In this document: piece by piece, positions 1-56,217 of the stretch
Layout of the letters: each line of letters begins with the position of its first letter
Numbering within the stretch: the first letter of the stretch is position 1
Assembly (NCBI GenBank): GCA_900552335.1
Contig: URZL01000005.1
Location: 1-56,217, forward strand
DNA length: 56,217 nt
DNA from: an uncultured Mycoplasmatota bacterium
GTDB lineage: Bacteria > Bacillota_I > Bacilli_A > RF39 > UBA660
Direction of reading: 5' to 3'
Program-made: the position numbers and the translations under genes
Notes under the pieces: generated by a model
Told to the model about the DNA's origin: nothing
The model's input: the letters and a program-made list of their open reading frames with translations, nothing else
Databases searched by the model: none

Positions 1-1010
1 CTTGTTCCTGATACATTTGTTCCATCACCAGTTAAAGCATATAAAGTTCCATTTTGTTTATATACTACACTTGGTGTTGTACTACTTGTTTCATACCATG
101 TATTTGCTTCTATTGTTGTTACATTACTTTCTGTACAACTTTTTGGTATTGTTTCTGTTCCACATGTTGAAACAATGGTATTTCCTACTACTTCTGCTTC
201 TACACTTGATTTCAAATAATATTGGAATCCTTCTTGTTTATCATACCCTATTTGAATTACTCTACTTGTTGCGTATTCATATTCTCCTGGTGTTTCACTT
301 ATTTGCTTTATTTCGGGATTATTCATTTCTTTGGTTGTTATCTTTTCTTTGATTGTTTCACTTTTTAATCCACTTTTATTTTCTACTATTACTTCGATTT
401 CATATTCTTTATTTTTCTCTAATCCTGTATAAACTTGATTATTACTTTCACTTATTGTTTCTTTTCCATTTATTTTATAGTAGTATTTTACAATCATTCC
501 ATCTGGTTCTTCTGCATCTACTATTACTTTAATACTATTTGTCGTACTACTTAAACTGATTCCTTTTAAGATGGGATTTGTGATATCATTATCTGCTATA
601 CTTCCATCTAATACTTCGTTTCTTTTTTCATCTCTGATACAGGTATACTTGTCATCTGATACTACTAACTCTCTTGTATCCTTCAATATCTTATATGTTC
701 CCATTTTTGGTAACTCACCTTTTAGGTTTAATTTACTAATTGGTTCATAGACAGTTCCATCTACTTCTTCTCTTTCTGTTCTGTTACTTCCAAATTCAAA
801 GATGACATTTTCTGCTTTACTTCCTTGTAACTCTTCATTTACTTCATATTGTTCATAGGAGTCATATATTTCATTACAGGTTACTTTAAAACTACTTTTC
901 CTACTATCTTCTATTACTCCTAATATCATTGGTACTGTTATTAATGTAATCACTGACAATATTACTATTACAGCTAATAATTCAATTAATGTAAATCCTT
1001 TATTTTTCAT
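1..1010 (-). CDS. Prepilin-like protein with fibronectin-like ectodomain, 3' end beyond window
   Basis: The reading frame is open from the ATG at 1010 to the window edge, so the C-terminus is missing. The start is fixed by GAGGAG about 7 nt upstream. Residues 1-30 are a type IV prepilin signal: MKNKGFTLIELLAVIVILS has the G/F cleavage site, the Glu at +5 and a hydrophobic helix. After about residue 35 the sequence differs from the other prepilins here and has scattered Cys. Around residues 145-220 the pattern of alternating hydrophobics with YTGLEKNKEYEIEV resembles a fibronectin type III strand order. The predicted product is a surface or pilus-associated pseudopilin. It shares its promoter and leader with the prepilins at 43-56 kb. 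The family call is firm and the ectodomain fold is tentative. Confidence 0.85.
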   Translation of the reverse strand, partial: MKNKGFTLIELLAVIVILSVITLITVPMILGVIEDSRKSSFKVTCNEIYDSYEQYEVNEELQGSKAENVIFEFGSNRTEREEVDGTVYEPISKLNLKGELPKMGTYKILKDTRELVVSDDKYTCIRDEKRNEVLDGSIADNDITNPILKGISLSSTTNSIKVIVDAEEPDGMIVKYYYKINGKETISESNNQVYTGLEKNKEYEIEVIVENKSGLKSETIKEKITTKEMNNPEIKQISETPGEYEYATSRVIQIGYDKQEGFQYYLKSSVEAEVVGNTIVSTCGTETIPKSCTESNVTTIEANTWYETSSTTPSVVYKQNGTLYALTGDGTNVSGT

Positions 1011-1113
1011 ATTTATACTCCTCACTTCTTTTAGTATTTCCTTTTTTAAATACTCTATACTTTATTATAGTTTGTTTTCACTGTAAACTAGAATATTACA
1101 TTTTATTTTTTAT

Positions 1114-1197
1114 AAAAAGGGATATATCCCCCCCCCGTTTACAAATAGTGTACATTATTTTTATGTGTACCTCCAACTTACAAACTATATTACTATT
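1114..1197 (-). promoter_or_regulatory. Prepilin leader: hairpin, nine-G tract, terminator-like stem
   Basis: Read on the minus strand, the leader holds the family block ATAGTAATATAGTTTG, then an imperfect hairpin (1137-1185). A run of nine G follows (1128-1136). Last comes GGGATATATCCC followed by five T, which looks like an intrinsic terminator. The ATG lies about 118 nt further downstream. The same order occurs before the prepilins at 44 and 46.8 kb. Confidence 0.7.
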
Positions 1198-1212
1198 CTT
1201 TATCTATTACTC

Positions 1213-1241
1213 ATTCTACACAAAAAAAGTACTTTTTTCAA
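1213..1241 (-). promoter_or_regulatory. Prepilin promoter
   Basis: The -35 is TTGAAA (1236-1241), the spacer is 17 bp and the -10 is TAGAAT (1213-1218). It overlaps the terminator of the upstream RNase J gene. The distance from the -10 to the leader hairpin is 28 bp, identical in all four prepilin leaders seen here. Confidence 0.7.
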
Positions 1242-1248
1242 GTACTTT
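1222..1248 (-). terminator. Intrinsic terminator after the RNase J-like gene
   Basis: AAGTACTT is repeated as an inverted pair around a short A-rich loop and followed by seven T, starting a few bases after the TAA stop. Confidence 0.75.
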
Positions 1249-1250
1249 CA

Positions 1251-2897
1251 TTAAACTTCTTGCATTACAATCAAAATCATCGGCTTGCATTCTGTCTCTT
1301 TATATAAATATTTTCCCAATCGATCACGAATACCTAATTTAACCTTGTTAAAATCAACGTATTTTGTATTTGTATTTTCTTCAATTACTTCAAGAGATAT
1401 TCTACTTGCCTCTTTAATTACCTCTAAATTGTCTTTTACATAAATAAAACCTCTTGTTAATATTTCAGGGCCAGCAATTACTTTTTTAGTTTGTTTATCA
1501 ATCGATACACTCACAATTACAATTCCATTATCCCCAAGCAATTCTCTATCCTTTAAGACAAGTTCTCCAACATCTCCACTAGCTTTTCCATCAATCAAAA
1601 TTTCATCAATTTTAATTTTGTCATCACTTTTAACCAACTTACCATTTTCAAAAGTAGTAACTTCTCCATTTAATCTCAAAATAATATGATCTTTTTTCAT
1701 TCCCATTTTTTCTGCCAACTTAGCATTTTCTACTTGATGACGATATTCACCAATAACAGGAAAATAATATTTTGGATTCATCAAGTTAATCATCATCATC
1801 AAATCTTCACTAGAAGCATGACTACCAAGATATTTTTTACTAGACAAAATTACCATGTTGGTACCGATTTTAGAAATATCATCAAATACCTTAGTAGCAC
1901 TTTTTTCCATACCATCATAAATTGGTGAAGCAAACACAACTGTATCTTCCTCTGATAGTTTTATAAATTTATCAAATCCTTTAATAATACGATTCATGTT
2001 AGAAAATGGTTTTTCTCTTTCATCAAAGATTAAAACAATAATTCCTTCATCGCTGACATGATGAATGTTTAAAATTCTGGATTTATCAAAATCAATGTAT
2101 CCATTATCAATAGATGTATTAATAATATTTTCAATTTTTTTACCGATAATAACAACATTTCTATCAGTATGCATAATTTGATTAAAAATTTCTTGCATAC
2201 GGTAAATTTGTGCTTGAAATAAGTTAAAAAGGATTCTTCCTTCATTTTTTGTCAATGTTTCTAAAATAATATGATCAATACGATTATTTGGTGTTGTAAA
2301 ACCCTTTTTTTCAGAATATAATGACTCACTCATTAAACAAAGAACACCTTGCTTACCAACATAAGCTAATTTTCCAATGTCCATCTTATATGGTTCTGGT
2401 ACTGTTTGATCAAATAAAAAATTACCAGTATATACAATAGCACCATCTGGTGTATTAATAACATACCCTACATTTCCCGGAACAGAATGGGTTAAAGAAA
2501 TAGGAAAGACAGATAAAGGACCAAAGTTAATTTTTTGATGAGGTTTAATAATGGTTAAGCACTTTGTATCTAACTTTTCTTCTTCTAATTCCGTTTTTAA
2601 CAAAGCACATGTAAATTCTGTACCATACACCTTAATATTAGGAATTTCTCTTACAATATCTGCAATAGCTCCCATTTGACTATCATGACCATGTGTAATA
2701 AAAAGGCCTTTTATCTTTTTCTTATTTTCTTTCAAATAGTCAAAATTTGGAATAATATAGTCAATTCCTAACATTCTATCATCCGCATATTTTAACCCAG
2801 CATCCAGTACAAAAATATTCTCATCGATGTTTACAACATACATATTTTTTCCGTTTTCATTTAGTCCACCTAAACTAAATATTTTTATTTTACTCAT
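1251..2897 (-). CDS. RNase J-family protein with degenerate active site (J2-like)
   Basis: The 548-aa protein has the full RNase J layout: metallo-beta-lactamase, beta-CASP and C-terminal domains. RNase J enzymes do 5'-3' exonuclease and endonuclease mRNA decay in Firmicutes. The zinc-binding motif HxHxDH reads HGHDSQ at residues 69-74. The later metal ligand in TGD is Asn159 (TGNF), and the HGEYR histidine is Ile382 (VIGEYR). His137 and His360 remain. About four of the seven usual metal ligands are therefore lost. That fits a catalytically weak RNase J2-type subunit partnering an active J1 encoded elsewhere. GAAAGGAG precedes the ATG. Family certain; J2 assignment is inference. Confidence 0.9.
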   Translation of the reverse strand: MSKIKIFSLGGLNENGKNMYVVNIDENIFVLDAGLKYADDRMLGIDYIIPNFDYLKENKKKIKGLFITHGHDSQMGAIADIVREIPNIKVYGTEFTCALLKTELEEEKLDTKCLTIIKPHQKINFGPLSVFPISLTHSVPGNVGYVINTPDGAIVYTGNFLFDQTVPEPYKMDIGKLAYVGKQGVLCLMSESLYSEKKGFTTPNNRIDHIILETLTKNEGRILFNLFQAQIYRMQEIFNQIMHTDRNVVIIGKKIENIINTSIDNGYIDFDKSRILNIHHVSDEGIIVLIFDEREKPFSNMNRIIKGFDKFIKLSEEDTVVFASPIYDGMEKSATKVFDDISKIGTNMVILSSKKYLGSHASSEDLMMMINLMNPKYYFPVIGEYRHQVENAKLAEKMGMKKDHIILRLNGEVTTFENGKLVKSDDKIKIDEILIDGKASGDVGELVLKDRELLGDNGIVIVSVSIDKQTKKVIAGPEILTRGFIYVKDNLEVIKEASRISLEVIEENTNTKYVDFNKVKLGIRDRLGKYLYKETECKPMILIVMQEV

Positions 2898-2919
2898 AAT
2901 TTCTCCTTTCTTTTCATGT

Positions 2920-2962
2920 AAAAAGACTAATTAATTATACCAAAAAATAATCAATTAGTCTA
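2920..2962 (-). terminator. Terminator of the zinc-ribbon gene, overlapping an extended -10
   Basis: AGACTAATTGATTAT pairs with ATTAATTAGTCT and is followed by five T. Its loop side contains TGGTATAAT (about 2934-2942), an extended -10 that could start RNase J transcription. Confidence 0.65.
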
Positions 2963-2966
2963 CTTT

Positions 2967-4040
2967 TTATTTTTTACTTATATTATAAATTTCATAGGTT
3001 TCATTTACGTAATCATATTCTACTTTTATATAATTAGAATAATCATATGTTTTTTCATCTGTTTGAATTTCTTGATCAACTAAATAAGTAATACATAATT
3101 TACCATTAGAGGAATAAGTAACTTGTCTTTCTTCTAAATCTATAACAGAAATAGAAGTAATATTTTCATTAATATTTCTTTTAAAACTATTATAACTACT
3201 TTTTAAAACGCTTTTGGAAGCTGTATTATAATGATCTTTTATCTCATCAAAAGTTCTTTTAGACAATATGGATGTATACCAATAATTTAATTCTTCTTTT
3301 GTCTTTAAAGCAAGAGTTTCACTTAATTCTTCTTCTAATTTCACATTAGAAATCGTATATACCCCATTGTTTTCAACATCTACATCGTCTTCTACTGTAA
3401 TGTCATTTATTACAATTTTAACATGATAAGTTCCTTTTATCATACTAGAAATAATGTAACTATCATAACTATCTTCTGTTTTTTTATAACTTGACATATC
3501 TATTCCATCTATTTCAAGTGTTGCTCCAGTAGGAAGTTTAAACTCAATATTTTCTACTATTTTGCCACTTATTACATCATAAGGTTGAAAAAAATTATTT
3601 GTTTTTATCATCTTAATATTAACCGAATTAGTTCCACTACTTGTTGTATAACGAATAGATACGATGACATAATTTTGATATTGTTTTATGCTTGTAACTT
3701 GGTAATCTTTTATGTCACCTATTACCTCCATTTTTTCACTCAATATAGATGCACTGACGAAGTCTCCTTCTTTTTGATTTAAATAAGTATATATTTTATC
3801 TACATCATTATTTGCAATTGCTTTAAAATAATTTAAAGCCTGATACTCTGGACTACGGAGATATTGAACAGTTCGACATCCAAAAAACAATAAGCATATT
3901 ATGATAATAAGGATTAAACTATATTTTTTTAACTTTTTTGTTTCCTCTTTCGTTAATTTTTTATGTTCTAATTTTGTTCCACATTCTGAGCAATAGCGAT
4001 CAAAAAATCCTTGTTTTTTCTTACATTTATTGCATATCAT
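2967..4040 (-). CDS. Zinc-ribbon single-pass membrane protein (TcaA/YvbJ-like)
   Basis: The 357-aa protein starts with a zinc ribbon (CNKCKKK...CSECG, residues 3-21). A basic stretch and one transmembrane helix (about residues 40-57) follow. The remaining 300 residues are an extracytoplasmic region with beta-rich and NTF2-like segments. This cytosolic ribbon, single helix, large ectodomain layout is that of TcaA/YvbJ-type proteins, some of which affect glycopeptide susceptibility and the envelope. AAGGAGG precedes the ATG. The family is judged by architecture only, so the function is uncertain. Confidence 0.6.
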   Translation of the reverse strand: MICNKCKKKQGFFDRYCSECGTKLEHKKLTKEETKKLKKYSLILIIIICLLFFGCRTVQYLRSPEYQALNYFKAIANNDVDKIYTYLNQKEGDFVSASILSEKMEVIGDIKDYQVTSIKQYQNYVIVSIRYTTSSGTNSVNIKMIKTNNFFQPYDVISGKIVENIEFKLPTGATLEIDGIDMSSYKKTEDSYDSYIISSMIKGTYHVKIVINDITVEDDVDVENNGVYTISNVKLEEELSETLALKTKEELNYWYTSILSKRTFDEIKDHYNTASKSVLKSSYNSFKRNINENITSISVIDLEERQVTYSSNGKLCITYLVDQEIQTDEKTYDYSNYIKVEYDYVNETYEIYNISKK

Positions 4041-4106
4041 AAAATCCTCCTTCCTGTTTTATTATAAGAATAATTTTTGAAATTATTGTGAAAAATAAAT
4101 AAAATT

Positions 4107-4901
4107 TTAAATTATTAGATAATCGATTTCAATTGGGTATATTTTGTTAAGTGGTCGTAATAAAATGGAAGAACTATTGGATATTTTTTTGGCACCACCA
4201 GTTATAATTAGAGTTACATCTTCTTTTTGAATAGTTCCTCTACTCAATTTTGGAAAAGGTGTAGAATATGGTCCAACTAATCCTCTATTTTTCTTATTTT
4301 CTTTTGCTAAAACTAATCCATTATGCATATGACCTGACAAAATATAATTTACTTTTAAAGGATAGTTTAAAATTTGAATTGGTGAGTGACATAATAAAAT
4401 ATTACACTTATTAGGAATGATTAATTTTTCTATTTGATCTATATTTTCTAATTTTGTTTTTTCTTTTGATTCAAAGTAAGTATAATTTGGATGATAACCA
4501 ATGAAGTTTAAAGAATCGAACAATAAATTTTTATTATCTAAAAAATAAATTTGATTCATTTTGTTTAAAGAATGAAAGAATTTTGAAGTATCTGCATATT
4601 TACTTTTGTGAAAACGAATGGTTACTTCATCATGATTACCATAAGATAGAATCAATGGTGCAATGAAAGATAATTCCTTGAAAAAATCTATTAATTTACT
4701 TATTTCTTCTGTTTTTAAAACACTAGCGTCATCTATAATATCACCAGGAATACATATATAATCTGGTTTATTTTTTTGAATGTTTTGAATAATATCATCC
4801 AATATTTGTAAAGGATAATTTTTAGAATAATGGATATCTGCAAATATTGCAATTGTCTTATTATAGTTACTACTTCTATTGTGAAAATGTTCTTGTACCA
4901 T
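4107..4901 (-). CDS. Calcineurin-like metallophosphoesterase (YkuE-like)
   Basis: The protein carries the metallophosphoesterase motifs in order: DIH, GDIID, GNHD, CHSP and GHMHNG. These bind two metals for phosphoester hydrolysis. The ATG at 4901 sits 6-8 nt after AGGAGG. A TTG further upstream overlaps that ribosome binding site and is unlikely. There is no clear export signal. It is probably transcribed upstream-to-downstream with the zinc-ribbon gene at 4040. Substrate unknown; family confident. Confidence 0.85.
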   Translation of the reverse strand: MVQEHFHNRSSNYNKTIAIFADIHYSKNYPLQILDDIIQNIQKNKPDYICIPGDIIDDASVLKTEEISKLIDFFKELSFIAPLILSYGNHDEVTIRFHKSKYADTSKFFHSLNKMNQIYFLDNKNLLFDSLNFIGYHPNYTYFESKEKTKLENIDQIEKLIIPNKCNILLCHSPIQILNYPLKVNYILSGHMHNGLVLAKENKKNRGLVGPYSTPFPKLSRGTIQKEDVTLIITGGAKKISNSSSILLRPLNKIYPIEIDYLII

Positions 4902-4913
4902 ATAGCCTCCTAA

Positions 4914-4941
4914 CAAAAATAATCAACAGTAGTTGATTATT
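4914..4941 (-). terminator. Terminator after the coiled-coil gene pair
   Basis: AATAATCAA and TTGATTATT form a stem with a short loop, followed by a T run. It overlaps the stop of the 4937 gene. Confidence 0.7.
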
Positions 4942-5587
4942 CTTCATTGAATTTTTCCATTCCACTAGTAAAATTGGAAACCAATTCATTAAATCTTTTT
5001 AAATTTTGTTCTAATTCCTTTTGATCTTGTTCATATTTGATACGATCTTGTTGTAAATTATTTTTTTCCATTTCTAGTTTTTCTTTTTCTATTTTAATTT
5101 TTGCTTCTTTATTAGCAATAAATTCTTCTTGTTGTCTTTTTTCTTCTTTTTTTTGGTCCATAAATTTCTTTTTTTCTTTTTCAAAAGTTAATTTATCTTC
5201 CTCAAAAGATTGTTGTTGTTCTTTTAATTCTTTTTGGAATTCTTCTAATTCTTGTTTCTTTTTGCCATATTTTTCTTTTAATTCATCACGATAAGCAGTT
5301 ATTCTTTCAACTTCTAATTTTGTTTTTTCTTCATGATCTTTTCGTTGCTTTTTTAACGCTTCTGCTTGTTGTAATAATTTATCTTTCATAGCAACACTTT
5401 TATTAAATATTTCAGTTGCTGCTTTTACATTTTCATTGGCAATCTCGAAAAAATTTTTTATGCTAGATTCGTTTTTTACCTCTTGATCTTCTCCTTCAAC
5501 TAAATCATTGAAAGATTCATCAATATCAAAATGAGGCTTTTCTTCCAAATCTAAATCATCCAAATTATTTTCTAGCAAGTCGTTCAT
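4937..5587 (-). CDS. Coiled-coil protein, paralogue of its neighbour
   Basis: The 216-aa protein has an acidic N-terminus (about residues 1-40). From about residue 55 it is an almost unbroken Lys/Glu/Gln-rich heptad region. Its end, RFNELVSNFTSGMEKF, resembles the end of the neighbouring protein (RFKELVTQFNSGFG), so the two are paralogues. Its ATG overlaps the stop of the upstream gene by one base (TAATG), indicating translational coupling. It has no signal peptide or membrane helix. A structural or scaffold role, perhaps as a hetero-oligomer with its partner, is inference. Confidence 0.6.
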   Translation of the reverse strand: MNDLLENNLDDLDLEEKPHFDIDESFNDLVEGEDQEVKNESSIKNFFEIANENVKAATEIFNKSVAMKDKLLQQAEALKKQRKDHEEKTKLEVERITAYRDELKEKYGKKKQELEEFQKELKEQQQSFEEDKLTFEKEKKKFMDQKKEEKRQQEEFIANKEAKIKIEKEKLEMEKNNLQQDRIKYEQDQKELEQNLKRFNELVSNFTSGMEKFNEE

Positions 5588-6522
5588 TATTCTTTACCAG
5601 GTAATTGTCCAAAACCAGAATTAAATTGCGTTACTAATTCTTTGAAACGAGCACAACTTTGAGATAAATTCTTGCTTTCTTGTTCTAATTTCTTTTGTTC
5701 ATTGTCTTTATATTTTTCAAATTTTTCTTTTTCTTTTTCTAAAGTATCTTTTTGATGAGCAATTGATTTATATTCTATTTGTTTTTCATCTTCAAAAGCT
5801 TTTCTTTCAGACGCAATTTGATCATTCTCTACTTTAATTTTGCTATATTCAGCTTCTTTTTCTTTTTTGAATTCTTCTTTTTTATCTTCTATTCTTTGTT
5901 TTTCAGTACTTATTTTCTGTTCTTCTAACTCTTTATATTTTTCAAATTGTTGTTTTTCTTCTTCTAAAGTTGTACGTGCTAATTGAATTCCTTGATCAGC
6001 TAAAGCCATTTCTGATTTGGTTGCTTCTACTTCTGCATTAAATTCTTTTTCTTCATTTTGAAGGCGAATTTTTTGTGTTCTTTCGTACTCATCTAGGCGT
6101 TCTTTTTCTTGACGAAGCATTTCTTTTTGTGTATCACAATATTTTTCAAATTCAGATTTATCTTTTTCTAATTTTTGTTTTTCTTCATTTAAAGAAGCTT
6201 CATTTAAATTTACTTTTTTCTTTTGTTCAATTAAAGTTGAAATAAAATTATTTGCTCCTGCAACATCATTATAAAGACTAGAGAACATACTATCAAATCC
6301 AGATGAAGAATTACTCTCTGTTGTTGGTTCTTCCATAGATGTCATCTCTGGCATAATATGTGTCGTTTTTTCCTCTTTTTCTTTTACAGCTGGTTCTGAA
6401 TCTACCATTGATTTTGTTTCTACAACTGGAGTTTCAGCTGCTAATTTATCTTCAATTTCTTTTATTTGTGCTGCTATTTCGTCGTTAAAAACGTTTCCAT
6501 TTACATTATTTTCTCTTTCCAT
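5587..6522 (-). CDS. Coiled-coil protein, first of a coupled pair
   Basis: The protein of about 311 aa has a Glu/Pro/Thr-rich disordered N-terminal third. About 200 residues of charged coiled coil follow, with recurring EKQKLEKDKSEFEKY-like units. The ATG at 6522 follows AAAGAGGAG. A GTG-like upstream extension lacks a ribosome binding site. The stop overlaps the start of the paralogous gene downstream. Translated BLAST-type matches to filament or SMC-like proteins would be compositional only. Function unknown. Confidence 0.6.
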   Translation of the reverse strand: MERENNVNGNVFNDEIAAQIKEIEDKLAAETPVVETKSMVDSEPAVKEKEEKTTHIMPEMTSMEEPTTESNSSSGFDSMFSSLYNDVAGANNFISTLIEQKKKVNLNEASLNEEKQKLEKDKSEFEKYCDTQKEMLRQEKERLDEYERTQKIRLQNEEKEFNAEVEATKSEMALADQGIQLARTTLEEEKQQFEKYKELEEQKISTEKQRIEDKKEEFKKEKEAEYSKIKVENDQIASERKAFEDEKQIEYKSIAHQKDTLEKEKEKFEKYKDNEQKKLEQESKNLSQSCARFKELVTQFNSGFGQLPGKE

Positions 6523-6625
6523 ATTAACACTCCTCTTTATTCTTTTATGATATAGCATTCCAATATCATAACCATTATATCATATTTTTTTTAAATTTCT
6601 ACTATTTTTATGTATTTTTTACATT

Positions 6626-6970
6626 TTATCCTTCTACTAAGCGATTGATAAAAGAAAAAGTTGCTTCTACTGTATTTTTTAAAATTATACTAAAATTGTC
6701 GGATAAATAAAGTCCTGCTTTTGAAAGATTAGTAGAATAATTGATTTCTTCCTCTGATAGATAATCTTTTAAATCGACCATATTACCGTTTGCTACATCT
6801 TGTTCAAATTGTGCTATTTTATCTTCTGTTAAAACTACCCTTTTATGAAGCTCATATTCGTAGTAACCACTCATCCCTGCAATATGTAATGTTAAAAAAG
6901 TAAAAAAGAATGCTAAAAAAATTTTAGAAAAAATTTTAGACCAAATACTTTTCTTTTTTTTCTCTTCCAT
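6626..6970 (-). CDS. Small single-pass membrane protein linked to SpoIIP-like amidase
   Basis: The 114-aa protein has a basic N-terminus and one transmembrane helix at about residues 14-34. An exported segment of about 80 residues follows. The ATG lies one base after the TAA of the SpoIIP-like gene, so the two are almost certainly co-translated. I recognise no domain. A role as partner or regulator of the cell-wall hydrolase is suggested only by position. Confidence 0.55.
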   Translation of the reverse strand: MEEKKKKSIWSKIFSKIFLAFFFTFLTLHIAGMSGYYEYELHKRVVLTEDKIAQFEQDVANGNMVDLKDYLSEEEINYSTNLSKAGLYLSDNFSIILKNTVEATFSFINRLVEG

Positions 6971-6971
6971 A

Positions 6972-7946
6972 TTATCCGATGTACTCCTTAATGATTTCTG
7001 ACAAAATATCTAAGGTATTTATTACCTCTTCCATCGTATTTTGATAACCACCACATTCAATTAAAATAGCCTTTTCACTTAAATCTTGGTTATAGATTCC
7101 ATTTACATTTGCGCCGCTTTTCGTAATAATTCCTCTTGTCAAACTAGGATATTTTTTTTGAATCATTTGATTTAATGTGCTGGCAAGTTCTAAATTTTTT
7201 TCATAATTTTCATGTTCCATACCAACAACAAAAAGGATTTTTGCGTAGTTTTTATTATTTAAAACCGTAGTAGAGGCCGAGGAAGGAATCGCATCTCTAT
7301 GTAAATCGATTATAAGTGACAAATCAGGATACTTTTTAATGGTTTCTTCTGCATAAAATCGACTGGCTTTATAACTTTCGTAATAATTCCAACCATTTAA
7401 ATTTAAAAATTCTGTGATATTGGCTGTCTCAATCATAGTTGAAATACCAATTTTGTTTAGTTTTTCTTTTAGTAAGTAAGAAGCCATTAGTACATTAGGA
7501 GTAATATTATGTTCTTGATAATTACTGTTATCATAACTTTCTAATTGGTGTGTATTGTAAATGTATACTTTTGGATTATTGATGTTTGTTGGATTAGGAT
7601 CATATACATATTCTGATTCATTACCAATTTGTTCATCCTCAAATGTTCCAGGATCATTCATTACTAAATTATATCCGAAAGCCGTTTCTAGCATACTAGT
7701 TGGGGAAGAAATATCTACATGAAACACTTGCTTAAAAAGATTAGAAATAGAAAATTGATTCTGATATTTTAAATGATAATTCGTATCTTGTAACATATAA
7801 TTTAAAAATTCTTGATTGGAATTTGCTAACTTAAAATGATATAAAATATTTGTAAAAAAATAATAGAAAAAAAATGTTAAAATGAAGAAAAAGGATATTT
7901 TAAACAAACTAATTTTTCTTTTCTTCTTTGCTTTAAATTTTTTCAT
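6972..7946 (-). CDS. SpoIIP-like N-acetylmuramoyl-L-alanine amidase
   Basis: A transmembrane helix lies at about residues 13-33. The C-terminal 190 residues follow the SpoIIP amidase/endopeptidase pattern: IYNTHQLESY (usual HTH.ESY), LIIDLHRDA and ECGGYQNT, which supply the zinc and catalytic residues. SpoIIP degrades peptidoglycan during engulfment in spore formers. Relatives in non-sporulating Bacilli are thought to act in division or wall turnover. The ATG at 7946 follows GGGTGA; a GTG at 7955 is possible. It is followed immediately by the 114-aa membrane protein. No SpoIID partner is visible here. Confidence 0.75.
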   Translation of the reverse strand: MKKFKAKKKRKISLFKISFFFILTFFFYYFFTNILYHFKLANSNQEFLNYMLQDTNYHLKYQNQFSISNLFKQVFHVDISSPTSMLETAFGYNLVMNDPGTFEDEQIGNESEYVYDPNPTNINNPKVYIYNTHQLESYDNSNYQEHNITPNVLMASYLLKEKLNKIGISTMIETANITEFLNLNGWNYYESYKASRFYAEETIKKYPDLSLIIDLHRDAIPSSASTTVLNNKNYAKILFVVGMEHENYEKNLELASTLNQMIQKKYPSLTRGIITKSGANVNGIYNQDLSEKAILIECGGYQNTMEEVINTLDILSEIIKEYIG

Positions 7947-7993
7947 TTTTATCACCCATTACAGTATATAAAAAAAATCTTACATAAAATGTC

Positions 7994-8018
7994 AAAAAAA
8001 GCACAAAATGTGCTTTTT
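7994..8018 (-). terminator. Terminator after yqeY
   Basis: AAAGCAC and GTGCTTT pair around a short loop and are followed by a T run, at the yqeY stop codon. Confidence 0.75.
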
Positions 8019-8460
8019 ATAAATTTGTTAATTTTTCCTTGATTGTTTTGCTTACAAAAGACATATCCGCTCTACCTTTTAATTTTGGCGTAACATATCC
8101 CATTAGTTTTCCCATATCTGAAGGAGCAGATGGTTTTGTTGCTTCAAAAGCTTCTTCAATTACTTTAAATACCTCTTCTTCACTTAATTGTTCTGGCATA
8201 TAAGTATTTAAAATATCAATTTCTTCTTGTGTTTTATCTATTAAATCTTTTCGGTTTCCTTTTTCAAATTCTACAATGGATTCTTTTCTTGTTTTAATTT
8301 GCTTTGCAATTACTGAAATTACTTCTTCATCTGTTAAAGGTCTTTTTAAATTTAATTCTTCCATTTGAATAGCGCCTTTTACCATACGAATAACAGATAA
8401 TTTTGTTTTTTCTTGTTGTTTCATTGCTTCTTTTAAGTCATTTAATATTTTCTCTCTCAT
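8017..8460 (-). CDS. yqeY: GatB/YqeY domain protein
   Basis: The 147-aa protein is a full-length YqeY: LKEAMKQQEKTKLSVIRM at the start, then EEVISVIAKQIKTRKESI, and the YMPEQLSEEE segment. The family is related to the tail domain of GatB and is thought to contact tRNA, but its role is unsettled. It lies directly downstream of rpsU, as in Bacillus (rpsU-yqeY). A terminator separates the two, and AAGGAGG precedes its ATG. Confidence 0.9.
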   Translation of the reverse strand: MREKILNDLKEAMKQQEKTKLSVIRMVKGAIQMEELNLKRPLTDEEVISVIAKQIKTRKESIVEFEKGNRKDLIDKTQEEIDILNTYMPEQLSEEEVFKVIEEAFEATKPSAPSDMGKLMGYVTPKLKGRADMSFVSKTIKEKLTNL

Positions 8461-8480
8461 TTTAGTCCTCCTTAATATAC

Positions 8481-8500
8481 AAAAAGAGCAAACTGCTCTT
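8481..8500 (-). terminator. Attenuating terminator between rpsU and yqeY
   Basis: AAGAGCA and TGCTCTT form a tight stem followed by five T, starting at the rpsU stop. It probably reduces yqeY expression relative to rpsU. Confidence 0.75.
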
Positions 8501-8693
8501 AGTAATTATTACGATTATTTTTTCTGCTATTTTTTATAGCTTCTTTTTTTGCTAATCTTCTTTTAACTCCTGGTTTTAAATAACCTTCTTGTCTTTCACG
8601 TACTTTTTTGGAGAAACCATCTTTCGCATTTTTTTGTTTCAATGTTCTTAAGGCACCATCTACATTTCCGTTTTTAACCATTACTGTAGCCAT
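8499..8693 (-). CDS. rpsU: Ribosomal protein bS21
   Basis: The 64-aa basic protein has the S21 pattern: VKNGNVDGALRTLKQ near the start and GYLKPGVKRRLAKKEAIK toward the end. S21 binds the 30S platform and helps mRNA engagement. The ATG at 8693 follows GGGAGGGA; an upstream in-frame start would overlap that site. It is paired with yqeY as in other Firmicutes. Confidence 0.95.
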   Translation of the reverse strand: MATVMVKNGNVDGALRTLKQKNAKDGFSKKVRERQEGYLKPGVKRRLAKKEAIKNSRKNNRNNY

Positions 8694-8773
8694 CGATAAT
8701 CCCTCCCTTCTCAAACTATCGATATTATATCAAATTAATTTTACCTTTTCAACATTTTTTGACAATTAAACAC

Positions 8774-8800
8774 GAAAAAATAGTCTTTTTTGACTATTTT
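8774..8800 (-). terminator. Terminator of the bacteriocin operon
   Basis: AAAATAGTC and GACTATTTT pair around an A-rich loop and end in a T run, shortly after the stop of the last peptide gene. Confidence 0.75.
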
Positions 8801-8807
8801 CTTCTTT

Positions 8808-8975
8808 TTATAAAGAACACATTCTACCAAACTGAATTCTTCTAATGGCAGATCCAAGGCTTCTTCCTAAATCCAGCATACTATTAATTCCTCTAGCAAT
8901 ACTAGAAATAAAAGAAGCAGTTAAGGTAAAACCACCTTTAATTTCTTTTAAATTTTCATCATTTATTTTTTTCAT
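8808..8975 (-). CDS. Double-glycine bacteriocin precursor (two-peptide type), peptide A
   Basis: The 55-aa product starts MKKINDENLKEIKGG, a typical double-glycine leader cleaved by C39 ABC exporters. The mature part would be 40 residues, FTLTASFISS to FGRMCSL. It is basic with five Arg and contains a GRSLG (GxxxG) helix-packing motif, as in class IIb bacteriocins. A single Cys lies near the end. GGAGG is 6 nt before the ATG. The neighbouring gene encodes a second double-glycine peptide with GxxxG. No immunity gene of the usual size (around 100 aa) is visible. Class confident; target unknown. Confidence 0.85.
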   Translation of the reverse strand: MKKINDENLKEIKGGFTLTASFISSIARGINSMLDLGRSLGSAIRRIQFGRMCSL

Positions 8976-8985
8976 TTAGTTCCTC

Positions 8986-9123
8986 CTATCGACAATTTAA
9001 TGGACGTAAATAACCATCCACTACTCCTATAATAAAGGTAAAAAGAGTGCCTAAGCCAAAAATACCAGCAATAGACCAACCACCTTTGATCTCTTTTAAT
9101 TCTTTTTGTGTTAATTGTTTCAT
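8986..9123 (-). CDS. Double-glycine bacteriocin precursor, peptide B
   Basis: The 45-aa product has the leader MKQLTQKELKEIKGG, nearly the same as peptide A. The mature part is 30 residues, WSIAGIFGLG to RPLNCR. It is hydrophobic with a GVVDG (GxxxG) motif, a central membrane-spanning stretch and one Cys near the C-terminus. Paired with peptide A it fits a two-peptide pore-forming bacteriocin. A disulfide between the single cysteines of the two peptides is possible but unproven. GGAGGCAAAT precedes the ATG. Confidence 0.85.
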   Translation of the reverse strand: MKQLTQKELKEIKGGWSIAGIFGLGTLFTFIIGVVDGYLRPLNCR

Positions 9124-9158
9124 ATTTGCCTCCTTTTCATTATCGCAATTTATGTTTT

Positions 9159-9209
9159 TTAAAAGAATAATCTTAAAAATTTAGCTAACATTAAAATCCA
9201 TATTCTCAT
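9159..9209 (-). CDS. Sixteen-residue ORF coupled to the C39 exporter
   Basis: The ORF MRIWILMLAKFLRLFF overlaps the exporter stop as ATGA. Its ribosome binding site, GGAGG, lies inside the last exporter codons. The peptide is cationic, strongly hydrophobic and amphipathic. It has no double-glycine leader. It could be a leaderless bacteriocin, a membrane-active immunity or chaperone peptide, or an untranslated coincidence. Position and ribosome binding site argue for translation. Confidence 0.5.
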   Translation of the reverse strand: MRIWILMLAKFLRLFF

Positions 9210-11155
9210 TTGTTTCCTCCTTCTAATGTATATACATGATGAAATAAATTCTTATTATCTGTTCGATGGCTTACTACAATTACCGTCATATTTTCGTAAT
9301 GATCAATCAAATTTCTTAAAATTCTTCTTTCAAGTGAAACATCCATTTGACTAAAAGTTTCATCTACTAATAAAATTTTAGGTTGGCTTAAAAGAGCTCT
9401 TGCTAAAAAAATACGTTCTTTTTCACCGCCGGATAAATTATAACCATTTTCCTCTATTAAAGCATTTAGTCCTAATTTACTTCTTGAAATAATAGAATCC
9501 ATTTCACATAATTTTATTACTCTGTTTAATTCTGATTTATTTTTATTTCCAATTGTTATATTATTATAAATCGTATCTGTAAATAAAATTTCATTTTGTG
9601 AAATATAAACAATGTCTTCCTCTTTTAATTCTGGATAAACAAAACTATTATTATAATATTTTTTTATCATTTTTAATAAAGCTGATTTTCCAATTCCACT
9701 TTTTCCAAGTAATAAAATCTTTTCTCCTTGTATAACTGTAATATCTAAATTCTGATAAGAAATTTGAAGATTCTGAGATATTAAATTATTTTTCTTTTCT
9801 CCTTCTATTATTAAATCATCCATATTTTGAATAGAAATCTTAATTTCTTTCCATTTATAAATCCAATTTATAATATGGAAAATTGAATCTAAAAACATCG
9901 TATAAAAAGAACTAAATAAGACCACACTTCCTAAAGATAACTCTTTAATGGATAATCCAACAACTAAAATTGCAAAGCTGCCTAGATAAAGGAAAAAACT
10001 TTGAATATGACTTTCTAAAAATTGTTGATTCAACATTTTTACCTGTTTTATTAAAATGTTTTGATAGTTCTCATTTAATCGATTACAAAAATTAGATTCT
10101 AAATTTAATCCTTTAATTGTTTCAAATCCACTAATAGATTCTACTAACTGAGAATGTAAGATGGCTCTATTTTCAATTATTTGTCTTTCCATATTCATTC
10201 GTTTCTTTTGAAAAAAATAATGAAAGAAAGTGAAAATGATTACCACTAATAATGTAATAATAAATAAAGATACATGAATATTACACATAAAAATAGATAA
10301 AAAGAAAATCATCAATGCATCAATTAAAGTATTTGAAAAAGTAACAGTAATCCATTCGTTGATTTTTTCAAAATCTTGTATTTTGGAGATCATTTCTCCA
10401 GTTGTATGATTGCGATAATATTGATAAGGAAGAAAGAAAATTTTTTCCATTAGATAAGACCATAACTGAGTATTTGTTATTTTATTTATTTGAATGGATA
10501 TCTTTGCTTGAAAATGTTGAAAAAGAAATTGAAAAAATAACAAAAAAGCGAAAAACATGTACAACCCTACAGGAATTGTCTCAAAAGTAAAATCTACCGC
10601 TAACCGAATAGGAAGGGTCAATATAATAGAACACAAAGTTATTGCAATTGTTAAAACAGCTAACAATAGAAAGTATTTTTTTTGACTTTTCATGATTTCT
10701 GTAGTTTTTCTCTTTAAGAAAGAAAAATCTTTATGATTGGGTAATAACATTAATGGTTCAAATACTAATATCACATTTTGAAAAATGGATTCAAATTCTG
10801 AATGTTTCATCCTTTTTAATTTAGTAGATGGATCTCCTACTAATACCCATTTTTTTGTTATTTCATAGATTACCATATAATGCTGATAGGTTTGATTTAT
10901 AATAGTATAAGCAATAACGGGTAGTTGATTTGACTGAATTTGATCAATGGTCGCTTGATATCCAGTTGCGTCAAATCCTAATTTTTTTGCTCCTTTTATC
11001 AAATCAAAAGCACTTGTACCCTCTTTTGTTGTATTTGTAAGATTTCTTAATCTTTCTAAAGATTCATTACCCCCATAAAATTGTAATATCATTTTCAAAC
11101 AAGCTACACCACAGTCTTTTATACCAATCTGTCTTACATATGGATATTTCTTCAT
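9206..11155 (-). CDS. Bacteriocin-processing ABC exporter with C39 peptidase domain
   Basis: The 649-aa protein has three parts. Residues 1-130 are a C39 cysteine peptidase with Gln9, Cys15 (KDCGVACL), His92 (QHYMVI) and Asp108 (VGDPS), which removes double-glycine leaders. A six-helix transmembrane domain spans about 150-420. The C-terminal nucleotide-binding domain shows GKSGIGKS, LSGGE, ILLVDE and an H-loop SHR. It exports and matures the peptides encoded just downstream. GTGAGGAGG precedes the ATG at 11155. No HlyD-type accessory protein is visible, as in some minimal systems. Confidence 0.92.
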   Translation of the reverse strand: MKKYPYVRQIGIKDCGVACLKMILQFYGGNESLERLRNLTNTTKEGTSAFDLIKGAKKLGFDATGYQATIDQIQSNQLPVIAYTIINQTYQHYMVIYEITKKWVLVGDPSTKLKRMKHSEFESIFQNVILVFEPLMLLPNHKDFSFLKRKTTEIMKSQKKYFLLLAVLTIAITLCSIILTLPIRLAVDFTFETIPVGLYMFFAFLLFFQFLFQHFQAKISIQINKITNTQLWSYLMEKIFFLPYQYYRNHTTGEMISKIQDFEKINEWITVTFSNTLIDALMIFFLSIFMCNIHVSLFIITLLVVIIFTFFHYFFQKKRMNMERQIIENRAILHSQLVESISGFETIKGLNLESNFCNRLNENYQNILIKQVKMLNQQFLESHIQSFFLYLGSFAILVVGLSIKELSLGSVVLFSSFYTMFLDSIFHIINWIYKWKEIKISIQNMDDLIIEGEKKNNLISQNLQISYQNLDITVIQGEKILLLGKSGIGKSALLKMIKKYYNNSFVYPELKEEDIVYISQNEILFTDTIYNNITIGNKNKSELNRVIKLCEMDSIISRSKLGLNALIEENGYNLSGGEKERIFLARALLSQPKILLVDETFSQMDVSLERRILRNLIDHYENMTVIVVSHRTDNKNLFHHVYTLEGGNK

Positions 11156-11216
11156 TTCTTTCCTCCTCACCTATCAATATAGCGGGTTTAGAGAAAAATA
11201 CCTAAAAAAAAAGAAA

Positions 11217-11744
11217 TTATTTTTTCTTTTTATATATTTTTATTTTTTTACTTCCATATTTCTTTTCTTTTATACAAGTTAAATCTGTTTCAATTTCTTC
11301 TGTTTCATATTCACAGACAATAATTCCATCTTCTTTTAACAAGTGATATTGATCAATAAGCTGAAGAGCTGGCGTAATCAAGTTGTCTTTATAAGGAGGA
11401 TCCAAAAATATAATATCAAATGAAATCCCTTGTAACTCTTTTAGGACCATCTTATAGTCTTTTTCTAAAATAACACTATTTTTTATTGTTTGTAAATTTT
11501 GTTTTAATATTCTGCTAATTTCTTTATGACTATCTACAAAGTAACACCTGCTAGCCCCGTTACTTAAAGCTTCTATTCCCAAGCTACCACTTCCAGCAAA
11601 CAAATCTAAACAAGTACTATCTTTTAATTTTCCTTGAATCATACCAAATAAAGATTCTTTTACTCGATCCATTGTAGGTCTTGTACCATCTATATCAAAT
11701 CCTTGTAAATTTTTTCCTTTATATTTTCCGCTAATCACTCTCAT
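11217..11744 (-). CDS. rsmD: 16S rRNA (guanine966-N2)-methyltransferase RsmD
   Basis: The protein starts MRVISGKYKGK and contains GTRPTMDRVKESLF, the SAM-binding LDLFAGSGSLGIEAL and the catalytic DPPY. All are diagnostic for RsmD, which methylates G966 of 16S rRNA. Following ylbD and ylbE in the same direction reproduces the Bacillus ylb order. The ATG at 11744 is preceded by GGTGAAG; an upstream alternative lacks a site. Confidence 0.95.
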   Translation of the reverse strand: MRVISGKYKGKNLQGFDIDGTRPTMDRVKESLFGMIQGKLKDSTCLDLFAGSGSLGIEALSNGASRCYFVDSHKEISRILKQNLQTIKNSVILEKDYKMVLKELQGISFDIIFLDPPYKDNLITPALQLIDQYHLLKEDGIIVCEYETEEIETDLTCIKEKKYGSKKIKIYKKKK

Positions 11745-11770
11745 ATTCTTCACCAATAACATTATAACAC

Positions 11771-11992
11771 TTATTTAAGGGAAGACATAACATTTTGTAT
11801 CATCGTAATGGTATCAAGTGCTTGGCTGATTCGATCACTTGGTCTTAATTTATATTTTTCTTTTACTTCTTCTTCAAATTGCCCAAACATCTCTGGATTT
11901 CGATTTAAAATTTTATACCAGTTAGAATTTTTTCTTAAATAAGAAAGATAATAAGGATTATTTTTAATTTTAAATTGAATTTCTAAAGTCAT
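11771..11992 (-). CDS. YlbE-like protein
   Basis: The 73-aa protein matches the YlbE pattern: N-terminal IKNNPYYLSYLRKNSNWYK, the NP..F..FE motif, and a final helix. It lies between ylbD-like and rsmD as in Bacillus subtilis. Function of the family is unknown. Call rests on synteny plus pattern. Confidence 0.75.
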   Translation of the reverse strand: MTLEIQFKIKNNPYYLSYLRKNSNWYKILNRNPEMFGQFEEEVKEKYKLRPSDRISQALDTITMIQNVMSSLK

Positions 11993-11994
11993 TT

Positions 11995-12351
11995 TTAATC
12001 TTCAAAGTGTTTATAAATTGGTCGTGGTTTATAAGATGGTTCTGTTTTTGTATCCTTAGTTGTCCCTAAATCTTGTAAAACACTAACTACTCTTCCAATA
12101 CTATTTAAGCCATCTTGTATCTCATCCAAATTCATATGTTTGAACCAATTAATTAAATCCGCAAATCCGATAGCAGAAGCAGTTTCTTTGACTGTTTCTG
12201 TCTTATTTAAATAATCTTTCCATATTTCATTATCTTCACCATATAAATCAAACATTTCATAGAAGCGTTGCCAAGTCATTTCGTTTTTTTTGATATATTG
12301 GTATAAAGAAGGATTATTTTTTACAAATTCTTTAAATTCTAACTTACCCAT
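11995..12351 (-). CDS. YlbD-like coat-associated protein
   Basis: About 118 aa. The start KLEFKEFVKNNPSLYQYI followed by TWQRFYEMFDLYGED is the YlbD pattern (FK.FVK.HP...TWQ.LYE...L.GED). In Bacillus the protein was linked to spore coat, but in this lineage its role is unknown. The ATG at 12351 overlaps the upstream region and follows GGTGGTTG. It continues the ylbD-ylbE-rsmD operon. Confidence 0.75.
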   Translation of the reverse strand: MGKLEFKEFVKNNPSLYQYIKKNEMTWQRFYEMFDLYGEDNEIWKDYLNKTETVKETASAIGFADLINWFKHMNLDEIQDGLNSIGRVVSVLQDLGTTKDTKTEPSYKPRPIYKHFED

Positions 12352-12352
12352 T

Positions 12353-12799
12353 TCAACCACCTAACTTATTATATGTATTTTCTTTGTAAAATTCACTATT
12401 GACAACATCTTTTAGAAAGAAAAAATCACGATTTTTGAAATCACAAGCAAATATTTTCTTATTATAAATATTTAAAATTTTGAAAATATAAGGATTATTT
12501 ACACTACTCAATACGATAATACAAGAATAATTAATTTGAATGTATGTTTTTTCTAAAATGGATTCAAGATTAATAATCTTTTCTGAATAGTTTGTATAAT
12601 TAAATTTATTTTTAATATAATTTAAAACAACATGTTTTCCAACAATATTACACATTTTATGATATAAATATAATCCATTTTCTAAATCATATCTGTTCAT
12701 TTTATATAAGTAATAAAGAGCCTTATATAATAAATAAGGGCTATATTGATATTTATTATAATAATTTTCCTTTATGATGAATAAATAATATTTTCGCAT
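12353..12799 (-). CDS. SirA-like protein (sporulation inhibitor of replication family)
   Basis: The 148-aa protein begins MRKYYLFIIKENYYNKY, the start seen in SirA-family proteins, and continues with SPYLLYKALYYLY. In Bacillus subtilis SirA binds DnaA during sporulation. Here it overlaps the start region of ylbD-like. Composition is rich in Tyr/Asn/Lys. The assignment rests on recalled family pattern, so it is moderate. A DnaA-binding role is inference. Confidence 0.55.
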   Translation of the reverse strand: MRKYYLFIIKENYYNKYQYSPYLLYKALYYLYKMNRYDLENGLYLYHKMCNIVGKHVVLNYIKNKFNYTNYSEKIINLESILEKTYIQINYSCIIVLSSVNNPYIFKILNIYNKKIFACDFKNRDFFFLKDVVNSEFYKENTYNKLGG

Positions 12800-12821
12800 T
12801 CATATCACCCTATTTATTTTA

Positions 12822-12852
12822 AAAAAAAACGACTTCATTTTTTGTCGTTTTT
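12822..12852 (-). terminator. Terminator after uvrA
   Basis: AAAACGAC and GTCGTTTT form a stem followed by a long T run immediately after the uvrA stop. Confidence 0.8.
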
Positions 12853-15669
12853 TCATTCATTTAAATATTTTTTTAAATACTGACCGGTATAACTTTCATT
12901 TACCATTGCTACTTCTTCCGGTGTACCTGTGGCTACAACAGTTCCACCTTTATCCCCGCCTTCTGGTCCTAAGTCAATGATATAGTCAGCAACCTTAATA
13001 ACATCCAAATTATGTTCAATTACTAAAACAGTATCCCCATTATCTACAATTCGATTTAATATCACTAACAATTTCTTAATATCATCTGAATGTAATCCTG
13101 TAGTTGGTTCATCCAAAATAAATAAACTTTTACCTGTTGGCTTTTTTTGAAGTTCTTTTGCTAGTTTCACACGAGCCGCTTCTCCACCACTTAAAGTCGG
13201 AGCTGGTTGTCCTAGTTTTACATAAGATAAACCAACATCAGAAAGCATTTGTAATTTATTTTTTATTTTCGGAAAATTTTCAAAAAATTCTAATGCTTCT
13301 TCCACTCTCATTTCTAAAACTTCATATATATTTTTTTCTTTAAATTTGATATCCAAAGTTTCCCTATTATAACGTGTTCCCCCACATACCTCACAAGGTA
13401 CATAAACATCTGGTAAAAAATGCATTTCGATTTTTTTTACTCCATCACCGGAACAAGCTTCACATCTTCCACCTTTGACATTAAAAGAAAATCTTCCCTT
13501 TTCATATCCTCTTAATTTAGCTTCTTTGGTTTCTGTAAAGACATCTCTAATATCATCAAATACACCGGTATATGTAGCAGGATTACTTCTCGGCGTTCTA
13601 CCTATTGGAGTTTGTGAAATATCAATTATTTTATCAATATTTTCTAATCCTTTAATCGATTTATATTTACCTGGTCTTTCTTTTACTGTATATAAATGAT
13701 TAGAAATAATTTTATATAAAATTTCATTTACTAAGGTAGATTTACCACTTCCACTAACACCTGTTACACAAGTAAATGTTCCAAGTGGAATTTTTACATT
13801 AATATTTTTTAGGTTATTTTGAGAAGCACCTTTTAATTCCAAAAATCTCTTGTTACCTTTTCTTCTATGTTTTGGTACTTCAACTTTTTCTTTTCCTGTT
13901 AAATATCTTCCTGTCAAGCTATTTTCATTTTTCATCACTTCTTCCGGTGTACCGGATGCTACAACATTTCCACCATGAAGACCAGCACCAGGTCCAATAT
14001 CAACTAAATAATCAGCTTGTAACATGGTATCTGTGTCATGTTCTACCACAATCAAAGTGTTCCCTAAATCTCTCATTTCCAACATGGAATTAATTAATCT
14101 TTGATTATCTCTTTGATGTAACCCAATACTTGGTTCGTCTAAAACATACAAAACGCCTGTTAATCTAGACCCGATTTGGGTAGCAAGTCGAATTCTTTGT
14201 GCTTCCCCACCACTTAAAGTTCCTGCACTTCTGTTTAAAGTTAAATACTCTAGTCCTACATTAATTAAAAACTCTAATCTTGATGAAATTTCTTTAATAA
14301 TCGTACTTGCTATTTCAGATTGTTCTTTATTTAATTTTAAATTTTGTAAAAATTTAAGTAGTTCATCAATACTTAGTTTTGTTACTTCATAAATATTTTT
14401 ATGATTTATTTTTACTGCTAATACACCTTCGCTTAAACGAGCTCCATTACAAGTTGGGCAAACAGATTCTGTCATAAATCCTTCGATCCATTCACGAATC
14501 CATGTACTTTTTGTTTCCATGTATCTACGTTCTAAATTCGTAATTATACCCTCATAGTAATTTCTAGCTTTTCTTGTATTTCCTGTTTTAGAAGTATAAT
14601 TAAATTCAATCATATCTTTTGAACCATACAAAATAATATCTAATTCTTCCCTTTTTAACTTATTAATTGGCTGGTTCATATCAATTCCATAAAAATCACA
14701 AGTTGCTTTTAATTCCGTATAAGTGATATTGTTAGCATCTTCAATATTAATTGCTACAATAGCCCCTTCATTAATACTTAGTTCTTTATTTCGAATTAAT
14801 AAATCTTCATCTAACTTATACTTAATTCCAAGTCCTTTACAATCTGGACAAGCTCCGTAAGGAGCATTAAAAGAAAATAATCTAGGTTCTAATTCAGGAA
14901 GTGAAAAATCGCAATCTGGACAGGCATAAGATTCGCTCATCAGAATTTCTTTGTCGCCAATCACGTCAATAACTACTTTTCCGTGCGCTAATTTTGATGC
15001 AATTTCAATTGATTCATATAAACGGCTTCGAATACCATCTTTCATGATTAATCGGTCAATAATTACTTCTATATTGTGTTTTTTATTTTTTTCTAATTCA
15101 ATATTTTCTGATAAGTCATATTCATTTCCATCAATACGAATACGAACATATCCTTCTTTTTTTAAATCTTCTAAAACATCTTTAAAAGTACCTTTTTCGC
15201 CATGTGCGATAGGGCTTAATACTCTGATTTTAGTTCCCTCTTCTAAGTTTAAAATTTGATTGGTCATTTCTTCGATACTTTGGCTAGTAATTGGTTTTTG
15301 ATGAATAGGACAATATGGAATACCAATTCTTGCAAATAAAAGGCGCAAATAATCATAGATTTCTGTAACTGTTCCTACTGTACTTCTTGGATTCTTGTTT
15401 GTGCTTTTTTGATCAATACTAATAGAAGGAGAAAGTCCTTCTATACTATCCACATCTGGTTTTTCTGAACCACCTAAAAACTGTCTAGCATAAGCAGATA
15501 AACTTTCAATGTATCTTCTTTGTCCTTCCGCATAAATCGTATCAAAAGCTAAACTAGATTTACCGCTTCCACTAACACCAGTCATAACAATTAATTTATT
15601 TTTAGGAAGTTCTAGTGATATATTTTTTAAATTATTTTCTCTTGCTCCCTTAATTACTATTTTATCCAT
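12853..15669 (-). CDS. uvrA: Excinuclease ABC subunit A
   Basis: The 938-aa protein is a complete UvrA. It has two ABC modules, each with a Walker A (GVSGSGKSSLAF and GVSGSGKSTLVN) and signature (LSGGEAQR and LSGGEAAR). Four-Cys zinc motifs are present (CPDC...CPDC, CPTC and CEAC...CEVC). UvrA scans DNA for lesions and loads UvrB. The start follows AAAGGG. No uvrB is in the window and no LexA box was seen upstream. Confidence 0.98.
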   Translation of the reverse strand: MDKIVIKGARENNLKNISLELPKNKLIVMTGVSGSGKSSLAFDTIYAEGQRRYIESLSAYARQFLGGSEKPDVDSIEGLSPSISIDQKSTNKNPRSTVGTVTEIYDYLRLLFARIGIPYCPIHQKPITSQSIEEMTNQILNLEEGTKIRVLSPIAHGEKGTFKDVLEDLKKEGYVRIRIDGNEYDLSENIELEKNKKHNIEVIIDRLIMKDGIRSRLYESIEIASKLAHGKVVIDVIGDKEILMSESYACPDCDFSLPELEPRLFSFNAPYGACPDCKGLGIKYKLDEDLLIRNKELSINEGAIVAINIEDANNITYTELKATCDFYGIDMNQPINKLKREELDIILYGSKDMIEFNYTSKTGNTRKARNYYEGIITNLERRYMETKSTWIREWIEGFMTESVCPTCNGARLSEGVLAVKINHKNIYEVTKLSIDELLKFLQNLKLNKEQSEIASTIIKEISSRLEFLINVGLEYLTLNRSAGTLSGGEAQRIRLATQIGSRLTGVLYVLDEPSIGLHQRDNQRLINSMLEMRDLGNTLIVVEHDTDTMLQADYLVDIGPGAGLHGGNVVASGTPEEVMKNENSLTGRYLTGKEKVEVPKHRRKGNKRFLELKGASQNNLKNINVKIPLGTFTCVTGVSGSGKSTLVNEILYKIISNHLYTVKERPGKYKSIKGLENIDKIIDISQTPIGRTPRSNPATYTGVFDDIRDVFTETKEAKLRGYEKGRFSFNVKGGRCEACSGDGVKKIEMHFLPDVYVPCEVCGGTRYNRETLDIKFKEKNIYEVLEMRVEEALEFFENFPKIKNKLQMLSDVGLSYVKLGQPAPTLSGGEAARVKLAKELQKKPTGKSLFILDEPTTGLHSDDIKKLLVILNRIVDNGDTVLVIEHNLDVIKVADYIIDLGPEGGDKGGTVVATGTPEEVAMVNESYTGQYLKKYLNE

Positions 15670-15688
15670 ATAACCCTTTCCTTTCTAG

Positions 15689-15711
15689 AAAAAAAAGCAT
15701 TTCTGCTTACT
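15689..15711 (-). terminator. Terminator after the small multidrug export-like gene
   Basis: AGTAAGCA and TGCTT form a stem closed by GAAA, followed by eight T, at the stop codon of the 15707 gene. Confidence 0.7.
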
Positions 15712-16222
15712 GAATAATCCCTTTTAAAAGGCCAAATGATAGAAACATCATAATAATACTAGCCATTACAATTCCAATAAAAATTGCTAAAAAGGATTTT
15801 TTACGATCCATTTGTAACACAGAAGCTACTAAAGAACCAGTCCATGCGCCAGTTCCTGGTAAAGGAATACCTACAAATAAAACAAGTCCCCAAAATCCTA
15901 GTGTTTCTATTTTCTCTTTGTTTTTTTCTACTTTTTTATCTAACCAATTTGCTACTTTTTTTAAATGTTTACGGTTTCTCATCCAATTCAAAACGTTTCC
16001 CATAAATAATAAAACAAATGGTATAGGAAGCAAATTTCCAATAATAGAGATAAGATAACTAGAAACAGGATTTAATCCAATTAGAGACGCAGCAATTAGT
16101 CCGCCTCTTAATTCTAACACTGGCATAAGTGATATGATAAACACTATGATTTCTTTTCCAAAAGCCATCCCTGTAATACCTGAAAAAATTCCTAAAAACC
16201 AATTTACTAAATTTTCTGTCAT
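15707..16222 (-). CDS. COG2426-type small integral membrane protein
   Basis: The 171-aa protein has four to five transmembrane helices. It carries the conserved LMPVLELRGGLIAA and the GIPLPGTGAWTGSL motif of the family called putative small multidrug export proteins. Transport function is unproven for most members. AAGGTGAATTT precedes the ATG. It sits between uvrA and the lexA region. Confidence 0.8.
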   Translation of the reverse strand: MTENLVNWFLGIFSGITGMAFGKEIIVFIISLMPVLELRGGLIAASLIGLNPVSSYLISIIGNLLPIPFVLLFMGNVLNWMRNRKHLKKVANWLDKKVEKNKEKIETLGFWGLVLFVGIPLPGTGAWTGSLVASVLQMDRKKSFLAIFIGIVMASIIMMFLSFGLLKGIIQ

Positions 16223-16269
16223 ATAAATTCACCTTGAAACATTATAGCATAACTACCATTTATTTTCAA

Positions 16270-16401
16270 TTAAACATTAATCATTACACTATTATTTTCA
16301 TTAGAACTATCCATCTTAATTTGTTCTACTTGAATAAAATTCACACCTACTACAAACACCATAAATAAAATCATCATTTTGCTTTTTAACATTTCTTTCA
16401 T
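16270..16401 (-). CDS. SOS-linked small single-pass membrane protein, divergent from lexA
   Basis: The 43-aa product, MKEMLKSKMMILFMVF to SVMINV, has a basic start, one hydrophobic helix (about residues 9-23) and a polar tail. GGAGAGAG precedes the ATG. It is divergent from lexA, exactly where Bacillus has the SOS division inhibitor yneA, and two LexA boxes lie between. It lacks the LysM domain of YneA. An SOS-induced division inhibitor role is inferred from position and topology. Confidence 0.6.
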   Translation of the reverse strand: MKEMLKSKMMILFMVFVVGVNFIQVEQIKMDSSNENNSVMINV

Positions 16402-16434
16402 ACAACTCTCTCCTTCACTAAATCCATTCTAACA

Positions 16435-16448
16435 CGAACATTTATTCG
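16435..16448. promoter_or_regulatory. LexA box 1 (SOS operator)
   Basis: CGAACATTTATTCG matches the Bacillus-type CGAAC-N4-GTTCG operator with one change. It lies closer to the small divergent gene. Confidence 0.75.
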
Positions 16449-16473
16449 TGTCAATGGTTTTAGAACAAAAATT

Positions 16474-16487
16474 CGAACATGTGTTTG
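16474..16487. promoter_or_regulatory. LexA box 2 (SOS operator)
   Basis: CGAACATGTGTTTG matches CGAAC-N4-GTTCG with one change and overlaps the lexA -35, which fits autorepression. Confidence 0.85.
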
Positions 16488-16513
16488 ACAAAATGTAAAA
16501 GATATGTTAAACT
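16485..16513 (+). promoter_or_regulatory. lexA promoter
   Basis: TTGACA (16485-16490), a 17-bp spacer and TAAACT (16508-16513). The -35 overlaps LexA box 2. Confidence 0.75.
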
Positions 16514-16542
16514 GAAAATGTAATGAAAGGGAGGTAGAATTT

Positions 16543-17160
16543 TTGGAAGTTTTAACAAAAAGACAAGAAGAAATTTTAAATTATATTAAGTCTTTTATGG
16601 TTAGTCATGGCTATCCACCAACGGTAAGAGAGATTGGAAAAGACTTAGGATTATCTAGCCCTGCCACAATTCATACACACTTAAATAATTTAGCGAAAAA
16701 AGGATTTATTAAAAAGGAAGAAACAAAAAATAGAGCGATTGAATTGTTAGTAGAAAATGAGTATGCTATCAAAGAAGAAAATATTACAGATGTACCTTTA
16801 CTTGGAAAAATAACTGCTGGAAGTCCAATTGAAGCAATCGAAAGGCCCAATGAATTTTTTTCTTTACCATCTTATTTAATTCCAAAAAATAAACAAGTTT
16901 TTGCCTTAAATGTTAGTGGATGCAGTATGATTAATGCTGGAATTTTAGATGGTGATATTGTGATTGTTGAAAAAGCAAACACTGCTCGCAATGGTGAAAT
17001 TGTGGTTGCTATGACAGATGAAAATGAGGTAACTTTAAAAACATTTTATAAAGAGAATGGATATTTTAGATTACAACCAGAAAATGATACGATGGAACCT
17101 ATTATTTTAAATAATGTTACTATCTTAGGAAAAGCAATTGGATTATATAGAAAAATATAA
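16543..17160 (+). CDS. lexA: LexA repressor
   Basis: The 205-aa protein has an N-terminal winged helix-turn-helix (residues 1-65, with GYPPTVREIG). The autocleavage site is Ala92-Gly93. The catalytic dyad is Ser128 (GCSM) and Lys166 (TLKTF). The position before Ser is Cys instead of the usual Asp. It represses SOS genes until RecA-stimulated self-cleavage. Translation starts at TTG, 8 nt after AAAGGGAGG; no in-frame ATG fits. It is one of only two plus-strand genes in the window. Confidence 0.97.
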   Translation: MEVLTKRQEEILNYIKSFMVSHGYPPTVREIGKDLGLSSPATIHTHLNNLAKKGFIKKEETKNRAIELLVENEYAIKEENITDVPLLGKITAGSPIEAIERPNEFFSLPSYLIPKNKQVFALNVSGCSMINAGILDGDIVIVEKANTARNGEIVVAMTDENEVTLKTFYKENGYFRLQPENDTMEPIILNNVTILGKAIGLYRKI

Positions 17161-17184
17161 AAAGCATGAAATTTCATGCTTTTT
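17159..17184. terminator. Bidirectional terminator between lexA and queH
   Basis: AAAAAGCATGAAATTTCATGCTTTTT is close to a perfect palindrome with T runs on both strands and serves the two convergent genes. Confidence 0.85.
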
Positions 17185-17800
17185 GTTTGTTTTCGCTTTG
17201 CTTTTTAGAATAAACGCATCCACAATAGTTTTGTCGGTACAAATGATATATTTTTGAAAATTCAATGGATTTTTTATAACCCTCTTTTTTCTTAAAATCA
17301 GAATATAAATAAGGAATATGATAGATTTGTTCTAAATCATAACCTATTTCATTTAATTTTTGACTATTTTTATAAGGACTTACTGTTAAAGTGGTTCCAA
17401 AATAATCATAATGATTTTGGCTAGCTAATAAAGCTGTTTTTTCTAATCGAAGTCGATAACATCTAAAACATCTACTGCCGCCCTCTCGTTCTTCTTCTAG
17501 GCCTTTTACTAGTGTTTCAAACTGGTCATTATCATAATCGCAGTCCATAATATCTACTTTATTTTCAAATGGCATTTCTTGAATTAAACGAATTTGTTCT
17601 TGCTTTCTTTTTTCATATTCTTCTTTTGGCGAAATATTTGGATTGTAATAAAGAACGGTAATTTTAAAGTGTTTGGATAAATAATTTAATACATAACTAC
17701 TGCAAGGTGCACAGCAACTATGTAATAATAAAGTTGGTGTACTCTTTAAATTTTGAATCATTTTTTCTAATTCTATACTATAATTCTTCACTTGGATCAC
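17174..17800 (-). CDS. queH: Epoxyqueuosine reductase QueH
   Basis: The protein has the QueH cysteine pattern: LLHSCCAPCSSY near residue 28, the CFRCYRLR pair and CGCVY near the end. These bind iron-sulfur and metal centres. QueH reduces epoxyqueuosine to queuosine in tRNA and is not homologous to QueG. Translation probably starts at GTG 17800, overlapping the end of the upstream CmpB-like gene by 23 bp; an internal ATG is the alternative. No other queuosine genes are nearby. Confidence 0.92.
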   Translation of the reverse strand: MIQVKNYSIELEKMIQNLKSTPTLLLHSCCAPCSSYVLNYLSKHFKITVLYYNPNISPKEEYEKRKQEQIRLIQEMPFENKVDIMDCDYDNDQFETLVKGLEEEREGGSRCFRCYRLRLEKTALLASQNHYDYFGTTLTVSPYKNSQKLNEIGYDLEQIYHIPYLYSDFKKKEGYKKSIEFSKIYHLYRQNYCGCVYSKKQSENKQKA

Positions 17801-18446
17801 TCTTTTTTCTTAGCATGGTTTTAAAATTTGGAAAAGCTTTTACTAAACGATTTGAAAAAATAGACTTTTTCTTGAGAACTTCCCTTACTCTTGAGGTAAT
17901 TTCTTCTGTACAATCCTTTTTTAAATTGGCTGCAACTTGTTTAAAATTTAAAATTATTTTAAAAGAGATCATATTATCTAATATAAAAATAATGGACAAA
18001 ATAATAGCCAAAACATTTAAAATATGACTAGGAATTAAGGTAAGAATACTCATAATAAATGGTTGCGCTAGATAAGAAATAACAAGTCCCCCTATTCCAA
18101 ATAAAACAAGTGTTTCTAAACAAATACGCCCATTTATATTAAATTTTTCTTTACTATAATCCCACCATCTTGTTTTAAAAAGCTTTTCCATTAGAAAGCT
18201 AGTTAAGTATTCTAAAATGCCACAAGTAATAACGGTCATAAAAAACAAAGTAATAGGATCATCTAAGTACTTATTTAAAAATATAATAATTAGTAAACTG
18301 CCACATCCATAAATAGGACAATAAGGGCCTATTAAGAATCCTCTATTTACCAGTTTTTTTTGTACGATCAAAAAATTTATTTCTTCTAGTATCCACCCTA
18401 TTGCAGAATAAATAATAAATAAGATAATCATAATAGATAAATTCAT
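17778..18446 (-). CDS. Membrane protein of the putative ABC-permease CmpB family
   Basis: About 222 aa with five predicted helices. Conserved segments are YSAIGWILEEI, RGFLIGPYCPIYG and TRWWDYS, which are typical of the PF06541 (CmpB-like) membrane family. No partner ATPase is encoded here. GAGTGAAG precedes the ATG at 18446. The transport role is by database name only. Confidence 0.75.
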   Translation of the reverse strand: MNLSIMIILFIIYSAIGWILEEINFLIVQKKLVNRGFLIGPYCPIYGCGSLLIIIFLNKYLDDPITLFFMTVITCGILEYLTSFLMEKLFKTRWWDYSKEKFNINGRICLETLVLFGIGGLVISYLAQPFIMSILTLIPSHILNVLAIILSIIFILDNMISFKIILNFKQVAANLKKDCTEEITSRVREVLKKKSIFSNRLVKAFPNFKTMLRKKSDPSEEL

Positions 18447-18450
18447 AGCT

Positions 18451-19020
18451 TCACTCTTTTCTATTCTTTTGTACAATATTTCTAATTTTAGATAACGTAT
18501 TATCTACTTTTTTAACGGGTATGTCTAATTTTGATGATATCATTTGATAAGAATAACCTTTTAACTTTAAAAATAAAATTTTGATTTCTATTTGTTTTAG
18601 TTTTGAGATTAACTTTTCTATTTCATTTTTTGCTTGTAAATGATGGAAATAGTGTTCCTCTTTTTTATAAATGATCTCTTCTGACAATTCTAATGCGCTA
18701 TTTAAGCAATAATCTTTTTTATTTTTACGAATAAATGTCAGAAGCCCTAAATGGATGCAATTAACTGCATAAGTAAAAAAAAGATTATCATACTTTTCAT
18801 TGAAATAGTAAATTGCTTTATCAAGGGCAAATCTACCCTCTAAAATATAATCATTCAATTCTAATCCAATATTTGGATAAACATTTTTAAAATTTTTTGC
18901 TTCTTTTAAAATAATTGGTGTATATTTTTTCTGTAAAATTTCATAAGCAATTTCATTTTGCTCTCTTGCTAGATAGATTAATTCATTATCATTATAAATT
19001 TCTAGACTTGATTGCTTCAT
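18451..19020 (-). CDS. SigH-like RNA polymerase sigma factor
   Basis: The 189-aa protein has a sigma-70 region 2-like segment (NDYILEGRFALDKAIYYF...FFTYAVNCI). A C-terminal helix-turn-helix resembles region 4 (LKGYSYQMISSKLDIP). The gene follows mrnC and rlmB, the position of sigH in Bacillus. SigH controls stationary-phase and early sporulation genes there. The DLI-type core-binding motif is weak (NDYILEG). The call therefore depends on synteny as well as sequence. Confidence 0.75.
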   Translation of the reverse strand: MKQSSLEIYNDNELIYLAREQNEIAYEILQKKYTPIILKEAKNFKNVYPNIGLELNDYILEGRFALDKAIYYFNEKYDNLFFTYAVNCIHLGLLTFIRKNKKDYCLNSALELSEEIIYKKEEHYFHHLQAKNEIEKLISKLKQIEIKILFLKLKGYSYQMISSKLDIPVKKVDNTLSKIRNIVQKNRKE

Positions 19021-19675
19021 AAATTAAGATGCCAGCAGATACGCTTGCATTTAAACTTTCTGTTTTTCCTTTCATTGGTATCGTCGCAATAAAATCGCAG
19101 TTTTCTTTTACCAAGCGACTCATACCGCTTCCTTCATTTCCTATTATGATAGCGGTCTTGCCACGGTAGTCAATTTTATCATAGTCTGTTCCTTGCATAT
19201 CACTTCCTACAATCCAGAACCCTTTTTCCTTTAATTCTTTAATTGTTTGAACAATATTAGTTACTCGAGCAATTGGAATGTTTTCTGTTGCCCCTGTTGA
19301 AACCTTAATCACCGTTGCATTTACTTCAACAGAACGGTCTTTTGGAATAATAATTCCATTTACTCCAGCTGCTTCACAGGTACGTGTAATAGCGCCAAAG
19401 TTATGTGGATCTTCTAAATGATCTAAAATCACAATCAGTGCATTTTCTTTTTCTATTATTTCTGATAGTGAAGCATATTGATAATCCTCCACTTCCAGAA
19501 TAATTCCTTGATGTAATCCATTTACCATCCTATCCATTTCATATTTTTCTAGATAAGTAATTGGAATATTTTGAAATGGTAAATTTTCTTTAAAATTTTT
19601 AGATAAGTAAATTTTTTTTACTTTTTTTTGTTTTTTTAAATATTCTTCTGCTACATTTTTGCCAAATATATACAT
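18992..19675 (-). CDS. rlmB: 23S rRNA (guanosine2251-2'-O)-methyltransferase RlmB
   Basis: The 227-aa protein is a SPOUT/TrmH-family enzyme. It has a substrate-binding N-domain (GKNVAEEYL), LDHLEDPHNFGAITRTCEAAG, the knot motif IIGNEGSGMSRL and SLNASVSAGILIYE. It modifies G2251 of 23S rRNA. It follows mrnC by one base and overlaps the sigma-factor gene, so the three form an operon. GGAGG precedes the ATG. Confidence 0.93.
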   Translation of the reverse strand: MYIFGKNVAEEYLKKQKKVKKIYLSKNFKENLPFQNIPITYLEKYEMDRMVNGLHQGIILEVEDYQYASLSEIIEKENALIVILDHLEDPHNFGAITRTCEAAGVNGIIIPKDRSVEVNATVIKVSTGATENIPIARVTNIVQTIKELKEKGFWIVGSDMQGTDYDKIDYRGKTAIIIGNEGSGMSRLVKENCDFIATIPMKGKTESLNASVSAGILIYEAIKSRNL

Positions 19676-19676
19676 A

Positions 19677-20027
19677 TTAATCCTCCAATATTTTGTTTAT
19701 AATTTCTTCTAATCTTTTTTGATTATTCATATATAGATAACCTATTAATGTTTCAAATCCTGTTGCATACTTATAAGTTAAAATATCTGTATTTTTAGGT
19801 GCTTTATGACTTTTTGCATTTCTTCCATGTTTCACGATTTGTTCTTCCTCTTCTGTTAACATAGGTTGAATTTTTTCTAATATTTTTGTTTGATTTTTTG
19901 CACTAACATACTGAATGCATTCTTTTTGTAATTCTTTTACTTTAACAATTCCTTTTTGGATTAAGTATTCTCTTATATAAAGTTCATATACACTATCTCC
20001 CAAATAAGCAAGTACTAATGCATTCAT
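19677..20027 (-). CDS. mrnC: Mini-ribonuclease III
   Basis: The 116-aa protein is a lone RNase III catalytic domain without the dsRNA-binding domain. Key motifs are LAYLGDSVYELYIR and KYATGFETLIGYLY. It processes 23S rRNA ends. GGGGTGA lies before the ATG, and the gene lies directly upstream of rlmB, as in Bacillus. Confidence 0.93.
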   Translation of the reverse strand: MNALVLAYLGDSVYELYIREYLIQKGIVKVKELQKECIQYVSAKNQTKILEKIQPMLTEEEEQIVKHGRNAKSHKAPKNTDILTYKYATGFETLIGYLYMNNQKRLEEIINKILED

Positions 20028-20112
20028 ACTTTCACCCCAACATCAAATTTTTTATTTATCTTTTTCATTGTACTACATATTTTTTATTTGCACAACCTAA
20101 TTTTATTTTATC

Positions 20113-20142
20113 AAAAAAGAAGTACTTATTTTTGTACTTCTT
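20113..20142 (-). terminator. Terminator after rbgA
   Basis: AAGAAGTAC and GTACTTCTT pair around an A-rich loop, followed by a T run, at the rbgA stop. Confidence 0.8.
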
Positions 20143-21052
20143 CATAGCGATCAAAAGTAATTCCTTTTAATATTCCATTCTTGACATCATTTAAAATAAT
20201 GGTGTATACCTTATCATAATCAATTTCACCGCCACGCATTAGACAGCCTCTTTTTTTTCCTATCTTATCTAAGGTATCTACAATGTCTTCATCTAAGGAT
20301 TCTATTTGATACCTTTCTTTTAAAATATTCGGATAATATTTTTCTAACATTTGAAGAATATAAATTACTACTTCATCTAATGGTAACACTTCTTCTTTTA
20401 TAGCTGTTAGGCTTGCTAAATTAAGAGCAACATTTCCTTCAAATTTTGGCCATAAAATACCTGGTGTATCTAATAATTCTAGTTCATTATTGATTCTTAT
20501 CCAATCTAAGTTTTTAGTTACTCCTGGTTTATTTCCAACATTTACTGCTTTTTTTCCTACCAAACGATTAATTAAAGTAGATTTTCCAACATTTGGAATT
20601 CCAACGATTAAAATTCTTGTTCTTTTTTCTTTTAATCCAAGTTGTGATCTTTTTTCGTTTACATCATTCATGATTTCTTTGGTAGCTGCTGTTATTTTGT
20701 TTACAATGTTATCATGAAATAAATCGACACCTATTACTTTATAACCTTTATTTTGATAATATTCAATCCATTTTTTTGTTTCATTTTTATCACATAAATC
20801 CGTTTTAGTCATAATAATAATTCTTGGTTTATTTTGAATAATGGTATCTATGTCCTGAATTTTGGATGAATATGGGATACGAGCATCAATCACTTCATAT
20901 ACCACATCTATCTTATTTAGATTTTCTTTCATTAATCTTTTTGTTTTTGCCATATGTCCCGGATACCAGTTGATATTCGTTGATGGTAAACTTTTTGTAT
21001 CTTCGTTCATTTTTTTATTCTTTCTCATTTCTCTTTTTTGATGCATATCCAT
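20126..21052 (-). CDS. rbgA: Ribosome biogenesis GTPase RbgA (YlqF)
   Basis: About 308 aa. The circularly permuted GTPase motifs appear in the RbgA order: TKTD (G4), DAR (G5-like), GIPNVGKSTL (G1), the PGVTK switch (G2) and DTPG (G3). NWYPGHMAK at the start is diagnostic. RbgA promotes late 50S assembly. The ATG at 21052 follows AGAAGTGA; a GTG at 21061 is an alternative. Confidence 0.95.
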   Translation of the reverse strand: MDMHQKREMRKNKKMNEDTKSLPSTNINWYPGHMAKTKRLMKENLNKIDVVYEVIDARIPYSSKIQDIDTIIQNKPRIIIMTKTDLCDKNETKKWIEYYQNKGYKVIGVDLFHDNIVNKITAATKEIMNDVNEKRSQLGLKEKRTRILIVGIPNVGKSTLINRLVGKKAVNVGNKPGVTKNLDWIRINNELELLDTPGILWPKFEGNVALNLASLTAIKEEVLPLDEVVIYILQMLEKYYPNILKERYQIESLDEDIVDTLDKIGKKRGCLMRGGEIDYDKVYTIILNDVKNGILKGITFDRYEEVQK

Positions 21053-21081
21053 TTTAATCACTTCTTTCTATTCTATCATTT

Positions 21082-21103
21082 AAAAAAATACTTAAAAGTA
21101 TTT
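21082..21103 (-). terminator. Terminator after the recombinase relic
   Basis: AAATACTT and AAGTATTT pair around two bases, followed by a T run. Confidence 0.6.
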
Positions 21104-21114
21104 GTTTTTCGTTT

Positions 21115-21465
21115 TTAACTTGAAAGTATTATATCATATTTTTGTTTATTTATAAAGTCAAGAGCCTCAAAATATTTATCTTCATATTTGAATATTACTT
21201 TTATATTACCATCTTCATTAACAACAATATCTTCAATTAACTCATCTATCAATAATCTATTTAGTTCATTTATTTTTTCTTTCTTTTTAAATATATTCAT
21301 CCAATCAGTATCGTTATTTTTTATTGTTTCTTTTTCCTCCTCATATAATTGTATATCTTCTTTTATTTTTTTAGTTTTATCACTATACTCTTTATTATAT
21401 TGTCAGTATTCTTCTTCCGATATAAAGTTCTCTTTTAAATCTTCTTTAATTGAATTCCTTAACAT
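21115..21465 (-). pseudogene. 3' fragment of a large serine recombinase
   Basis: The frame encodes the C-terminal coiled-coil and tail typical of large serine recombinases. A region starting RNSIKEDLKENFISEEEY is followed by helices and ends LLIDELIEDIVVNEDGNI with KVIFKY. An in-frame TGA at 21403-21405 interrupts it after EEEY. The catalytic N-terminal domain and zinc region are absent. It is a relic of an integrated element beside the rbgA 3' side. TGA acts as stop elsewhere in the window, so reading it as Trp is not supported. Confidence 0.7.
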
Positions 21466-21574
21466 TATATATTTTTCTTTTTTTTTCTTCCTTTTTTGAA
21501 TACAAATTAGAAATTATGCACAAAATAATTAAAACAATAATAAATAGTACTGATATTAATAATTCTTCAAACAT
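21446..21574 (-). CDS. Small single-pass membrane peptide (42 aa)
   Basis: The frame MFEELLISVLFIIVLIIL continues to a charged tail (KKEEKKRK). It has one transmembrane helix, and GGAGGAG lies about 9 nt upstream of the ATG. It overlaps the recombinase relic on the same strand. Such peptides are common in mobile elements. No family recognised. Confidence 0.45.
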   Translation of the reverse strand: MFEELLISVLFIIVLIILCIISNLYSKKEEKKRKIYNVKEFN

Positions 21575-21802
21575 TTCTTACTACTCCTCCAAATCCATTT
21601 ATTTCCATCATTTTTTGATAAAAAAAGCAATACAAAAAAACTTTTATAATCCTTTCGTACTGCTTAATCAATTATAAATTTCATATTTTTATTTAACTAC
21701 ATTGACATTATAGCATTATAGCCTCCAAAAGCCAACCGATATCGGCGTATAATTTCAACCGATTTCTGCTAGGATTTTTGCAGTGTTAAGGAGATTTTTA
21801 AA
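21575..21802. other. Non-coding stretch between element relics
   Basis: I see no gene here. A GC-containing stem (GCAGTAC with GTATTGC, 21627-21663) followed by a T run on the minus strand could be an orphan terminator. The only GC-richer segment of the vicinity (about 21728-21760) includes CCGATATCGG. Confidence 0.4.
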
Positions 21803-22042
21803 ATATTATTTAAAGAGGCAATTACTTTAAGAATACTTGAATTATGTAACAAATATAATTACACTCCAAATAAACTTGCTGAATTATCTGCTATTGCGCC
21901 ATCAACATTAAGAGCATTACTGGCAAACAATGTAGATAATCCAAGTTCTACAATTATCTTTAAAATATGTAAAACTTTAAAAATAGAACTTAAAGATTTT
22001 TATGACTCTCCATTATTTGATATGGAGAAATTGGAGTATTAA
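21803..22042 (+). CDS. HTH (XRE-like) regulator without a standard start codon
   Basis: The 79-codon frame encodes a Cro/CI-type helix-turn-helix: TPNKLAELSAIAPSTLRALL, then NPSSTIIFKICKTLKIEL. AAGGAG at 21788-21793 is spaced normally from ATA at 21803, where an ATG would be expected. The frame has no ATG/GTG/TTG between the upstream TAG and this ATA. It either starts at ATA or has lost its start by mutation. Location beside the recombinase relic suggests it belonged to the same element. Confidence 0.55.
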   Translation: MLFKEAITLRILELCNKYNYTPNKLAELSAIAPSTLRALLANNVDNPSSTIIFKICKTLKIELKDFYDSPLFDMEKLEY

Positions 22043-22045
22043 AAT

Positions 22046-22070
22046 AAGAGGCTTGTAATAGCCTCTTTTA
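22046..22070. terminator. Terminator between the HTH gene and bceB-like
   Basis: AAGAGGC and GCCTCTT pair around an 8-base loop with TTTTAT on the plus side; it can serve both convergent genes. Confidence 0.75.
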
Positions 22071-22087
22071 TCGTTTTATCAGATATA

Positions 22088-24160
22088 TTATTTTTCCTTA
22101 ATTATATTTTTACTGCAATAATAAGTAATTAAGAAATATCCTCCATATATAACGACTATAAATATAGCAGTCATTATAATTGATGGTAATAATTGTTCAT
22201 TACCAAATACCTCTAAAATTTTCATAGCAAACATTATTCCAAATACAGAATGGATTAGAGCCAATATTAATGGTAGCATAAAGAATACTGCAATTTGTCT
22301 AAATAATGCTTTATTAATCATCTTTTCATCTGTACCAATTTTTCTTAACATTCTAAATCTTTGTTTATTATCACTACTTTCAGATAATTCTTTTAATCCA
22401 AGTATTGCTGCACTACTAATTAGAAAGATAACTCCCAAATATAACCCAATAAATGTTACCATTGCTGATAATCCAGTTGTTGCCTCTTTGATAGCTAACT
22501 TAGTAGAACCACTAGGAAGTAAATAATCGTTTGCTTTTGGATTTTTTGCTAGTTTATTAATATTATCTTCTATTTTTATGATTTCTTCTTTATCAGTAGC
22601 AATATAATTACCTATAAGATGATTTTGAATTAAATAATTTTCATCTATGACATTATCAGAAACTAATATAATTCCTGTATTAATATGATTACTAGACATT
22701 TCTAGAAAACCATCTCGGCAAGAATCATATTTTGGTTTTAATGTATGACCAAACAAATTGATTTGTTCTCCATTTTTTAAAGCAATATTCCTAATTTCAA
22801 CCATTGATTTAAAATCTGCAACTATCATATATTCATCATCTTTAAGAGAATATTCTTCATTTCCATAAAACCTAGCCACTTTATTATAATCGCTTATTTT
22901 CATTATTGATTCTTTTGTATCATATTGCAAAAAAGGAAAACTTGTTCTTACTTCAACTAGTTTCGATCCTAGAGTTTGATTCATAGTTAAGTCTGGTGTT
23001 GCATAAGTATTAATTTCAATATAGTCCTTTATATCTTTAGTAATATCATAATTGAATACATCAAACATTTCTAATGCAGTATAATGAGAATTTTTAATTT
23101 GATTATCATTATAACCATAATTTCTAAAACTATCATAGTATTTATCCATGTTCATATTAATTGTAAATTCAAAGTCGGCAGGTGCTAGTTCTCTTATGTT
23201 AGCATTCATTGAATTTTTCATTGTTAGACAAGCAGATAATAAACATATTGTAATAAATAACATTAAACAAATAATTGTTGTTGAAAAAACTGTTGTATTG
23301 ATCTTGCTACTGAACTGTCTTAAAGTAAAACTATTTAATCCTTTATAATAAAATTTCTTTATACTCATAGCAATTCTTAAAATAAGTCCTGATAAAGACC
23401 AAAAAATAAAGAATGTTGATACTGCTCCCATTACAATTGGTTTTAATATATCTTTAACATCGTGTAAAGTAAGAAACTCAACTGTTACCATGTGATATGC
23501 TTTACCCAAAACTAAGCATGAAATAATAAAAATAATTATACATAAAATTGGATTTTTAAGTTTAATTTTTTCACTTTTTTTTGCACCATTTAATAAATCT
23601 ATTAACTTACATTTGCTTACACTATAAGTATTAAAAATCATTACAAGTAAATACATAATTCCAAAGTAAATTATAGTTTTAATACAAGATGCTTTAGAAA
23701 ATACAAATGCGAATTTTGTAAGATTTGCTTCAAACATATTAGCAACTACTAAACTCATTAATTGGGATAGAATAATACCTATTCCAAGACCTACTGCTAA
23801 TGAGATAATTCCAATAAATAGTGTTTCAAAGAATAGAATCATAGATATTTTTCTTTTACTCATACCAAGAGTTAAATAAATACCAAATTCTTTATTTCTT
23901 CTTTTTATTAAAAATCTTGAAGCATATATAATCAAAAATCCTAGTATAAATGACACAAATACACTAACTCCAGATAACATTGTCATCATAAGTTCAATTA
24001 ATTCTTCAGCAGATGATGATACATCTAACATTACTGTTTGTGAGCCAAGTGCATTAAATACATAAAATATTGCTACACCAAGAATTAAAGTAAAAAAGTA
24101 GATGGCATAGTCTTTCATACTTTTCTTAATGTTTTTTATTGATAATTTACAAAGCATCAT
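22088..24160 (-). CDS. BceB-type ABC transporter permease
   Basis: The 690-aa protein has ten predicted helices with FtsX-like domains near the start (residues 60-180) and the end (570-680). A large extracellular domain of roughly 220 residues separates helices 7 and 8. This layout is specific to BceB/VraG permeases that sense and remove peptides attacking the lipid II cycle. The start overlaps the end of the ATPase gene. With the adjacent kinase and regulator it forms a complete Bce module. Confidence 0.9.
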   Translation of the reverse strand: MMLCKLSIKNIKKSMKDYAIYFFTLILGVAIFYVFNALGSQTVMLDVSSSAEELIELMMTMLSGVSVFVSFILGFLIIYASRFLIKRRNKEFGIYLTLGMSKRKISMILFFETLFIGIISLAVGLGIGIILSQLMSLVVANMFEANLTKFAFVFSKASCIKTIIYFGIMYLLVMIFNTYSVSKCKLIDLLNGAKKSEKIKLKNPILCIIIFIISCLVLGKAYHMVTVEFLTLHDVKDILKPIVMGAVSTFFIFWSLSGLILRIAMSIKKFYYKGLNSFTLRQFSSKINTTVFSTTIICLMLFITICLLSACLTMKNSMNANIRELAPADFEFTINMNMDKYYDSFRNYGYNDNQIKNSHYTALEMFDVFNYDITKDIKDYIEINTYATPDLTMNQTLGSKLVEVRTSFPFLQYDTKESIMKISDYNKVARFYGNEEYSLKDDEYMIVADFKSMVEIRNIALKNGEQINLFGHTLKPKYDSCRDGFLEMSSNHINTGIILVSDNVIDENYLIQNHLIGNYIATDKEEIIKIEDNINKLAKNPKANDYLLPSGSTKLAIKEATTGLSAMVTFIGLYLGVIFLISSAAILGLKELSESSDNKQRFRMLRKIGTDEKMINKALFRQIAVFFMLPLILALIHSVFGIMFAMKILEVFGNEQLLPSIIMTAIFIVVIYGGYFLITYYCSKNIIKEK

Positions 24161-24914
24161 TTAAATCGCCACCAAGTAATGTTACTACATCAATAATCTT
24201 ATCAAAAAATTCTTTCCTAGAATCATTACCTTTATGAATCTCTTTAAAAATTTTACCATCTTTGATAAAGACCACTCTTTGTGCATAAGAGGCAGTAAAA
24301 GCATCATGAGTTACCATAAGAATTGTTGCTGAAAGTTCTTCGTTTAAATGATTAAATTTTTCAAGTAACATTTTAGCAGATTTAGAATCTAATGCTCCTG
24401 TTGGCTCATCTGCAAGTATTAACTTTGGATCTGTAATAATTGCTCTAGCAGATGCAACTCTTTGTTTTTGTCCTCCACTCATTTGATAGGGATATTTCTT
24501 TAAGATATCTTTAATATCTAATTCATCAGCAACTTTCTTTATCTTTTCTTCAATTTCTGATACATTAGCATTTTGAATAGATAGAGCAAGTGCAATATTT
24601 TCGTAGGCAGTTAAAGTATCTAACAAGTTAAAATCCTGAAAGATAAATCCCAATTCTTCTCTTCTAAATTTATTAAGTTGGTTTCCTTTTAATTTTGTTA
24701 TATCTTCACCACCAACATAAATATGCCCAGATGTTACTCTATCAATAGTAGAAATAACATTTAAAAGAGTAGTTTTACCTGATCCAGAGGCTCCCATGAT
24801 AGCAACAAATTCGCCTTTATCAACTTCAAATGATAAATTATCAATCGCCTTTGTTAAAGATGAACGACTACCATAGTATTTTTCAATTTTGTCAACTTTT
24901 AAAATATTTTCCAT
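24147..24914 (-). CDS. BceA-type ABC transporter ATPase
   Basis: The 255-aa protein has Walker A GASGSGKTT, signature MSGGQKQR, Walker B LILADEPTGALD and H-loop VTHD. It is the MacB/LolD-like class that pairs with BceB. GGAAGGAG precedes the ATG. A palindromic operator lies at 24986-24999, between this gene and the kinase gene. Confidence 0.92.
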   Translation of the reverse strand: MENILKVDKIEKYYGSRSSLTKAIDNLSFEVDKGEFVAIMGASGSGKTTLLNVISTIDRVTSGHIYVGGEDITKLKGNQLNKFRREELGFIFQDFNLLDTLTAYENIALALSIQNANVSEIEEKIKKVADELDIKDILKKYPYQMSGGQKQRVASARAIITDPKLILADEPTGALDSKSAKMLLEKFNHLNEELSATILMVTHDAFTASYAQRVVFIKDGKIFKEIHKGNDSRKEFFDKIIDVVTLLGGDLNDAL

Positions 24915-24985
24915 ATAATTTCTCCTTCCATAAATAATAATAAATTAAAAATATTATTTTGTCGTTCGTTCAATATTACAAAACA

Positions 24986-24999
24986 TTACAATTTTGTAA
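24986..24999. promoter_or_regulatory. BceR-type operator upstream of bceAB
   Basis: TTACAATTTTGTAA is TTACA-N4-TGTAA, the form reported for BceR-like regulators. A further TTACA half-site lies at 24976-24980, giving a longer inverted repeat. The same 14-mer occurs upstream of the GT51 gene. Confidence 0.75.
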
Positions 25000-25001
25000 T
25001 A

Positions 25002-26021
25002 TTACTTTAAAACTTCGTAATATTTGTCTTTTGCAAATGTTATATATACTCGTGTATATTCATTTTCTTTTGATTCAATATTTATTTTATGCCCTAGTTT
25101 ACTACACATATTTTTAGCAATAAATAATCCCATACCAGTTGATTTACTTGTATTTCTTCCATTTTCTCCTGTAAAGGACTTATCAAATACTTGTTTTAAA
25201 TCAGAATCTTTTATTCCTATACCATTATCTTCAATTATAAGTGTAGTTTTATATTTTTCATCTCTTACAGATATTTTGATGTAAGAATTATTAATATCTC
25301 TTTTATATTTAATACAATTATTAATAATTTGACCTAATATAAATTCTAACCATTTAGAATCGGTTAAGACTTTAACATTAACGTTTTCAACATTATAATC
25401 AACTTTATTTTCTAGTAGGTCAACCATGTTTTTAAGACCTACATTTTTTATTACTTTTGATAATTCTGTATCTTTTATCAAGTAATCTTTTTCTGCATTC
25501 TCACTTCTTGCATAATATAATACTTGATCTACATAATCCTCTAATCGTTTTAGTTGTGATTTTGTCTTTTTATCAAATTTATCTTTATGATTATTACTAA
25601 TCAATATTAAAGTTGCTAATGGAATTTTTACTTCGTGGATCCACATTTCTATATAGTTTTTAAAGTCATCCCATTGTTCTTCTATTCTCTTAACATTTTC
25701 ACTCATTGATTTATTAATTTCATAGAGTGCTTGATGTAATAATTTGCCTTCATAAAATACTGGTTTATCAAGAGTTTCTAATACTAAATAACCTTTATCT
25801 AATGCCTCAATATTAGAAATTAATTCTGTATAAAATTTTTTCTTTCTTAAATAATCAATTAATAAAAGCGATAAACTCCAAATGATTAATACAAATGTTG
25901 TGGCAATTATTACACCATTATCAATTTTGAAAGCAAAGAATATAAGCAATACGATACCAATACTAATTAGTGATAGAAGAAGTGCATAAAGTTTATCTTT
26001 TAAATATCTACTAAATTTCAT
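25002..26021 (-). CDS. BceS-type intramembrane-sensing histidine kinase
   Basis: The 339-aa protein has two helices near the N-terminus with almost no extracellular loop. The phosphoacceptor motif is WIHEVKIPLATL, and the ATPase boxes are NNCIKY and DNGIGI. Such kinases take their signal from the BceAB transporter instead of sensing directly. Its ATG overlaps the regulator stop (ATGA). Confidence 0.9.
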   Translation of the reverse strand: MKFSRYLKDKLYALLLSLISIGIVLLIFFAFKIDNGVIIATTFVLIIWSLSLLLIDYLRKKKFYTELISNIEALDKGYLVLETLDKPVFYEGKLLHQALYEINKSMSENVKRIEEQWDDFKNYIEMWIHEVKIPLATLILISNNHKDKFDKKTKSQLKRLEDYVDQVLYYARSENAEKDYLIKDTELSKVIKNVGLKNMVDLLENKVDYNVENVNVKVLTDSKWLEFILGQIINNCIKYKRDINNSYIKISVRDEKYKTTLIIEDNGIGIKDSDLKQVFDKSFTGENGRNTSKSTGMGLFIAKNMCSKLGHKINIESKENEYTRVYITFAKDKYYEVLK

Positions 26022-26680
26022 AATAAAATATAACCCATTCCTTTTCTAGTATCTATTACATCTTCATAGCCAAAACTTTTTAATTTTGCTCTTAATCTAC
26101 TTATATTTACTGTTAGAGCGTTGTCATTTATAAATTCATTATTATTCCATAAATCTGTCATTAAATCATCACGAGTTACTATTCTACCACGATTACTTAA
26201 AAGATATGTAAAGATAATCATTTCATTTTTAGTTAGTTCTAATACATTTTCACCTTGTTTCAATATTCCTTTTTGTGGATTAACACTAACATTATCATAA
26301 AATAAGTCGTCCATATTATTATCCATTCGTTTAAATATATTTTGTATTCTCAATAATAAGATTGTTGGATTATATGGCTTAGTAATATAATCGTCTGCAC
26401 CATAAGATATAGATAAAACTTCATCTACTTCTCCTACTCTGCTCGTAACCATAATAATAGGAACACTAGATTCTTTTCTAATTTCTTTTAATAAAATTTC
26501 GCCATTTTTATTAGGTAAATTAATATCCATTAAAATTAAATCAAATTTCATATTTTTTATATTTTCTTTAACATTATCAAACTTTTCTATAATTAATACT
26601 TCATACCCTGAATTTTCTAACAAAGATTTTAACTCATTTCTGATGATTTTTTCATCTTCTATAATTAATATTTTTTTCAT
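26018..26680 (-). CDS. BceR-type OmpR-family response regulator
   Basis: The 220-aa protein has a receiver domain with the phosphoacceptor Asp in LMDINLPNKNG and the conserved Lys in TKPYNP. A winged-helix DNA-binding domain follows, with recognition region NALTVNISRLRAKL. It is predicted to bind the TTACA-N4-TGTAA sites at 24986 and 27555. GGAGAC precedes the ATG. Confidence 0.92.
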   Translation of the reverse strand: MKKILIIEDEKIIRNELKSLLENSGYEVLIIEKFDNVKENIKNMKFDLILMDINLPNKNGEILLKEIRKESSVPIIMVTSRVGEVDEVLSISYGADDYITKPYNPTILLLRIQNIFKRMDNNMDDLFYDNVSVNPQKGILKQGENVLELTKNEMIIFTYLLSNRGRIVTRDDLMTDLWNNNEFINDNALTVNISRLRAKLKSFGYEDVIDTRKGMGYILL

Positions 26681-26719
26681 AGTTTGTCTCCTTTCATAAT
26701 TTGCTTTTTAATCATTCAT

Positions 26720-26728
26720 ATTATATCA
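26720..26728 (-). promoter_or_regulatory. Extended -10 promoter of bceRS
   Basis: TGATATAAT on the minus strand is an extended -10; no good -35 is present. It is about 40 bp before the regulator start. Confidence 0.6.
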
Positions 26729-26771
26729 CTTTAATTTTATAACTTATAATAATTCAGAAAATTAAATATAA

Positions 26772-27461
26772 TTATTTTATAATTTTTTCTGCTTCAACTT
26801 TATCTAGGTTACCATATTTAATCATTTTGTTTATAACTTGCCTCTGCCTTTCAATTGCTAAATTTTTATTTTGAATTGGATTATATAAAGACGGAGCATT
26901 TGGGATTCCTGCTAGCATAATTGATTCACTATCGTTCATATTTTTTGGTAATTTATTAAAATAACATAAACTTGCTGACTTAACAGAATAAAATCCATTG
27001 CCAAAATATGAAGTATTCAAATATAATTCTAATATTTCATCCTTATTATAGTTACTTTCTATGCTAAATGCCATAAAAATTTCTGCAACTTTCCTTACTA
27101 TTTTCTTATCTTGTGTAAAATAGATATTCTTGGCTAGTTGTTGGGTAATTGTGCTTCCTCCCTCTACAAATTTCATTTTTTTTATATCATTTACAAATGC
27201 TCTTCCAATAGAAATGACATCTATCCCAAAATGTTTGTAAAATCTATGATCTTCAACTGATACAACTGCTTTTAAATATATTTGAGGCATATCATCAATT
27301 TTTGTATAATCTTCTTTTTGCCTAATTGTTGTAATTTTATCCTTTAATGGCATTTTATTTATGGCATTCTTATACATTTGATAACCACTACAAATAAAAT
27401 AACTTCCTATACAAATAAATATTAATAAAACTGTTATTATAATCTTTTTAACTAATTTCAT
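26772..27461 (-). CDS. Monofunctional peptidoglycan glycosyltransferase (GT51)
   Basis: The 229-aa protein has an N-terminal membrane anchor (residues 6-26). The GT51 motifs follow: EDHRFYKHFGID with the catalytic Glu, GGSTITQQLAKN, and LYLNTSYFGNG. There is no transpeptidase domain, so it only polymerises lipid II glycan chains. A Bce-type operator lies 94 bp upstream, suggesting induction together with the resistance transporter. AAGAAGGGA precedes the ATG. Confidence 0.9.
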   Translation of the reverse strand: MKLVKKIIITVLLIFICIGSYFICSGYQMYKNAINKMPLKDKITTIRQKEDYTKIDDMPQIYLKAVVSVEDHRFYKHFGIDVISIGRAFVNDIKKMKFVEGGSTITQQLAKNIYFTQDKKIVRKVAEIFMAFSIESNYNKDEILELYLNTSYFGNGFYSVKSASLCYFNKLPKNMNDSESIMLAGIPNAPSLYNPIQNKNLAIERQRQVINKMIKYGNLDKVEAEKIIK

Positions 27462-27554
27462 ATAATGCTAATCCCTTCTTTACTAAAAAGTAATTTATTG
27501 CAATAATATTATCATTTTTTATCATATAAGTCGTCATTCTAATATTACTCAATA

Positions 27555-27568
27555 TTACAATTTTGTAA
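27555..27568. promoter_or_regulatory. BceR-type operator upstream of the GT51 gene
   Basis: TTACAATTTTGTAA is identical to the site before bceA. Downstream on the minus strand a TTGAGT (27547-27552) with a weak -10 about 17-18 bp further could be the promoter. Confidence 0.7.
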
Positions 27569-27625
27569 TATAATTTAATTATGTATCAAGGCTATTTCTT
27601 TATTTTAGAAATAACCTTTTTTATT

Positions 27626-27810
27626 TTAGTATATAGAATTAGTATTTCTATACTTAATTTTAAAATTGCAATTAGCATACTTACTCAGCCTTAAAATAGT
27701 TAAATTACTCTGAGGATCAACATCTACAACTAACACTCTTTTTCCTTGTTTAGCCAATGCTACACCAAGATTAAAGGTTGTTGTTGTTTTACCAATTCCT
27801 CCTTTCTTTT
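27626..27810 (-). pseudogene. ParA/Soj-like ATPase fragment
   Basis: The frame reads [15 protein letters not shown] (deviant Walker A), then [17 protein letters not shown] (Walker A'). After that it runs into unrelated residues and stops. An in-frame TAA directly precedes KKGG, so the start is gone and about three quarters of the protein is missing. It is a relic of a plasmid or integrative element. Confidence 0.75.
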
Positions 27811-27861
27811 AATTTAGGCACCTTAATTTAATAAGATGGCTATGTATTACATTTCTGGCAT

Positions 27862-27892
27862 AAAAAAAGAACTGACCATTTTTAATCAGTTC
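27862..27892 (-). terminator. Strong terminator after the 48-aa ORF
   Basis: GAACTGA and TCAGTTC pair around an A-rich loop, followed by seven T. Confidence 0.85.
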
Positions 27893-27900
27893 AAATATGT

Positions 27901-28047
27901 TTAATAAATTTTATTTAATTTTAAAATTAGTTCATCAATAGGTTCTGTATATATACCCTGTTTTAATTTATCATTTTTAAATTGTATTAAGGCATTTAAA
28001 ATTATGTTAGTTTCTATATTCTTAATAGGTAGTTTTATTTTTTTCAT
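27901..28047 (-). CDS. Small protein of unknown function (48 aa)
   Basis: The frame MKKIKLPIKNIETNIILN to LILKLNKIY is basic and helical. GGGAGTG lies upstream, and a promoter is possible at TTAACT-17-TATAAT. A strong terminator follows, so it is a complete transcription unit. Similar short ORFs occur beside plasmid partition genes. No domain recognised. Confidence 0.55.
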   Translation of the reverse strand: MKKIKLPIKNIETNIILNALIQFKNDKLKQGIYTEPIDELILKLNKIY

Positions 28048-28442
28048 TATAACCACACTCCCTCTGTTTCTGATCTATATTATATAGGAATATGGTTAAT
28101 AAGTTAATTGTGCAATTTAGTAAAAGTTTTTCATAACTCCTACACATTTATTTTTTTAACACTTTTCAAGTAAAAATATGTTTAAAATGTAAAAAGAATT
28201 TTTATTTTTTTCTTTTATTTTCAATAGCTTAATAGTGTTTTTTCATAACTTCCCACTTACCAGTTGATATCGGTTTTATTTCCATTCATTATAATCAATT
28301 TCTCAAAGTCATAAATTTTTTTAATTATATCATGAAAAAATCGATTTTGTATCTATCTGGTTATTGATTCATGATAACTTTTAATTTTTGATAAAGATGA
28401 CAGTTACCAAAATTACCACTAATAATGTATATTGCACTTTTA
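28048..28442. other. Gene-free stretch
   Basis: I see no coding frame with a ribosome binding site and no RNA gene here. It holds the likely promoter of the 48-aa gene near its left end and is otherwise very AT-rich. Confidence 0.5.
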
Positions 28443-29219
28443 TCATTTTGCATATAAAGACATAATGAATCGTTTTTCCTCTTCATCAATCTTAATATAT
28501 TCCTTAATAAATTTATTTACAGACTCTTTTATTGAAAGTTCTGAATCAAAATACTTTTGTAAAATCGTAATATCTAAAAGCCAATTATTATCTTGTTTTT
28601 TTTGTTCAAAAAATTCAATTACTTTTCTTAACAAATAAAAATCAATTTTTTCATTTGCTATAAATAATAATTCTTCTATTAATCTATTAAATTTATTATA
28701 ATTCCATAATTTTATAATATTTTTCTTTTCTAATTCATTCAGCTCTTTATAATCTAGATAAACTAATAAATCCTTTATATAATTTATATAATAATTTCCT
28801 GGATCAATTAGATATAGTTTACCATTAAAAACTACATTTTTTCGATTGATATCTATAAGTCTAACGTTTAAGTCACTTAATAATTCTACATCACTTGTGA
28901 TAACAGTTAATTCATTAATGAATTTTTTCATTTTAACATCTAATATATTACTAGAATTTTTTATATATTGCATTGAATATCCAACTAATTCTCCATTTTT
29001 GGTTATAAGTGAAGCAGGCATTAATATTCTTGATGTTTTAATAGCTGCTAAATAAGTTAATTCTTCTATACTTTTGTGCTCTAATTTATAATTAGGTTTA
29101 AATATTTTATATACTTTATTGTCATCATTATAAACCATAAATTCTGAACCCTGTTCACTTAATAATTCTAAATCTCCTAAATTTATATCTTCTATAAATC
29201 CATCTTTCATTGGTTCCAT
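28443..29219 (-). CDS. Protein kinase-fold protein
   Basis: About 258 aa. A catalytic-loop-like segment reads RLIDINRKNVVF followed by KLYLIDPGNYY, the D....N and DxG arrangement of protein-kinase-like folds. An N-lobe with a possible Lys (VYKIFKP) precedes it. The metal-binding DFG is DPG, so activity is uncertain. The ATG at 29219 follows AGAGGATG. It lies downstream of the transglutaminase-like gene but a terminator separates them. Substrate unknown. Confidence 0.55.
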   Translation of the reverse strand: MEPMKDGFIEDINLGDLELLSEQGSEFMVYNDDNKVYKIFKPNYKLEHKSIEELTYLAAIKTSRILMPASLITKNGELVGYSMQYIKNSSNILDVKMKKFINELTVITSDVELLSDLNVRLIDINRKNVVFNGKLYLIDPGNYYINYIKDLLVYLDYKELNELEKKNIIKLWNYNKFNRLIEELLFIANEKIDFYLLRKVIEFFEQKKQDNNWLLDITILQKYFDSELSIKESVNKFIKEYIKIDEEEKRFIMSLYAK

Positions 29220-29354
29220 ATTATCATCCTCTTTTTTACAATATCTATTATCACACATGAGAGACTAATGTTTTCAATACATTTTAAGATTTTCATTATA
29301 ATCTTCTTTCTATCCATTATACACTTAAATATCAGATCTTACTCTTTTTTACAT

Positions 29355-29378
29355 GAAAAAACACATATTAAATGTGTT
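29355..29378 (-). terminator. Terminator after the transglutaminase-like gene
   Basis: AACACAT and ATGTGTT pair around three bases, followed by T. Confidence 0.65.
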
Positions 29379-29492
29379 AAAATTAGAGATTATTGGAATA
29401 TTAATTTCTATTCTTAAATTTTCACTATAAATAAGAACCATCTTTCTATATAAAAATCTCTTAACCTGTTTATGTTTCTTTTAATCTAACTA

Positions 29493-31232
29493 TCATAGTT
29501 TATGATTATACTCTTCTTTAATTTCTATTTTCTTTAAACCACTAACTTCTAAAGTATCATCTACCGTTTGTTCTATAGTATCAATTGGATATCCTTCTAA
29601 TATTTTAACTCTAGTAAGAAGTTTTTTAAATTGTTCTAAAGATAAATTGCTATTAGATAAATCAAATTTTTCTTGGATTTCATTTTTTTCTAAACTTGTA
29701 TTACTATAATTCTTAGCATGGGTATAGTTTGGCATTTTCTCACCAATAAATTTTTTTTGATAATCATCTTTTCCAATCATGAAATATCTATATCGTGAAA
29801 TATCATCATATATCTTGATTATGTGTTCATCCTCTTTCATGTCATTACTATACATAGATATTAATCTTTTGTCACCAGCAGAATTTATAACCAATGCCAC
29901 GCCTTTTGCACAATCCCATGTTGGATCAAAAGCAAAGGAGCCATGTACGTCATACTTGTTATCGTCAATAGTTAAAGAGCATCTTTCATGTCCAAATGCT
30001 TTTCCATTTATTGATACTTCTGTTCCAAAAGCACAACCATCAACACCCACCTCTTTCATAAGCTGGGCATAGAAATTTGCAAATCCCACGCATACTATAT
30101 TACCCGTTTTAATAATTGTAGCTATTTCCCTTGATTCTGATTTATTAACATTTGCCGTTTCTTTATATACAAATGATTTTATAATATCATATCCATATGC
30201 AGCTTTTTCTAGTGGACTTAAATTTTGTTGTAAAATTAAAGTTTTATAATAATTTAATGTCTCTCTCATAGAAATAAAATCAACAGCACTGATGTCTTGG
30301 AAGCTGTTCCTTATTTTTACAATAGTTTCATATTTTTTAGCTATGCTATAAAGTAATTCCAGATTCTCATAATTTTTATTTTCTAAGTTTAATACAACTT
30401 TATTGATAGTGAAACCAGAACTTTCAACTTTTTCAATAAATGTTTTTACCTCTTTTACATCCTCTAGAGAATTTACAGTTAAAATTCCTATTTTATTTGA
30501 AGATTCCGTTTCTTTGTATTCAATGTTGTATTTAAATTTAGGATTAATACTAATTTTGTCATTATACGCTTCATACTTATCAAAAAAACTGATATTTTTT
30601 AAGTCCTTTTTATCACTCTTATTTAATAAATCTAATAATACATCCATATTTTTATTTAAATTGTTGCTGCATAGTCTTGCCCTCCCAAAAGTACTATAAG
30701 TAGTATTATTTTTAGCAATTATTTTTCTACCATTATAAATTCCTACTAACTTACCTTTATAATTTAAAAAGGTTGAATTGTTCAGTATTTCATCTGGAAA
30801 GGATTCTTCAATTTCTATTTCTTCAATATTTGTATTTTTTATTATATTCATTAGTTCTTCAGATGTCACATGATCTATAGAAAGTTTTTTTAAGTTTGGA
30901 TAATGATTTAATTTAATATGTTTTAATACGTCAAAAGAGCAATTTAAGCACTCAATATTAGGATTTAAATTGTCCGTAATTAGTCTAATTTGTGATAAAC
31001 TAAGCTTTCGAAGTTCAAGAGCCTTTTGATTAATTTTAAACGGTGGATTATTTTCAAAAAAGTTCATTTGATTTTCTTTAAATGCCGTTATATCATTGAT
31101 ACCATATTTTGAGTTCTTTATCGATACTTCAAGATTATTCTGTAAATATTCTACTATTAATTGTTCATTTCCTTCTTTATTTCTTATATTGTATTCTTCT
31201 AACTTTTTATAAAAGTATTCAATCCAAGTCAT
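29493..31232 (-). CDS. Transglutaminase-like protein with LRR-like N-terminus
   Basis: The 579-aa protein has a transglutaminase/cysteine peptidase core at about residues 360-460. Cys is in NIVCVGFANFYAQLM, His in YDVHGSFAF and Asp in DPTWD, the classical triad. Residues 60-160 show leucine-rich, repeat-like spacing (LRKLSLSQIRLI, LKKLSIDHV). There is no signal peptide. GGTGATAAT precedes the ATG. A role in cross-linking or proteolysis is possible; the substrate is unknown. Confidence 0.7.
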   Translation of the reverse strand: MTWIEYFYKKLEEYNIRNKEGNEQLIVEYLQNNLEVSIKNSKYGINDITAFKENQMNFFENNPPFKINQKALELRKLSLSQIRLITDNLNPNIECLNCSFDVLKHIKLNHYPNLKKLSIDHVTSEELMNIIKNTNIEEIEIEESFPDEILNNSTFLNYKGKLVGIYNGRKIIAKNNTTYSTFGRARLCSNNLNKNMDVLLDLLNKSDKKDLKNISFFDKYEAYNDKISINPKFKYNIEYKETESSNKIGILTVNSLEDVKEVKTFIEKVESSGFTINKVVLNLENKNYENLELLYSIAKKYETIVKIRNSFQDISAVDFISMRETLNYYKTLILQQNLSPLEKAAYGYDIIKSFVYKETANVNKSESREIATIIKTGNIVCVGFANFYAQLMKEVGVDGCAFGTEVSINGKAFGHERCSLTIDDNKYDVHGSFAFDPTWDCAKGVALVINSAGDKRLISMYSNDMKEDEHIIKIYDDISRYRYFMIGKDDYQKKFIGEKMPNYTHAKNYSNTSLEKNEIQEKFDLSNSNLSLEQFKKLLTRVKILEGYPIDTIEQTVDDTLEVSGLKKIEIKEEYNHKL

Positions 31233-31322
31233 CTATTATCACCTATTTAAATTTTATCACGTTAATTTATTTGTTTCCTACTGATAATGTTTATTTTACG
31301 TAGTAATTTACACTTTTATCCA

Positions 31323-31346
31323 CAAAAAAGCAGATTAGTTCTGCTT
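31323..31346 (-). terminator. Terminator after the HD-domain gene
   Basis: AGCAGA and TCTGCT pair around a short loop, followed by six T; it lies about 180 bp past the stop. Confidence 0.65.
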
Positions 31347-31527
31347 GATAAATGTAATCTATAATTAAATATATTTAACGATTTCGTTAATATTTTTTCA
31401 ATATTCTTCTATGATATTTTTTTATCACTAAACTTTCTTATTGCTGTTCTTTTTCTTATTACATCATTAAATTTCATTTTATTGTTCTATTTATGTAGTT
31501 ATCAATTTTATATACCTACAAAAGTCA

Positions 31528-32541
31528 CTATTTTAAATTTTTTAATTCTTTAATATATACATACTTTTTAGGCTTAAATAGCAACAATTCTTGATAAAAA
31601 TTATCAGCATATCTGGAAACCTCATTTATTCGAAATGTTCCGTGTTCCGTTTTTACAAGAGGAATTGTATTTCTCTTTTTTGTTTCTAGGGATACATAAA
31701 AGTTATCGTTAGGTAATTCTTCAGTACTTATTAAATCTTTAGCTTTTTCAAAAATACTCCATGATGAAAAATGATTTTTAATAACTCGACAAATCTCTTC
31801 TTCTTTCATTGTATAAAAATCTTCTAAAGAAAGAAATTTTGAATGAATAGATAACTTAATTATTTCAGATATATATTTCATAACATATTTATCCGTATTT
31901 TCTTGCAATTCTTTTGCGTAATTAAAAACCATTTTTACAAACTTTTCAGAAGTTTGTATATTTTTAAAACCTATTTCAGGTATTCCATCTTCATTTTTTA
32001 AAACGATTATATCATCAAACACTTCTTTTATTTCATTCAATGTATGTGTATGCAGCCAAATATAACAGGTATGAAGAACACCATCTAATCTATCTGTGCA
32101 AAGCCTAGGAGATTTGTTTTCCAAAATAGGATAATTACTTAGTTTCTCTAAATCAGTAAGTTTTATTCCATCTTCTTTTAAATAGGAAAGTAATTCATTA
32201 TCTTCTTTTATCACATCAACTATATTTTTTTCTGAACTTTCTTGATTCATATAATCTCCAAGTACATAATCTACACAGTGAGCAAAGCAAGGAGTTCCTA
32301 TATCATGAAGCAAAGCTGCAATCGTTTCTTGTTTTTTGTGAGTGAAATGCCAAGTCATATGAGCAACAACCAAAGAATGGTCAAATCTTGTATACAAAAA
32401 TCTAGGAGAATACAAATTAGTATAATCACACCCACAAAATTGGGTTCTATATTTTATTCTATTTAATGTTTTTGTATTTAAATATTTATCTATGAATGTT
32501 GGATATTCTTCATCAATAAAAATACTCAAATATTCTTTCAT
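31528..32541 (-). CDS. HD-domain phosphohydrolase
   Basis: About 337 aa. The HD metal motif is seen as RFDHSLVVAHMTW, then ALLHDIGTPCFAHCVDY and a downstream CTDRLDGVLH Asp. This is the layout of dGTPase-like or oligonucleotide phosphohydrolases. The ATG at 32541 is 9 nt after AGAGG; a GTG at 32550 overlaps that site. Substrate unknown. Confidence 0.8.
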   Translation of the reverse strand: MKEYLSIFIDEEYPTFIDKYLNTKTLNRIKYRTQFCGCDYTNLYSPRFLYTRFDHSLVVAHMTWHFTHKKQETIAALLHDIGTPCFAHCVDYVLGDYMNQESSEKNIVDVIKEDNELLSYLKEDGIKLTDLEKLSNYPILENKSPRLCTDRLDGVLHTCYIWLHTHTLNEIKEVFDDIIVLKNEDGIPEIGFKNIQTSEKFVKMVFNYAKELQENTDKYVMKYISEIIKLSIHSKFLSLEDFYTMKEEEICRVIKNHFSSWSIFEKAKDLISTEELPNDNFYVSLETKKRNTIPLVKTEHGTFRINEVSRYADNFYQELLLFKPKKYVYIKELKNLK

Positions 32542-32707
32542 TGGATGCACCTCTTTCTTATATACAACTCTAACTATTAAAAATGATATGACTGTGGTTC
32601 ATCAGTAAGCATATTTATCATCTTTTATAAATATCATAACCTGCTCTTTTTTAATATTTTTCGAACTATCAAGAAATAATCATCATTTTCTTTTAAAAAC
32701 TTATAAA

Positions 32708-33589
32708 CTATTTAACAAAATTAATTTTCTTTTGGTATGGTTCGCCCTTTATTCTCTTTTTCTCTTCTTCTTGTGCTTCTAATGAATCAATTTTGATATA
32801 TCGATCACTTCTTTTTTCAATTAAAGATTCCCACCTAGTAACTTTATTTTCATCATCAATATAACACTCTAGAATGTCGTGCTCAAACTGGTTATTAATT
32901 AAATTCAAGGGAACTAAAAAAATCAGATATTCCTCATCTAAATTATTACTATTGATAGAGGATAACTTTTCTGTTTCATTATAGGATAAGGAAGTATCAA
33001 ATCTACTGACTTTGGATTTTACTTCAATATAATCCCATTTTTTTGTTAGCATATTGTAAGCAACAAAATCATAACCCAATCCATCCCCTATATCCTGTGA
33101 TACCCATTTATAATAGGAATATTTTTCTGGATGACTCGCCAAATATACTTTTACAAGGTATTCTGCATAAAAGCCTAAAAGATCTATATTATCACTTAAT
33201 GAAGTAAAAAACCCCTTCTTTAGTTGTTCTTCATATAAAGGAATATTTTCTTCTTTATATTTAATATTATGTCCTAAAAGCCAACTTCCGTTTGTGGCAA
33301 AAGAATAACTATCAATTCGATAAGTATCTAAAAAATTTTTTATCCAACTGCTATCATATTGAGGAAAAAATTCTTTACACATACATATTAATAAATCACT
33401 GTATTCTGTAATGGTTTTGTCATATCTTTGACTAAACATCATCATTTCTATATCTAATTTTAAAGATTCTCTAAAAGGTAACATTTCAATCAAAAAAGCT
33501 TTCACAACATCATATCTAAAATCGTTTTCTTCTTTAAATTTGATAAATCTAATTAATTCATTCTTTCTTTTTTCAAAAATATCATCCAT
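32708..33589 (-). CDS. DUF3883 domain protein (nuclease-like)
   Basis: The 293-aa protein ends in a DUF3883-type domain: YLVKVYLASH, then SQDIGDGLGYDFVAYN and DYIEVKSK. The D...EVK spacing matches a PD-(D/E)XK-like active site. Such domains appear in defence and repair proteins. No partner methylase or helicase lies beside it. GGTGAATTT precedes the ATG. Confidence 0.7.
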   Translation of the reverse strand: MDDIFEKRKNELIRFIKFKEENDFRYDVVKAFLIEMLPFRESLKLDIEMMMFSQRYDKTITEYSDLLICMCKEFFPQYDSSWIKNFLDTYRIDSYSFATNGSWLLGHNIKYKEENIPLYEEQLKKGFFTSLSDNIDLLGFYAEYLVKVYLASHPEKYSYYKWVSQDIGDGLGYDFVAYNMLTKKWDYIEVKSKVSRFDTSLSYNETEKLSSINSNNLDEEYLIFLVPLNLINNQFEHDILECYIDDENKVTRWESLIEKRSDRYIKIDSLEAQEEEKKRIKGEPYQKKINFVK

Positions 33590-33700
33590 ATAAATTCACC
33601 ATATCATTTTAAAATTATTTCATTCAATCAAAATTATTGAAATTGCCCTATATTATATTACAATTTTTGATAAAAGAAAAGAAAAATGTTTCTTCCCAAC

Positions 33701-33728
33701 AAAAAAAGGAATCATAATTATCCCTTTT
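33701..33728 (-). terminator. Terminator after the MATE-kinase fusion
   Basis: AAAGGGAT and ATTCCTTT pair, followed by a T run, at the gene's stop. Confidence 0.65.
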
Positions 33729-35691
33729 GAATCATTTCTATAATATGTTCTGCTGTTGCTTCTACACCATATTTGTCAACATGAAAAGCAACATCGTAAT
33801 TGGTAAAATCTTTCCAATTTCTATTCGTGTAAAATTTATAATGTTTTGCCCTTTCTTTATTCGTTTTGTCAATCTCTTTGATTGCTTTTTTTTCATCTAA
33901 TCCATAATACTTTATTGCTCTTTTTTTCATAGAATCTAAATCACTATATAAAAACACTTTTAATACATTCTTTTTATCTCTTAAAATATAATCAGCACAT
34001 CTACCAACAATCACACAAGATGATTTGTGAGCTAGAGATTCTATCACTTTTTGTTCGGCAATAAACAGTCTATCATCATTGTTATTTTCATAATTTGATG
34101 ATTTTGTTTCATCTGTCATTTTTATATACTCTTCTGATAATCCTGATTTTTTAGCAGATAAAGAAATTAACTCTTTATCATAGAAAGGAATTCCTAATTT
34201 TTCAGCAACCAGTTTTCCTACAAAACGACCACCAGAGCCATATTCTCTTGAAATGGTAACAACAATATGTTTCCCTTGATAAGAATTATTTTCCCCTTTT
34301 TCTTCTATATAAGTTTCTTTCTTTTCTTTGATTCCCAATTTATTGTATTCTGATTTTAGAATAAAAATAGTAATTATAAAACATAACACATCTGCAATAC
34401 ATCCAGCATATAAAACGCCATAAATACCCTGTTTAAATACAAAAGCTAATATTAAAGAAATAGGTATTAATAAAATAATTTGTCTGATAAAAGTGACTGC
34501 CGTTGATTTAACAACATGTCCCAAAGATTGAATAACAATACTAGTAGTCATTTCTAAAGCATTCAAAGCAATTACTAATAAAAAACTATGACACATTAAG
34601 GTAGCAAATTCCATAAATAAATCATAAGAAACGTCACTACTTGATATAAAAATACCAGCTAATTGTCTTGGAAACAATAAGAAAATAAAATTAAAAATAA
34701 TACCAATCGCAAAATTAATAATTAATACTTTTTTGATTGTTTCTTTTACTCTTAATTCATTGCCAGCTCCATAATTAAAACCTATAATTGGTTGAGAACC
34801 AATCGAAATTCCCAGAACAGTTGAAATATATAAACTGTTAATTTTCGATATAACACCATATACAGATAATGGTATATCTGCTCCAAATTTCGTATTCGCT
34901 CCCAATTTTGTCATTACATTATTCATAAATATAAATAATATTAAAATAGTTGCTTGGGTAATAAAAGAAGATAATCCTAAAGATAAAATACGAAAAACAT
35001 TTTTATCTAATTTAAAATCTTCTTTTTTTAATGTTACTGATTTGATTTTTTTTAAATAACAAATGGCAATAACAAATGAGACAATTTGACCAATTACTGT
35101 AGCAATAGCCCCACCTTTTACACCCATATGGAATCCAAAAATAAAAATCGGATCTAAAATAATATTGATGATAGCACCAATTACTAACATTATCATGGAA
35201 TATTTTGGTGACCCATCTGATCTAATAATATTAGATAAAGAGGAATAAATTAACATGAATGGCGCTCCAATAATGATAATTTTTCCATATTCAATAGCAT
35301 AAGAATATACATTTTCAGTACATCCAAAAAGATATACTAATCGTGGTAAAAATAAATAGGCAATTAAGCTCACAACCAAGGAAATAAAAATTGTTAAACT
35401 AACTGCTTGACCAATACTTTTTGCAGCTGCTTTTTCATCATTTTCACCTAACTTTAAGGATAGATTTGCTGCTGAACCATTTCCTATTAACCCAGCTATA
35501 GCATTAAAAATAATGACTAAGGGAAATATAACATTGGTTGCTGCATTTCCTAGTGTTCCTACTCCTTTACCAATAAAAATTTGATCGACAATATTATAAA
35601 TGGAATTAATTAACATACTAATCACACATGGTACAGAGAACGCTAATAATAACTTATTAATATTATCTTTTCCTAAATTTAATTCTTTCAT
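33718..35691 (-). CDS. MATE transporter fused to a cytidylate kinase-like domain
   Basis: About 657 aa. Residues 1-440 are a 12-helix MATE exporter (start LLLAFSVPCVISMLINSIYN, internal repeats). From about residue 460 a cytidylate kinase-like P-loop domain follows: ISREYGSGGRFVGKL, PFYDKELI and VIVGRCADYIL. The kinase domain belongs to the cytidylate kinase-like family of unknown substrate. AAGGAGGAG lies before ATG 35691. Fusion is continuous with no frame break. Why export and nucleotide phosphorylation are joined is unknown. Confidence 0.85.
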   Translation of the reverse strand: MKELNLGKDNINKLLLAFSVPCVISMLINSIYNIVDQIFIGKGVGTLGNAATNVIFPLVIIFNAIAGLIGNGSAANLSLKLGENDEKAAAKSIGQAVSLTIFISLVVSLIAYLFLPRLVYLFGCTENVYSYAIEYGKIIIIGAPFMLIYSSLSNIIRSDGSPKYSMIMLVIGAIINIILDPIFIFGFHMGVKGGAIATVIGQIVSFVIAICYLKKIKSVTLKKEDFKLDKNVFRILSLGLSSFITQATILILFIFMNNVMTKLGANTKFGADIPLSVYGVISKINSLYISTVLGISIGSQPIIGFNYGAGNELRVKETIKKVLIINFAIGIIFNFIFLLFPRQLAGIFISSSDVSYDLFMEFATLMCHSFLLVIALNALEMTTSIVIQSLGHVVKSTAVTFIRQIILLIPISLILAFVFKQGIYGVLYAGCIADVLCFIITIFILKSEYNKLGIKEKKETYIEEKGENNSYQGKHIVVTISREYGSGGRFVGKLVAEKLGIPFYDKELISLSAKKSGLSEEYIKMTDETKSSNYENNNDDRLFIAEQKVIESLAHKSSCVIVGRCADYILRDKKNVLKVFLYSDLDSMKKRAIKYYGLDEKKAIKEIDKTNKERAKHYKFYTNRNWKDFTNYDVAFHVDKYGVEATAEHIIEMIQKG

Positions 35692-35780
35692 ACAACTCCT
35701 CCTTTTTCCTACAAAATAAAAATTTATTTTTTCAGCTTGTTCATTATAGCACAAAAAAAATTTTTGTGTAAGTTTTTTTC

Positions 35781-35818
35781 AAAAAAAAGAGAAGTCATTT
35801 TTAGTATTTTGACTTCAC
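35781..35818 (-). terminator. Terminator after the 84-aa gene
   Basis: GAAGTCA and TGACTTC pair around an A-rich loop, followed by eight T. Confidence 0.75.
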
Positions 35819-36055
35819 TTTATTGAAAAACACAATATTTAATTCTTCTTCTAATAGCGTTTCAAGATCTTCTAAACAATCTATCATTCCCTGTTCCCTT
35901 CCACGCTCTAAAAATAATTCATAAAACAAAGCATCACTAGATGAGCGTTTCTCCAAATACAGTATTTTTCCATTATTTTCTATTTTGATTTTGTTGCATA
36001 TTACTTGATGTGGTATAGAACTATGTATGATTTTGTCATATATTGTTGAATTCAT
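35801..36055 (-). CDS. Hypothetical protein (84 aa)
   Basis: The acidic 84-aa product contains RSSSDALFYELFLERGREQG and an LLEEELNIVF helix. I recognise no domain. GGAG precedes the ATG. It follows the UDG-like gene by 16 bp, so it is probably in its operon. Confidence 0.5.
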   Translation of the reverse strand: MNSTIYDKIIHSSIPHQVICNKIKIENNGKILYLEKRSSSDALFYELFLERGREQGMIDCLEDLETLLEEELNIVFFNKVKSKY

Positions 36056-36071
36056 ATTGATTACTCCTTCT

Positions 36072-36596
36072 CTAATTTTTAATTGTTAGATATTGATTAC
36101 AAATAGAAATGATTTTATTTACATAATCGTCTACATTCTTTCTCCTATAAACATAAATATAAGATGGATGCTCTACATAAATTACATTTGCTATATAGAT
36201 ATGATTCTTTTCCATATAATTTTGAATAAAATCATAAGCTTTTTTTCCAAGTACAAAAATAATCTTTGGTTTTCCTATTTCTATTTCTTTTATTAAATTA
36301 AAAACACATTTATCCATTTCTTCCTTTGTTGGATATCTCAACTTCTTATTTTTATCTAAAGGTAAGCACTTTACTAAATTGGTTTTATAAAATATTAATT
36401 CAGGCATTCTTTTTTCGATGATTTCAATAATTTTGCCACTATTTGTATTGTTTTCAAGCGGAATGCATTTTGTTACATCCGTAACCTTTTTAGCAGATAA
36501 TCCAACCCACATAATGTCACATTTTTTTAAACAATCTAGTAAAGGTAATTGATTCTGATACAAATTGCAATTTTTACAATGAATGATTTGCTTCAT
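36072..36596 (-). CDS. Uracil-DNA glycosylase-superfamily protein
   Basis: The 174-aa protein has the UDG family 4-like layout. CKNCNLYQNQ is at the start, MWVGLSA replaces the motif A region, and YKTNLVKCLP, IIFVLGKKAY and EHPSY (motif B, with His) follow. Only the first two of the usual four iron-sulfur Cys are clear. It may excise uracil or a related base, or be a non-repair member. It follows the DUF6512 gene directly. Confidence 0.7.
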   Translation of the reverse strand: MKQIIHCKNCNLYQNQLPLLDCLKKCDIMWVGLSAKKVTDVTKCIPLENNTNSGKIIEIIEKRMPELIFYKTNLVKCLPLDKNKKLRYPTKEEMDKCVFNLIKEIEIGKPKIIFVLGKKAYDFIQNYMEKNHIYIANVIYVEHPSYIYVYRRKNVDDYVNKIISICNQYLTIKN

Positions 36597-36597
36597 A

Positions 36598-37131
36598 TTA
36601 CTTATGATTATGTTCTAACTCAGTATGTCCTTCTTTTCCATATTTATTGGAAATAGGATCCTTAAAAATAAAATGTTGAAGTGGTTGTAATGTTAAAATC
36701 ATATAACATCCAAAAATAATAAATAACCCTACTACGCCTAAATAATTATAAAGAAAAGGAAATCTTTCTAATGAAACAAAAAAATAAAATGTTAACTGTC
36801 CTAATACAATAGCAATATAAAAAATAATAATATCAATTGGTAATAAAGCCTTTTTTATAAAATGTGTATAGCTATAAAAAATAATAGGAATCACAAGAAT
36901 AATCACCAATAAACTAAGTGTTTTCGCAATAAAATAGTTAGGATTTAATCCATAAACAAAACCATCATATAATCCCCACAATAAAGTTGGAGTTAAAGCT
37001 ATTTTAATATGCTCCCAAGTTGATTCATTAACAGCAGCAAACAAAGCTACATATTTATTATGACCACTCATTTCATAGAAAAAATGTAAAAATGTTCCTA
37101 CTACAGATATAATAATCACTGAAATCCACAT
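36598..37131 (-). CDS. DUF6512-type membrane protein
   Basis: About 177 aa with five helices. AAVNESTWEHIKIALTPTL is the family signature and the tail is rich in His and Glu (GHTELEHNHK). GGGGAGGAAAG precedes the ATG at 37131. Function unknown; the His/Glu tail may bind metal. Confidence 0.65.
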   Translation of the reverse strand: MWISVIIISVVGTFLHFFYEMSGHNKYVALFAAVNESTWEHIKIALTPTLLWGLYDGFVYGLNPNYFIAKTLSLLVIILVIPIIFYSYTHFIKKALLPIDIIIFYIAIVLGQLTFYFFVSLERFPFLYNYLGVVGLFIIFGCYMILTLQPLQHFIFKDPISNKYGKEGHTELEHNHK

Positions 37132-37181
37132 ATCTTTCCTCCCCATCTATTACTACTTTAGTTTAACATATTTTCTAGAAA

Positions 37182-37209
37182 AATAAAATAGGAAACACCT
37201 TTCCTATTT
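37182..37209 (-). terminator. Terminator after the DUF3419-like gene
   Basis: AATAGGAAA and TTTCCTATT pair around a 4-base loop, followed by T-rich sequence, overlapping the stop. Confidence 0.75.
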
Positions 37210-38064
37210 ATTAAGAACCAGCACTTTATCTGTTATTCTATTAAAAGAAGAGTTTGAGTAAACACTTTCCACTTCTAATACATCACAACCAATTTTATTT
37301 GTTAAATCTTTTGCTTTACAATAATTAATTGTATTATTATACAAATAACTCATATAAATTTTACCATCTGGATTTAAATATTTTTTTAAACCTAAGGCCA
37401 TCAAAATATATACATCCATTTTCTGATAATCTTGGATATTAGATAAAAAGATAGCATCATATAAATCAGACAATTTAGATTCCAAGTTCATTACATCCGT
37501 CCATAAAAAAGAAATATCATTTAATTTACTAAGTTTTCTTTTTATAATATCATAATTTTCTTCTTTTAAATAATCATTACATCTAAAATAAGTGATTGGC
37601 TCACTTCTGTCTTCAAAAAAAACACTTGTTGCAGAATACAAAAATTTACCACTCTTACAGCTCCAATCATATAATTGGTTAAAATAGATATACGTTTCTT
37701 CATCTAAATACTTAGAAAATTTAATATAAATATTGTAATCTAATATGTGCTCTTTATTCAAAATACCAAAATAAGATAAGAATTTATCTCTATCCAAATT
37801 AGCAAGCGCTACTCTTTTTAATTTCAAAACCATGAAAGACAAGCAATTAATATCAAATAAGTCTATTTGCTGTGCTCCATTTAATAGAGCATTCAAATAG
37901 TGATCACCAGAAGAACAAACAGTAAGAATTCGCTTACCCGATAAATCAGGCATATATCCACTAATATTTTCTGTTGTAAACAAGTAACTACTATTGTATG
38001 GGCTAAAAAATTGATTTTGTTCTAATTCATTTTGAAATAATTTCTTGATTTTCGCATAATCCAT
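37204..38064 (-). CDS. DUF3419-family SAM-dependent protein
   Basis: About 286 aa. It shows a SAM-type loop KRILTVCSSGDHYLNALL followed by QQIDLFDINCLSF, typical of DUF3419 proteins related to the BtaA aminocarboxypropyl transferase of betaine lipids. GGGGGAATC precedes the ATG at 38064. The substrate is unknown. Confidence 0.65.
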   Translation of the reverse strand: MDYAKIKKLFQNELEQNQFFSPYNSSYLFTTENISGYMPDLSGKRILTVCSSGDHYLNALLNGAQQIDLFDINCLSFMVLKLKRVALANLDRDKFLSYFGILNKEHILDYNIYIKFSKYLDEETYIYFNQLYDWSCKSGKFLYSATSVFFEDRSEPITYFRCNDYLKEENYDIIKRKLSKLNDISFLWTDVMNLESKLSDLYDAIFLSNIQDYQKMDVYILMALGLKKYLNPDGKIYMSYLYNNTINYCKAKDLTNKIGCDVLEVESVYSNSSFNRITDKVLVLNK

Positions 38065-38125
38065 AGCGATTCCCCCTTTTTTTAGAATCACTATTGTACC
38101 ATGTTTTTAATTTTAATACAAATCT

Positions 38126-38869
38126 TTATTGAACTTTATCTATTATTTTTAAGGCTTTATTGTTATCCTCTGATACAACATATATAACAATATCATCTTT
38201 TGTTGTTTTCAATAAACTACCTGCTAGTTTATCTTTATTTTTTTCAAAATATTCATCTAAACTTTTTTGAACTTCTTCATTAGCGTTACTAAGTACAATA
38301 TAACCAAACTCTTCATCTAATTTCGTTGACCAAGCTATAATATCATTTTTTAATTCTACGCCAAATTTTACAGAGGATATATCATCTGAAAGTTTAGTAG
38401 TATGATGAAACAATAAAACTTTTGTTTCTAGAATTTTTTCTAATATTCTTTTTTGTTTGGGACCTACTACATAAATATAAAAATCTTCATATTGATATTC
38501 TATCCTATTTACAATACTTTCTCTTAAAGATGGTTCTACTGGATTAGATAAAATATCATCAAAATACTGACTAATTCCCTTTTTTATACTTTCATCTGTT
38601 GATTCATAAATAAATAAAAATAATTCATCATTTTTATAAAAAACCGATTGTTTTATTTTAGAGAAATCAACATATTTACTCATTTCATCACTAATATCTA
38701 TTAATTCTTTTTCCTCAAAGTCTTGTGTAATTCCAACCAATGCTTTTTCTATATCAATTTTATTTAATTCTAATTGATCTAATTGTTTACTTAGTTCACT
38801 AATACTTAAATTTGATTTTCCACTACATCCTATTAATAAAAATATACAAAAAAGAAATAATTTTTTCAT
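38126..38869 (-). CDS. Lipoprotein with two DUF4358-like repeats
   Basis: The 247-aa protein has a lipobox (FLLIGC, Cys at residue 15). The exported part contains two similar halves of about 100 residues, each with a DEL..YI..S.DE pattern and ending near a VYVVG/VYVVS strand. That layout matches DUF4358 lipoproteins. It sits 44 bp downstream of pheT. Function unknown. Confidence 0.6.
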   Translation of the reverse strand: MKKLFLFCIFLLIGCSGKSNLSISELSKQLDQLELNKIDIEKALVGITQDFEEKELIDISDEMSKYVDFSKIKQSVFYKNDELFLFIYESTDESIKKGISQYFDDILSNPVEPSLRESIVNRIEYQYEDFYIYVVGPKQKRILEKILETKVLLFHHTTKLSDDISSVKFGVELKNDIIAWSTKLDEEFGYIVLSNANEEVQKSLDEYFEKNKDKLAGSLLKTTKDDIVIYVVSEDNNKALKIIDKVQ

Positions 38870-38912
38870 ATCATCACCTAAAGATAGTATGATTAGATTA
38901 TTTCTTTTTATA

Positions 38913-41279
38913 CTATTTATTTCTTAATTTTGCTTTGATATTGGATTCTACATCTACAATAATTTTATGAAAAGCGTCCATAATTTCTTCTTCTGATAAA
39001 GTATGAGTTGGATCACTAAATACTAATTTAAACGCTAATGATTTTGAGTTTTCATCCACATTTTCTCCTACATATAAGTCAAATAATTCACATTTTTTTA
39101 GAATTTTTCCACCTGCTTTTTTGATTACTTTTTCAACTTCTTCACAAGTGACATTTTTATCAACAATGAAAGCTAAATCTTTTGTAGAAGATGGAAATTT
39201 ACTAATTTCTTTATAAACCATTTTGCTACTTCTATTAGCTAGGACTTTGTCTAAATCTAATTCAAGAGCATAAACATCTCCCTTTACTGTATTTGGATGT
39301 AATTTACCAATCACACCAACCTCTTTTCCTTGTAATTCTATCATTGCACTTTGACCTGGATGAAATTCTTTTGGTAAATTAGAAACTACTAAACGATATC
39401 GATTATTAAACCCTAAATAATCCATTAATTCCTCTAATATCCCTTTTATAATATAAAAGTCTACTTTGGTATTTTTAATATCTAAGTAATAATCACCTGA
39501 CATTAATATAGCTAATTTGTTATTTTCCTTATAAACACCATTTTCTTTGTAAAAACCTTTTCCCATTTCAAAGATACTGATATTTTCTAAGTTACGATCT
39601 TTATTATATTGATATATTTCTTTTAATGAATAAAGTAAACTATATCTTAAAGTACTTCTATCTTCACTCATAGGGTCTGCTAAAACAATTGGTTCAAAGT
39701 CATGAATAGCAAATTCTTTTACATTATTATAAGGGATTAAAGTATAACTTAACGTTTCATTTAGTCCTAAATCAACTAATTTGTTTTTAATCTGTCTTTT
39801 TGTTTTATTATAAGTTCCTGTTATGACATCTAAAACTGGTAATTTACCTTGGATATGATCCATTCCATAGATTCTACCTGCTTCTTCTATTAAGTCTTCT
39901 GGTATGTTAACATCTAATCTTCTTGATGGAACAGTTACGGTTAGAACATCTTCTCCCTCTACTTGGAAACCTAATGATTCATAAATTTCTTTAACAGTGT
40001 TAGAACTTAATTCAATTCCTAATACTTTATTAATTTTATCAATAGAGATATTGATTATTTTATCACTTGAATCCGTTTTGTCATATTTTACAATGCCACC
40101 AACTATTGTTGCATCGGCATATTTTTCAAGTAAATGACAGCTTCTTTCTATAGCCATATAAGTTCTTTTGGGATCTAACCCTTTTTCAAAACGATTAGAA
40201 GCTTCACTTCTTACTATTTTTTTAGAAGTTTTTCTTACTCTAATATTATCAAATATAGCAGATTCAATCACAATATTTTTAGTATCACTTTCTACTTCTG
40301 TAGATAAGCCTCCCATTACACCAGCAAGTCCTACTGCCCCATTTTTATTGGCAATTACAATATCTTCTTTTGACAAATTTCTTTTTATATTATCTAGGGT
40401 TGTTAATTCTTCATTGTCCCTTGCATCTCTTACAATTAATGTATCTCCTAAACGGTCTGCATCATAATAATGTAAAGGTTGGCCTGTCTCTAACATAACA
40501 TAGTTAGAAATATCTACCACATTATTAATTGGTCTAATTCCTGAAGCAATTAATCTGCTTTTAATAAACTCTGGACTTTCTTTAATCGTAACATTGATTG
40601 CTTTTTTTGCTAAGAAAAGTGGACAAGATTCTGTTTCTACTTTTACTTGAAATTCTTGGTTAATATCATCTGCATTACTATGATAACTTAAGTCCATATC
40701 TTTTACTTTCTTTTTATAAATAGCACCTAGTTCATAAGCCATACCGAGAATACTTAACAAATCACCTCGATTGGATGTTAATTCAAAGTCAATTACTTCA
40801 TCATCTAATCCTAATATCTTAATTGGATCACTACCTACGATGCTGTCCTCAGGTAATTCACAAATTCCATTGACATCTTTTTCGGATAAAAATTTATGAT
40901 CTAGTCCTAATTCTGCAACAGAACATAACATTCCGTTAGAAACTTGTCCTCGAATCATTCCTTTTTTGATTTCACCGCCAGGTAACTTAGCGCCCGCTAA
41001 AGCAACAATCACTTTAAGTCCTTTACGACAATTAGGAGCTCCACACACAATATCTAATATTTCTGTTCCAACATCTACCTTACAAACATGTAGATGATCA
41101 CTATCAGGATGATTTTCACATTCTATTACTTCTCCTACTACTAGGTTTGTACAATTGATTAATGGTTCTGCTGTATCATATTCATTTCCTACACCAGTCA
41201 TAGATTCTGCTATTTCTTTGATAGATAAAGATTTGTCTATTTCAATATAATCACTTACAAATTTTCTACTTAGTTTCAT
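38913..41279 (-). CDS. pheT: Phenylalanine-tRNA ligase beta subunit
   Basis: The 788-aa protein has an N-terminal EMAP/OB tRNA-binding domain (residues 40-150: VGEVIECENHPDSDHLHVC). B3/B4 editing (ASGIRPINNVVDISNYV), B5, the catalytic-like core and a C-terminal anticodon-binding (FDX-ACB) domain follow. Its ATG overlaps the pheS stop, so the subunits are coupled. The operon starts at a Phe T-box. Confidence 0.97.
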   Translation of the reverse strand: MKLSRKFVSDYIEIDKSLSIKEIAESMTGVGNEYDTAEPLINCTNLVVGEVIECENHPDSDHLHVCKVDVGTEILDIVCGAPNCRKGLKVIVALAGAKLPGGEIKKGMIRGQVSNGMLCSVAELGLDHKFLSEKDVNGICELPEDSIVGSDPIKILGLDDEVIDFELTSNRGDLLSILGMAYELGAIYKKKVKDMDLSYHSNADDINQEFQVKVETESCPLFLAKKAINVTIKESPEFIKSRLIASGIRPINNVVDISNYVMLETGQPLHYYDADRLGDTLIVRDARDNEELTTLDNIKRNLSKEDIVIANKNGAVGLAGVMGGLSTEVESDTKNIVIESAIFDNIRVRKTSKKIVRSEASNRFEKGLDPKRTYMAIERSCHLLEKYADATIVGGIVKYDKTDSSDKIINISIDKINKVLGIELSSNTVKEIYESLGFQVEGEDVLTVTVPSRRLDVNIPEDLIEEAGRIYGMDHIQGKLPVLDVITGTYNKTKRQIKNKLVDLGLNETLSYTLIPYNNVKEFAIHDFEPIVLADPMSEDRSTLRYSLLYSLKEIYQYNKDRNLENISIFEMGKGFYKENGVYKENNKLAILMSGDYYLDIKNTKVDFYIIKGILEELMDYLGFNNRYRLVVSNLPKEFHPGQSAMIELQGKEVGVIGKLHPNTVKGDVYALELDLDKVLANRSSKMVYKEISKFPSSTKDLAFIVDKNVTCEEVEKVIKKAGGKILKKCELFDLYVGENVDENSKSLAFKLVFSDPTHTLSEEEIMDAFHKIIVDVESNIKAKLRNK

Positions 41280-42337
41280 TAATCTTCATCCTTTCTATTA
41301 AATTCTTCTAAAAATCTTAGATCATTTCCATAGATGGTTCGAATATCTGGAATACCATATTTAAACATAGCAAATCTATCGATTCCTGTTCCAAAAGCAA
41401 ATCCTTGATATTTTTTAGAGTCATAACCACTCATTTCTAAGACATTTGGATGTACCATACCAGCTCCTAGTACTTCAATCCATCCTGTTTCTTTACATAA
41501 ATTGCAGCCTTTACCTCCACATTTAAAACAAGTAACATCTACTTCTACAGAAGGTTCTGTAAATGGAAAATAACTTGGACGAAATCTAACATTGGTTTTT
41601 TCTCCTAGTATTTTTTTACAAAATAATTCAAGAGTTCCTTTTAAATCTGCCATAGAAACATTTTCATCAATTACTAATCCTTCTATTTGCATAAATTGAT
41701 GGGAATGGGTAGCGTCTTCATCTCTTCTATATACTTTTCCTGGGCAAACAATTCTAATTGGACCCTTTTCTGTGTTTTCTTCCATAGCGTGTACTTGCGC
41801 TGTAGAAGTTTGGCTTCTAAGTAAATAATTATCGTATTCATCTTTTAAATAAAAAGTATCTTGAGCATCTCTAGCTGGGTGTCCAATGGGTAAATTTAAC
41901 TTTTGAAAACAATTTTCGTCGCTTTCTATTTCTGGACCTTCATATACAGTATATCCCATTGAAACAAATAAATCTTCGAAATCTTCTGTTACTCTAGTCA
42001 TTGGATGTTTACTACCTTTTTTTATTTTTTTACTAGGTAAAGTGATATCAATTTTTTCCTGTTCTAATTTTTGATTTAATTGTTCTAATTCTAGTTCCTT
42101 TTTCTTATTTTCTAATAATTCATTAACATGATTTTTTAGTTCATTTAATTCTTTACCAAATTCTTTTTTTCCTTCTATATCTAAAGAAGACATAATAGTA
42201 GATAATTCTCCTATCATACCTTTTTTACTTAAATATTTAATTCTTAATTCATTGCAATCATTTAAATTATGAATATTGTTTAATTCAGTTGATATAAATT
42301 CTTTGATATTTTTGATTTTTTCTAATGCTTCTTTCAT
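41279..42337 (-). CDS. pheS: Phenylalanine-tRNA ligase alpha subunit
   Basis: About 352 aa. The N-terminal coiled coil (residues 1-90) is followed by the class II catalytic core: motif 2 RIVCPGKVYRRDEDATH, FRPSYFPFTEPSVE and motif 3 GFAFGTGIDRFAM. A CxxC...CxxC zinc-like knuckle (CFKCGGKGCNLC) is present. AAAGGAAAT precedes ATG 42337. It makes the alpha2-beta2 enzyme with PheT. Confidence 0.97.
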   Translation of the reverse strand: MKEALEKIKNIKEFISTELNNIHNLNDCNELRIKYLSKKGMIGELSTIMSSLDIEGKKEFGKELNELKNHVNELLENKKKELELEQLNQKLEQEKIDITLPSKKIKKGSKHPMTRVTEDFEDLFVSMGYTVYEGPEIESDENCFQKLNLPIGHPARDAQDTFYLKDEYDNYLLRSQTSTAQVHAMEENTEKGPIRIVCPGKVYRRDEDATHSHQFMQIEGLVIDENVSMADLKGTLELFCKKILGEKTNVRFRPSYFPFTEPSVEVDVTCFKCGGKGCNLCKETGWIEVLGAGMVHPNVLEMSGYDSKKYQGFAFGTGIDRFAMFKYGIPDIRTIYGNDLRFLEEFNRKDED

Positions 42338-42338
42338 T

Positions 42339-43034
42339 TTATATTTCCTTTCTTTTATGAACAAAGTAACGAATTCCACCACATATATAATCATATATGT
42401 ATTTGGAAATCGTTTCTTTTTTAGCGCTTTTAAATAATTGATGTCTTACATCTTTTATCAATACAAATTCTTTTTTTGATTTTAATTTTTTTAATACATA
42501 TTCACTTGATTTTAAACGAATAACAGGGTCTCTATCTCCATGCATAATAAGAACAGGACAAGTGATATTACTGATATCATGACGTCCTATATGAGACAGT
42601 TTAATATATTCCATAAAACTACGTAGAGAAACATGTCTCATTTTGGAAAAACAGCCTTCAAATCCGGTATCGCCTTTTTTGCTTTTAAAAATATTTTTTA
42701 AGTCCTCTTCATTTTGCTTTAATGAACCGAAATAGTAAGCAGGCGAAAGCAAGATAAGTTTTTTTACAGAGTGCATACTAGACAAATGGGCAGCAATAAT
42801 AGCTCCCATACTATGACCAATTAGAATCACCTTTTTTGATTTTAGACTGAGAAATTCTTTTTCTGCCTTATCTAACCATTTTTGATAAGAAACATAGGTT
42901 ACTTTATCCTCCTCATGTCCTGGCAATGTGAATGTGTGCAGATCTATATTATGATGTTTTTTTAAATATTGAATAAAATATTCATTATCCTCTTTTTTTG
43001 CTGAAAAACCATGAATAAACAATACTTTTTTCAT
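42339..43034 (-). CDS. Alpha/beta hydrolase in the pheST operon
   Basis: About 231 aa. A nucleophile elbow GHSMGA, an Asp in HGDRDP and a His in VRHQLF form the catalytic triad of the esterase/lipase fold, similar to carboxylesterases of the YvaK/Est30 kind. It is the first gene after the T-box and ends 1 bp before pheS, so its expression is set by uncharged tRNA-Phe. GAGGGAAG precedes ATG 43034. Substrate unknown. Confidence 0.85.
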   Translation of the reverse strand: MKKVLFIHGFSAKKEDNEYFIQYLKKHHNIDLHTFTLPGHEEDKVTYVSYQKWLDKAEKEFLSLKSKKVILIGHSMGAIIAAHLSSMHSVKKLILLSPAYYFGSLKQNEEDLKNIFKSKKGDTGFEGCFSKMRHVSLRSFMEYIKLSHIGRHDISNITCPVLIMHGDRDPVIRLKSSEYVLKKLKSKKEFVLIKDVRHQLFKSAKKETISKYIYDYICGGIRYFVHKRKEI

Positions 43035-43053
43035 AAAACTTCCCTCACTAAAT

Positions 43054-43268
43054 AAAAAAATCACATCCTAGATAAGGACGTGATTGACGTGGTACCACCT
43101 TAATTTAGAGCATATGCTCTCTTGAAGCTATAACGCGCTACCGTCATAAATTTTGTTTATAAAGCTCCAAGACGAATTCATAAAGTTTTCATATTTGTTT
43201 TCACCAATCACAAACTCTCTACAATGAAATATCTTTATTACTACTTCTCTTCCCTGCATTTAAAATCT
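43054..43268 (-). promoter_or_regulatory. T-box riboswitch (tRNA-Phe) controlling hydrolase-pheS-pheT
   Basis: On the minus strand the leader has Stem I with the AGAGAG turn, then GAATTCGTC where TTC can be the Phe specifier. The T-box motif AAGGTGGTACCACG (43086-43100) follows. Last comes the terminator CACGTCCTTATCTAGGATGTG with seven T. Uncharged tRNA-Phe is expected to stabilise the antiterminator. Confidence 0.92.
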
Positions 43269-43275
43269 ATAAATA

Positions 43276-43303
43276 ATTATATCATAAATTTTACTTTTGT
43301 AAA
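43276..43303 (-). promoter_or_regulatory. Promoter of the T-box operon
   Basis: TTTACA (43298-43303), a 16-bp spacer and an extended -10 TGATATAAT ending at 43276. Confidence 0.75.
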
Positions 43304-43323
43304 GTTCTTTTGTATTTTAGACT

Positions 43324-44388
43324 TTACTTAATACCTAGTGCATATACAAGTACTGGCTGACTAGCTGTATAGGCTCTTTGAATTTTTATCTCCCCATTAT
43401 AAGTGACAATTCCTAATGTATAAGCATAGTAAGGATTATAAGAATGTAAGCCTGTTACTACACCGCCATCAACATTGAAACCAGTACCACTATTATTTAC
43501 ACTTAAAATAAAAGCAGTTGGAATAATATGATGTGTACCATTCCATCCATCTCCGTATACAAAAGTATAAATATCTATAAATTTATAAGGTGTTAAATCG
43601 TGTGTACCAGAAGCTATTAAAGAAATATTTGCGCCATTTTTTGCAGTATTTCCAGGAATTGTTACACTATTAATAGCAGTGTAAGATCCCATTTGATTTA
43701 TTGTTGTGTTTAGTTCTTGTATTGATTTTTGATTACTATTTACTAAACTAGATAAATTTTCAACGTTTGTATTTGTTTTATCTAACTCACTTTGTAATGC
43801 ATAGTTATTTAAATTATTTTGTAATTCTTCAATATTACTTTTGATACTTGTTATTTCATTTGTATTGTTTGTTATTTTTGTATCTAGACTGTCTACTAGG
43901 TTATTTACTTCATCTTTGGAATAAACATTACTAACATTCCCTGTTCCATTATCTAACATTGCTACATATTTATTTGTTAAAGCATCAAATCCTATGATAC
44001 AATTTCCAGCTTTTCTTTCTCCTACAATAACTCCACTATTATAATTTTTATATGCATAATAGGTATCATTTGAAATACATATGCTGACATTTCCTTCTCT
44101 ATCTAAATAGAGTTTTCCTTCTCCATCTATGGTTCCTCTATAATCTAGGCTTTCTCCTTTTTTTGTACTTCCTTTGTGTTCTTGATCAAACAAGAATTCA
44201 TAGACTCCATCATTTTCTATCGCATATAAATTGGCAGATTCTACTAGTCCTGGTATACTAGACGCAAGTGCTTTCTTTTTACTTTCTTCTATTACATTTG
44301 TTATCATGGGTATGGTGATTAATGTAATCACGGATAATATAACAATCACAGCTAATAATTCTATTAATGTAAATCCTTTTTCTTTCAT
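43324..44388 (-). CDS. Modular prepilin-like protein with coiled-coil stalk and variable tip
   Basis: The 354-aa protein opens with a type IV prepilin signal, MKEKGFTLIELLAVIVILS. The pilin module (residues 1-150) has two Cys in SICISN and GNCIIGF. Residues about 150-240 are heptads (NNLNNYALQSELDKTNTN). The C-terminal 115 residues form a beta-rich domain starting GSYTAINSVTIPG and ending VLVYALGIK. Module 1-150 is near-identical, also at DNA level, to the prepilins at 46.8, 55.3 and beyond 56.2 kb, but the tip is unrelated. The start at 44388 has AAGGAAGGA before it. A frame extends upstream through the G tract but lacks a ribosome binding site. Confidence 0.9.
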   Translation of the reverse strand: MKEKGFTLIELLAVIVILSVITLITIPMITNVIEESKKKALASSIPGLVESANLYAIENDGVYEFLFDQEHKGSTKKGESLDYRGTIDGEGKLYLDREGNVSICISNDTYYAYKNYNSGVIVGERKAGNCIIGFDALTNKYVAMLDNGTGNVSNVYSKDEVNNLVDSLDTKITNNTNEITSIKSNIEELQNNLNNYALQSELDKTNTNVENLSSLVNSNQKSIQELNTTINQMGSYTAINSVTIPGNTAKNGANISLIASGTHDLTPYKFIDIYTFVYGDGWNGTHHIIPTAFILSVNNSGTGFNVDGGVVTGLHSYNPYYAYTLGIVTYNGEIKIQRAYTASQPVLVYALGIK

Positions 44389-44420
44389 ATAATCTTCCTT
44401 CCTTTTTATAGCAACAAAAA

Positions 44421-44506
44421 AGAAGAGGTATGTAAAATACCCCCCCCCCGTTTGCATATAGTAAACACTAAAAAATCACTATCTACAAACTATATTACTA
44501 TTTTTA
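44421..44506 (-). promoter_or_regulatory. Prepilin leader: paired stem, ten-G tract, terminator-like hairpin
   Basis: The stem GTTTGTAGATAGT / ACTATATGCAAAC (44450-44490) has one wobble and one mismatch. Ten G follow (44440-44449), then GGGGTAT/ATACCTC and a T-rich run. The stem covaries with the copy at 47 kb (ATAGT/ACTAT there ATAGC/GCTAT). Confidence 0.8.
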
Positions 44507-44517
44507 TTTACATATTT

Positions 44518-44546
44518 ACTATATCAAATTTATTTTAGATATTCAA
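44518..44546 (-). promoter_or_regulatory. Prepilin promoter
   Basis: TTGAAT (44541-44546), 17-bp spacer, TATAGT (44518-44523) with extended TG. The -10 is 28 bp before the leader stem, as in the other copies. Confidence 0.8.
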
Positions 44547-44549
44547 GAC

Positions 44550-45782
44550 TTATTTATTATAATATTCTTCTAGTCTGATTAATTGGTTGTATTTACAAAT
44601 TCTATCTGTTCTTGACATAGATCCTGTTTTAATTTGACCTAAATCAAGCCCTACAGCTAAATCAGCAATGCTTGTATCTTCTGTTTCACCACTTCTATGT
44701 GAAATAACTGTTGCATAACCATTTTGTTTCGCTAACTCAATTGTCTCGATTGTTTCTGTGATTGTACCAATTTGATTAATTTTAATTAAAATAGCATTTC
44801 CTGCTTTCATATCAATTCCTTTTTGAAGATATTCTTTATTTGTAACAAATAAGTCATCTCCAACTAATTGAACCTTATCACCAAAAAGTTTGGTCATCAA
44901 AGCAAATCCTTCAAAATCATTTTCATCTACAGGGTCTTCGATTGTTATAATTGGATATTTTTCTATTAGTTCTTTGTAATAATTAAATAATTCATCCCTA
45001 TTTAATATTTTATTTTCGCCAACTAATTCATATTTTTCATCATGATAAAACTCTGATGCAGCTACATCTATTCCTAAAAATACATCTTTTCCTGGAGTAT
45101 ATCCAGCTTTAGAAATGGCATCAATGATTAATTCAAATCCTTCTTGATTACTTTCCAAGTTAGGAGCAAATCCTCCTTCATCTCCTACACCAGTAGACAA
45201 ACCTTTTTCATTTAAAACTTTTTTTAGAGAATGAAATACTTCACTACCGATACGAATTCTTTCCTTAATTGTATCAGCTTGCGGTATAATCATAAACTCT
45301 TGAAAATCTAGTTTGTTATCAGCATGTGCTCCACCATTTAAAATGTTCATCATTGGTCTTGGTAATGAATTACCATTTCCGATATATTTGCTTAGTGGTT
45401 CTTGCTTTTCATTAGCAGATGCTTTTAACACAGCAAGGGATACGCCTAGTATCGCATTAGCGCCTAATATTTCTTTATTTTTAGTTCCATCTAAATCAAT
45501 CATTTTATAATCAATATCATGTTGATTGGTTGATTCCATGCCAATAATAACTGGAGCTATTATATTATTGACATTATCGACAGCTTTTAATACGCCTTTT
45601 CCCATGAAACGTTTTTTATCATTATCTCTTAATTCTAAGGCTTCTCTACTACCTGTAGATGCTCCACTTGGAACACTAGCTCTTCCTAACACTCCATTTT
45701 CTAATAAAACATCCACTTCAACAGTAGGATTACCTCTTGAATCTAATATTTCTCTTGCATGTATCTCTTTTATTTTTCCCAT
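44550..45782 (-). CDS. eno: Enolase
   Basis: The 410-aa protein has every enolase landmark: [14 protein letters not shown] at the start, the mobile-loop [23 protein letters not shown], the metal ligands in [10 protein letters not shown] and GDDLFVTN, the catalytic Lys in LIKINQIGT, and [16 protein letters not shown]. It converts 2-phosphoglycerate to phosphoenolpyruvate. It is about 20 residues shorter than usual at the C-terminus. It lies between two prepilin genes and has its own extended -10 promoter. Confidence 0.98.
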
Positions 45783-45797
45783 ATTATCACCCTACTT

Positions 45798-45840
45798 ATT
45801 ATATCAAAAAACAAAGAAATTTTCTATTTTTCTTTGTTCA
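45798..45840 (-). terminator. Terminator after the 46.8-kb prepilin and eno extended -10
   Basis: AACAAAGAAA and TTTCTTTGTT pair, with six T (45804-45838). The adjoining TGATATAAT (45798-45806) is a good extended -10 for eno. Confidence 0.75.
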
Positions 45841-45852
45841 AAATTTTGAATT

Positions 45853-46842
45853 TTATGCTGTACGTTCCCATATATAAACAACTTTATATGGTGGCATGTT
45901 ATTATGTGGTTGTGATCCACCTGCACTAGATGAAGTCCAAGTACTATTTCCAGAGACATATGGTAATGATCCTCCAGAAGGTGCACCTGGATATGCATTT
46001 GTTCCTGTATAAGTATGTGTATGTTTTGGCATTTCATTCACTGTCAAGGTATGAGTAGCCTCACCACCTTCTGAATTAATTGCATAGCTATCAGATTCGC
46101 CTAGTAAAAACTTCCCTTCTATTTTACTCCATGATGTTCCACCATAAATTTCAATTACCTTTTCTTCTGTATCTAACGTAGTCGATTGAATAATCATACC
46201 AACATGCGAACGCATAAGTATTACCTTATTTGTTAACTGTTCAATATTTTTTTCATTATTGCTTACAGTAGTTGACAAATTCTCTAGATGTGTATCTAGG
46301 TTCTTTAATTCTTCTTTTGTTGCATATGTATTCGCTAAATTGTCTATTAAATTGTTGATTTCATCTTTTGAATATACATTACTAACTTGTCCGGTTCCAT
46401 TATCTAACATTGCTACATATTTATTTGTTAAGGCATCAAAGCCTATGATACAATTTCCAGTTTTTTTATTTCCTACGATAATTCCACTATTATAGTTTTT
46501 ATATACATAATAATTATTATTTGAAATACATATACTTGTATTTCCTTCTTTATCTAAATAAAGTTTCCCTTCTCCATCTATATTTCCTTTATATTCTAGT
46601 TTTTCTCCCTTTATGGTACTTCCTTGATGTTCTTCATCAAACAAAAATTCATAGACTCCTGTATCATGACTCATTGTAAAATATTCTGTTGAATCTAATA
46701 CAGCTTCTACACTAGATACTAATGCTTTCTTTTTACTTTCTTCTATCACATTTGTTATCATTGGTATTGTGATTAATGTAATCACTGATAATATAACTAT
46801 TACAGCTAATAATTCTATTAATGTAAATCCTTTGTTCTTCAT
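45853..46842 (-). CDS. Modular prepilin with phage tail collar-like tip
   Basis: The 329-aa protein begins MKNKGFTLIELLAVIVILS and carries the shared pilin module (residues 1-150). A short coiled coil follows (LKNLDTHLENLSTTVSNNEKN). Residues about 215-329 resemble the C-terminal domain of phage tail collar and fibre proteins: SWSKIEGKFLLGE, GGEATHTLTVNEMPKHTH and NNMPPYKVVYIWERTA. In phages this domain binds host receptors. A pilin fused to it is consistent with an adhesin tip. GTGAGGAG precedes the ATG at 46842; an ATG 6 nt upstream is too close to the site. A terminator follows. Confidence 0.9.
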   Translation of the reverse strand: MKNKGFTLIELLAVIVILSVITLITIPMITNVIEESKKKALVSSVEAVLDSTEYFTMSHDTGVYEFLFDEEHQGSTIKGEKLEYKGNIDGEGKLYLDKEGNTSICISNNNYYVYKNYNSGIIVGNKKTGNCIIGFDALTNKYVAMLDNGTGQVSNVYSKDEINNLIDNLANTYATKEELKNLDTHLENLSTTVSNNEKNIEQLTNKVILMRSHVGMIIQSTTLDTEEKVIEIYGGTSWSKIEGKFLLGESDSYAINSEGGEATHTLTVNEMPKHTHTYTGTNAYPGAPSGGSLPYVSGNSTWTSSSAGGSQPHNNMPPYKVVYIWERTA

Positions 46843-46940
46843 ATTCATACTCCTCACTTCTTTTATTATTTGTATTTTTCTATTCTTCATACAGTTTATC
46901 ACATTAAAATTTAAATGTAAACTATTGCATTGCATTTAAA

Positions 46941-47030
46941 TTTTTAAAAAGAGGTATTTAAAATACCCCCCCCCCGTTTGCATATAGCAAACATAAAAAA
47001 ATTTGCTATCTACAAACTATATTACTATTT
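46941..47030 (-). promoter_or_regulatory. Prepilin leader: 16-bp stem, ten-G tract, terminator-like hairpin
   Basis: GTTTGTAGATAGCAAA pairs with TTTGCTATATGCAAAC (46976-47017, one wobble, one mismatch). Ten G follow (46966-46975), then GGTATT/AATACC and TCTTTTT. It is the longest version of the family stem. Confidence 0.8.
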
Positions 47031-47044
47031 TTACTTCCATATTT

Positions 47045-47073
47045 ACTATATCAAACATTACTTATTTTTTCAA
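47045..47073 (-). promoter_or_regulatory. Prepilin promoter
   Basis: TTGAAA (47068-47073), 17-bp spacer, TATAGT (47045-47050) with extended TG, just past the stop of the FMN-binding gene. It is 28 bp before the leader stem. Confidence 0.8.
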
Positions 47074-47075
47074 GC

Positions 47076-47528
47076 CTATTTTGCTTGTTTTAATGCATTA
47101 TTAACAGCTTCTTGAATAGCAGTCAAATTGATAGTAGCACCACTAATTGCATCTGTTTTTCCTTCTTCATTCAAAGTAACATCTAAGCCTTGATGTTCCA
47201 CAATATATTTTTCTAAAGCTTCTGCTTGTTCATACCATTCGCCAGCAGCGGATGGATAATATTTTTTCATATTATAATCATTTCCTTCTATCCTTTTTGT
47301 AGAAGCTGTTGTATCCGATTTTTCTTTATTAATATAAGTACTATCAATAAAAGCAGATTGAATCATACCACTTTCGTCTACATATATAACAGCAGTTGCA
47401 TAAGAATCATAAGTTTCATCATAAGCATAACCAAAGTAAGTACCTTTTTTATAATCACCTGTCATTACTTCACAACCAGTTCCAAATGTTAAAAATAATA
47501 AACTGATTAATACTACAATTTTTTTCAT
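47076..47528 (-). CDS. FMN-binding-domain lipoprotein (PplA-like)
   Basis: About 150 aa with a lipoprotein-type signal (KKIVVLISLLFLTFGTGC) and one FMN-binding domain. The flavinylation motif DAISGATIN (D..SGAT) lies near the C-terminus; ApbE-type enzymes attach FMN to its Thr. In Listeria the homologous lipoprotein carries electrons outside the cell. The ApbE gene is three genes upstream in the same operon. The start at 47528 follows TAGGTGAT. Confidence 0.85.
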   Translation of the reverse strand: MKKIVVLISLLFLTFGTGCEVMTGDYKKGTYFGYAYDETYDSYATAVIYVDESGMIQSAFIDSTYINKEKSDTTASTKRIEGNDYNMKKYYPSAAGEWYEQAEALEKYIVEHQGLDVTLNEEGKTDAISGATINLTAIQEAVNNALKQAK

Positions 47529-47550
47529 ATTATCACCTAGAACTATCATA

Positions 47551-48051
47551 TCATAAAACTATTTCTTTTTGAAGTAATTTGACAATTTGTTTACTTATTA
47601 TGCCGGTGAAACAGCCTGTTATGATAGAAAGAATTATTAAAAAAGGAAAATAAAGATAAACAGAATTATTTTTTAAGAAAACATATGCCATCAATAATTG
47701 ACCTATAGAATGAAAAATTGCTCCTATAACACTAATACCAACAATGGAAAATAAATTTATTTTTTTTAAAATTGACATTGCCGTTAAACTTAAAATTGCT
47801 CCAGCTAAACTAAATAAAAAAGTAGTACTAAATAATCCAGTTCTTAATAATCCCACCACTATAATACGCAAGATTGAAACATAGAAAGCTTCCTTTATCC
47901 CATATAAATATAACACAGCAACAATGATGATATTCGCTAAACCAATCTTAATTCCTGGTATATAAAAAAAGGGGATAAAACTTTCTATAATATTGAAAAG
48001 AATGGCAATTGCTGTAAGCATTGAAAGTCTTGCACATTTTTTAATATCCAT
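47551..48051 (-). CDS. Gx-transporter-family membrane protein (EetB-like)
   Basis: The 166-aa protein has five to six helices and segments typical of the Gx/heptaprenyl-diphosphate-synthase component I-like family (PGIKIGLANIIIVAVLYLYG). In Listeria the related EetB is needed for flavin-based extracellular electron transfer. GGGTGA lies before ATG 48051. It is placed between NusG-II and FMN-binding genes, as in that operon. Confidence 0.75.
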   Translation of the reverse strand: MDIKKCARLSMLTAIAILFNIIESFIPFFYIPGIKIGLANIIIVAVLYLYGIKEAFYVSILRIIVVGLLRTGLFSTTFLFSLAGAILSLTAMSILKKINLFSIVGISVIGAIFHSIGQLLMAYVFLKNNSVYLYFPFLIILSIITGCFTGIISKQIVKLLQKEIVL

Positions 48052-48055
48052 TTTA

Positions 48056-48406
48056 TCACCCAATCACTGTATCAATTGAATCATTTGATTCTATTCTAAT
48101 TACGATTTTATTTGGTAAACATACAATTGTTTCAGATGAGGAAGAAATAAATCCTTGTTTAGAACATAGATGTTTTGGACTATTTTCTTCTTCTACTTTA
48201 ATTTTTCTATTTTCAACAACAAGATGTACATTACCATTATAACCTGTAACATCGTATTCTTTATTTTCTTTTAAATCAATTTTCAAGATTAAATTATTTT
48301 CATAATAAACATTCGCTATTGCGCCTTCTTCTTTTGGACGAAAGCAAAAGAAAATAGCAGCAATCATTAAAAACATTATTATTAAAATAAGATCATTTTG
48401 CTTCAT
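48056..48406 (-). CDS. NusG domain II-containing membrane protein (EetA-like)
   Basis: The 116-aa protein has an N-terminal helix (residues 7-22). A NusG-domain-II-like beta module follows (AIANVYYENNLILKIDLKEN, CSKQGFISSSSETIVCLPNKI) with a Cys pair. EetA of Listeria has the same layout. Its start overlaps the end of ApbE. Confidence 0.8.
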   Translation of the reverse strand: MKQNDLILIIMFLMIAAIFFCFRPKEEGAIANVYYENNLILKIDLKENKEYDVTGYNGNVHLVVENRKIKVEEENSPKHLCSKQGFISSSSETIVCLPNKIVIRIESNDSIDTVIG

Positions 48407-49412
48407 AACGACTTAACCCATCAGATGTAATAATTTGATTATCTATTGTGTACCATATAGCTTCTACACCTTCTAATGAATTAATATATTTTTTTCCATC
48501 TTCTACACTCATCATGTATAACATAGTAGATAAGACATCGGCAAATTTGCTAGAAGAACAAACAACCGTTACACTTTTGACATAATTATCTGGGAATAAG
48601 GTGTTTGGATTAATGATATGACTATATCTTTTTCCTTCCCATTCATAGTATCGGTTATAACCACCACTCGTTACAACGGCCATATTATTACCATAAATAA
48701 CTTTGAAAATGCCTGTTGGATCTTCTGGATCTTCAATACCAATAGAGTATTTTTTTCCTTCTTCATTTCCACCAACAACTACATTGCCACCTGCATTAAT
48801 AATATATCTTGAAATTCCTTCTTTTTCTAAATAATCAGCTGCTAACTCAGTAACGTAACCCTTTGCTATAGCTCCTAAATCAATGTTAACATGATTATTT
48901 GCTATTTTATTTTTATCTAATAAAACAATATCTTCAATGCTGTCTGTTTTAGCTGCTTTTAATTCTTCTATTGTTGGTACTCCATATTCACTATCACGAT
49001 AACTTTTCCAAATATCTAATACATTTCCCATGCTAATGTCTACCAAACCATTAGTGGCAGTGTATACTTCTTTACCATACTCTAATAATTGATATAGCCT
49101 TTTATCAATTGTTATAGTTTCATCTTTTGAAGTATTATAAGCAATATAATATAGATTTTTTAATCCTTTATATTCTTTGTATTTATTTGTTAACTCGTCA
49201 TATTCTTTATATATTTTTTCTACACCACTAAGTACTTCAGAAGCCTGTAACTGATTACCTGCATATACTTTTACATAAATATAAGTATCCATGTAATAAA
49301 TATTTTCCGAATATTCTTTTACTTTCAAACTTTCTATTAACACCATTATTAAAAAAGCTGTTACCAATACTGGAATTATAATAAACAAAGTTTGATTAAT
49401 TTTATCTTGCAT
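48393..49412 (-). CDS. FAD:protein FMN transferase ApbE
   Basis: The 339-aa protein has a membrane anchor near the start, then the ApbE core. VDISMGNVLDIWK, NIDLGAIAKGYVTE, YIINAGGNVVVGG and the final SHIINP loop are visible. It moves FMN from FAD to a Thr of the target lipoprotein, here probably the 47076 gene product. GGTGATGTT precedes the ATG. Confidence 0.93.
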   Translation of the reverse strand: MQDKINQTLFIIIPVLVTAFLIMVLIESLKVKEYSENIYYMDTYIYVKVYAGNQLQASEVLSGVEKIYKEYDELTNKYKEYKGLKNLYYIAYNTSKDETITIDKRLYQLLEYGKEVYTATNGLVDISMGNVLDIWKSYRDSEYGVPTIEELKAAKTDSIEDIVLLDKNKIANNHVNIDLGAIAKGYVTELAADYLEKEGISRYIINAGGNVVVGGNEEGKKYSIGIEDPEDPTGIFKVIYGNNMAVVTSGGYNRYYEWEGKRYSHIINPNTLFPDNYVKSVTVVCSSSKFADVLSTMLYMMSVEDGKKYINSLEGVEAIWYTIDNQIITSDGLSRYEAK

Positions 49413-49463
49413 AACATCACCATACTCATTATAACAAATTTTCTTCTATTTGACTAGTACTTC

Positions 49464-49488
49464 AAAAAAAGAAGGGACTATTGTCCCA
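49464..49488 (-). terminator. Terminator at the ddl 3' end
   Basis: GGGAC and GTCCC pair around four bases, followed by TTCTTTTTTT; it overlaps the last ddl codons. Confidence 0.75.
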
Positions 49489-50680
49489 TTTTGTTTTTCA
49501 TGCCTTTCGAACCACCTTGATAAGTACTTAATATATTACTTTCAAAGGAAGTTACTTTATTATTTTTTGCTTTATATTCTTTAATTCCAATGGTAATAAT
49601 ATCATCTAACAAAGTTGCATAATCTTTTCCCACTGGTTTCCATAAATAGAATGCTAAACTTCCTGGAATAATATTAGGTTCATTTACATAAACTTTTTCA
49701 TTTTTTGTATCGATTAAAAAGTCAATTCTAACATCTCCACTTAAGTTTAATACCTTAAATGTTTTTAACGCTAATTCTTCTACTTGTTTTTTTACACTTT
49801 CTTTTAAGTTAGCTGGAATTTTCATAGAAGAAGTCGCTATTTTACCAGTAGACTTAGGTGATTTACACCCTTTTTTACCACCATCTGATAAATATTTATC
49901 ACTATAAGTTAAAAAGTCATTTTTTGTAGCCATTTCTGCGATAGCTGAAGTCTCTGCATATTCATAATTTCCTAATACACTGATATTCACTTCTAATAAA
50001 TGATCAATCATTTTTTCTACTAATATCTTATTATCATATTGAATAGCATCTTCAATACTTTTTATTACATCTTTTTCATTATGAGCTACACTAATACCAA
50101 CACTACTTCCTAAATTAGCTGGTTTTACAATAACAGGATATCCTAATTCTTCAATATTTTTTAAAATCTTTTTACTATCTTCTAAATATTCACTATCATA
50201 GAACCAACAATAATCTGGAGTTGGAATATTAGAAGAAGTCATAATCTGTTTTTGTAAAACTTTATCTTGTCCAATACTAGAACCAATAATGCTAGACTCT
50301 GCATAAGGAATTCCTACTAAATCCAAATAGCCAGCTACACTACCATCTTCTACTCCTTTACCATGAACAAGTGGTAAAACAATATCTAATTCTGCTACTG
50401 TTTTTCTAAATAATCCTGTTGTTTTTTGTAATACAAACCCATCTTTTGTTTTTGTTAAAACAACTTTTTTGGCATATTTTTTAAGATTATCAAAATCTCT
50501 AAAGACTTCAATATCCATTAACATTTTTCCTGTATACCAAATTCTATCTTTACTAATATAGATTGGTATAATATCATATTTTTCTTGATTGATAAAAGAC
50601 ATTGCTTGACATGCTGTAATAATACTTACTTCATGTTCTACTGTACTTCCACCAAAGATAACACCTAATTTTATTTTCAT
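49478..50680 (-). CDS. ddl: D-alanine-D-alanine ligase family protein
   Basis: The 400-aa ATP-grasp enzyme starts VIFGGSTVEHEVSIITACQ. It has LVHGKGVEDGSVAGYLDLVG, VKPANLGSSVGIS and a metal-binding NEPN motif. It joins two D-Ala for peptidoglycan precursors. The NEPNIIPGSLAFYLW segment differs from the more common NEVNTLPGFT, and the protein is 30-40 residues longer than usual. GTAGAGG precedes the ATG. It follows murF in an operon. Confidence 0.92.
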   Translation of the reverse strand: MKIKLGVIFGGSTVEHEVSIITACQAMSFINQEKYDIIPIYISKDRIWYTGKMLMDIEVFRDFDNLKKYAKKVVLTKTKDGFVLQKTTGLFRKTVAELDIVLPLVHGKGVEDGSVAGYLDLVGIPYAESSIIGSSIGQDKVLQKQIMTSSNIPTPDYCWFYDSEYLEDSKKILKNIEELGYPVIVKPANLGSSVGISVAHNEKDVIKSIEDAIQYDNKILVEKMIDHLLEVNISVLGNYEYAETSAIAEMATKNDFLTYSDKYLSDGGKKGCKSPKSTGKIATSSMKIPANLKESVKKQVEELALKTFKVLNLSGDVRIDFLIDTKNEKVYVNEPNIIPGSLAFYLWKPVGKDYATLLDDIITIGIKEYKAKNNKVTSFESNILSTYQGGSKGMKNKMGQ

Positions 50681-50689
50681 TTTGCACCT

Positions 50690-52285
50690 CTACTTCATAT
50701 CTTCATTGAATATATCAGGAAGATCATTTTCTAATAATACATAAGTTTCTTTTTCTGCTAAACGATTGAATAAAGGAAAAGCTAATTTTACATCATCCAA
50801 TATATGAATTTTATTTTTTGGATATTTCTTTTCTATTAATCCATCATAGATTGGTTTTGTTTGTTTTTCACCAATCAAAATAACTTCATCACAAGCATCT
50901 GCTATTTGTTTTCCAAATGTTTTGTTGATTTCATATTCTTCACTACCCATTTCAATCATTCCTGGTGTTACAATTATTTTTTTACCAGGCATTAATTTTA
51001 GTACATCTAAAGCCATTTTAGATCCAACAGGATTGGAATTATATGCATCGTCTATAATATTTATACTACCCATTTTTTTTAGTTCTAAACGGTGTTCAAC
51101 TGGTTTTACTTTTTTAACTCCCATGATTAATTTTGGAATACTAATTCCTAAATGATATCCTAAAGCAATTCCTGCCAAAATATTATAAACATTGGCTTTT
51201 CCTAATAACTTTGTTTCAAATTGATATTTTTTGGTACTTCCGTTAAAAGTAACATCAAAAGTAGTACCATCACTAGATAATTTGATGTTACTTGCTTTTA
51301 CATCAGCATCTTTATCAATACCTATCCAAACAATTTTAACTTTGTTTTTTAATGGGTAAGATACTTGGTATGGATCATCCGCATTTAAAATACCAATTCC
51401 ATCTGGTGGTAATGATTCAATAAGTTCAAATTTCCCTTTTTGAATATTTTCTCTGCTTCCAAAACTATCTAAATGAGCTGTTCCAATAGTGGTTAAAATA
51501 CCATATGTTGGATGAACTAAATCACATAATTCTTTTATTTCGCCTCTTTTGAAAGCTCCCATTTCTGCTATAAATATGTCATTGAATTTATCTAAATAAT
51601 TATTAATGGTAATGATTAAGCCAACTGGTGTATTAAAATTTTTAGGAGTTGGAAAACTATTGTATTTAACATTTAATATATCATTTAAAATATTTTTACT
51701 ACTTGTTTTTCCATAACTCCCTGTAATTCCAACTACTTTTAAATTTGTCATTTCTTTTAATTTACGAATTGCTTTTCTTTTAAAATTGTTATTAATCATT
51801 TTTTCAATTGGTTTATTAATAACATTAGCAAGCCAAACTATATAATAATTAAAATATACGATAGCACCGATTATAAGATAGTATATATATAAATTATTTT
51901 CATTAAATGAAACGCTAAAGATCATAATTGGTATCAAGTATAAAATAGTTGTTGTTACAAGTAATCTTTTTACTCTTTTTGTAAATACCAATGGCTTTTT
52001 TGTTTGTTCTTTTTTTGCTTTACTTAATTGAATTAAAGATAAAATGGTATAAATGATTACTATTAAAACCATACTAACAATTGGATTACACCATTTGAAA
52101 ATAAAAAATAAAATAAAAATCAATTCTACATTTAAAAATATTTTTTTGATATTCTTTGATATCCATTTTAGATAACGGTTTCCATCATTGTACCAATTTT
52201 GTTGCAACATATGGAATGATTTTTTTGTTTTTAAATACGTATATACCAAAATAGGTAGTACCGATACAATAAATTTTACTAACAT
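50690..52285 (-). CDS. murF: MurF-like ligase with N-terminal membrane domain
   Basis: The 531-aa protein has about 170 N-terminal residues with several transmembrane helices, then a Mur ligase: VVGITGSYGKTSSKN, the NFNTPVGL loop, VHPTYGILTTIGTAHLDSFGS and DDAYNSNP. MurF adds D-Ala-D-Ala to UDP-MurNAc-tripeptide and is usually cytosolic and about 450 aa. Here the membrane segment would tether it. It lies in an operon with ddl and an alpha/beta hydrolase. TAGGAGG precedes the ATG. Confidence 0.9.
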   Translation of the reverse strand: MLVKFIVSVLPILVYTYLKTKKSFHMLQQNWYNDGNRYLKWISKNIKKIFLNVELIFILFFIFKWCNPIVSMVLIVIIYTILSLIQLSKAKKEQTKKPLVFTKRVKRLLVTTTILYLIPIMIFSVSFNENNLYIYYLIIGAIVYFNYYIVWLANVINKPIEKMINNNFKRKAIRKLKEMTNLKVVGITGSYGKTSSKNILNDILNVKYNSFPTPKNFNTPVGLIITINNYLDKFNDIFIAEMGAFKRGEIKELCDLVHPTYGILTTIGTAHLDSFGSRENIQKGKFELIESLPPDGIGILNADDPYQVSYPLKNKVKIVWIGIDKDADVKASNIKLSSDGTTFDVTFNGSTKKYQFETKLLGKANVYNILAGIALGYHLGISIPKLIMGVKKVKPVEHRLELKKMGSINIIDDAYNSNPVGSKMALDVLKLMPGKKIIVTPGMIEMGSEEYEINKTFGKQIADACDEVILIGEKQTKPIYDGLIEKKYPKNKIHILDDVKLAFPLFNRLAEKETYVLLENDLPDIFNEDMK

Positions 52286-52294
52286 GACTTCCTC

Positions 52295-53020
52295 CTAATT
52301 TAAAAAACTTTTCATTACACTTATAGTTTGTCCTAAATTTTCCAAATATGCATAGTGTGTTGCATTTTCATATACAACTAAACCAGCATCTGGAATTAAT
52401 TTTTCTAGTTCATAAGCCCTATCAATGGAAACGGCTTCATCGGCTGTCCCCCAAATTAATAAAGTTGGTGCTTTTATTTTTTTTACTTCTTCTGTTATAT
52501 CCAAATTCACTGTTTTTACTAATGTTTCTCTCATAACAGGTGATGCATTCTTATAATCGGTCGATCCAATATGTTTTTTAGCAAATCCTTCTAGTTTATT
52601 AATGCCTGGTATTTTTTTTAAAGTTCTTAACGTTTTTAATTTCAAACTTTCTTTTTCAATTTCTTTTTGAAATGGGCTTCCAAAAAGGACAAGTTTTTCG
52701 ACTTCATATTTACTAGCATATAATAAACTAATTTTCCCACCATAAGAATGCCCTATTAAAGTTGGTTTTTTTATATCTAATTTTTGCAGCAATTCATGAA
52801 GAAGTTCTACATAATCGCTTACTTCATAAGGACGATCTAGTTGTCCACTTTTACCAAATCCTGGTAAATCAATCAAGATTACTTCGTGGTTTTCTATAAA
52901 AGGTTTTGCTACAGGTAACATCATTTCTGTATTTTGTCCCCATCCATGCAAAAAGACAAGTGGCTTTTTCCCACCTTGGTTATATCGTTCATAATAAACT
53001 TCCACGTTGTTGATTACCAT
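52295..53020 (-). CDS. Alpha/beta hydrolase
   Basis: About 241 aa. The start PLVFLHGWGQNTEMM, the nucleophile elbow GHSYGGK, Asp in WGTADEAVS and His in ENATHYAYL mark a complete triad. It lies directly upstream of murF in the operon and could act on wall or lipid substrates; this is position-based. The ATG at 53020 follows GGTGAAGA. Confidence 0.85.
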   Translation of the reverse strand: MVINNVEVYYERYNQGGKKPLVFLHGWGQNTEMMLPVAKPFIENHEVILIDLPGFGKSGQLDRPYEVSDYVELLHELLQKLDIKKPTLIGHSYGGKISLLYASKYEVEKLVLFGSPFQKEIEKESLKLKTLRTLKKIPGINKLEGFAKKHIGSTDYKNASPVMRETLVKTVNLDITEEVKKIKAPTLLIWGTADEAVSIDRAYELEKLIPDAGLVVYENATHYAYLENLGQTISVMKSFLN

Positions 53021-53078
53021 AATCTTCACCATAGACATTATATCATATTTTTACAATATGAAAAAAGTTTTTACAAAA

Positions 53079-53100
53079 AAAAAGCAACATTTCTATTGCT
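53079..53100 (-). terminator. Terminator after the 53.8-kb gene
   Basis: AGCAA and TTGCT pair, followed by nine T. Confidence 0.65.
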
Positions 53101-53758
53101 TGTACATTTGTTGACGAGTTATATACTGATTTTTTGCTTTTTGCTTTGCTTTAGGTAAAACAGTAATAGCATGATTTTCAATTACAGCATCCCAATATAG
53201 ATTATCTCTTCTTGGAAGCAAATAATTTTTACCACAATAATTACATTTTACTACTCTAAAATCGGCATTTTCTTTATCACTTTTTTCTACTTGATCGTTG
53301 ATTATTTTATAATATCCATTGTTACTAAATTCTACATGTCCACAATAATTTTGTTCCAAATGAAAAAACGAAGATAATAAAGATTGAATTGCTGGTTTCA
53401 AAATAGTTATAGGTAATTTTTCTAAATCCAATTCAAATGGATTCACTATATTTATTTTTTTACCATTTATTTTAGTGTCCCAATCAGGATAATTTGTTCT
53501 TAATAAAGATATGGTTTTTTCACAATAAGGAAACATAATTACTCTAAATTCTGCTTCTTCCTTTTCTACCATGCATACTTCACCGTTGTGATATTTATAA
53601 TATCCATAATCTAAGTAAAGATGATGATGACATACTTCAAGATTATTATAATATTCTTCTAATAATTGTTTTAATAACTTTTTTGCTTCTTCATCATTAT
53701 TTTTATTTATAGCGTACTCCAAACCTCTTTTTCTTCTTATTATTTTTTCTATATTCAT
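53093..53758 (-). CDS. Protein with two repeated GYYK...CxxC-like units
   Basis: About 221 aa. Two similar units of about 55 residues carry GYYKYHNGEV...FRVIMFPYC and GYYKIINDQV...FRVVKCNYCG. The second keeps a CNYC zinc-like knuckle and the first has lost one Cys. A short helical N-terminus precedes them. No known family recognised. The ATG at 53758 follows GGTGATC. Confidence 0.55.
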   Translation of the reverse strand: MNIEKIIRRKRGLEYAINKNNDEEAKKLLKQLLEEYYNNLEVCHHHLYLDYGYYKYHNGEVCMVEKEEAEFRVIMFPYCEKTISLLRTNYPDWDTKINGKKINIVNPFELDLEKLPITILKPAIQSLLSSFFHLEQNYCGHVEFSNNGYYKIINDQVEKSDKENADFRVVKCNYCGKNYLLPRRDNLYWDAVIENHAITVLPKAKQKAKNQYITRQQMYKQ

Positions 53759-53785
53759 ATGATCACCTTTTCTAATTTTGGGGGA

Positions 53786-53810
53786 ACAAAAAAGAAGTCG
53801 AAACTTCTTA
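53786..53810 (-). terminator. Terminator after khpA
   Basis: AAGAAGT and ACTTCTT pair around four bases, followed by a T run, at the khpA stop. Confidence 0.75.
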
Positions 53811-54053
53811 AAATGAATCAATATTGATTTTGACTTTTTTTAAACCATTGATATAGCTAGAGGCTTGAACTAATGTTCTAAGTGCATTAGCATTTATACC
53901 ATTTTTTCCAATTACCGCTCCCATATCACTAGAATCTACTAGCACTTGTATGGTAATGTATTCTTCATCATCTTCGAATTGTTTTACAGATACCATATCT
54001 TTTTGTTTCACAATACTTTTTACTAAGTATTCTGTTAGCGCTACTAAATCCAT
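53808..54053 (-). CDS. khpA: KH-domain RNA-binding protein KhpA
   Basis: The 81-aa protein is a lone type II KH domain with the GKNG loop (GAVIGKNGINANALRTLV). KhpA pairs with KhpB and binds RNA, affecting cell division in streptococci. It follows rpsP by two bases, the usual Firmicutes arrangement. Confidence 0.93.
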   Translation of the reverse strand: MDLVALTEYLVKSIVKQKDMVSVKQFEDDEEYITIQVLVDSSDMGAVIGKNGINANALRTLVQASSYINGLKKVKINIDSF

Positions 54054-54055
54054 AA

Positions 54056-54337
54056 TTATTTACCTTCTTTAGTCATTTTTGATTCATGGAATTTCTTCAT
54101 AATTCCTTGTTTGCTTAATAAATCTCTTACTGTATCAGTAGGAATAGCTCCATCATTTAACCATTTAAGTGCTACTTCTTCATTAATTTTTACTTCTGCT
54201 GGTTCCATAATTGGATTATATGTTCCAACAGTTTCAATAAATCTTCCATCTCTTGGGCTTCTTGAATCAGCTGCTACAATACGATAAAATGGTCTTTTTT
54301 TAGCTCCCATTCTTTTTAATCTTAATTTTACTGCCAT
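54056..54337 (-). CDS. rpsP: Ribosomal protein bS16
   Basis: The 93-aa protein begins [20 protein letters not shown] with the [13 protein letters not shown] and GTYNP motifs. These are diagnostic for S16 of the 30S body. GGAGGAAC precedes the ATG. A consensus promoter lies 24-52 bp upstream. Confidence 0.97.
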
Positions 54338-54360
54338 AATATGTTCCTCCGTTCTTTAAC

Positions 54361-54389
54361 ATTCTAACATAATTGTATGGTACTGTCAA
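54361..54389 (-). promoter_or_regulatory. rpsP promoter
   Basis: TTGACA (54384-54389), a 17-bp spacer and TAGAAT (54361-54366), nearly consensus. Confidence 0.85.
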
Positions 54390-54522
54390 CCTTTTTATGT
54401 TAACATGCTATTTAAATTTTTTCAAACATACAATATTATCCATTTAAATACTATTTAAAAGGAATGAAAATTAATTGTTCAATTTTCATATACTGATAAT
54501 TTGAAACAGTTATTTCTGTAGC
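54389..54522. repeat. Repeat copy A (prepilin 3' end plus flank)
   Basis: This segment holds the last 24 codons of the 54.4-kb prepilin and about 60 bp of flank. It recurs with few changes at 55546-55681, after a different prepilin. Confidence 0.85.
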
Positions 54523-55296
54523 ATCAACCAAAGATTGTGCAGAACCTCGTAAATATTGGGTACCAACATTAATGATAAAAAGATTTACACCATGTTGATC
54601 AAGTGCCAAAGCTCCATTATTTGCAGTTGCTTGGATTCTAGCAATAATAATTCCTGCACTTGGTGGAGTGTATGTTGATGTTGTTGACGTAATTTTCGAG
54701 CTTATATCAATTTTATTATCCCAGTCTAACTGATATAAATTATTTTGTAATTTTTCTATATTGCTTTTCATATTTGTTATTTCTGCAGTTAAATTATTGA
54801 CTAAATTATCAACTTCATCTTTGGAATATACATTACTAACATTTCCTGTTCCATTATCTAACATTGCTACATATTTATTTGTTAAGGCATCAAATCCTAT
54901 GATACAATTTCCAGTTTTTCTTTCTCCTACGATAATTCCGCTATTATAATTTTTATACGCATAATATTCATCATTGGAGATACATATACTTGTATTTCCT
55001 TCTTTGTCTAAATAGAGTTTTCCTTCTCCATCTATGGTTCCTCTATAATCTAGACTTTCTCCTTTTTTTGTACTTCCTTTATGTTCCTTATCAAATAAAA
55101 ATTCATAGACTCCTGCCGCATGACTCATTGTAAAATAATTAGTCGAATCTAATATTCCTTGTACACTAGACATAAGTGCTTTCTTTTTACTTTCCTCTAT
55201 TACATTTGTTATCATTGGTATTGTGATTAATGTAATCACTGATAATATAACTATTACAGCTAATAATTCTATTAATGTAAATCCTTTGTTCTTCAT
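54451..55296 (-). CDS. Modular prepilin-like protein with distinct tip
   Basis: The 281-aa protein has the prepilin signal MKNKGFTLIELLAVIVILS and the shared module (residues 1-160). Unlike its paralogues it has only a short stalk, which leads directly into a beta-rich C-terminal domain of about 90 residues (KITSTTSTYTPPSAG to KIEQLIFIPFK). The tip is unrelated to those of the other copies. TGAGGAGTATA precedes the ATG. Downstream it meets rpsP. Its leader lacks the G tract. Confidence 0.9.
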   Translation of the reverse strand: MKNKGFTLIELLAVIVILSVITLITIPMITNVIEESKKKALMSSVQGILDSTNYFTMSHAAGVYEFLFDKEHKGSTKKGESLDYRGTIDGEGKLYLDKEGNTSICISNDEYYAYKNYNSGIIVGERKTGNCIIGFDALTNKYVAMLDNGTGNVSNVYSKDEVDNLVNNLTAEITNMKSNIEKLQNNLYQLDWDNKIDISSKITSTTSTYTPPSAGIIIARIQATANNGALALDQHGVNLFIINVGTQYLRGSAQSLVDATEITVSNYQYMKIEQLIFIPFK

Positions 55297-55396
55297 ATTA
55301 TACTCCTCACTTCTTTTATTATTTGTATTTTCCTATTCTTCATACAGTTTATCATAGTTATTTTTAAATGTAAATTATAGCATTACATTTGAATTT

Positions 55397-55475
55397 AAAA
55401 AAAGAGATAATAACCTCTTACGGGATGTTATCTCTAAACTTAACGTCACTATCTACAAACTATATTACTATTCTT
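55397..55475 (-). promoter_or_regulatory. Prepilin leader, variant without G tract
   Basis: The same block ATAGTAATATAGTTTGTAGA occurs, but the downstream arm and G tract are missing. Instead AGAGATAA and TTATCTCT form a clear terminator (55403-55435) followed by seven T. Confidence 0.75.
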
Positions 55476-55487
55476 TATTACACACTC

Positions 55488-55516
55488 ATCTTATCAAAAG
55501 CAGTGTGTTTTTTCAA
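55488..55516 (-). promoter_or_regulatory. Prepilin promoter
   Basis: TTGAAA (55511-55516), 17-bp spacer, TAAGAT (55488-55493), again 28 bp before the leader block. Confidence 0.7.
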
Positions 55517-55545
55517 GTATTTTTTAACTACAATTATTATTTGAT

Positions 55546-55681
55546 ACCTTTTTATATTAATATGCTATTTAAAATTTTTCAAACATACAATAATTATCCA
55601 TTTAAATACTATTTAAAAGGGATGAAAATCAATTGTTCAATTTTCATATACTGATAATTTGAAACAGTTATTTCTGTAGCA
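55546..55681 (-). pseudogene. Displaced prepilin 3' cassette (repeat copy B)
   Basis: The segment repeats 54389-54522. Its coding part (55609-55681) still reads ATEITVSNYQYMKIEQL and on to IFIPFK and a TAG stop, the end of the 54.4-kb prepilin. It has no start and no pilin module. It lies just after the stop of a prepilin with a different tip, so it looks like an old 3' end displaced by a new one. Confidence 0.85.
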
Positions 55682-55702
55682 GATAATAAAAATTACTAAA
55701 TT

Positions 55703-56217
55703 CTAACAAAACGGAACAAAGGAAACCGAACTATTATTATCTTTAAAACCAACTGCAGTTATGATATCTCCAGCTTTTACAAGCATCGGTGGAAATGTCA
55801 TTTCTATGTCAAGACCGCTATATATATATGCAACACCATTTACTTTGACATTGCCACTCGTTCTAGAAAAATATACTCTTATATATCCATTTTCTTTTAT
55901 GGTATATGTTCCATTTCCAATAATTATTTTCTGATTTTTTGTAAGGTCTGGATACCCTATATTTTTTTCTAACCTGTTATTTAGATTATTAATACTTTCA
56001 GTATTACTGCTTACTAAACTAGATAAGTTTTCTACATTGATATTTGTTTGTTCTAATTCGTTTTGTAAAGCATAGTTATTTAAATTACTTTGTAATTCTT
56101 CAATATTTCTTTTCATGTTTGTGATTTCATTTGTATTATTTGTTATTTTTGTATCTAAGCTGTCTACTAAGTTATTTACTTCATCTTTGGAATATACATT
56201 ACTAACATTTCCTGTTC
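55703..56217 (-). CDS. Modular prepilin-like protein, 5' end beyond window
   Basis: The frame runs in from the right edge with TGNVSNVYSKDEVNNL, the end of the shared module. A coiled coil (NNLNNYALQNELEQTNIN) nearly identical to the 43.3-kb gene follows, then a new beta-rich tip (GYPDLTKNQKIIIGNG to SVSFVPFC). Met at 56116 is only internal. The prepilin start lies outside. The displaced cassette follows its stop within about 22 bp. Confidence 0.85.
   Translation of the reverse strand, partial: TGNVSNVYSKDEVNNLVDSLDTKITNNTNEITNMKRNIEELQSNLNNYALQNELEQTNINVENLSSLVSSNTESINNLNNRLEKNIGYPDLTKNQKIIIGNGTYTIKENGYIRVYFSRTSGNVKVNGVAYIYSGLDIEMTFPPMLVKAGDIITAVGFKDNNSSVSFVPFC

Follow-up and report, generated by a model that had tools for sequence, protein, structure and literature searches.

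The window, i.e. the entire 56,217-nt stretch of DNA analysed, carries prepilin genes at 43.3, 45.9, 54.5, and 56.2 kb (W43, W46, W54, and W56) and a further one, W1, at 1 kb (Table 1). A sequence-only reading had described modular prepilins here, and this observation proved to be real: the four genes have in common a base module of approximately 155 residues and a coiled-coil stalk, followed by C-terminal tips that are unrelated among the four, as judged from translations and DNA repeats. For W56, the stalk and the tip are visible, but only the last residues of the shared module are, as the window end cuts the gene. What is visible of it resembles W43 over 215 nt (88% identity), and the whole module is present in close relatives that bear a W56-type tip. 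DNA repeats connect W43, W46, and W54: a stretch of 300 nt with 85-87% identity and another of 182 nt with 79-86%. As had been read, W1 has an ectodomain of its own, and the housekeeping genes eno and rpsP adjoin prepilin genes; W1 has only the leader and the N-terminus in common with the other four. The likely start codons of W43, W46, W54, and W1 were chosen by reading ribosome sites, and the coordinates given in the sequence-only reading were corrected.

The class III signal peptide G/FTLIE and the hydrophobic helix of a type IV prepilin (N_methyl, PF07963) are present in the family: N_methyl matched all 37 representatives scanned, including W43 and W54 (W46 was represented by P0070 and W56 by P0038), and W1 as well. 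A PDB sequence search with W54 matched pilin N-termini alone. With W54 as the query, no relative was found in a first scan of genome contigs. As to whether the genes keep their position, a prepilin motif scan of 23 PheS loci in relatives was positive only at L006, with a prepilin of another kind.

Table 1. Positions of the prepilin genes, their leaders, and associated features in the window.
Feature	Position	Strand	Description	Basis
W1 prepilin	3..1010	-	3' end beyond window; N-terminus and leader type as others, different ectodomain	
G9 tract	1128..1136	-	W1 leader, 117 nt before start codon	
W43 prepilin	43324..44388	-	354 aa; common base module; long stalk; tip has no known relative	N_methyl match
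W43 leader	44389..44555	-	Promoter-like TTGAAT-17-TATAGT (44546-44518), conserved AATAGTAATATAGTTTG hairpin, G tract	
G10 tract	44440..44449	-	W43 leader, 51 nt before start codon	
eno	44550-45782		Housekeeping gene	Translation read
W46 prepilin	45853..46842	-	329 aa; common base module; stalk; tip resembling phage tail proteins (Gp10_C-like)	
W46 leader	46843..47082	-	Promoter-like TTGAAA-17-TATAGT (47073-47045), hairpin, G tract	
G10 tract	46966..46975	-	W46 leader, 123 nt before start codon	
rpsP	54056-54337		Housekeeping gene	Translation read
W54 prepilin	54451..55296	-	281 aa; common base module; short stalk; distinct tip	
W54 leader	55297..55525	-	Promoter-like and conserved elements as others; different hairpin with T run near 55434-55397	Sequence read
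Displaced relic	55546..55694	-	Last 22 codons of W54-type tip and its downstream DNA, behind W56 stop	
W56 prepilin	55703..56217	-	5' part beyond window; module end, long stalk, P0129-like tip	

Decoupling of module and tip

A module search matched 382 proteins. The set analysed (n = 123) consisted of the 120 listed, W54 among them as P0002, together with W43, W46, and W56, and it sorted into 38 tip groups, one of which is the fragment P0097. Base and tip were found to be decoupled across this population, in agreement with the proposal of a dispersed family with one base and interchangeable tips. Modules were at least 98% identical in 35 pairs with different tip groups, and 100% identical in two of them, whereas module identity fell as low as 79% in pairs with the same tip, near-identical tips being carried on modules 79-81% alike. 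Thirteen of the 23 multi-member tip groups contain a pair with a tip identity of at least 93% and a module identity of at most 86%.

The decoupling is not complete. Mean module identity was 93.4% for same-tip pairs and 87.4% otherwise. The module tree requires 64 tip changes, as against 37 if every tip arose once and 87-97 in 200 shuffles of the tips, well above the observed number, indicating that tips are non-random on modules. Some module-tip combinations are stable and common: P0070, the 45.9-kb type, stands for 40 clustered sequences from 19 contigs, and P0010 occurs on 32 contigs. Proteins conserved as fixed orthologues with no tip variation had been named as the finding that would contradict an interchangeable family; across the population the proteins are not of this kind, although such stable combinations exist.

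Partial clustering and common combinations are what ordinary diverging paralogues would give, i.e. separate, fixed adhesin-type prepilins with one ligand each that arose by duplication and the occasional gain of a domain, and that neither undergo frequent exchange nor switch. We regard this explanation as unlikely, given the identical modules with unrelated tips and the near-identical tips on dissimilar modules. The same argument can be made inside a single genome of 1.2 Mb, the relative G128, in which 31 prepilins were read in 30 loci (57 matches). When the genes were counted by genome position, 27 of the 31 were complete, and the 26 longer than 230 residues were compared. Modules at least 94% identical were shared by 47 pairs (14 genes on 9 contigs), 28 of which had no tip similarity. 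In 4 of 9 comparisons, the DNA identity ended at a common position that lies 468 nt past the GFT codon. The displaced tip relic and the G tracts in leaders, both described below, also argue against fixed paralogues.

The relic behind W56 matches the end of the 54.5-kb tip and the DNA downstream of it in two stretches, one of 102 nt at 92% (55593-55694) and one of 47 nt at 94%, and in translation 22 of 22 residues equal the W54 tip end. An old tip thus lies downstream of a new one, in a single relic; no clear tip relic was found in G128.

Since the module is repeated, short-read metagenome assemblies could misjoin tips, and the mixing would then be partly chimeric. In several copies of G128, the 470-nt module is indeed 94-96% identical in DNA (91-96% for the four copies with the common breakpoint), and many G tracts lie near contig ends. 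The G128 regions L354 and L355 contain an identical repeat pair and 553-aa prepilin, perhaps because the assembly duplicated them. However, many combinations recur on numerous contigs, the relic lies inside one contig, away from any module junction, and in three tip groups, proteins with one and the same tip have stalks of different classes. An assembly artefact therefore seems highly unlikely to us.

Tips and phage tail proteins

The tips had been called phage-fibre-like. Among the 37 representatives, profile matches bear this out for the whole tip of P0070 and the first 30 or so tip residues of P0037; other tail matches were weak and mostly in the coiled-coil stalk, with a few extending into the tip (P0040, P0061, and P0116). 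The W46 tip had matches in 152 phage records and was 56% identical over 128 aa to a protein located amid phage tail genes; judged from these sequence matches, it is homologous to phage tail proteins. Its PDB sequence search gave no match. With this Gp10_C/phage tail-like tip, the W46 type joins a pilin module to a C-terminal domain that is not pilus-specific, which is the make-up of a modular pilin.

The W56 tip recurs, at 72% identity, as the end of P0129, a non-pilin protein encoded on a 238-kb contig, and the tip had no match in phage records. P0129 was considered as a phage protein, and this was not confirmed: no PHROG, phage record, or IMG/VR locus was obtained, its one Pfam phage-tail match was below the cut-off, and among 386 related genomes weak matches alone were seen, in five. 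No outside match was found for the W43 and W54 tips, and no relative of the whole W54 protein, the W43 tip, or the W56 tip was found in IMG/VR. AlphaFold2 models of W43 and P0038 (pLDDT 39 and 44) were too poor for a fold search.

Leaders and G tracts

All three G/C runs of at least 7 nt in the window sit in prepilin leaders; Markov simulations (n = 60) gave an expectation per window of 0.35 runs of at least 7 nt and 0.0 runs of at least 9 nt. Contingency loci have a long homopolymer in the promoter, leader, or gene start; the leaders of W1, W43, and W46 contain one, and that of W54 does not. In W43, the tract forms the 5' arm of a terminator-like hairpin (44449-44419). The W46 leader also has a second promoter-like sequence, TTTACA-17-TAAACT (46921-46893). 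The leader hairpin was retained in 40 of 41 aligned leaders (43 picked by motif, 2 dropped by hand); because of the motif-based choice, and because stem variation consisted mainly of wobble pairs, no RNA class is claimed for it. The only Rfam match for the window and one leader was a T-box that precedes the gene at 42.3 kb.

In the relative G159, 16 of 22 distinct leader-type G tracts precede a prepilin signature, the tracts being counted once per pair of 20-nt flanks, by which a few real loci (L301 and L295) were lost. G tracts precede non-pilin genes as well, and no G9 tract was present in 5 of 15 genomes, including G128 and G118. A difference in tract length was seen in one case, G9/G10 in G159, at a locus without a prepilin. 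In the relative G156, none of 48 G tracts was crossed by an ATG frame of at least 60 codons, and a search with one pattern did not reveal the G8 form that was expected; both results fit a mostly-off library, yet they are no evidence of switching. By their sequence and position, the leader tracts resemble contingency tracts and are candidate switches.

Neither the G9/G10 tracts of the three leaders nor the relic behind W56 had been mentioned in the sequence-only reading.

Recombinase, silent copies, and retroelements

The constant base with a variable tip had been compared with PilV; the likeness holds for the layout but not for the mechanism. In a shufflon-like or pilE/pilS-like arrangement, a single expressed gene would acquire its tips from cassettes that are themselves silent, through gene conversion or a recombinase dedicated to the task. 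Silent copies lack a promoter or start, whereas a promoter-like sequence, a ribosome site (by reading), and an intact frame are present in each of W43, W46, and W54. The window contained no inverted repeat of at least 30 nt (seed 12); when the seed was lowered to 10 and the length to 17 nt, 37 pairs appeared, of which the longest 25 were weak and lay across unrelated genes. No recombinase was seen in the window translations, and none of the 10 proteins without an obvious name matched one in Pfam. The absence of inverted sites and of a site-specific recombinase that had been remarked upon is consistent with these scans, and we give very little credence to such an arrangement, for all its agreement with the layout of PilV.

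Diversity-generating retroelements (DGRs) target prepilins in three related genomes. No A-biased near repeat was found in window positions 42901-56217 or 1-12000, no reverse transcriptase was noticed in the window translations, and the window tips had no sequence match to a known DGR-target fold. The window prepilins thus appear, from their sequence, to bear no sign of DGR targeting.

Interpretation and known systems

Considering the modular layout, the population-wide decoupling, the displaced relic, and the tip homologous to phage tail proteins, we think it likely that the window is part of a genome-wide library of modular prepilins, putative pilus adhesins, which would be diversified by recombination and tip displacement and are probably phase-variable. 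Each gene would be a standalone unit with its own promoter-like sequence and leader; its product would have the constant base, a coiled-coil stalk whose length varies, and a single tip out of dozens. As in Rhs genes, recombination in the module or stalk would bring in a new tip, with the old one pushed to a place beyond the new stop codon, and duplication with gene conversion may spread or homogenise modules among copies. The G tracts would act as contingency sequences by which individual copies switch at random. After processing by prepilin peptidase, the proteins could be displayed on type IV pili or the cell surface, where their tips might bind ligands of host, food, or bacterial origin. 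Alternatively, the tips might vary as a means of evading antibodies or phages.

The S74 domain is a phage tailspike domain. In modular pilins such as PilB/PilC of Streptococcus sanguinis, a functional module is grafted on a small pilin for display, and the same source surveys more than 1,200 modular pilins in 264 architectures across species, some with an S74 domain (PMC8179133). The window family likewise has a C-terminal module on a pilin base; it differs in having one base with dozens of tips in one population and many copies in one genome, and adds the decoupling, a displaced tip, and leaders with G tracts.

The PilV shufflon of R64 has the same layout of a constant base and alternative tips. 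That of TP114 is described with a constant pilin base and alternative C-terminal adhesin tips (PMC9045228). A shufflon is one gene with inverted cassettes and a tyrosine recombinase, whereas the window holds dispersed complete genes, with no such sites or enzyme seen. In Neisseria pilE/pilS, pilin diversity arises by recombination, with G-rich DNA upstream of the pilin gene; there, one expression site is served by silent copies, whereas the window has many complete genes with promoter-like sequences. Rhs proteins are toxin-type. Their core and tip are decoupled, and the old tip remains behind the new stop (PMC2935791). The window prepilins are also decoupled, with a relic behind a new stop; however, Rhs proteins are large, whereas the core here is a prepilin and the relic a single one. 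Contingency families of the Mycoplasma type combine a large surface repertoire, a small genome, and homopolymer tracts; they are lipoproteins, whereas the window encodes prepilins with G tracts in leaders with a terminator-like hairpin. Putative pilin structures are mentioned among DUF1566-linked DGR proteins (PMC6642488); prepilins are DGR targets in the three related genomes, whereas those of the window lack an A-biased repeat in the two parts scanned.

A search of titles and abstract beginnings in the open-licence PMC literature, a weak test, found no description of such a prepilin family among the matches listed, and nothing was found there on phase variation in RF39. Most known cases of pilus adhesin variation come from pathogens and plasmids. 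In the present uncultured gut bacteria, whose genomes are close to 1 Mb, it would amount to a major investment. Bacteria so reduced could in this way stay attached as their partners change, or evade antibodies and phages. If tips are shared with phage tails, bacteria and phages would draw receptor-binding domains from a common pool.

Pilus machinery and repertoire size

Pilus assembly genes elsewhere had been proposed as a check. In 18 relatives, the assembly ATPase (PF00437) was found in 18, the platform (PF00482) in 17, and the prepilin peptidase (PF01478) in 15. Tentatively, and with somewhat less than even confidence, we extend the interpretation to a group of small-genome gut Bacilli, which may possess a type IV pilus diversity system of tens of dispersed prepilin genes per genome of ~1 Mb, each switched at random by G tracts, with a tip pool shared with phage tail proteins. 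Some genera would renew their tips by displacement, and others by mutagenesis through retroelements, which would also act in trans on distant copies. Prepilin motif matches numbered 5-61 per genome in 18 relatives, most of which were chosen for strong matches.

Prepilin genes of the window share one base

The window (GC content, 26.7%) contains five prepilin genes, all on the minus strand. Their neighbours are housekeeping genes and, by reading, no pilus assembly gene was noticed among the translations of the window, which agrees with the sequence-only reading. W43, W46, and W54 have in common a prepilin module of about 155 residues, spanning MKxKGFTLIELLAVIV to SNVYSKDEV. When 37 family representatives, including W43 and W54, were aligned, about 100 module columns were invariant and the sequences diverged afterwards; the proposed layout of a common base with differing C-termini thus held. 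The N_methyl domain was found in all 37 by a domain scan. The stalk, C-terminal to the module, has many N, L, and E residues and was modelled as a single helix of 75-79 residues in two AlphaFold2 models of low overall confidence.

Coordinates of the prepilin genes and of other features observed in the window
Feature	Positions	Strand	Remark
W1 prepilin	3-1010	minus	3' end cut by window edge
W43 prepilin	43324-44388	minus	
W46 prepilin	45853-46842	minus	
W54 prepilin	54451-55296	minus	
W56 prepilin	55703-56217	minus	5' end cut by window edge
T-box leader	43071-43263	minus	directly downstream of W43; upstream of alpha/beta hydrolase and pheS-pheT
Alpha/beta hydrolase	42339-43064		
Transporter-kinase frame	33718-35754	minus	single open frame; its translation reads as a fusion of MATE-type transporter and cytidylate-kinase-like domain

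Base and tip are decoupled across the population

Using residues 38-165 of the W54 module as the query, 382 proteins were matched, and the best 120 of these were analysed together with W43, W46, and W56. Grouping of the tips (C-terminal domains) by BLASTP of the last 90 residues (30% identity over 60%) yielded 38 tip groups among the 123 proteins; because the group P0097 consists of a protein fragment, a count of 37 is safer. Modules at least 98% identical were seen in 35 pairs from different tip groups, two of them at 100%, and tips 98-100% identical were carried on modules down to 79% identity. Base and tip are therefore decoupled in both directions, as expected from the earlier claim of interchangeable tips on one base. 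Moreover, 13 of the 23 multi-member tip groups included at least one pair with tips at least 93% and modules at most 86% identical.

A tree built from 122 modules requires at least 64 tip changes, whereas 37 would suffice for a single origin per tip and 200 shuffles of the tip labels gave 87-97. Same-tip modules were also closer on average (mean identity of 93.4% for 449 pairs versus 87.4% for 6,932 pairs), indicating that tip exchange is frequent but not free. Two named stalk classes carry one tip in three tip groups; in three further groups the stalk difference rests only on rows classed as 'other'.

The same decoupling within one genome, G128

A PheS scan retrieved related MAGs labelled uncultured Bacilli, Erysipelotrichaceae, and Candidatus Onthousia, which we take to be members of the order called RF39. 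The module was present at E ≤1e-12 in 90 of 386 genomes (one family; at most nine candidates scored per genome). The top genome, G128 (1.2 Mb), had 57 module matches on 16 contigs; 31 prepilins were placed across 30 loci, of which 27 were complete and 26 were compared. Among these 26, 65 pairs had modules at least 60% alike, and tip similarity was absent in 40 of them; it was likewise absent in 28 of the 47 pairs (14 genes, 9 contigs) whose modules were at least 94% identical. In nine DNA comparisons with one reference, identity started near the start codon; it ended 468 nt past the GFT codon in four and continued into related tips in the remaining five. In contrast to G128, genome G214 has one diverging tip kind on 8 of the 9 dispersed prepilins fetched (loci L335-L343). 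These eight have related, strongly diverged end domains, mostly with a GVRPVIE end, which is typical of the C-type lectin fold.

In 18 relatives, mostly chosen for strong matches, N_methyl counts ranged from 5 to 61 per genome, and the pilus platform (PF00482), ATPase (PF00437), and peptidase (PF01478) were found in 17, 18, and 15, respectively.

Probable displacement of an older tip at W56

Downstream of the W56 stop codon, a 102-nt stretch matches the end of W54 at 92% identity, and the next 47 nt match the DNA downstream of W54 at 94%. This relic codes, unchanged, for the final 22 residues of a W54-type tip. It is likely that a W54-type tip formerly stood at this locus and that the new tip was inserted ahead of its end. 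Remnants of old tips are known from Rhs genes (PMC2935791, section 10), and the W56 locus shares the displaced-tip pattern as described in that section. A search of G128 gave no clear relic, so displacement rests on the single W56 locus. In the proteins P0007, P0043, and P0091, the middle of the W54-type tip is gone and the stalk is joined directly to the same 22 final residues; their sequences point to a breakpoint similar to that of the W56 relic. These tip-deleted forms are 190-192 aa long and have 14, 2, and 3 member sequences, respectively.

Origin of the tips

P0070, a near-copy scanned in place of W46, had tip matches to phage tail families phrog_24267 and phrog_5717 (each 2e-15) and Gp10_C (7.4e-8). 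For W46's own tip there were matches in 152 phage records, the best at 43% identity. IMG/VR added 22 loci, of which three tied in score at 60% identity. A protein at locus L312, 56% identical to the W46 tip over 128 residues, sits amid tail genes, upstream of an endolysin. Searched as P0038, the W56 tip aligned over 98% of its length, at 72% identity, with the end of P0129, which has no pilin domain. P0129 reads by eye like a phage fibre; PHROG, phage records, IMG/VR, and Pfam gave no confirmation of this. The W54 tip matched only the prepilin family in sequence searches, and the W43 tip had no relative in IMG/VR. Convincing tail matches were obtained for 2 of the 37 representatives, P0070 (whole tip) and P0037 (about 30 residues at the tip start); the weaker ones covered mostly the stalk and reached the tip in few cases. 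The proposed phage-fibre likeness of the tips is only partly supported.

Retroelements in relatives

Reverse transcriptases occurred in 10 of 16 genomes. Nine loci with such an enzyme (L354-L362) from seven genomes (G128, G214, G156, G258, G333, G086, G075) were analysed, and eight, four per strand, had a near-repeat pair with mismatches almost confined to template adenines; L359 had none. L354 and L355, both in G128, carry an identical pair. As base controls, C gave no locus, T the four minus-strand loci, and G both L354, where the pair proved to be the one already found, seen in reverse, and its copy L355, for which we infer the same. Prepilins are among the diversity-generating retroelement targets in G128, G214, and G086. 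On a different contig, one of nine other prepilin loci in G214 (26 of 31 mismatches) and one of 31 loci in G128 (11 of 14) differ from the template mainly at adenines; each of these prepilins is a candidate trans target of that template. No adenine-biased repeat was found in the two prepilin-bearing parts of the window scanned (42901-56217 and 1-12000).

Relation to known systems

The family belongs, as a new variant, to the modular type IV pilins described in PMC8179133. Membership of the shufflons and of pilE/pilS was rejected, as the features tested failed. The earlier comparison with PilV stands for tip variation on a constant base and not for the shufflon mechanism; the window genes, unlike PilV, are dispersed and complete. 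By analogy, the family would work like PilV-type tip variation, brought about by recombination between complete genes at dispersed sites together with tip displacement of the Rhs kind.

G tracts in the prepilin leaders

The window has exactly three G/C runs of at least 7, all in prepilin leaders (the DNA upstream of the start codon): G9 ahead of W1 and G10 ahead of W43 and of W46. Simulations gave expectations of 0.35 runs of at least 7 and 0.0 of at least 9. The W1, W43, W46, and W54 leaders (W1 and W54 read from sequence) have in common a promoter-like TTGAAN-17-TAnnnT, with a conserved AATAGTAATATAGTTTG element after it. In the W43 leader, a terminator-like hairpin has the G tract as its 5' arm. 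The same leader recurs in other genomes, where 41 motif-picked examples have a GUUUG/CAAAC stem immediately 5' of the tract and a C-rich arm and T run 3' of it. The leader may be read as a putative attenuator.

In G159, a prepilin signature lay within 800 nt downstream of 16 of 22 distinct leader-type tracts (5 without, 1 cut) and behind 18 of all 31 distinct tracts. The counts were 3 of 11 in G333, 3 of 8 in G258, and 3 of 48 (42 testable) in G156, where another, hydrophobic protein family follows 41 tracts. No G9 tract was found in 5 of 15 genomes. The tracts suggest that phase variation through the leaders is likely. Tract length differed in one case, where G159 contigs C10 and C40 overlap with G9 versus G10; no prepilin lies at this locus. 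Simple switching is argued against in G156: an ATG frame of at least 60 codons ran through 0 of 48 tracts (the frame was short at 41, no such ATG was present at 5, and 2 ran off the contig), and no G8 form was found with one pattern. Expression of the prepilins is probably of the contingency type.

At L218-L257 in G156, about 41 dispersed G9/G10 tracts precede a hydrophobic segment and variable ectodomains; the leaders read contain ATGAAAGARAAAATAARGCTT, and one copy is a retroelement target. At L267, L268, L269, L304, and L307 (G258, G159, G333), G9-G11 tracts lie within the spacer between TTGACA and TATACT/TATATT, whose whole length, counted by eye, is 17-19 nt.
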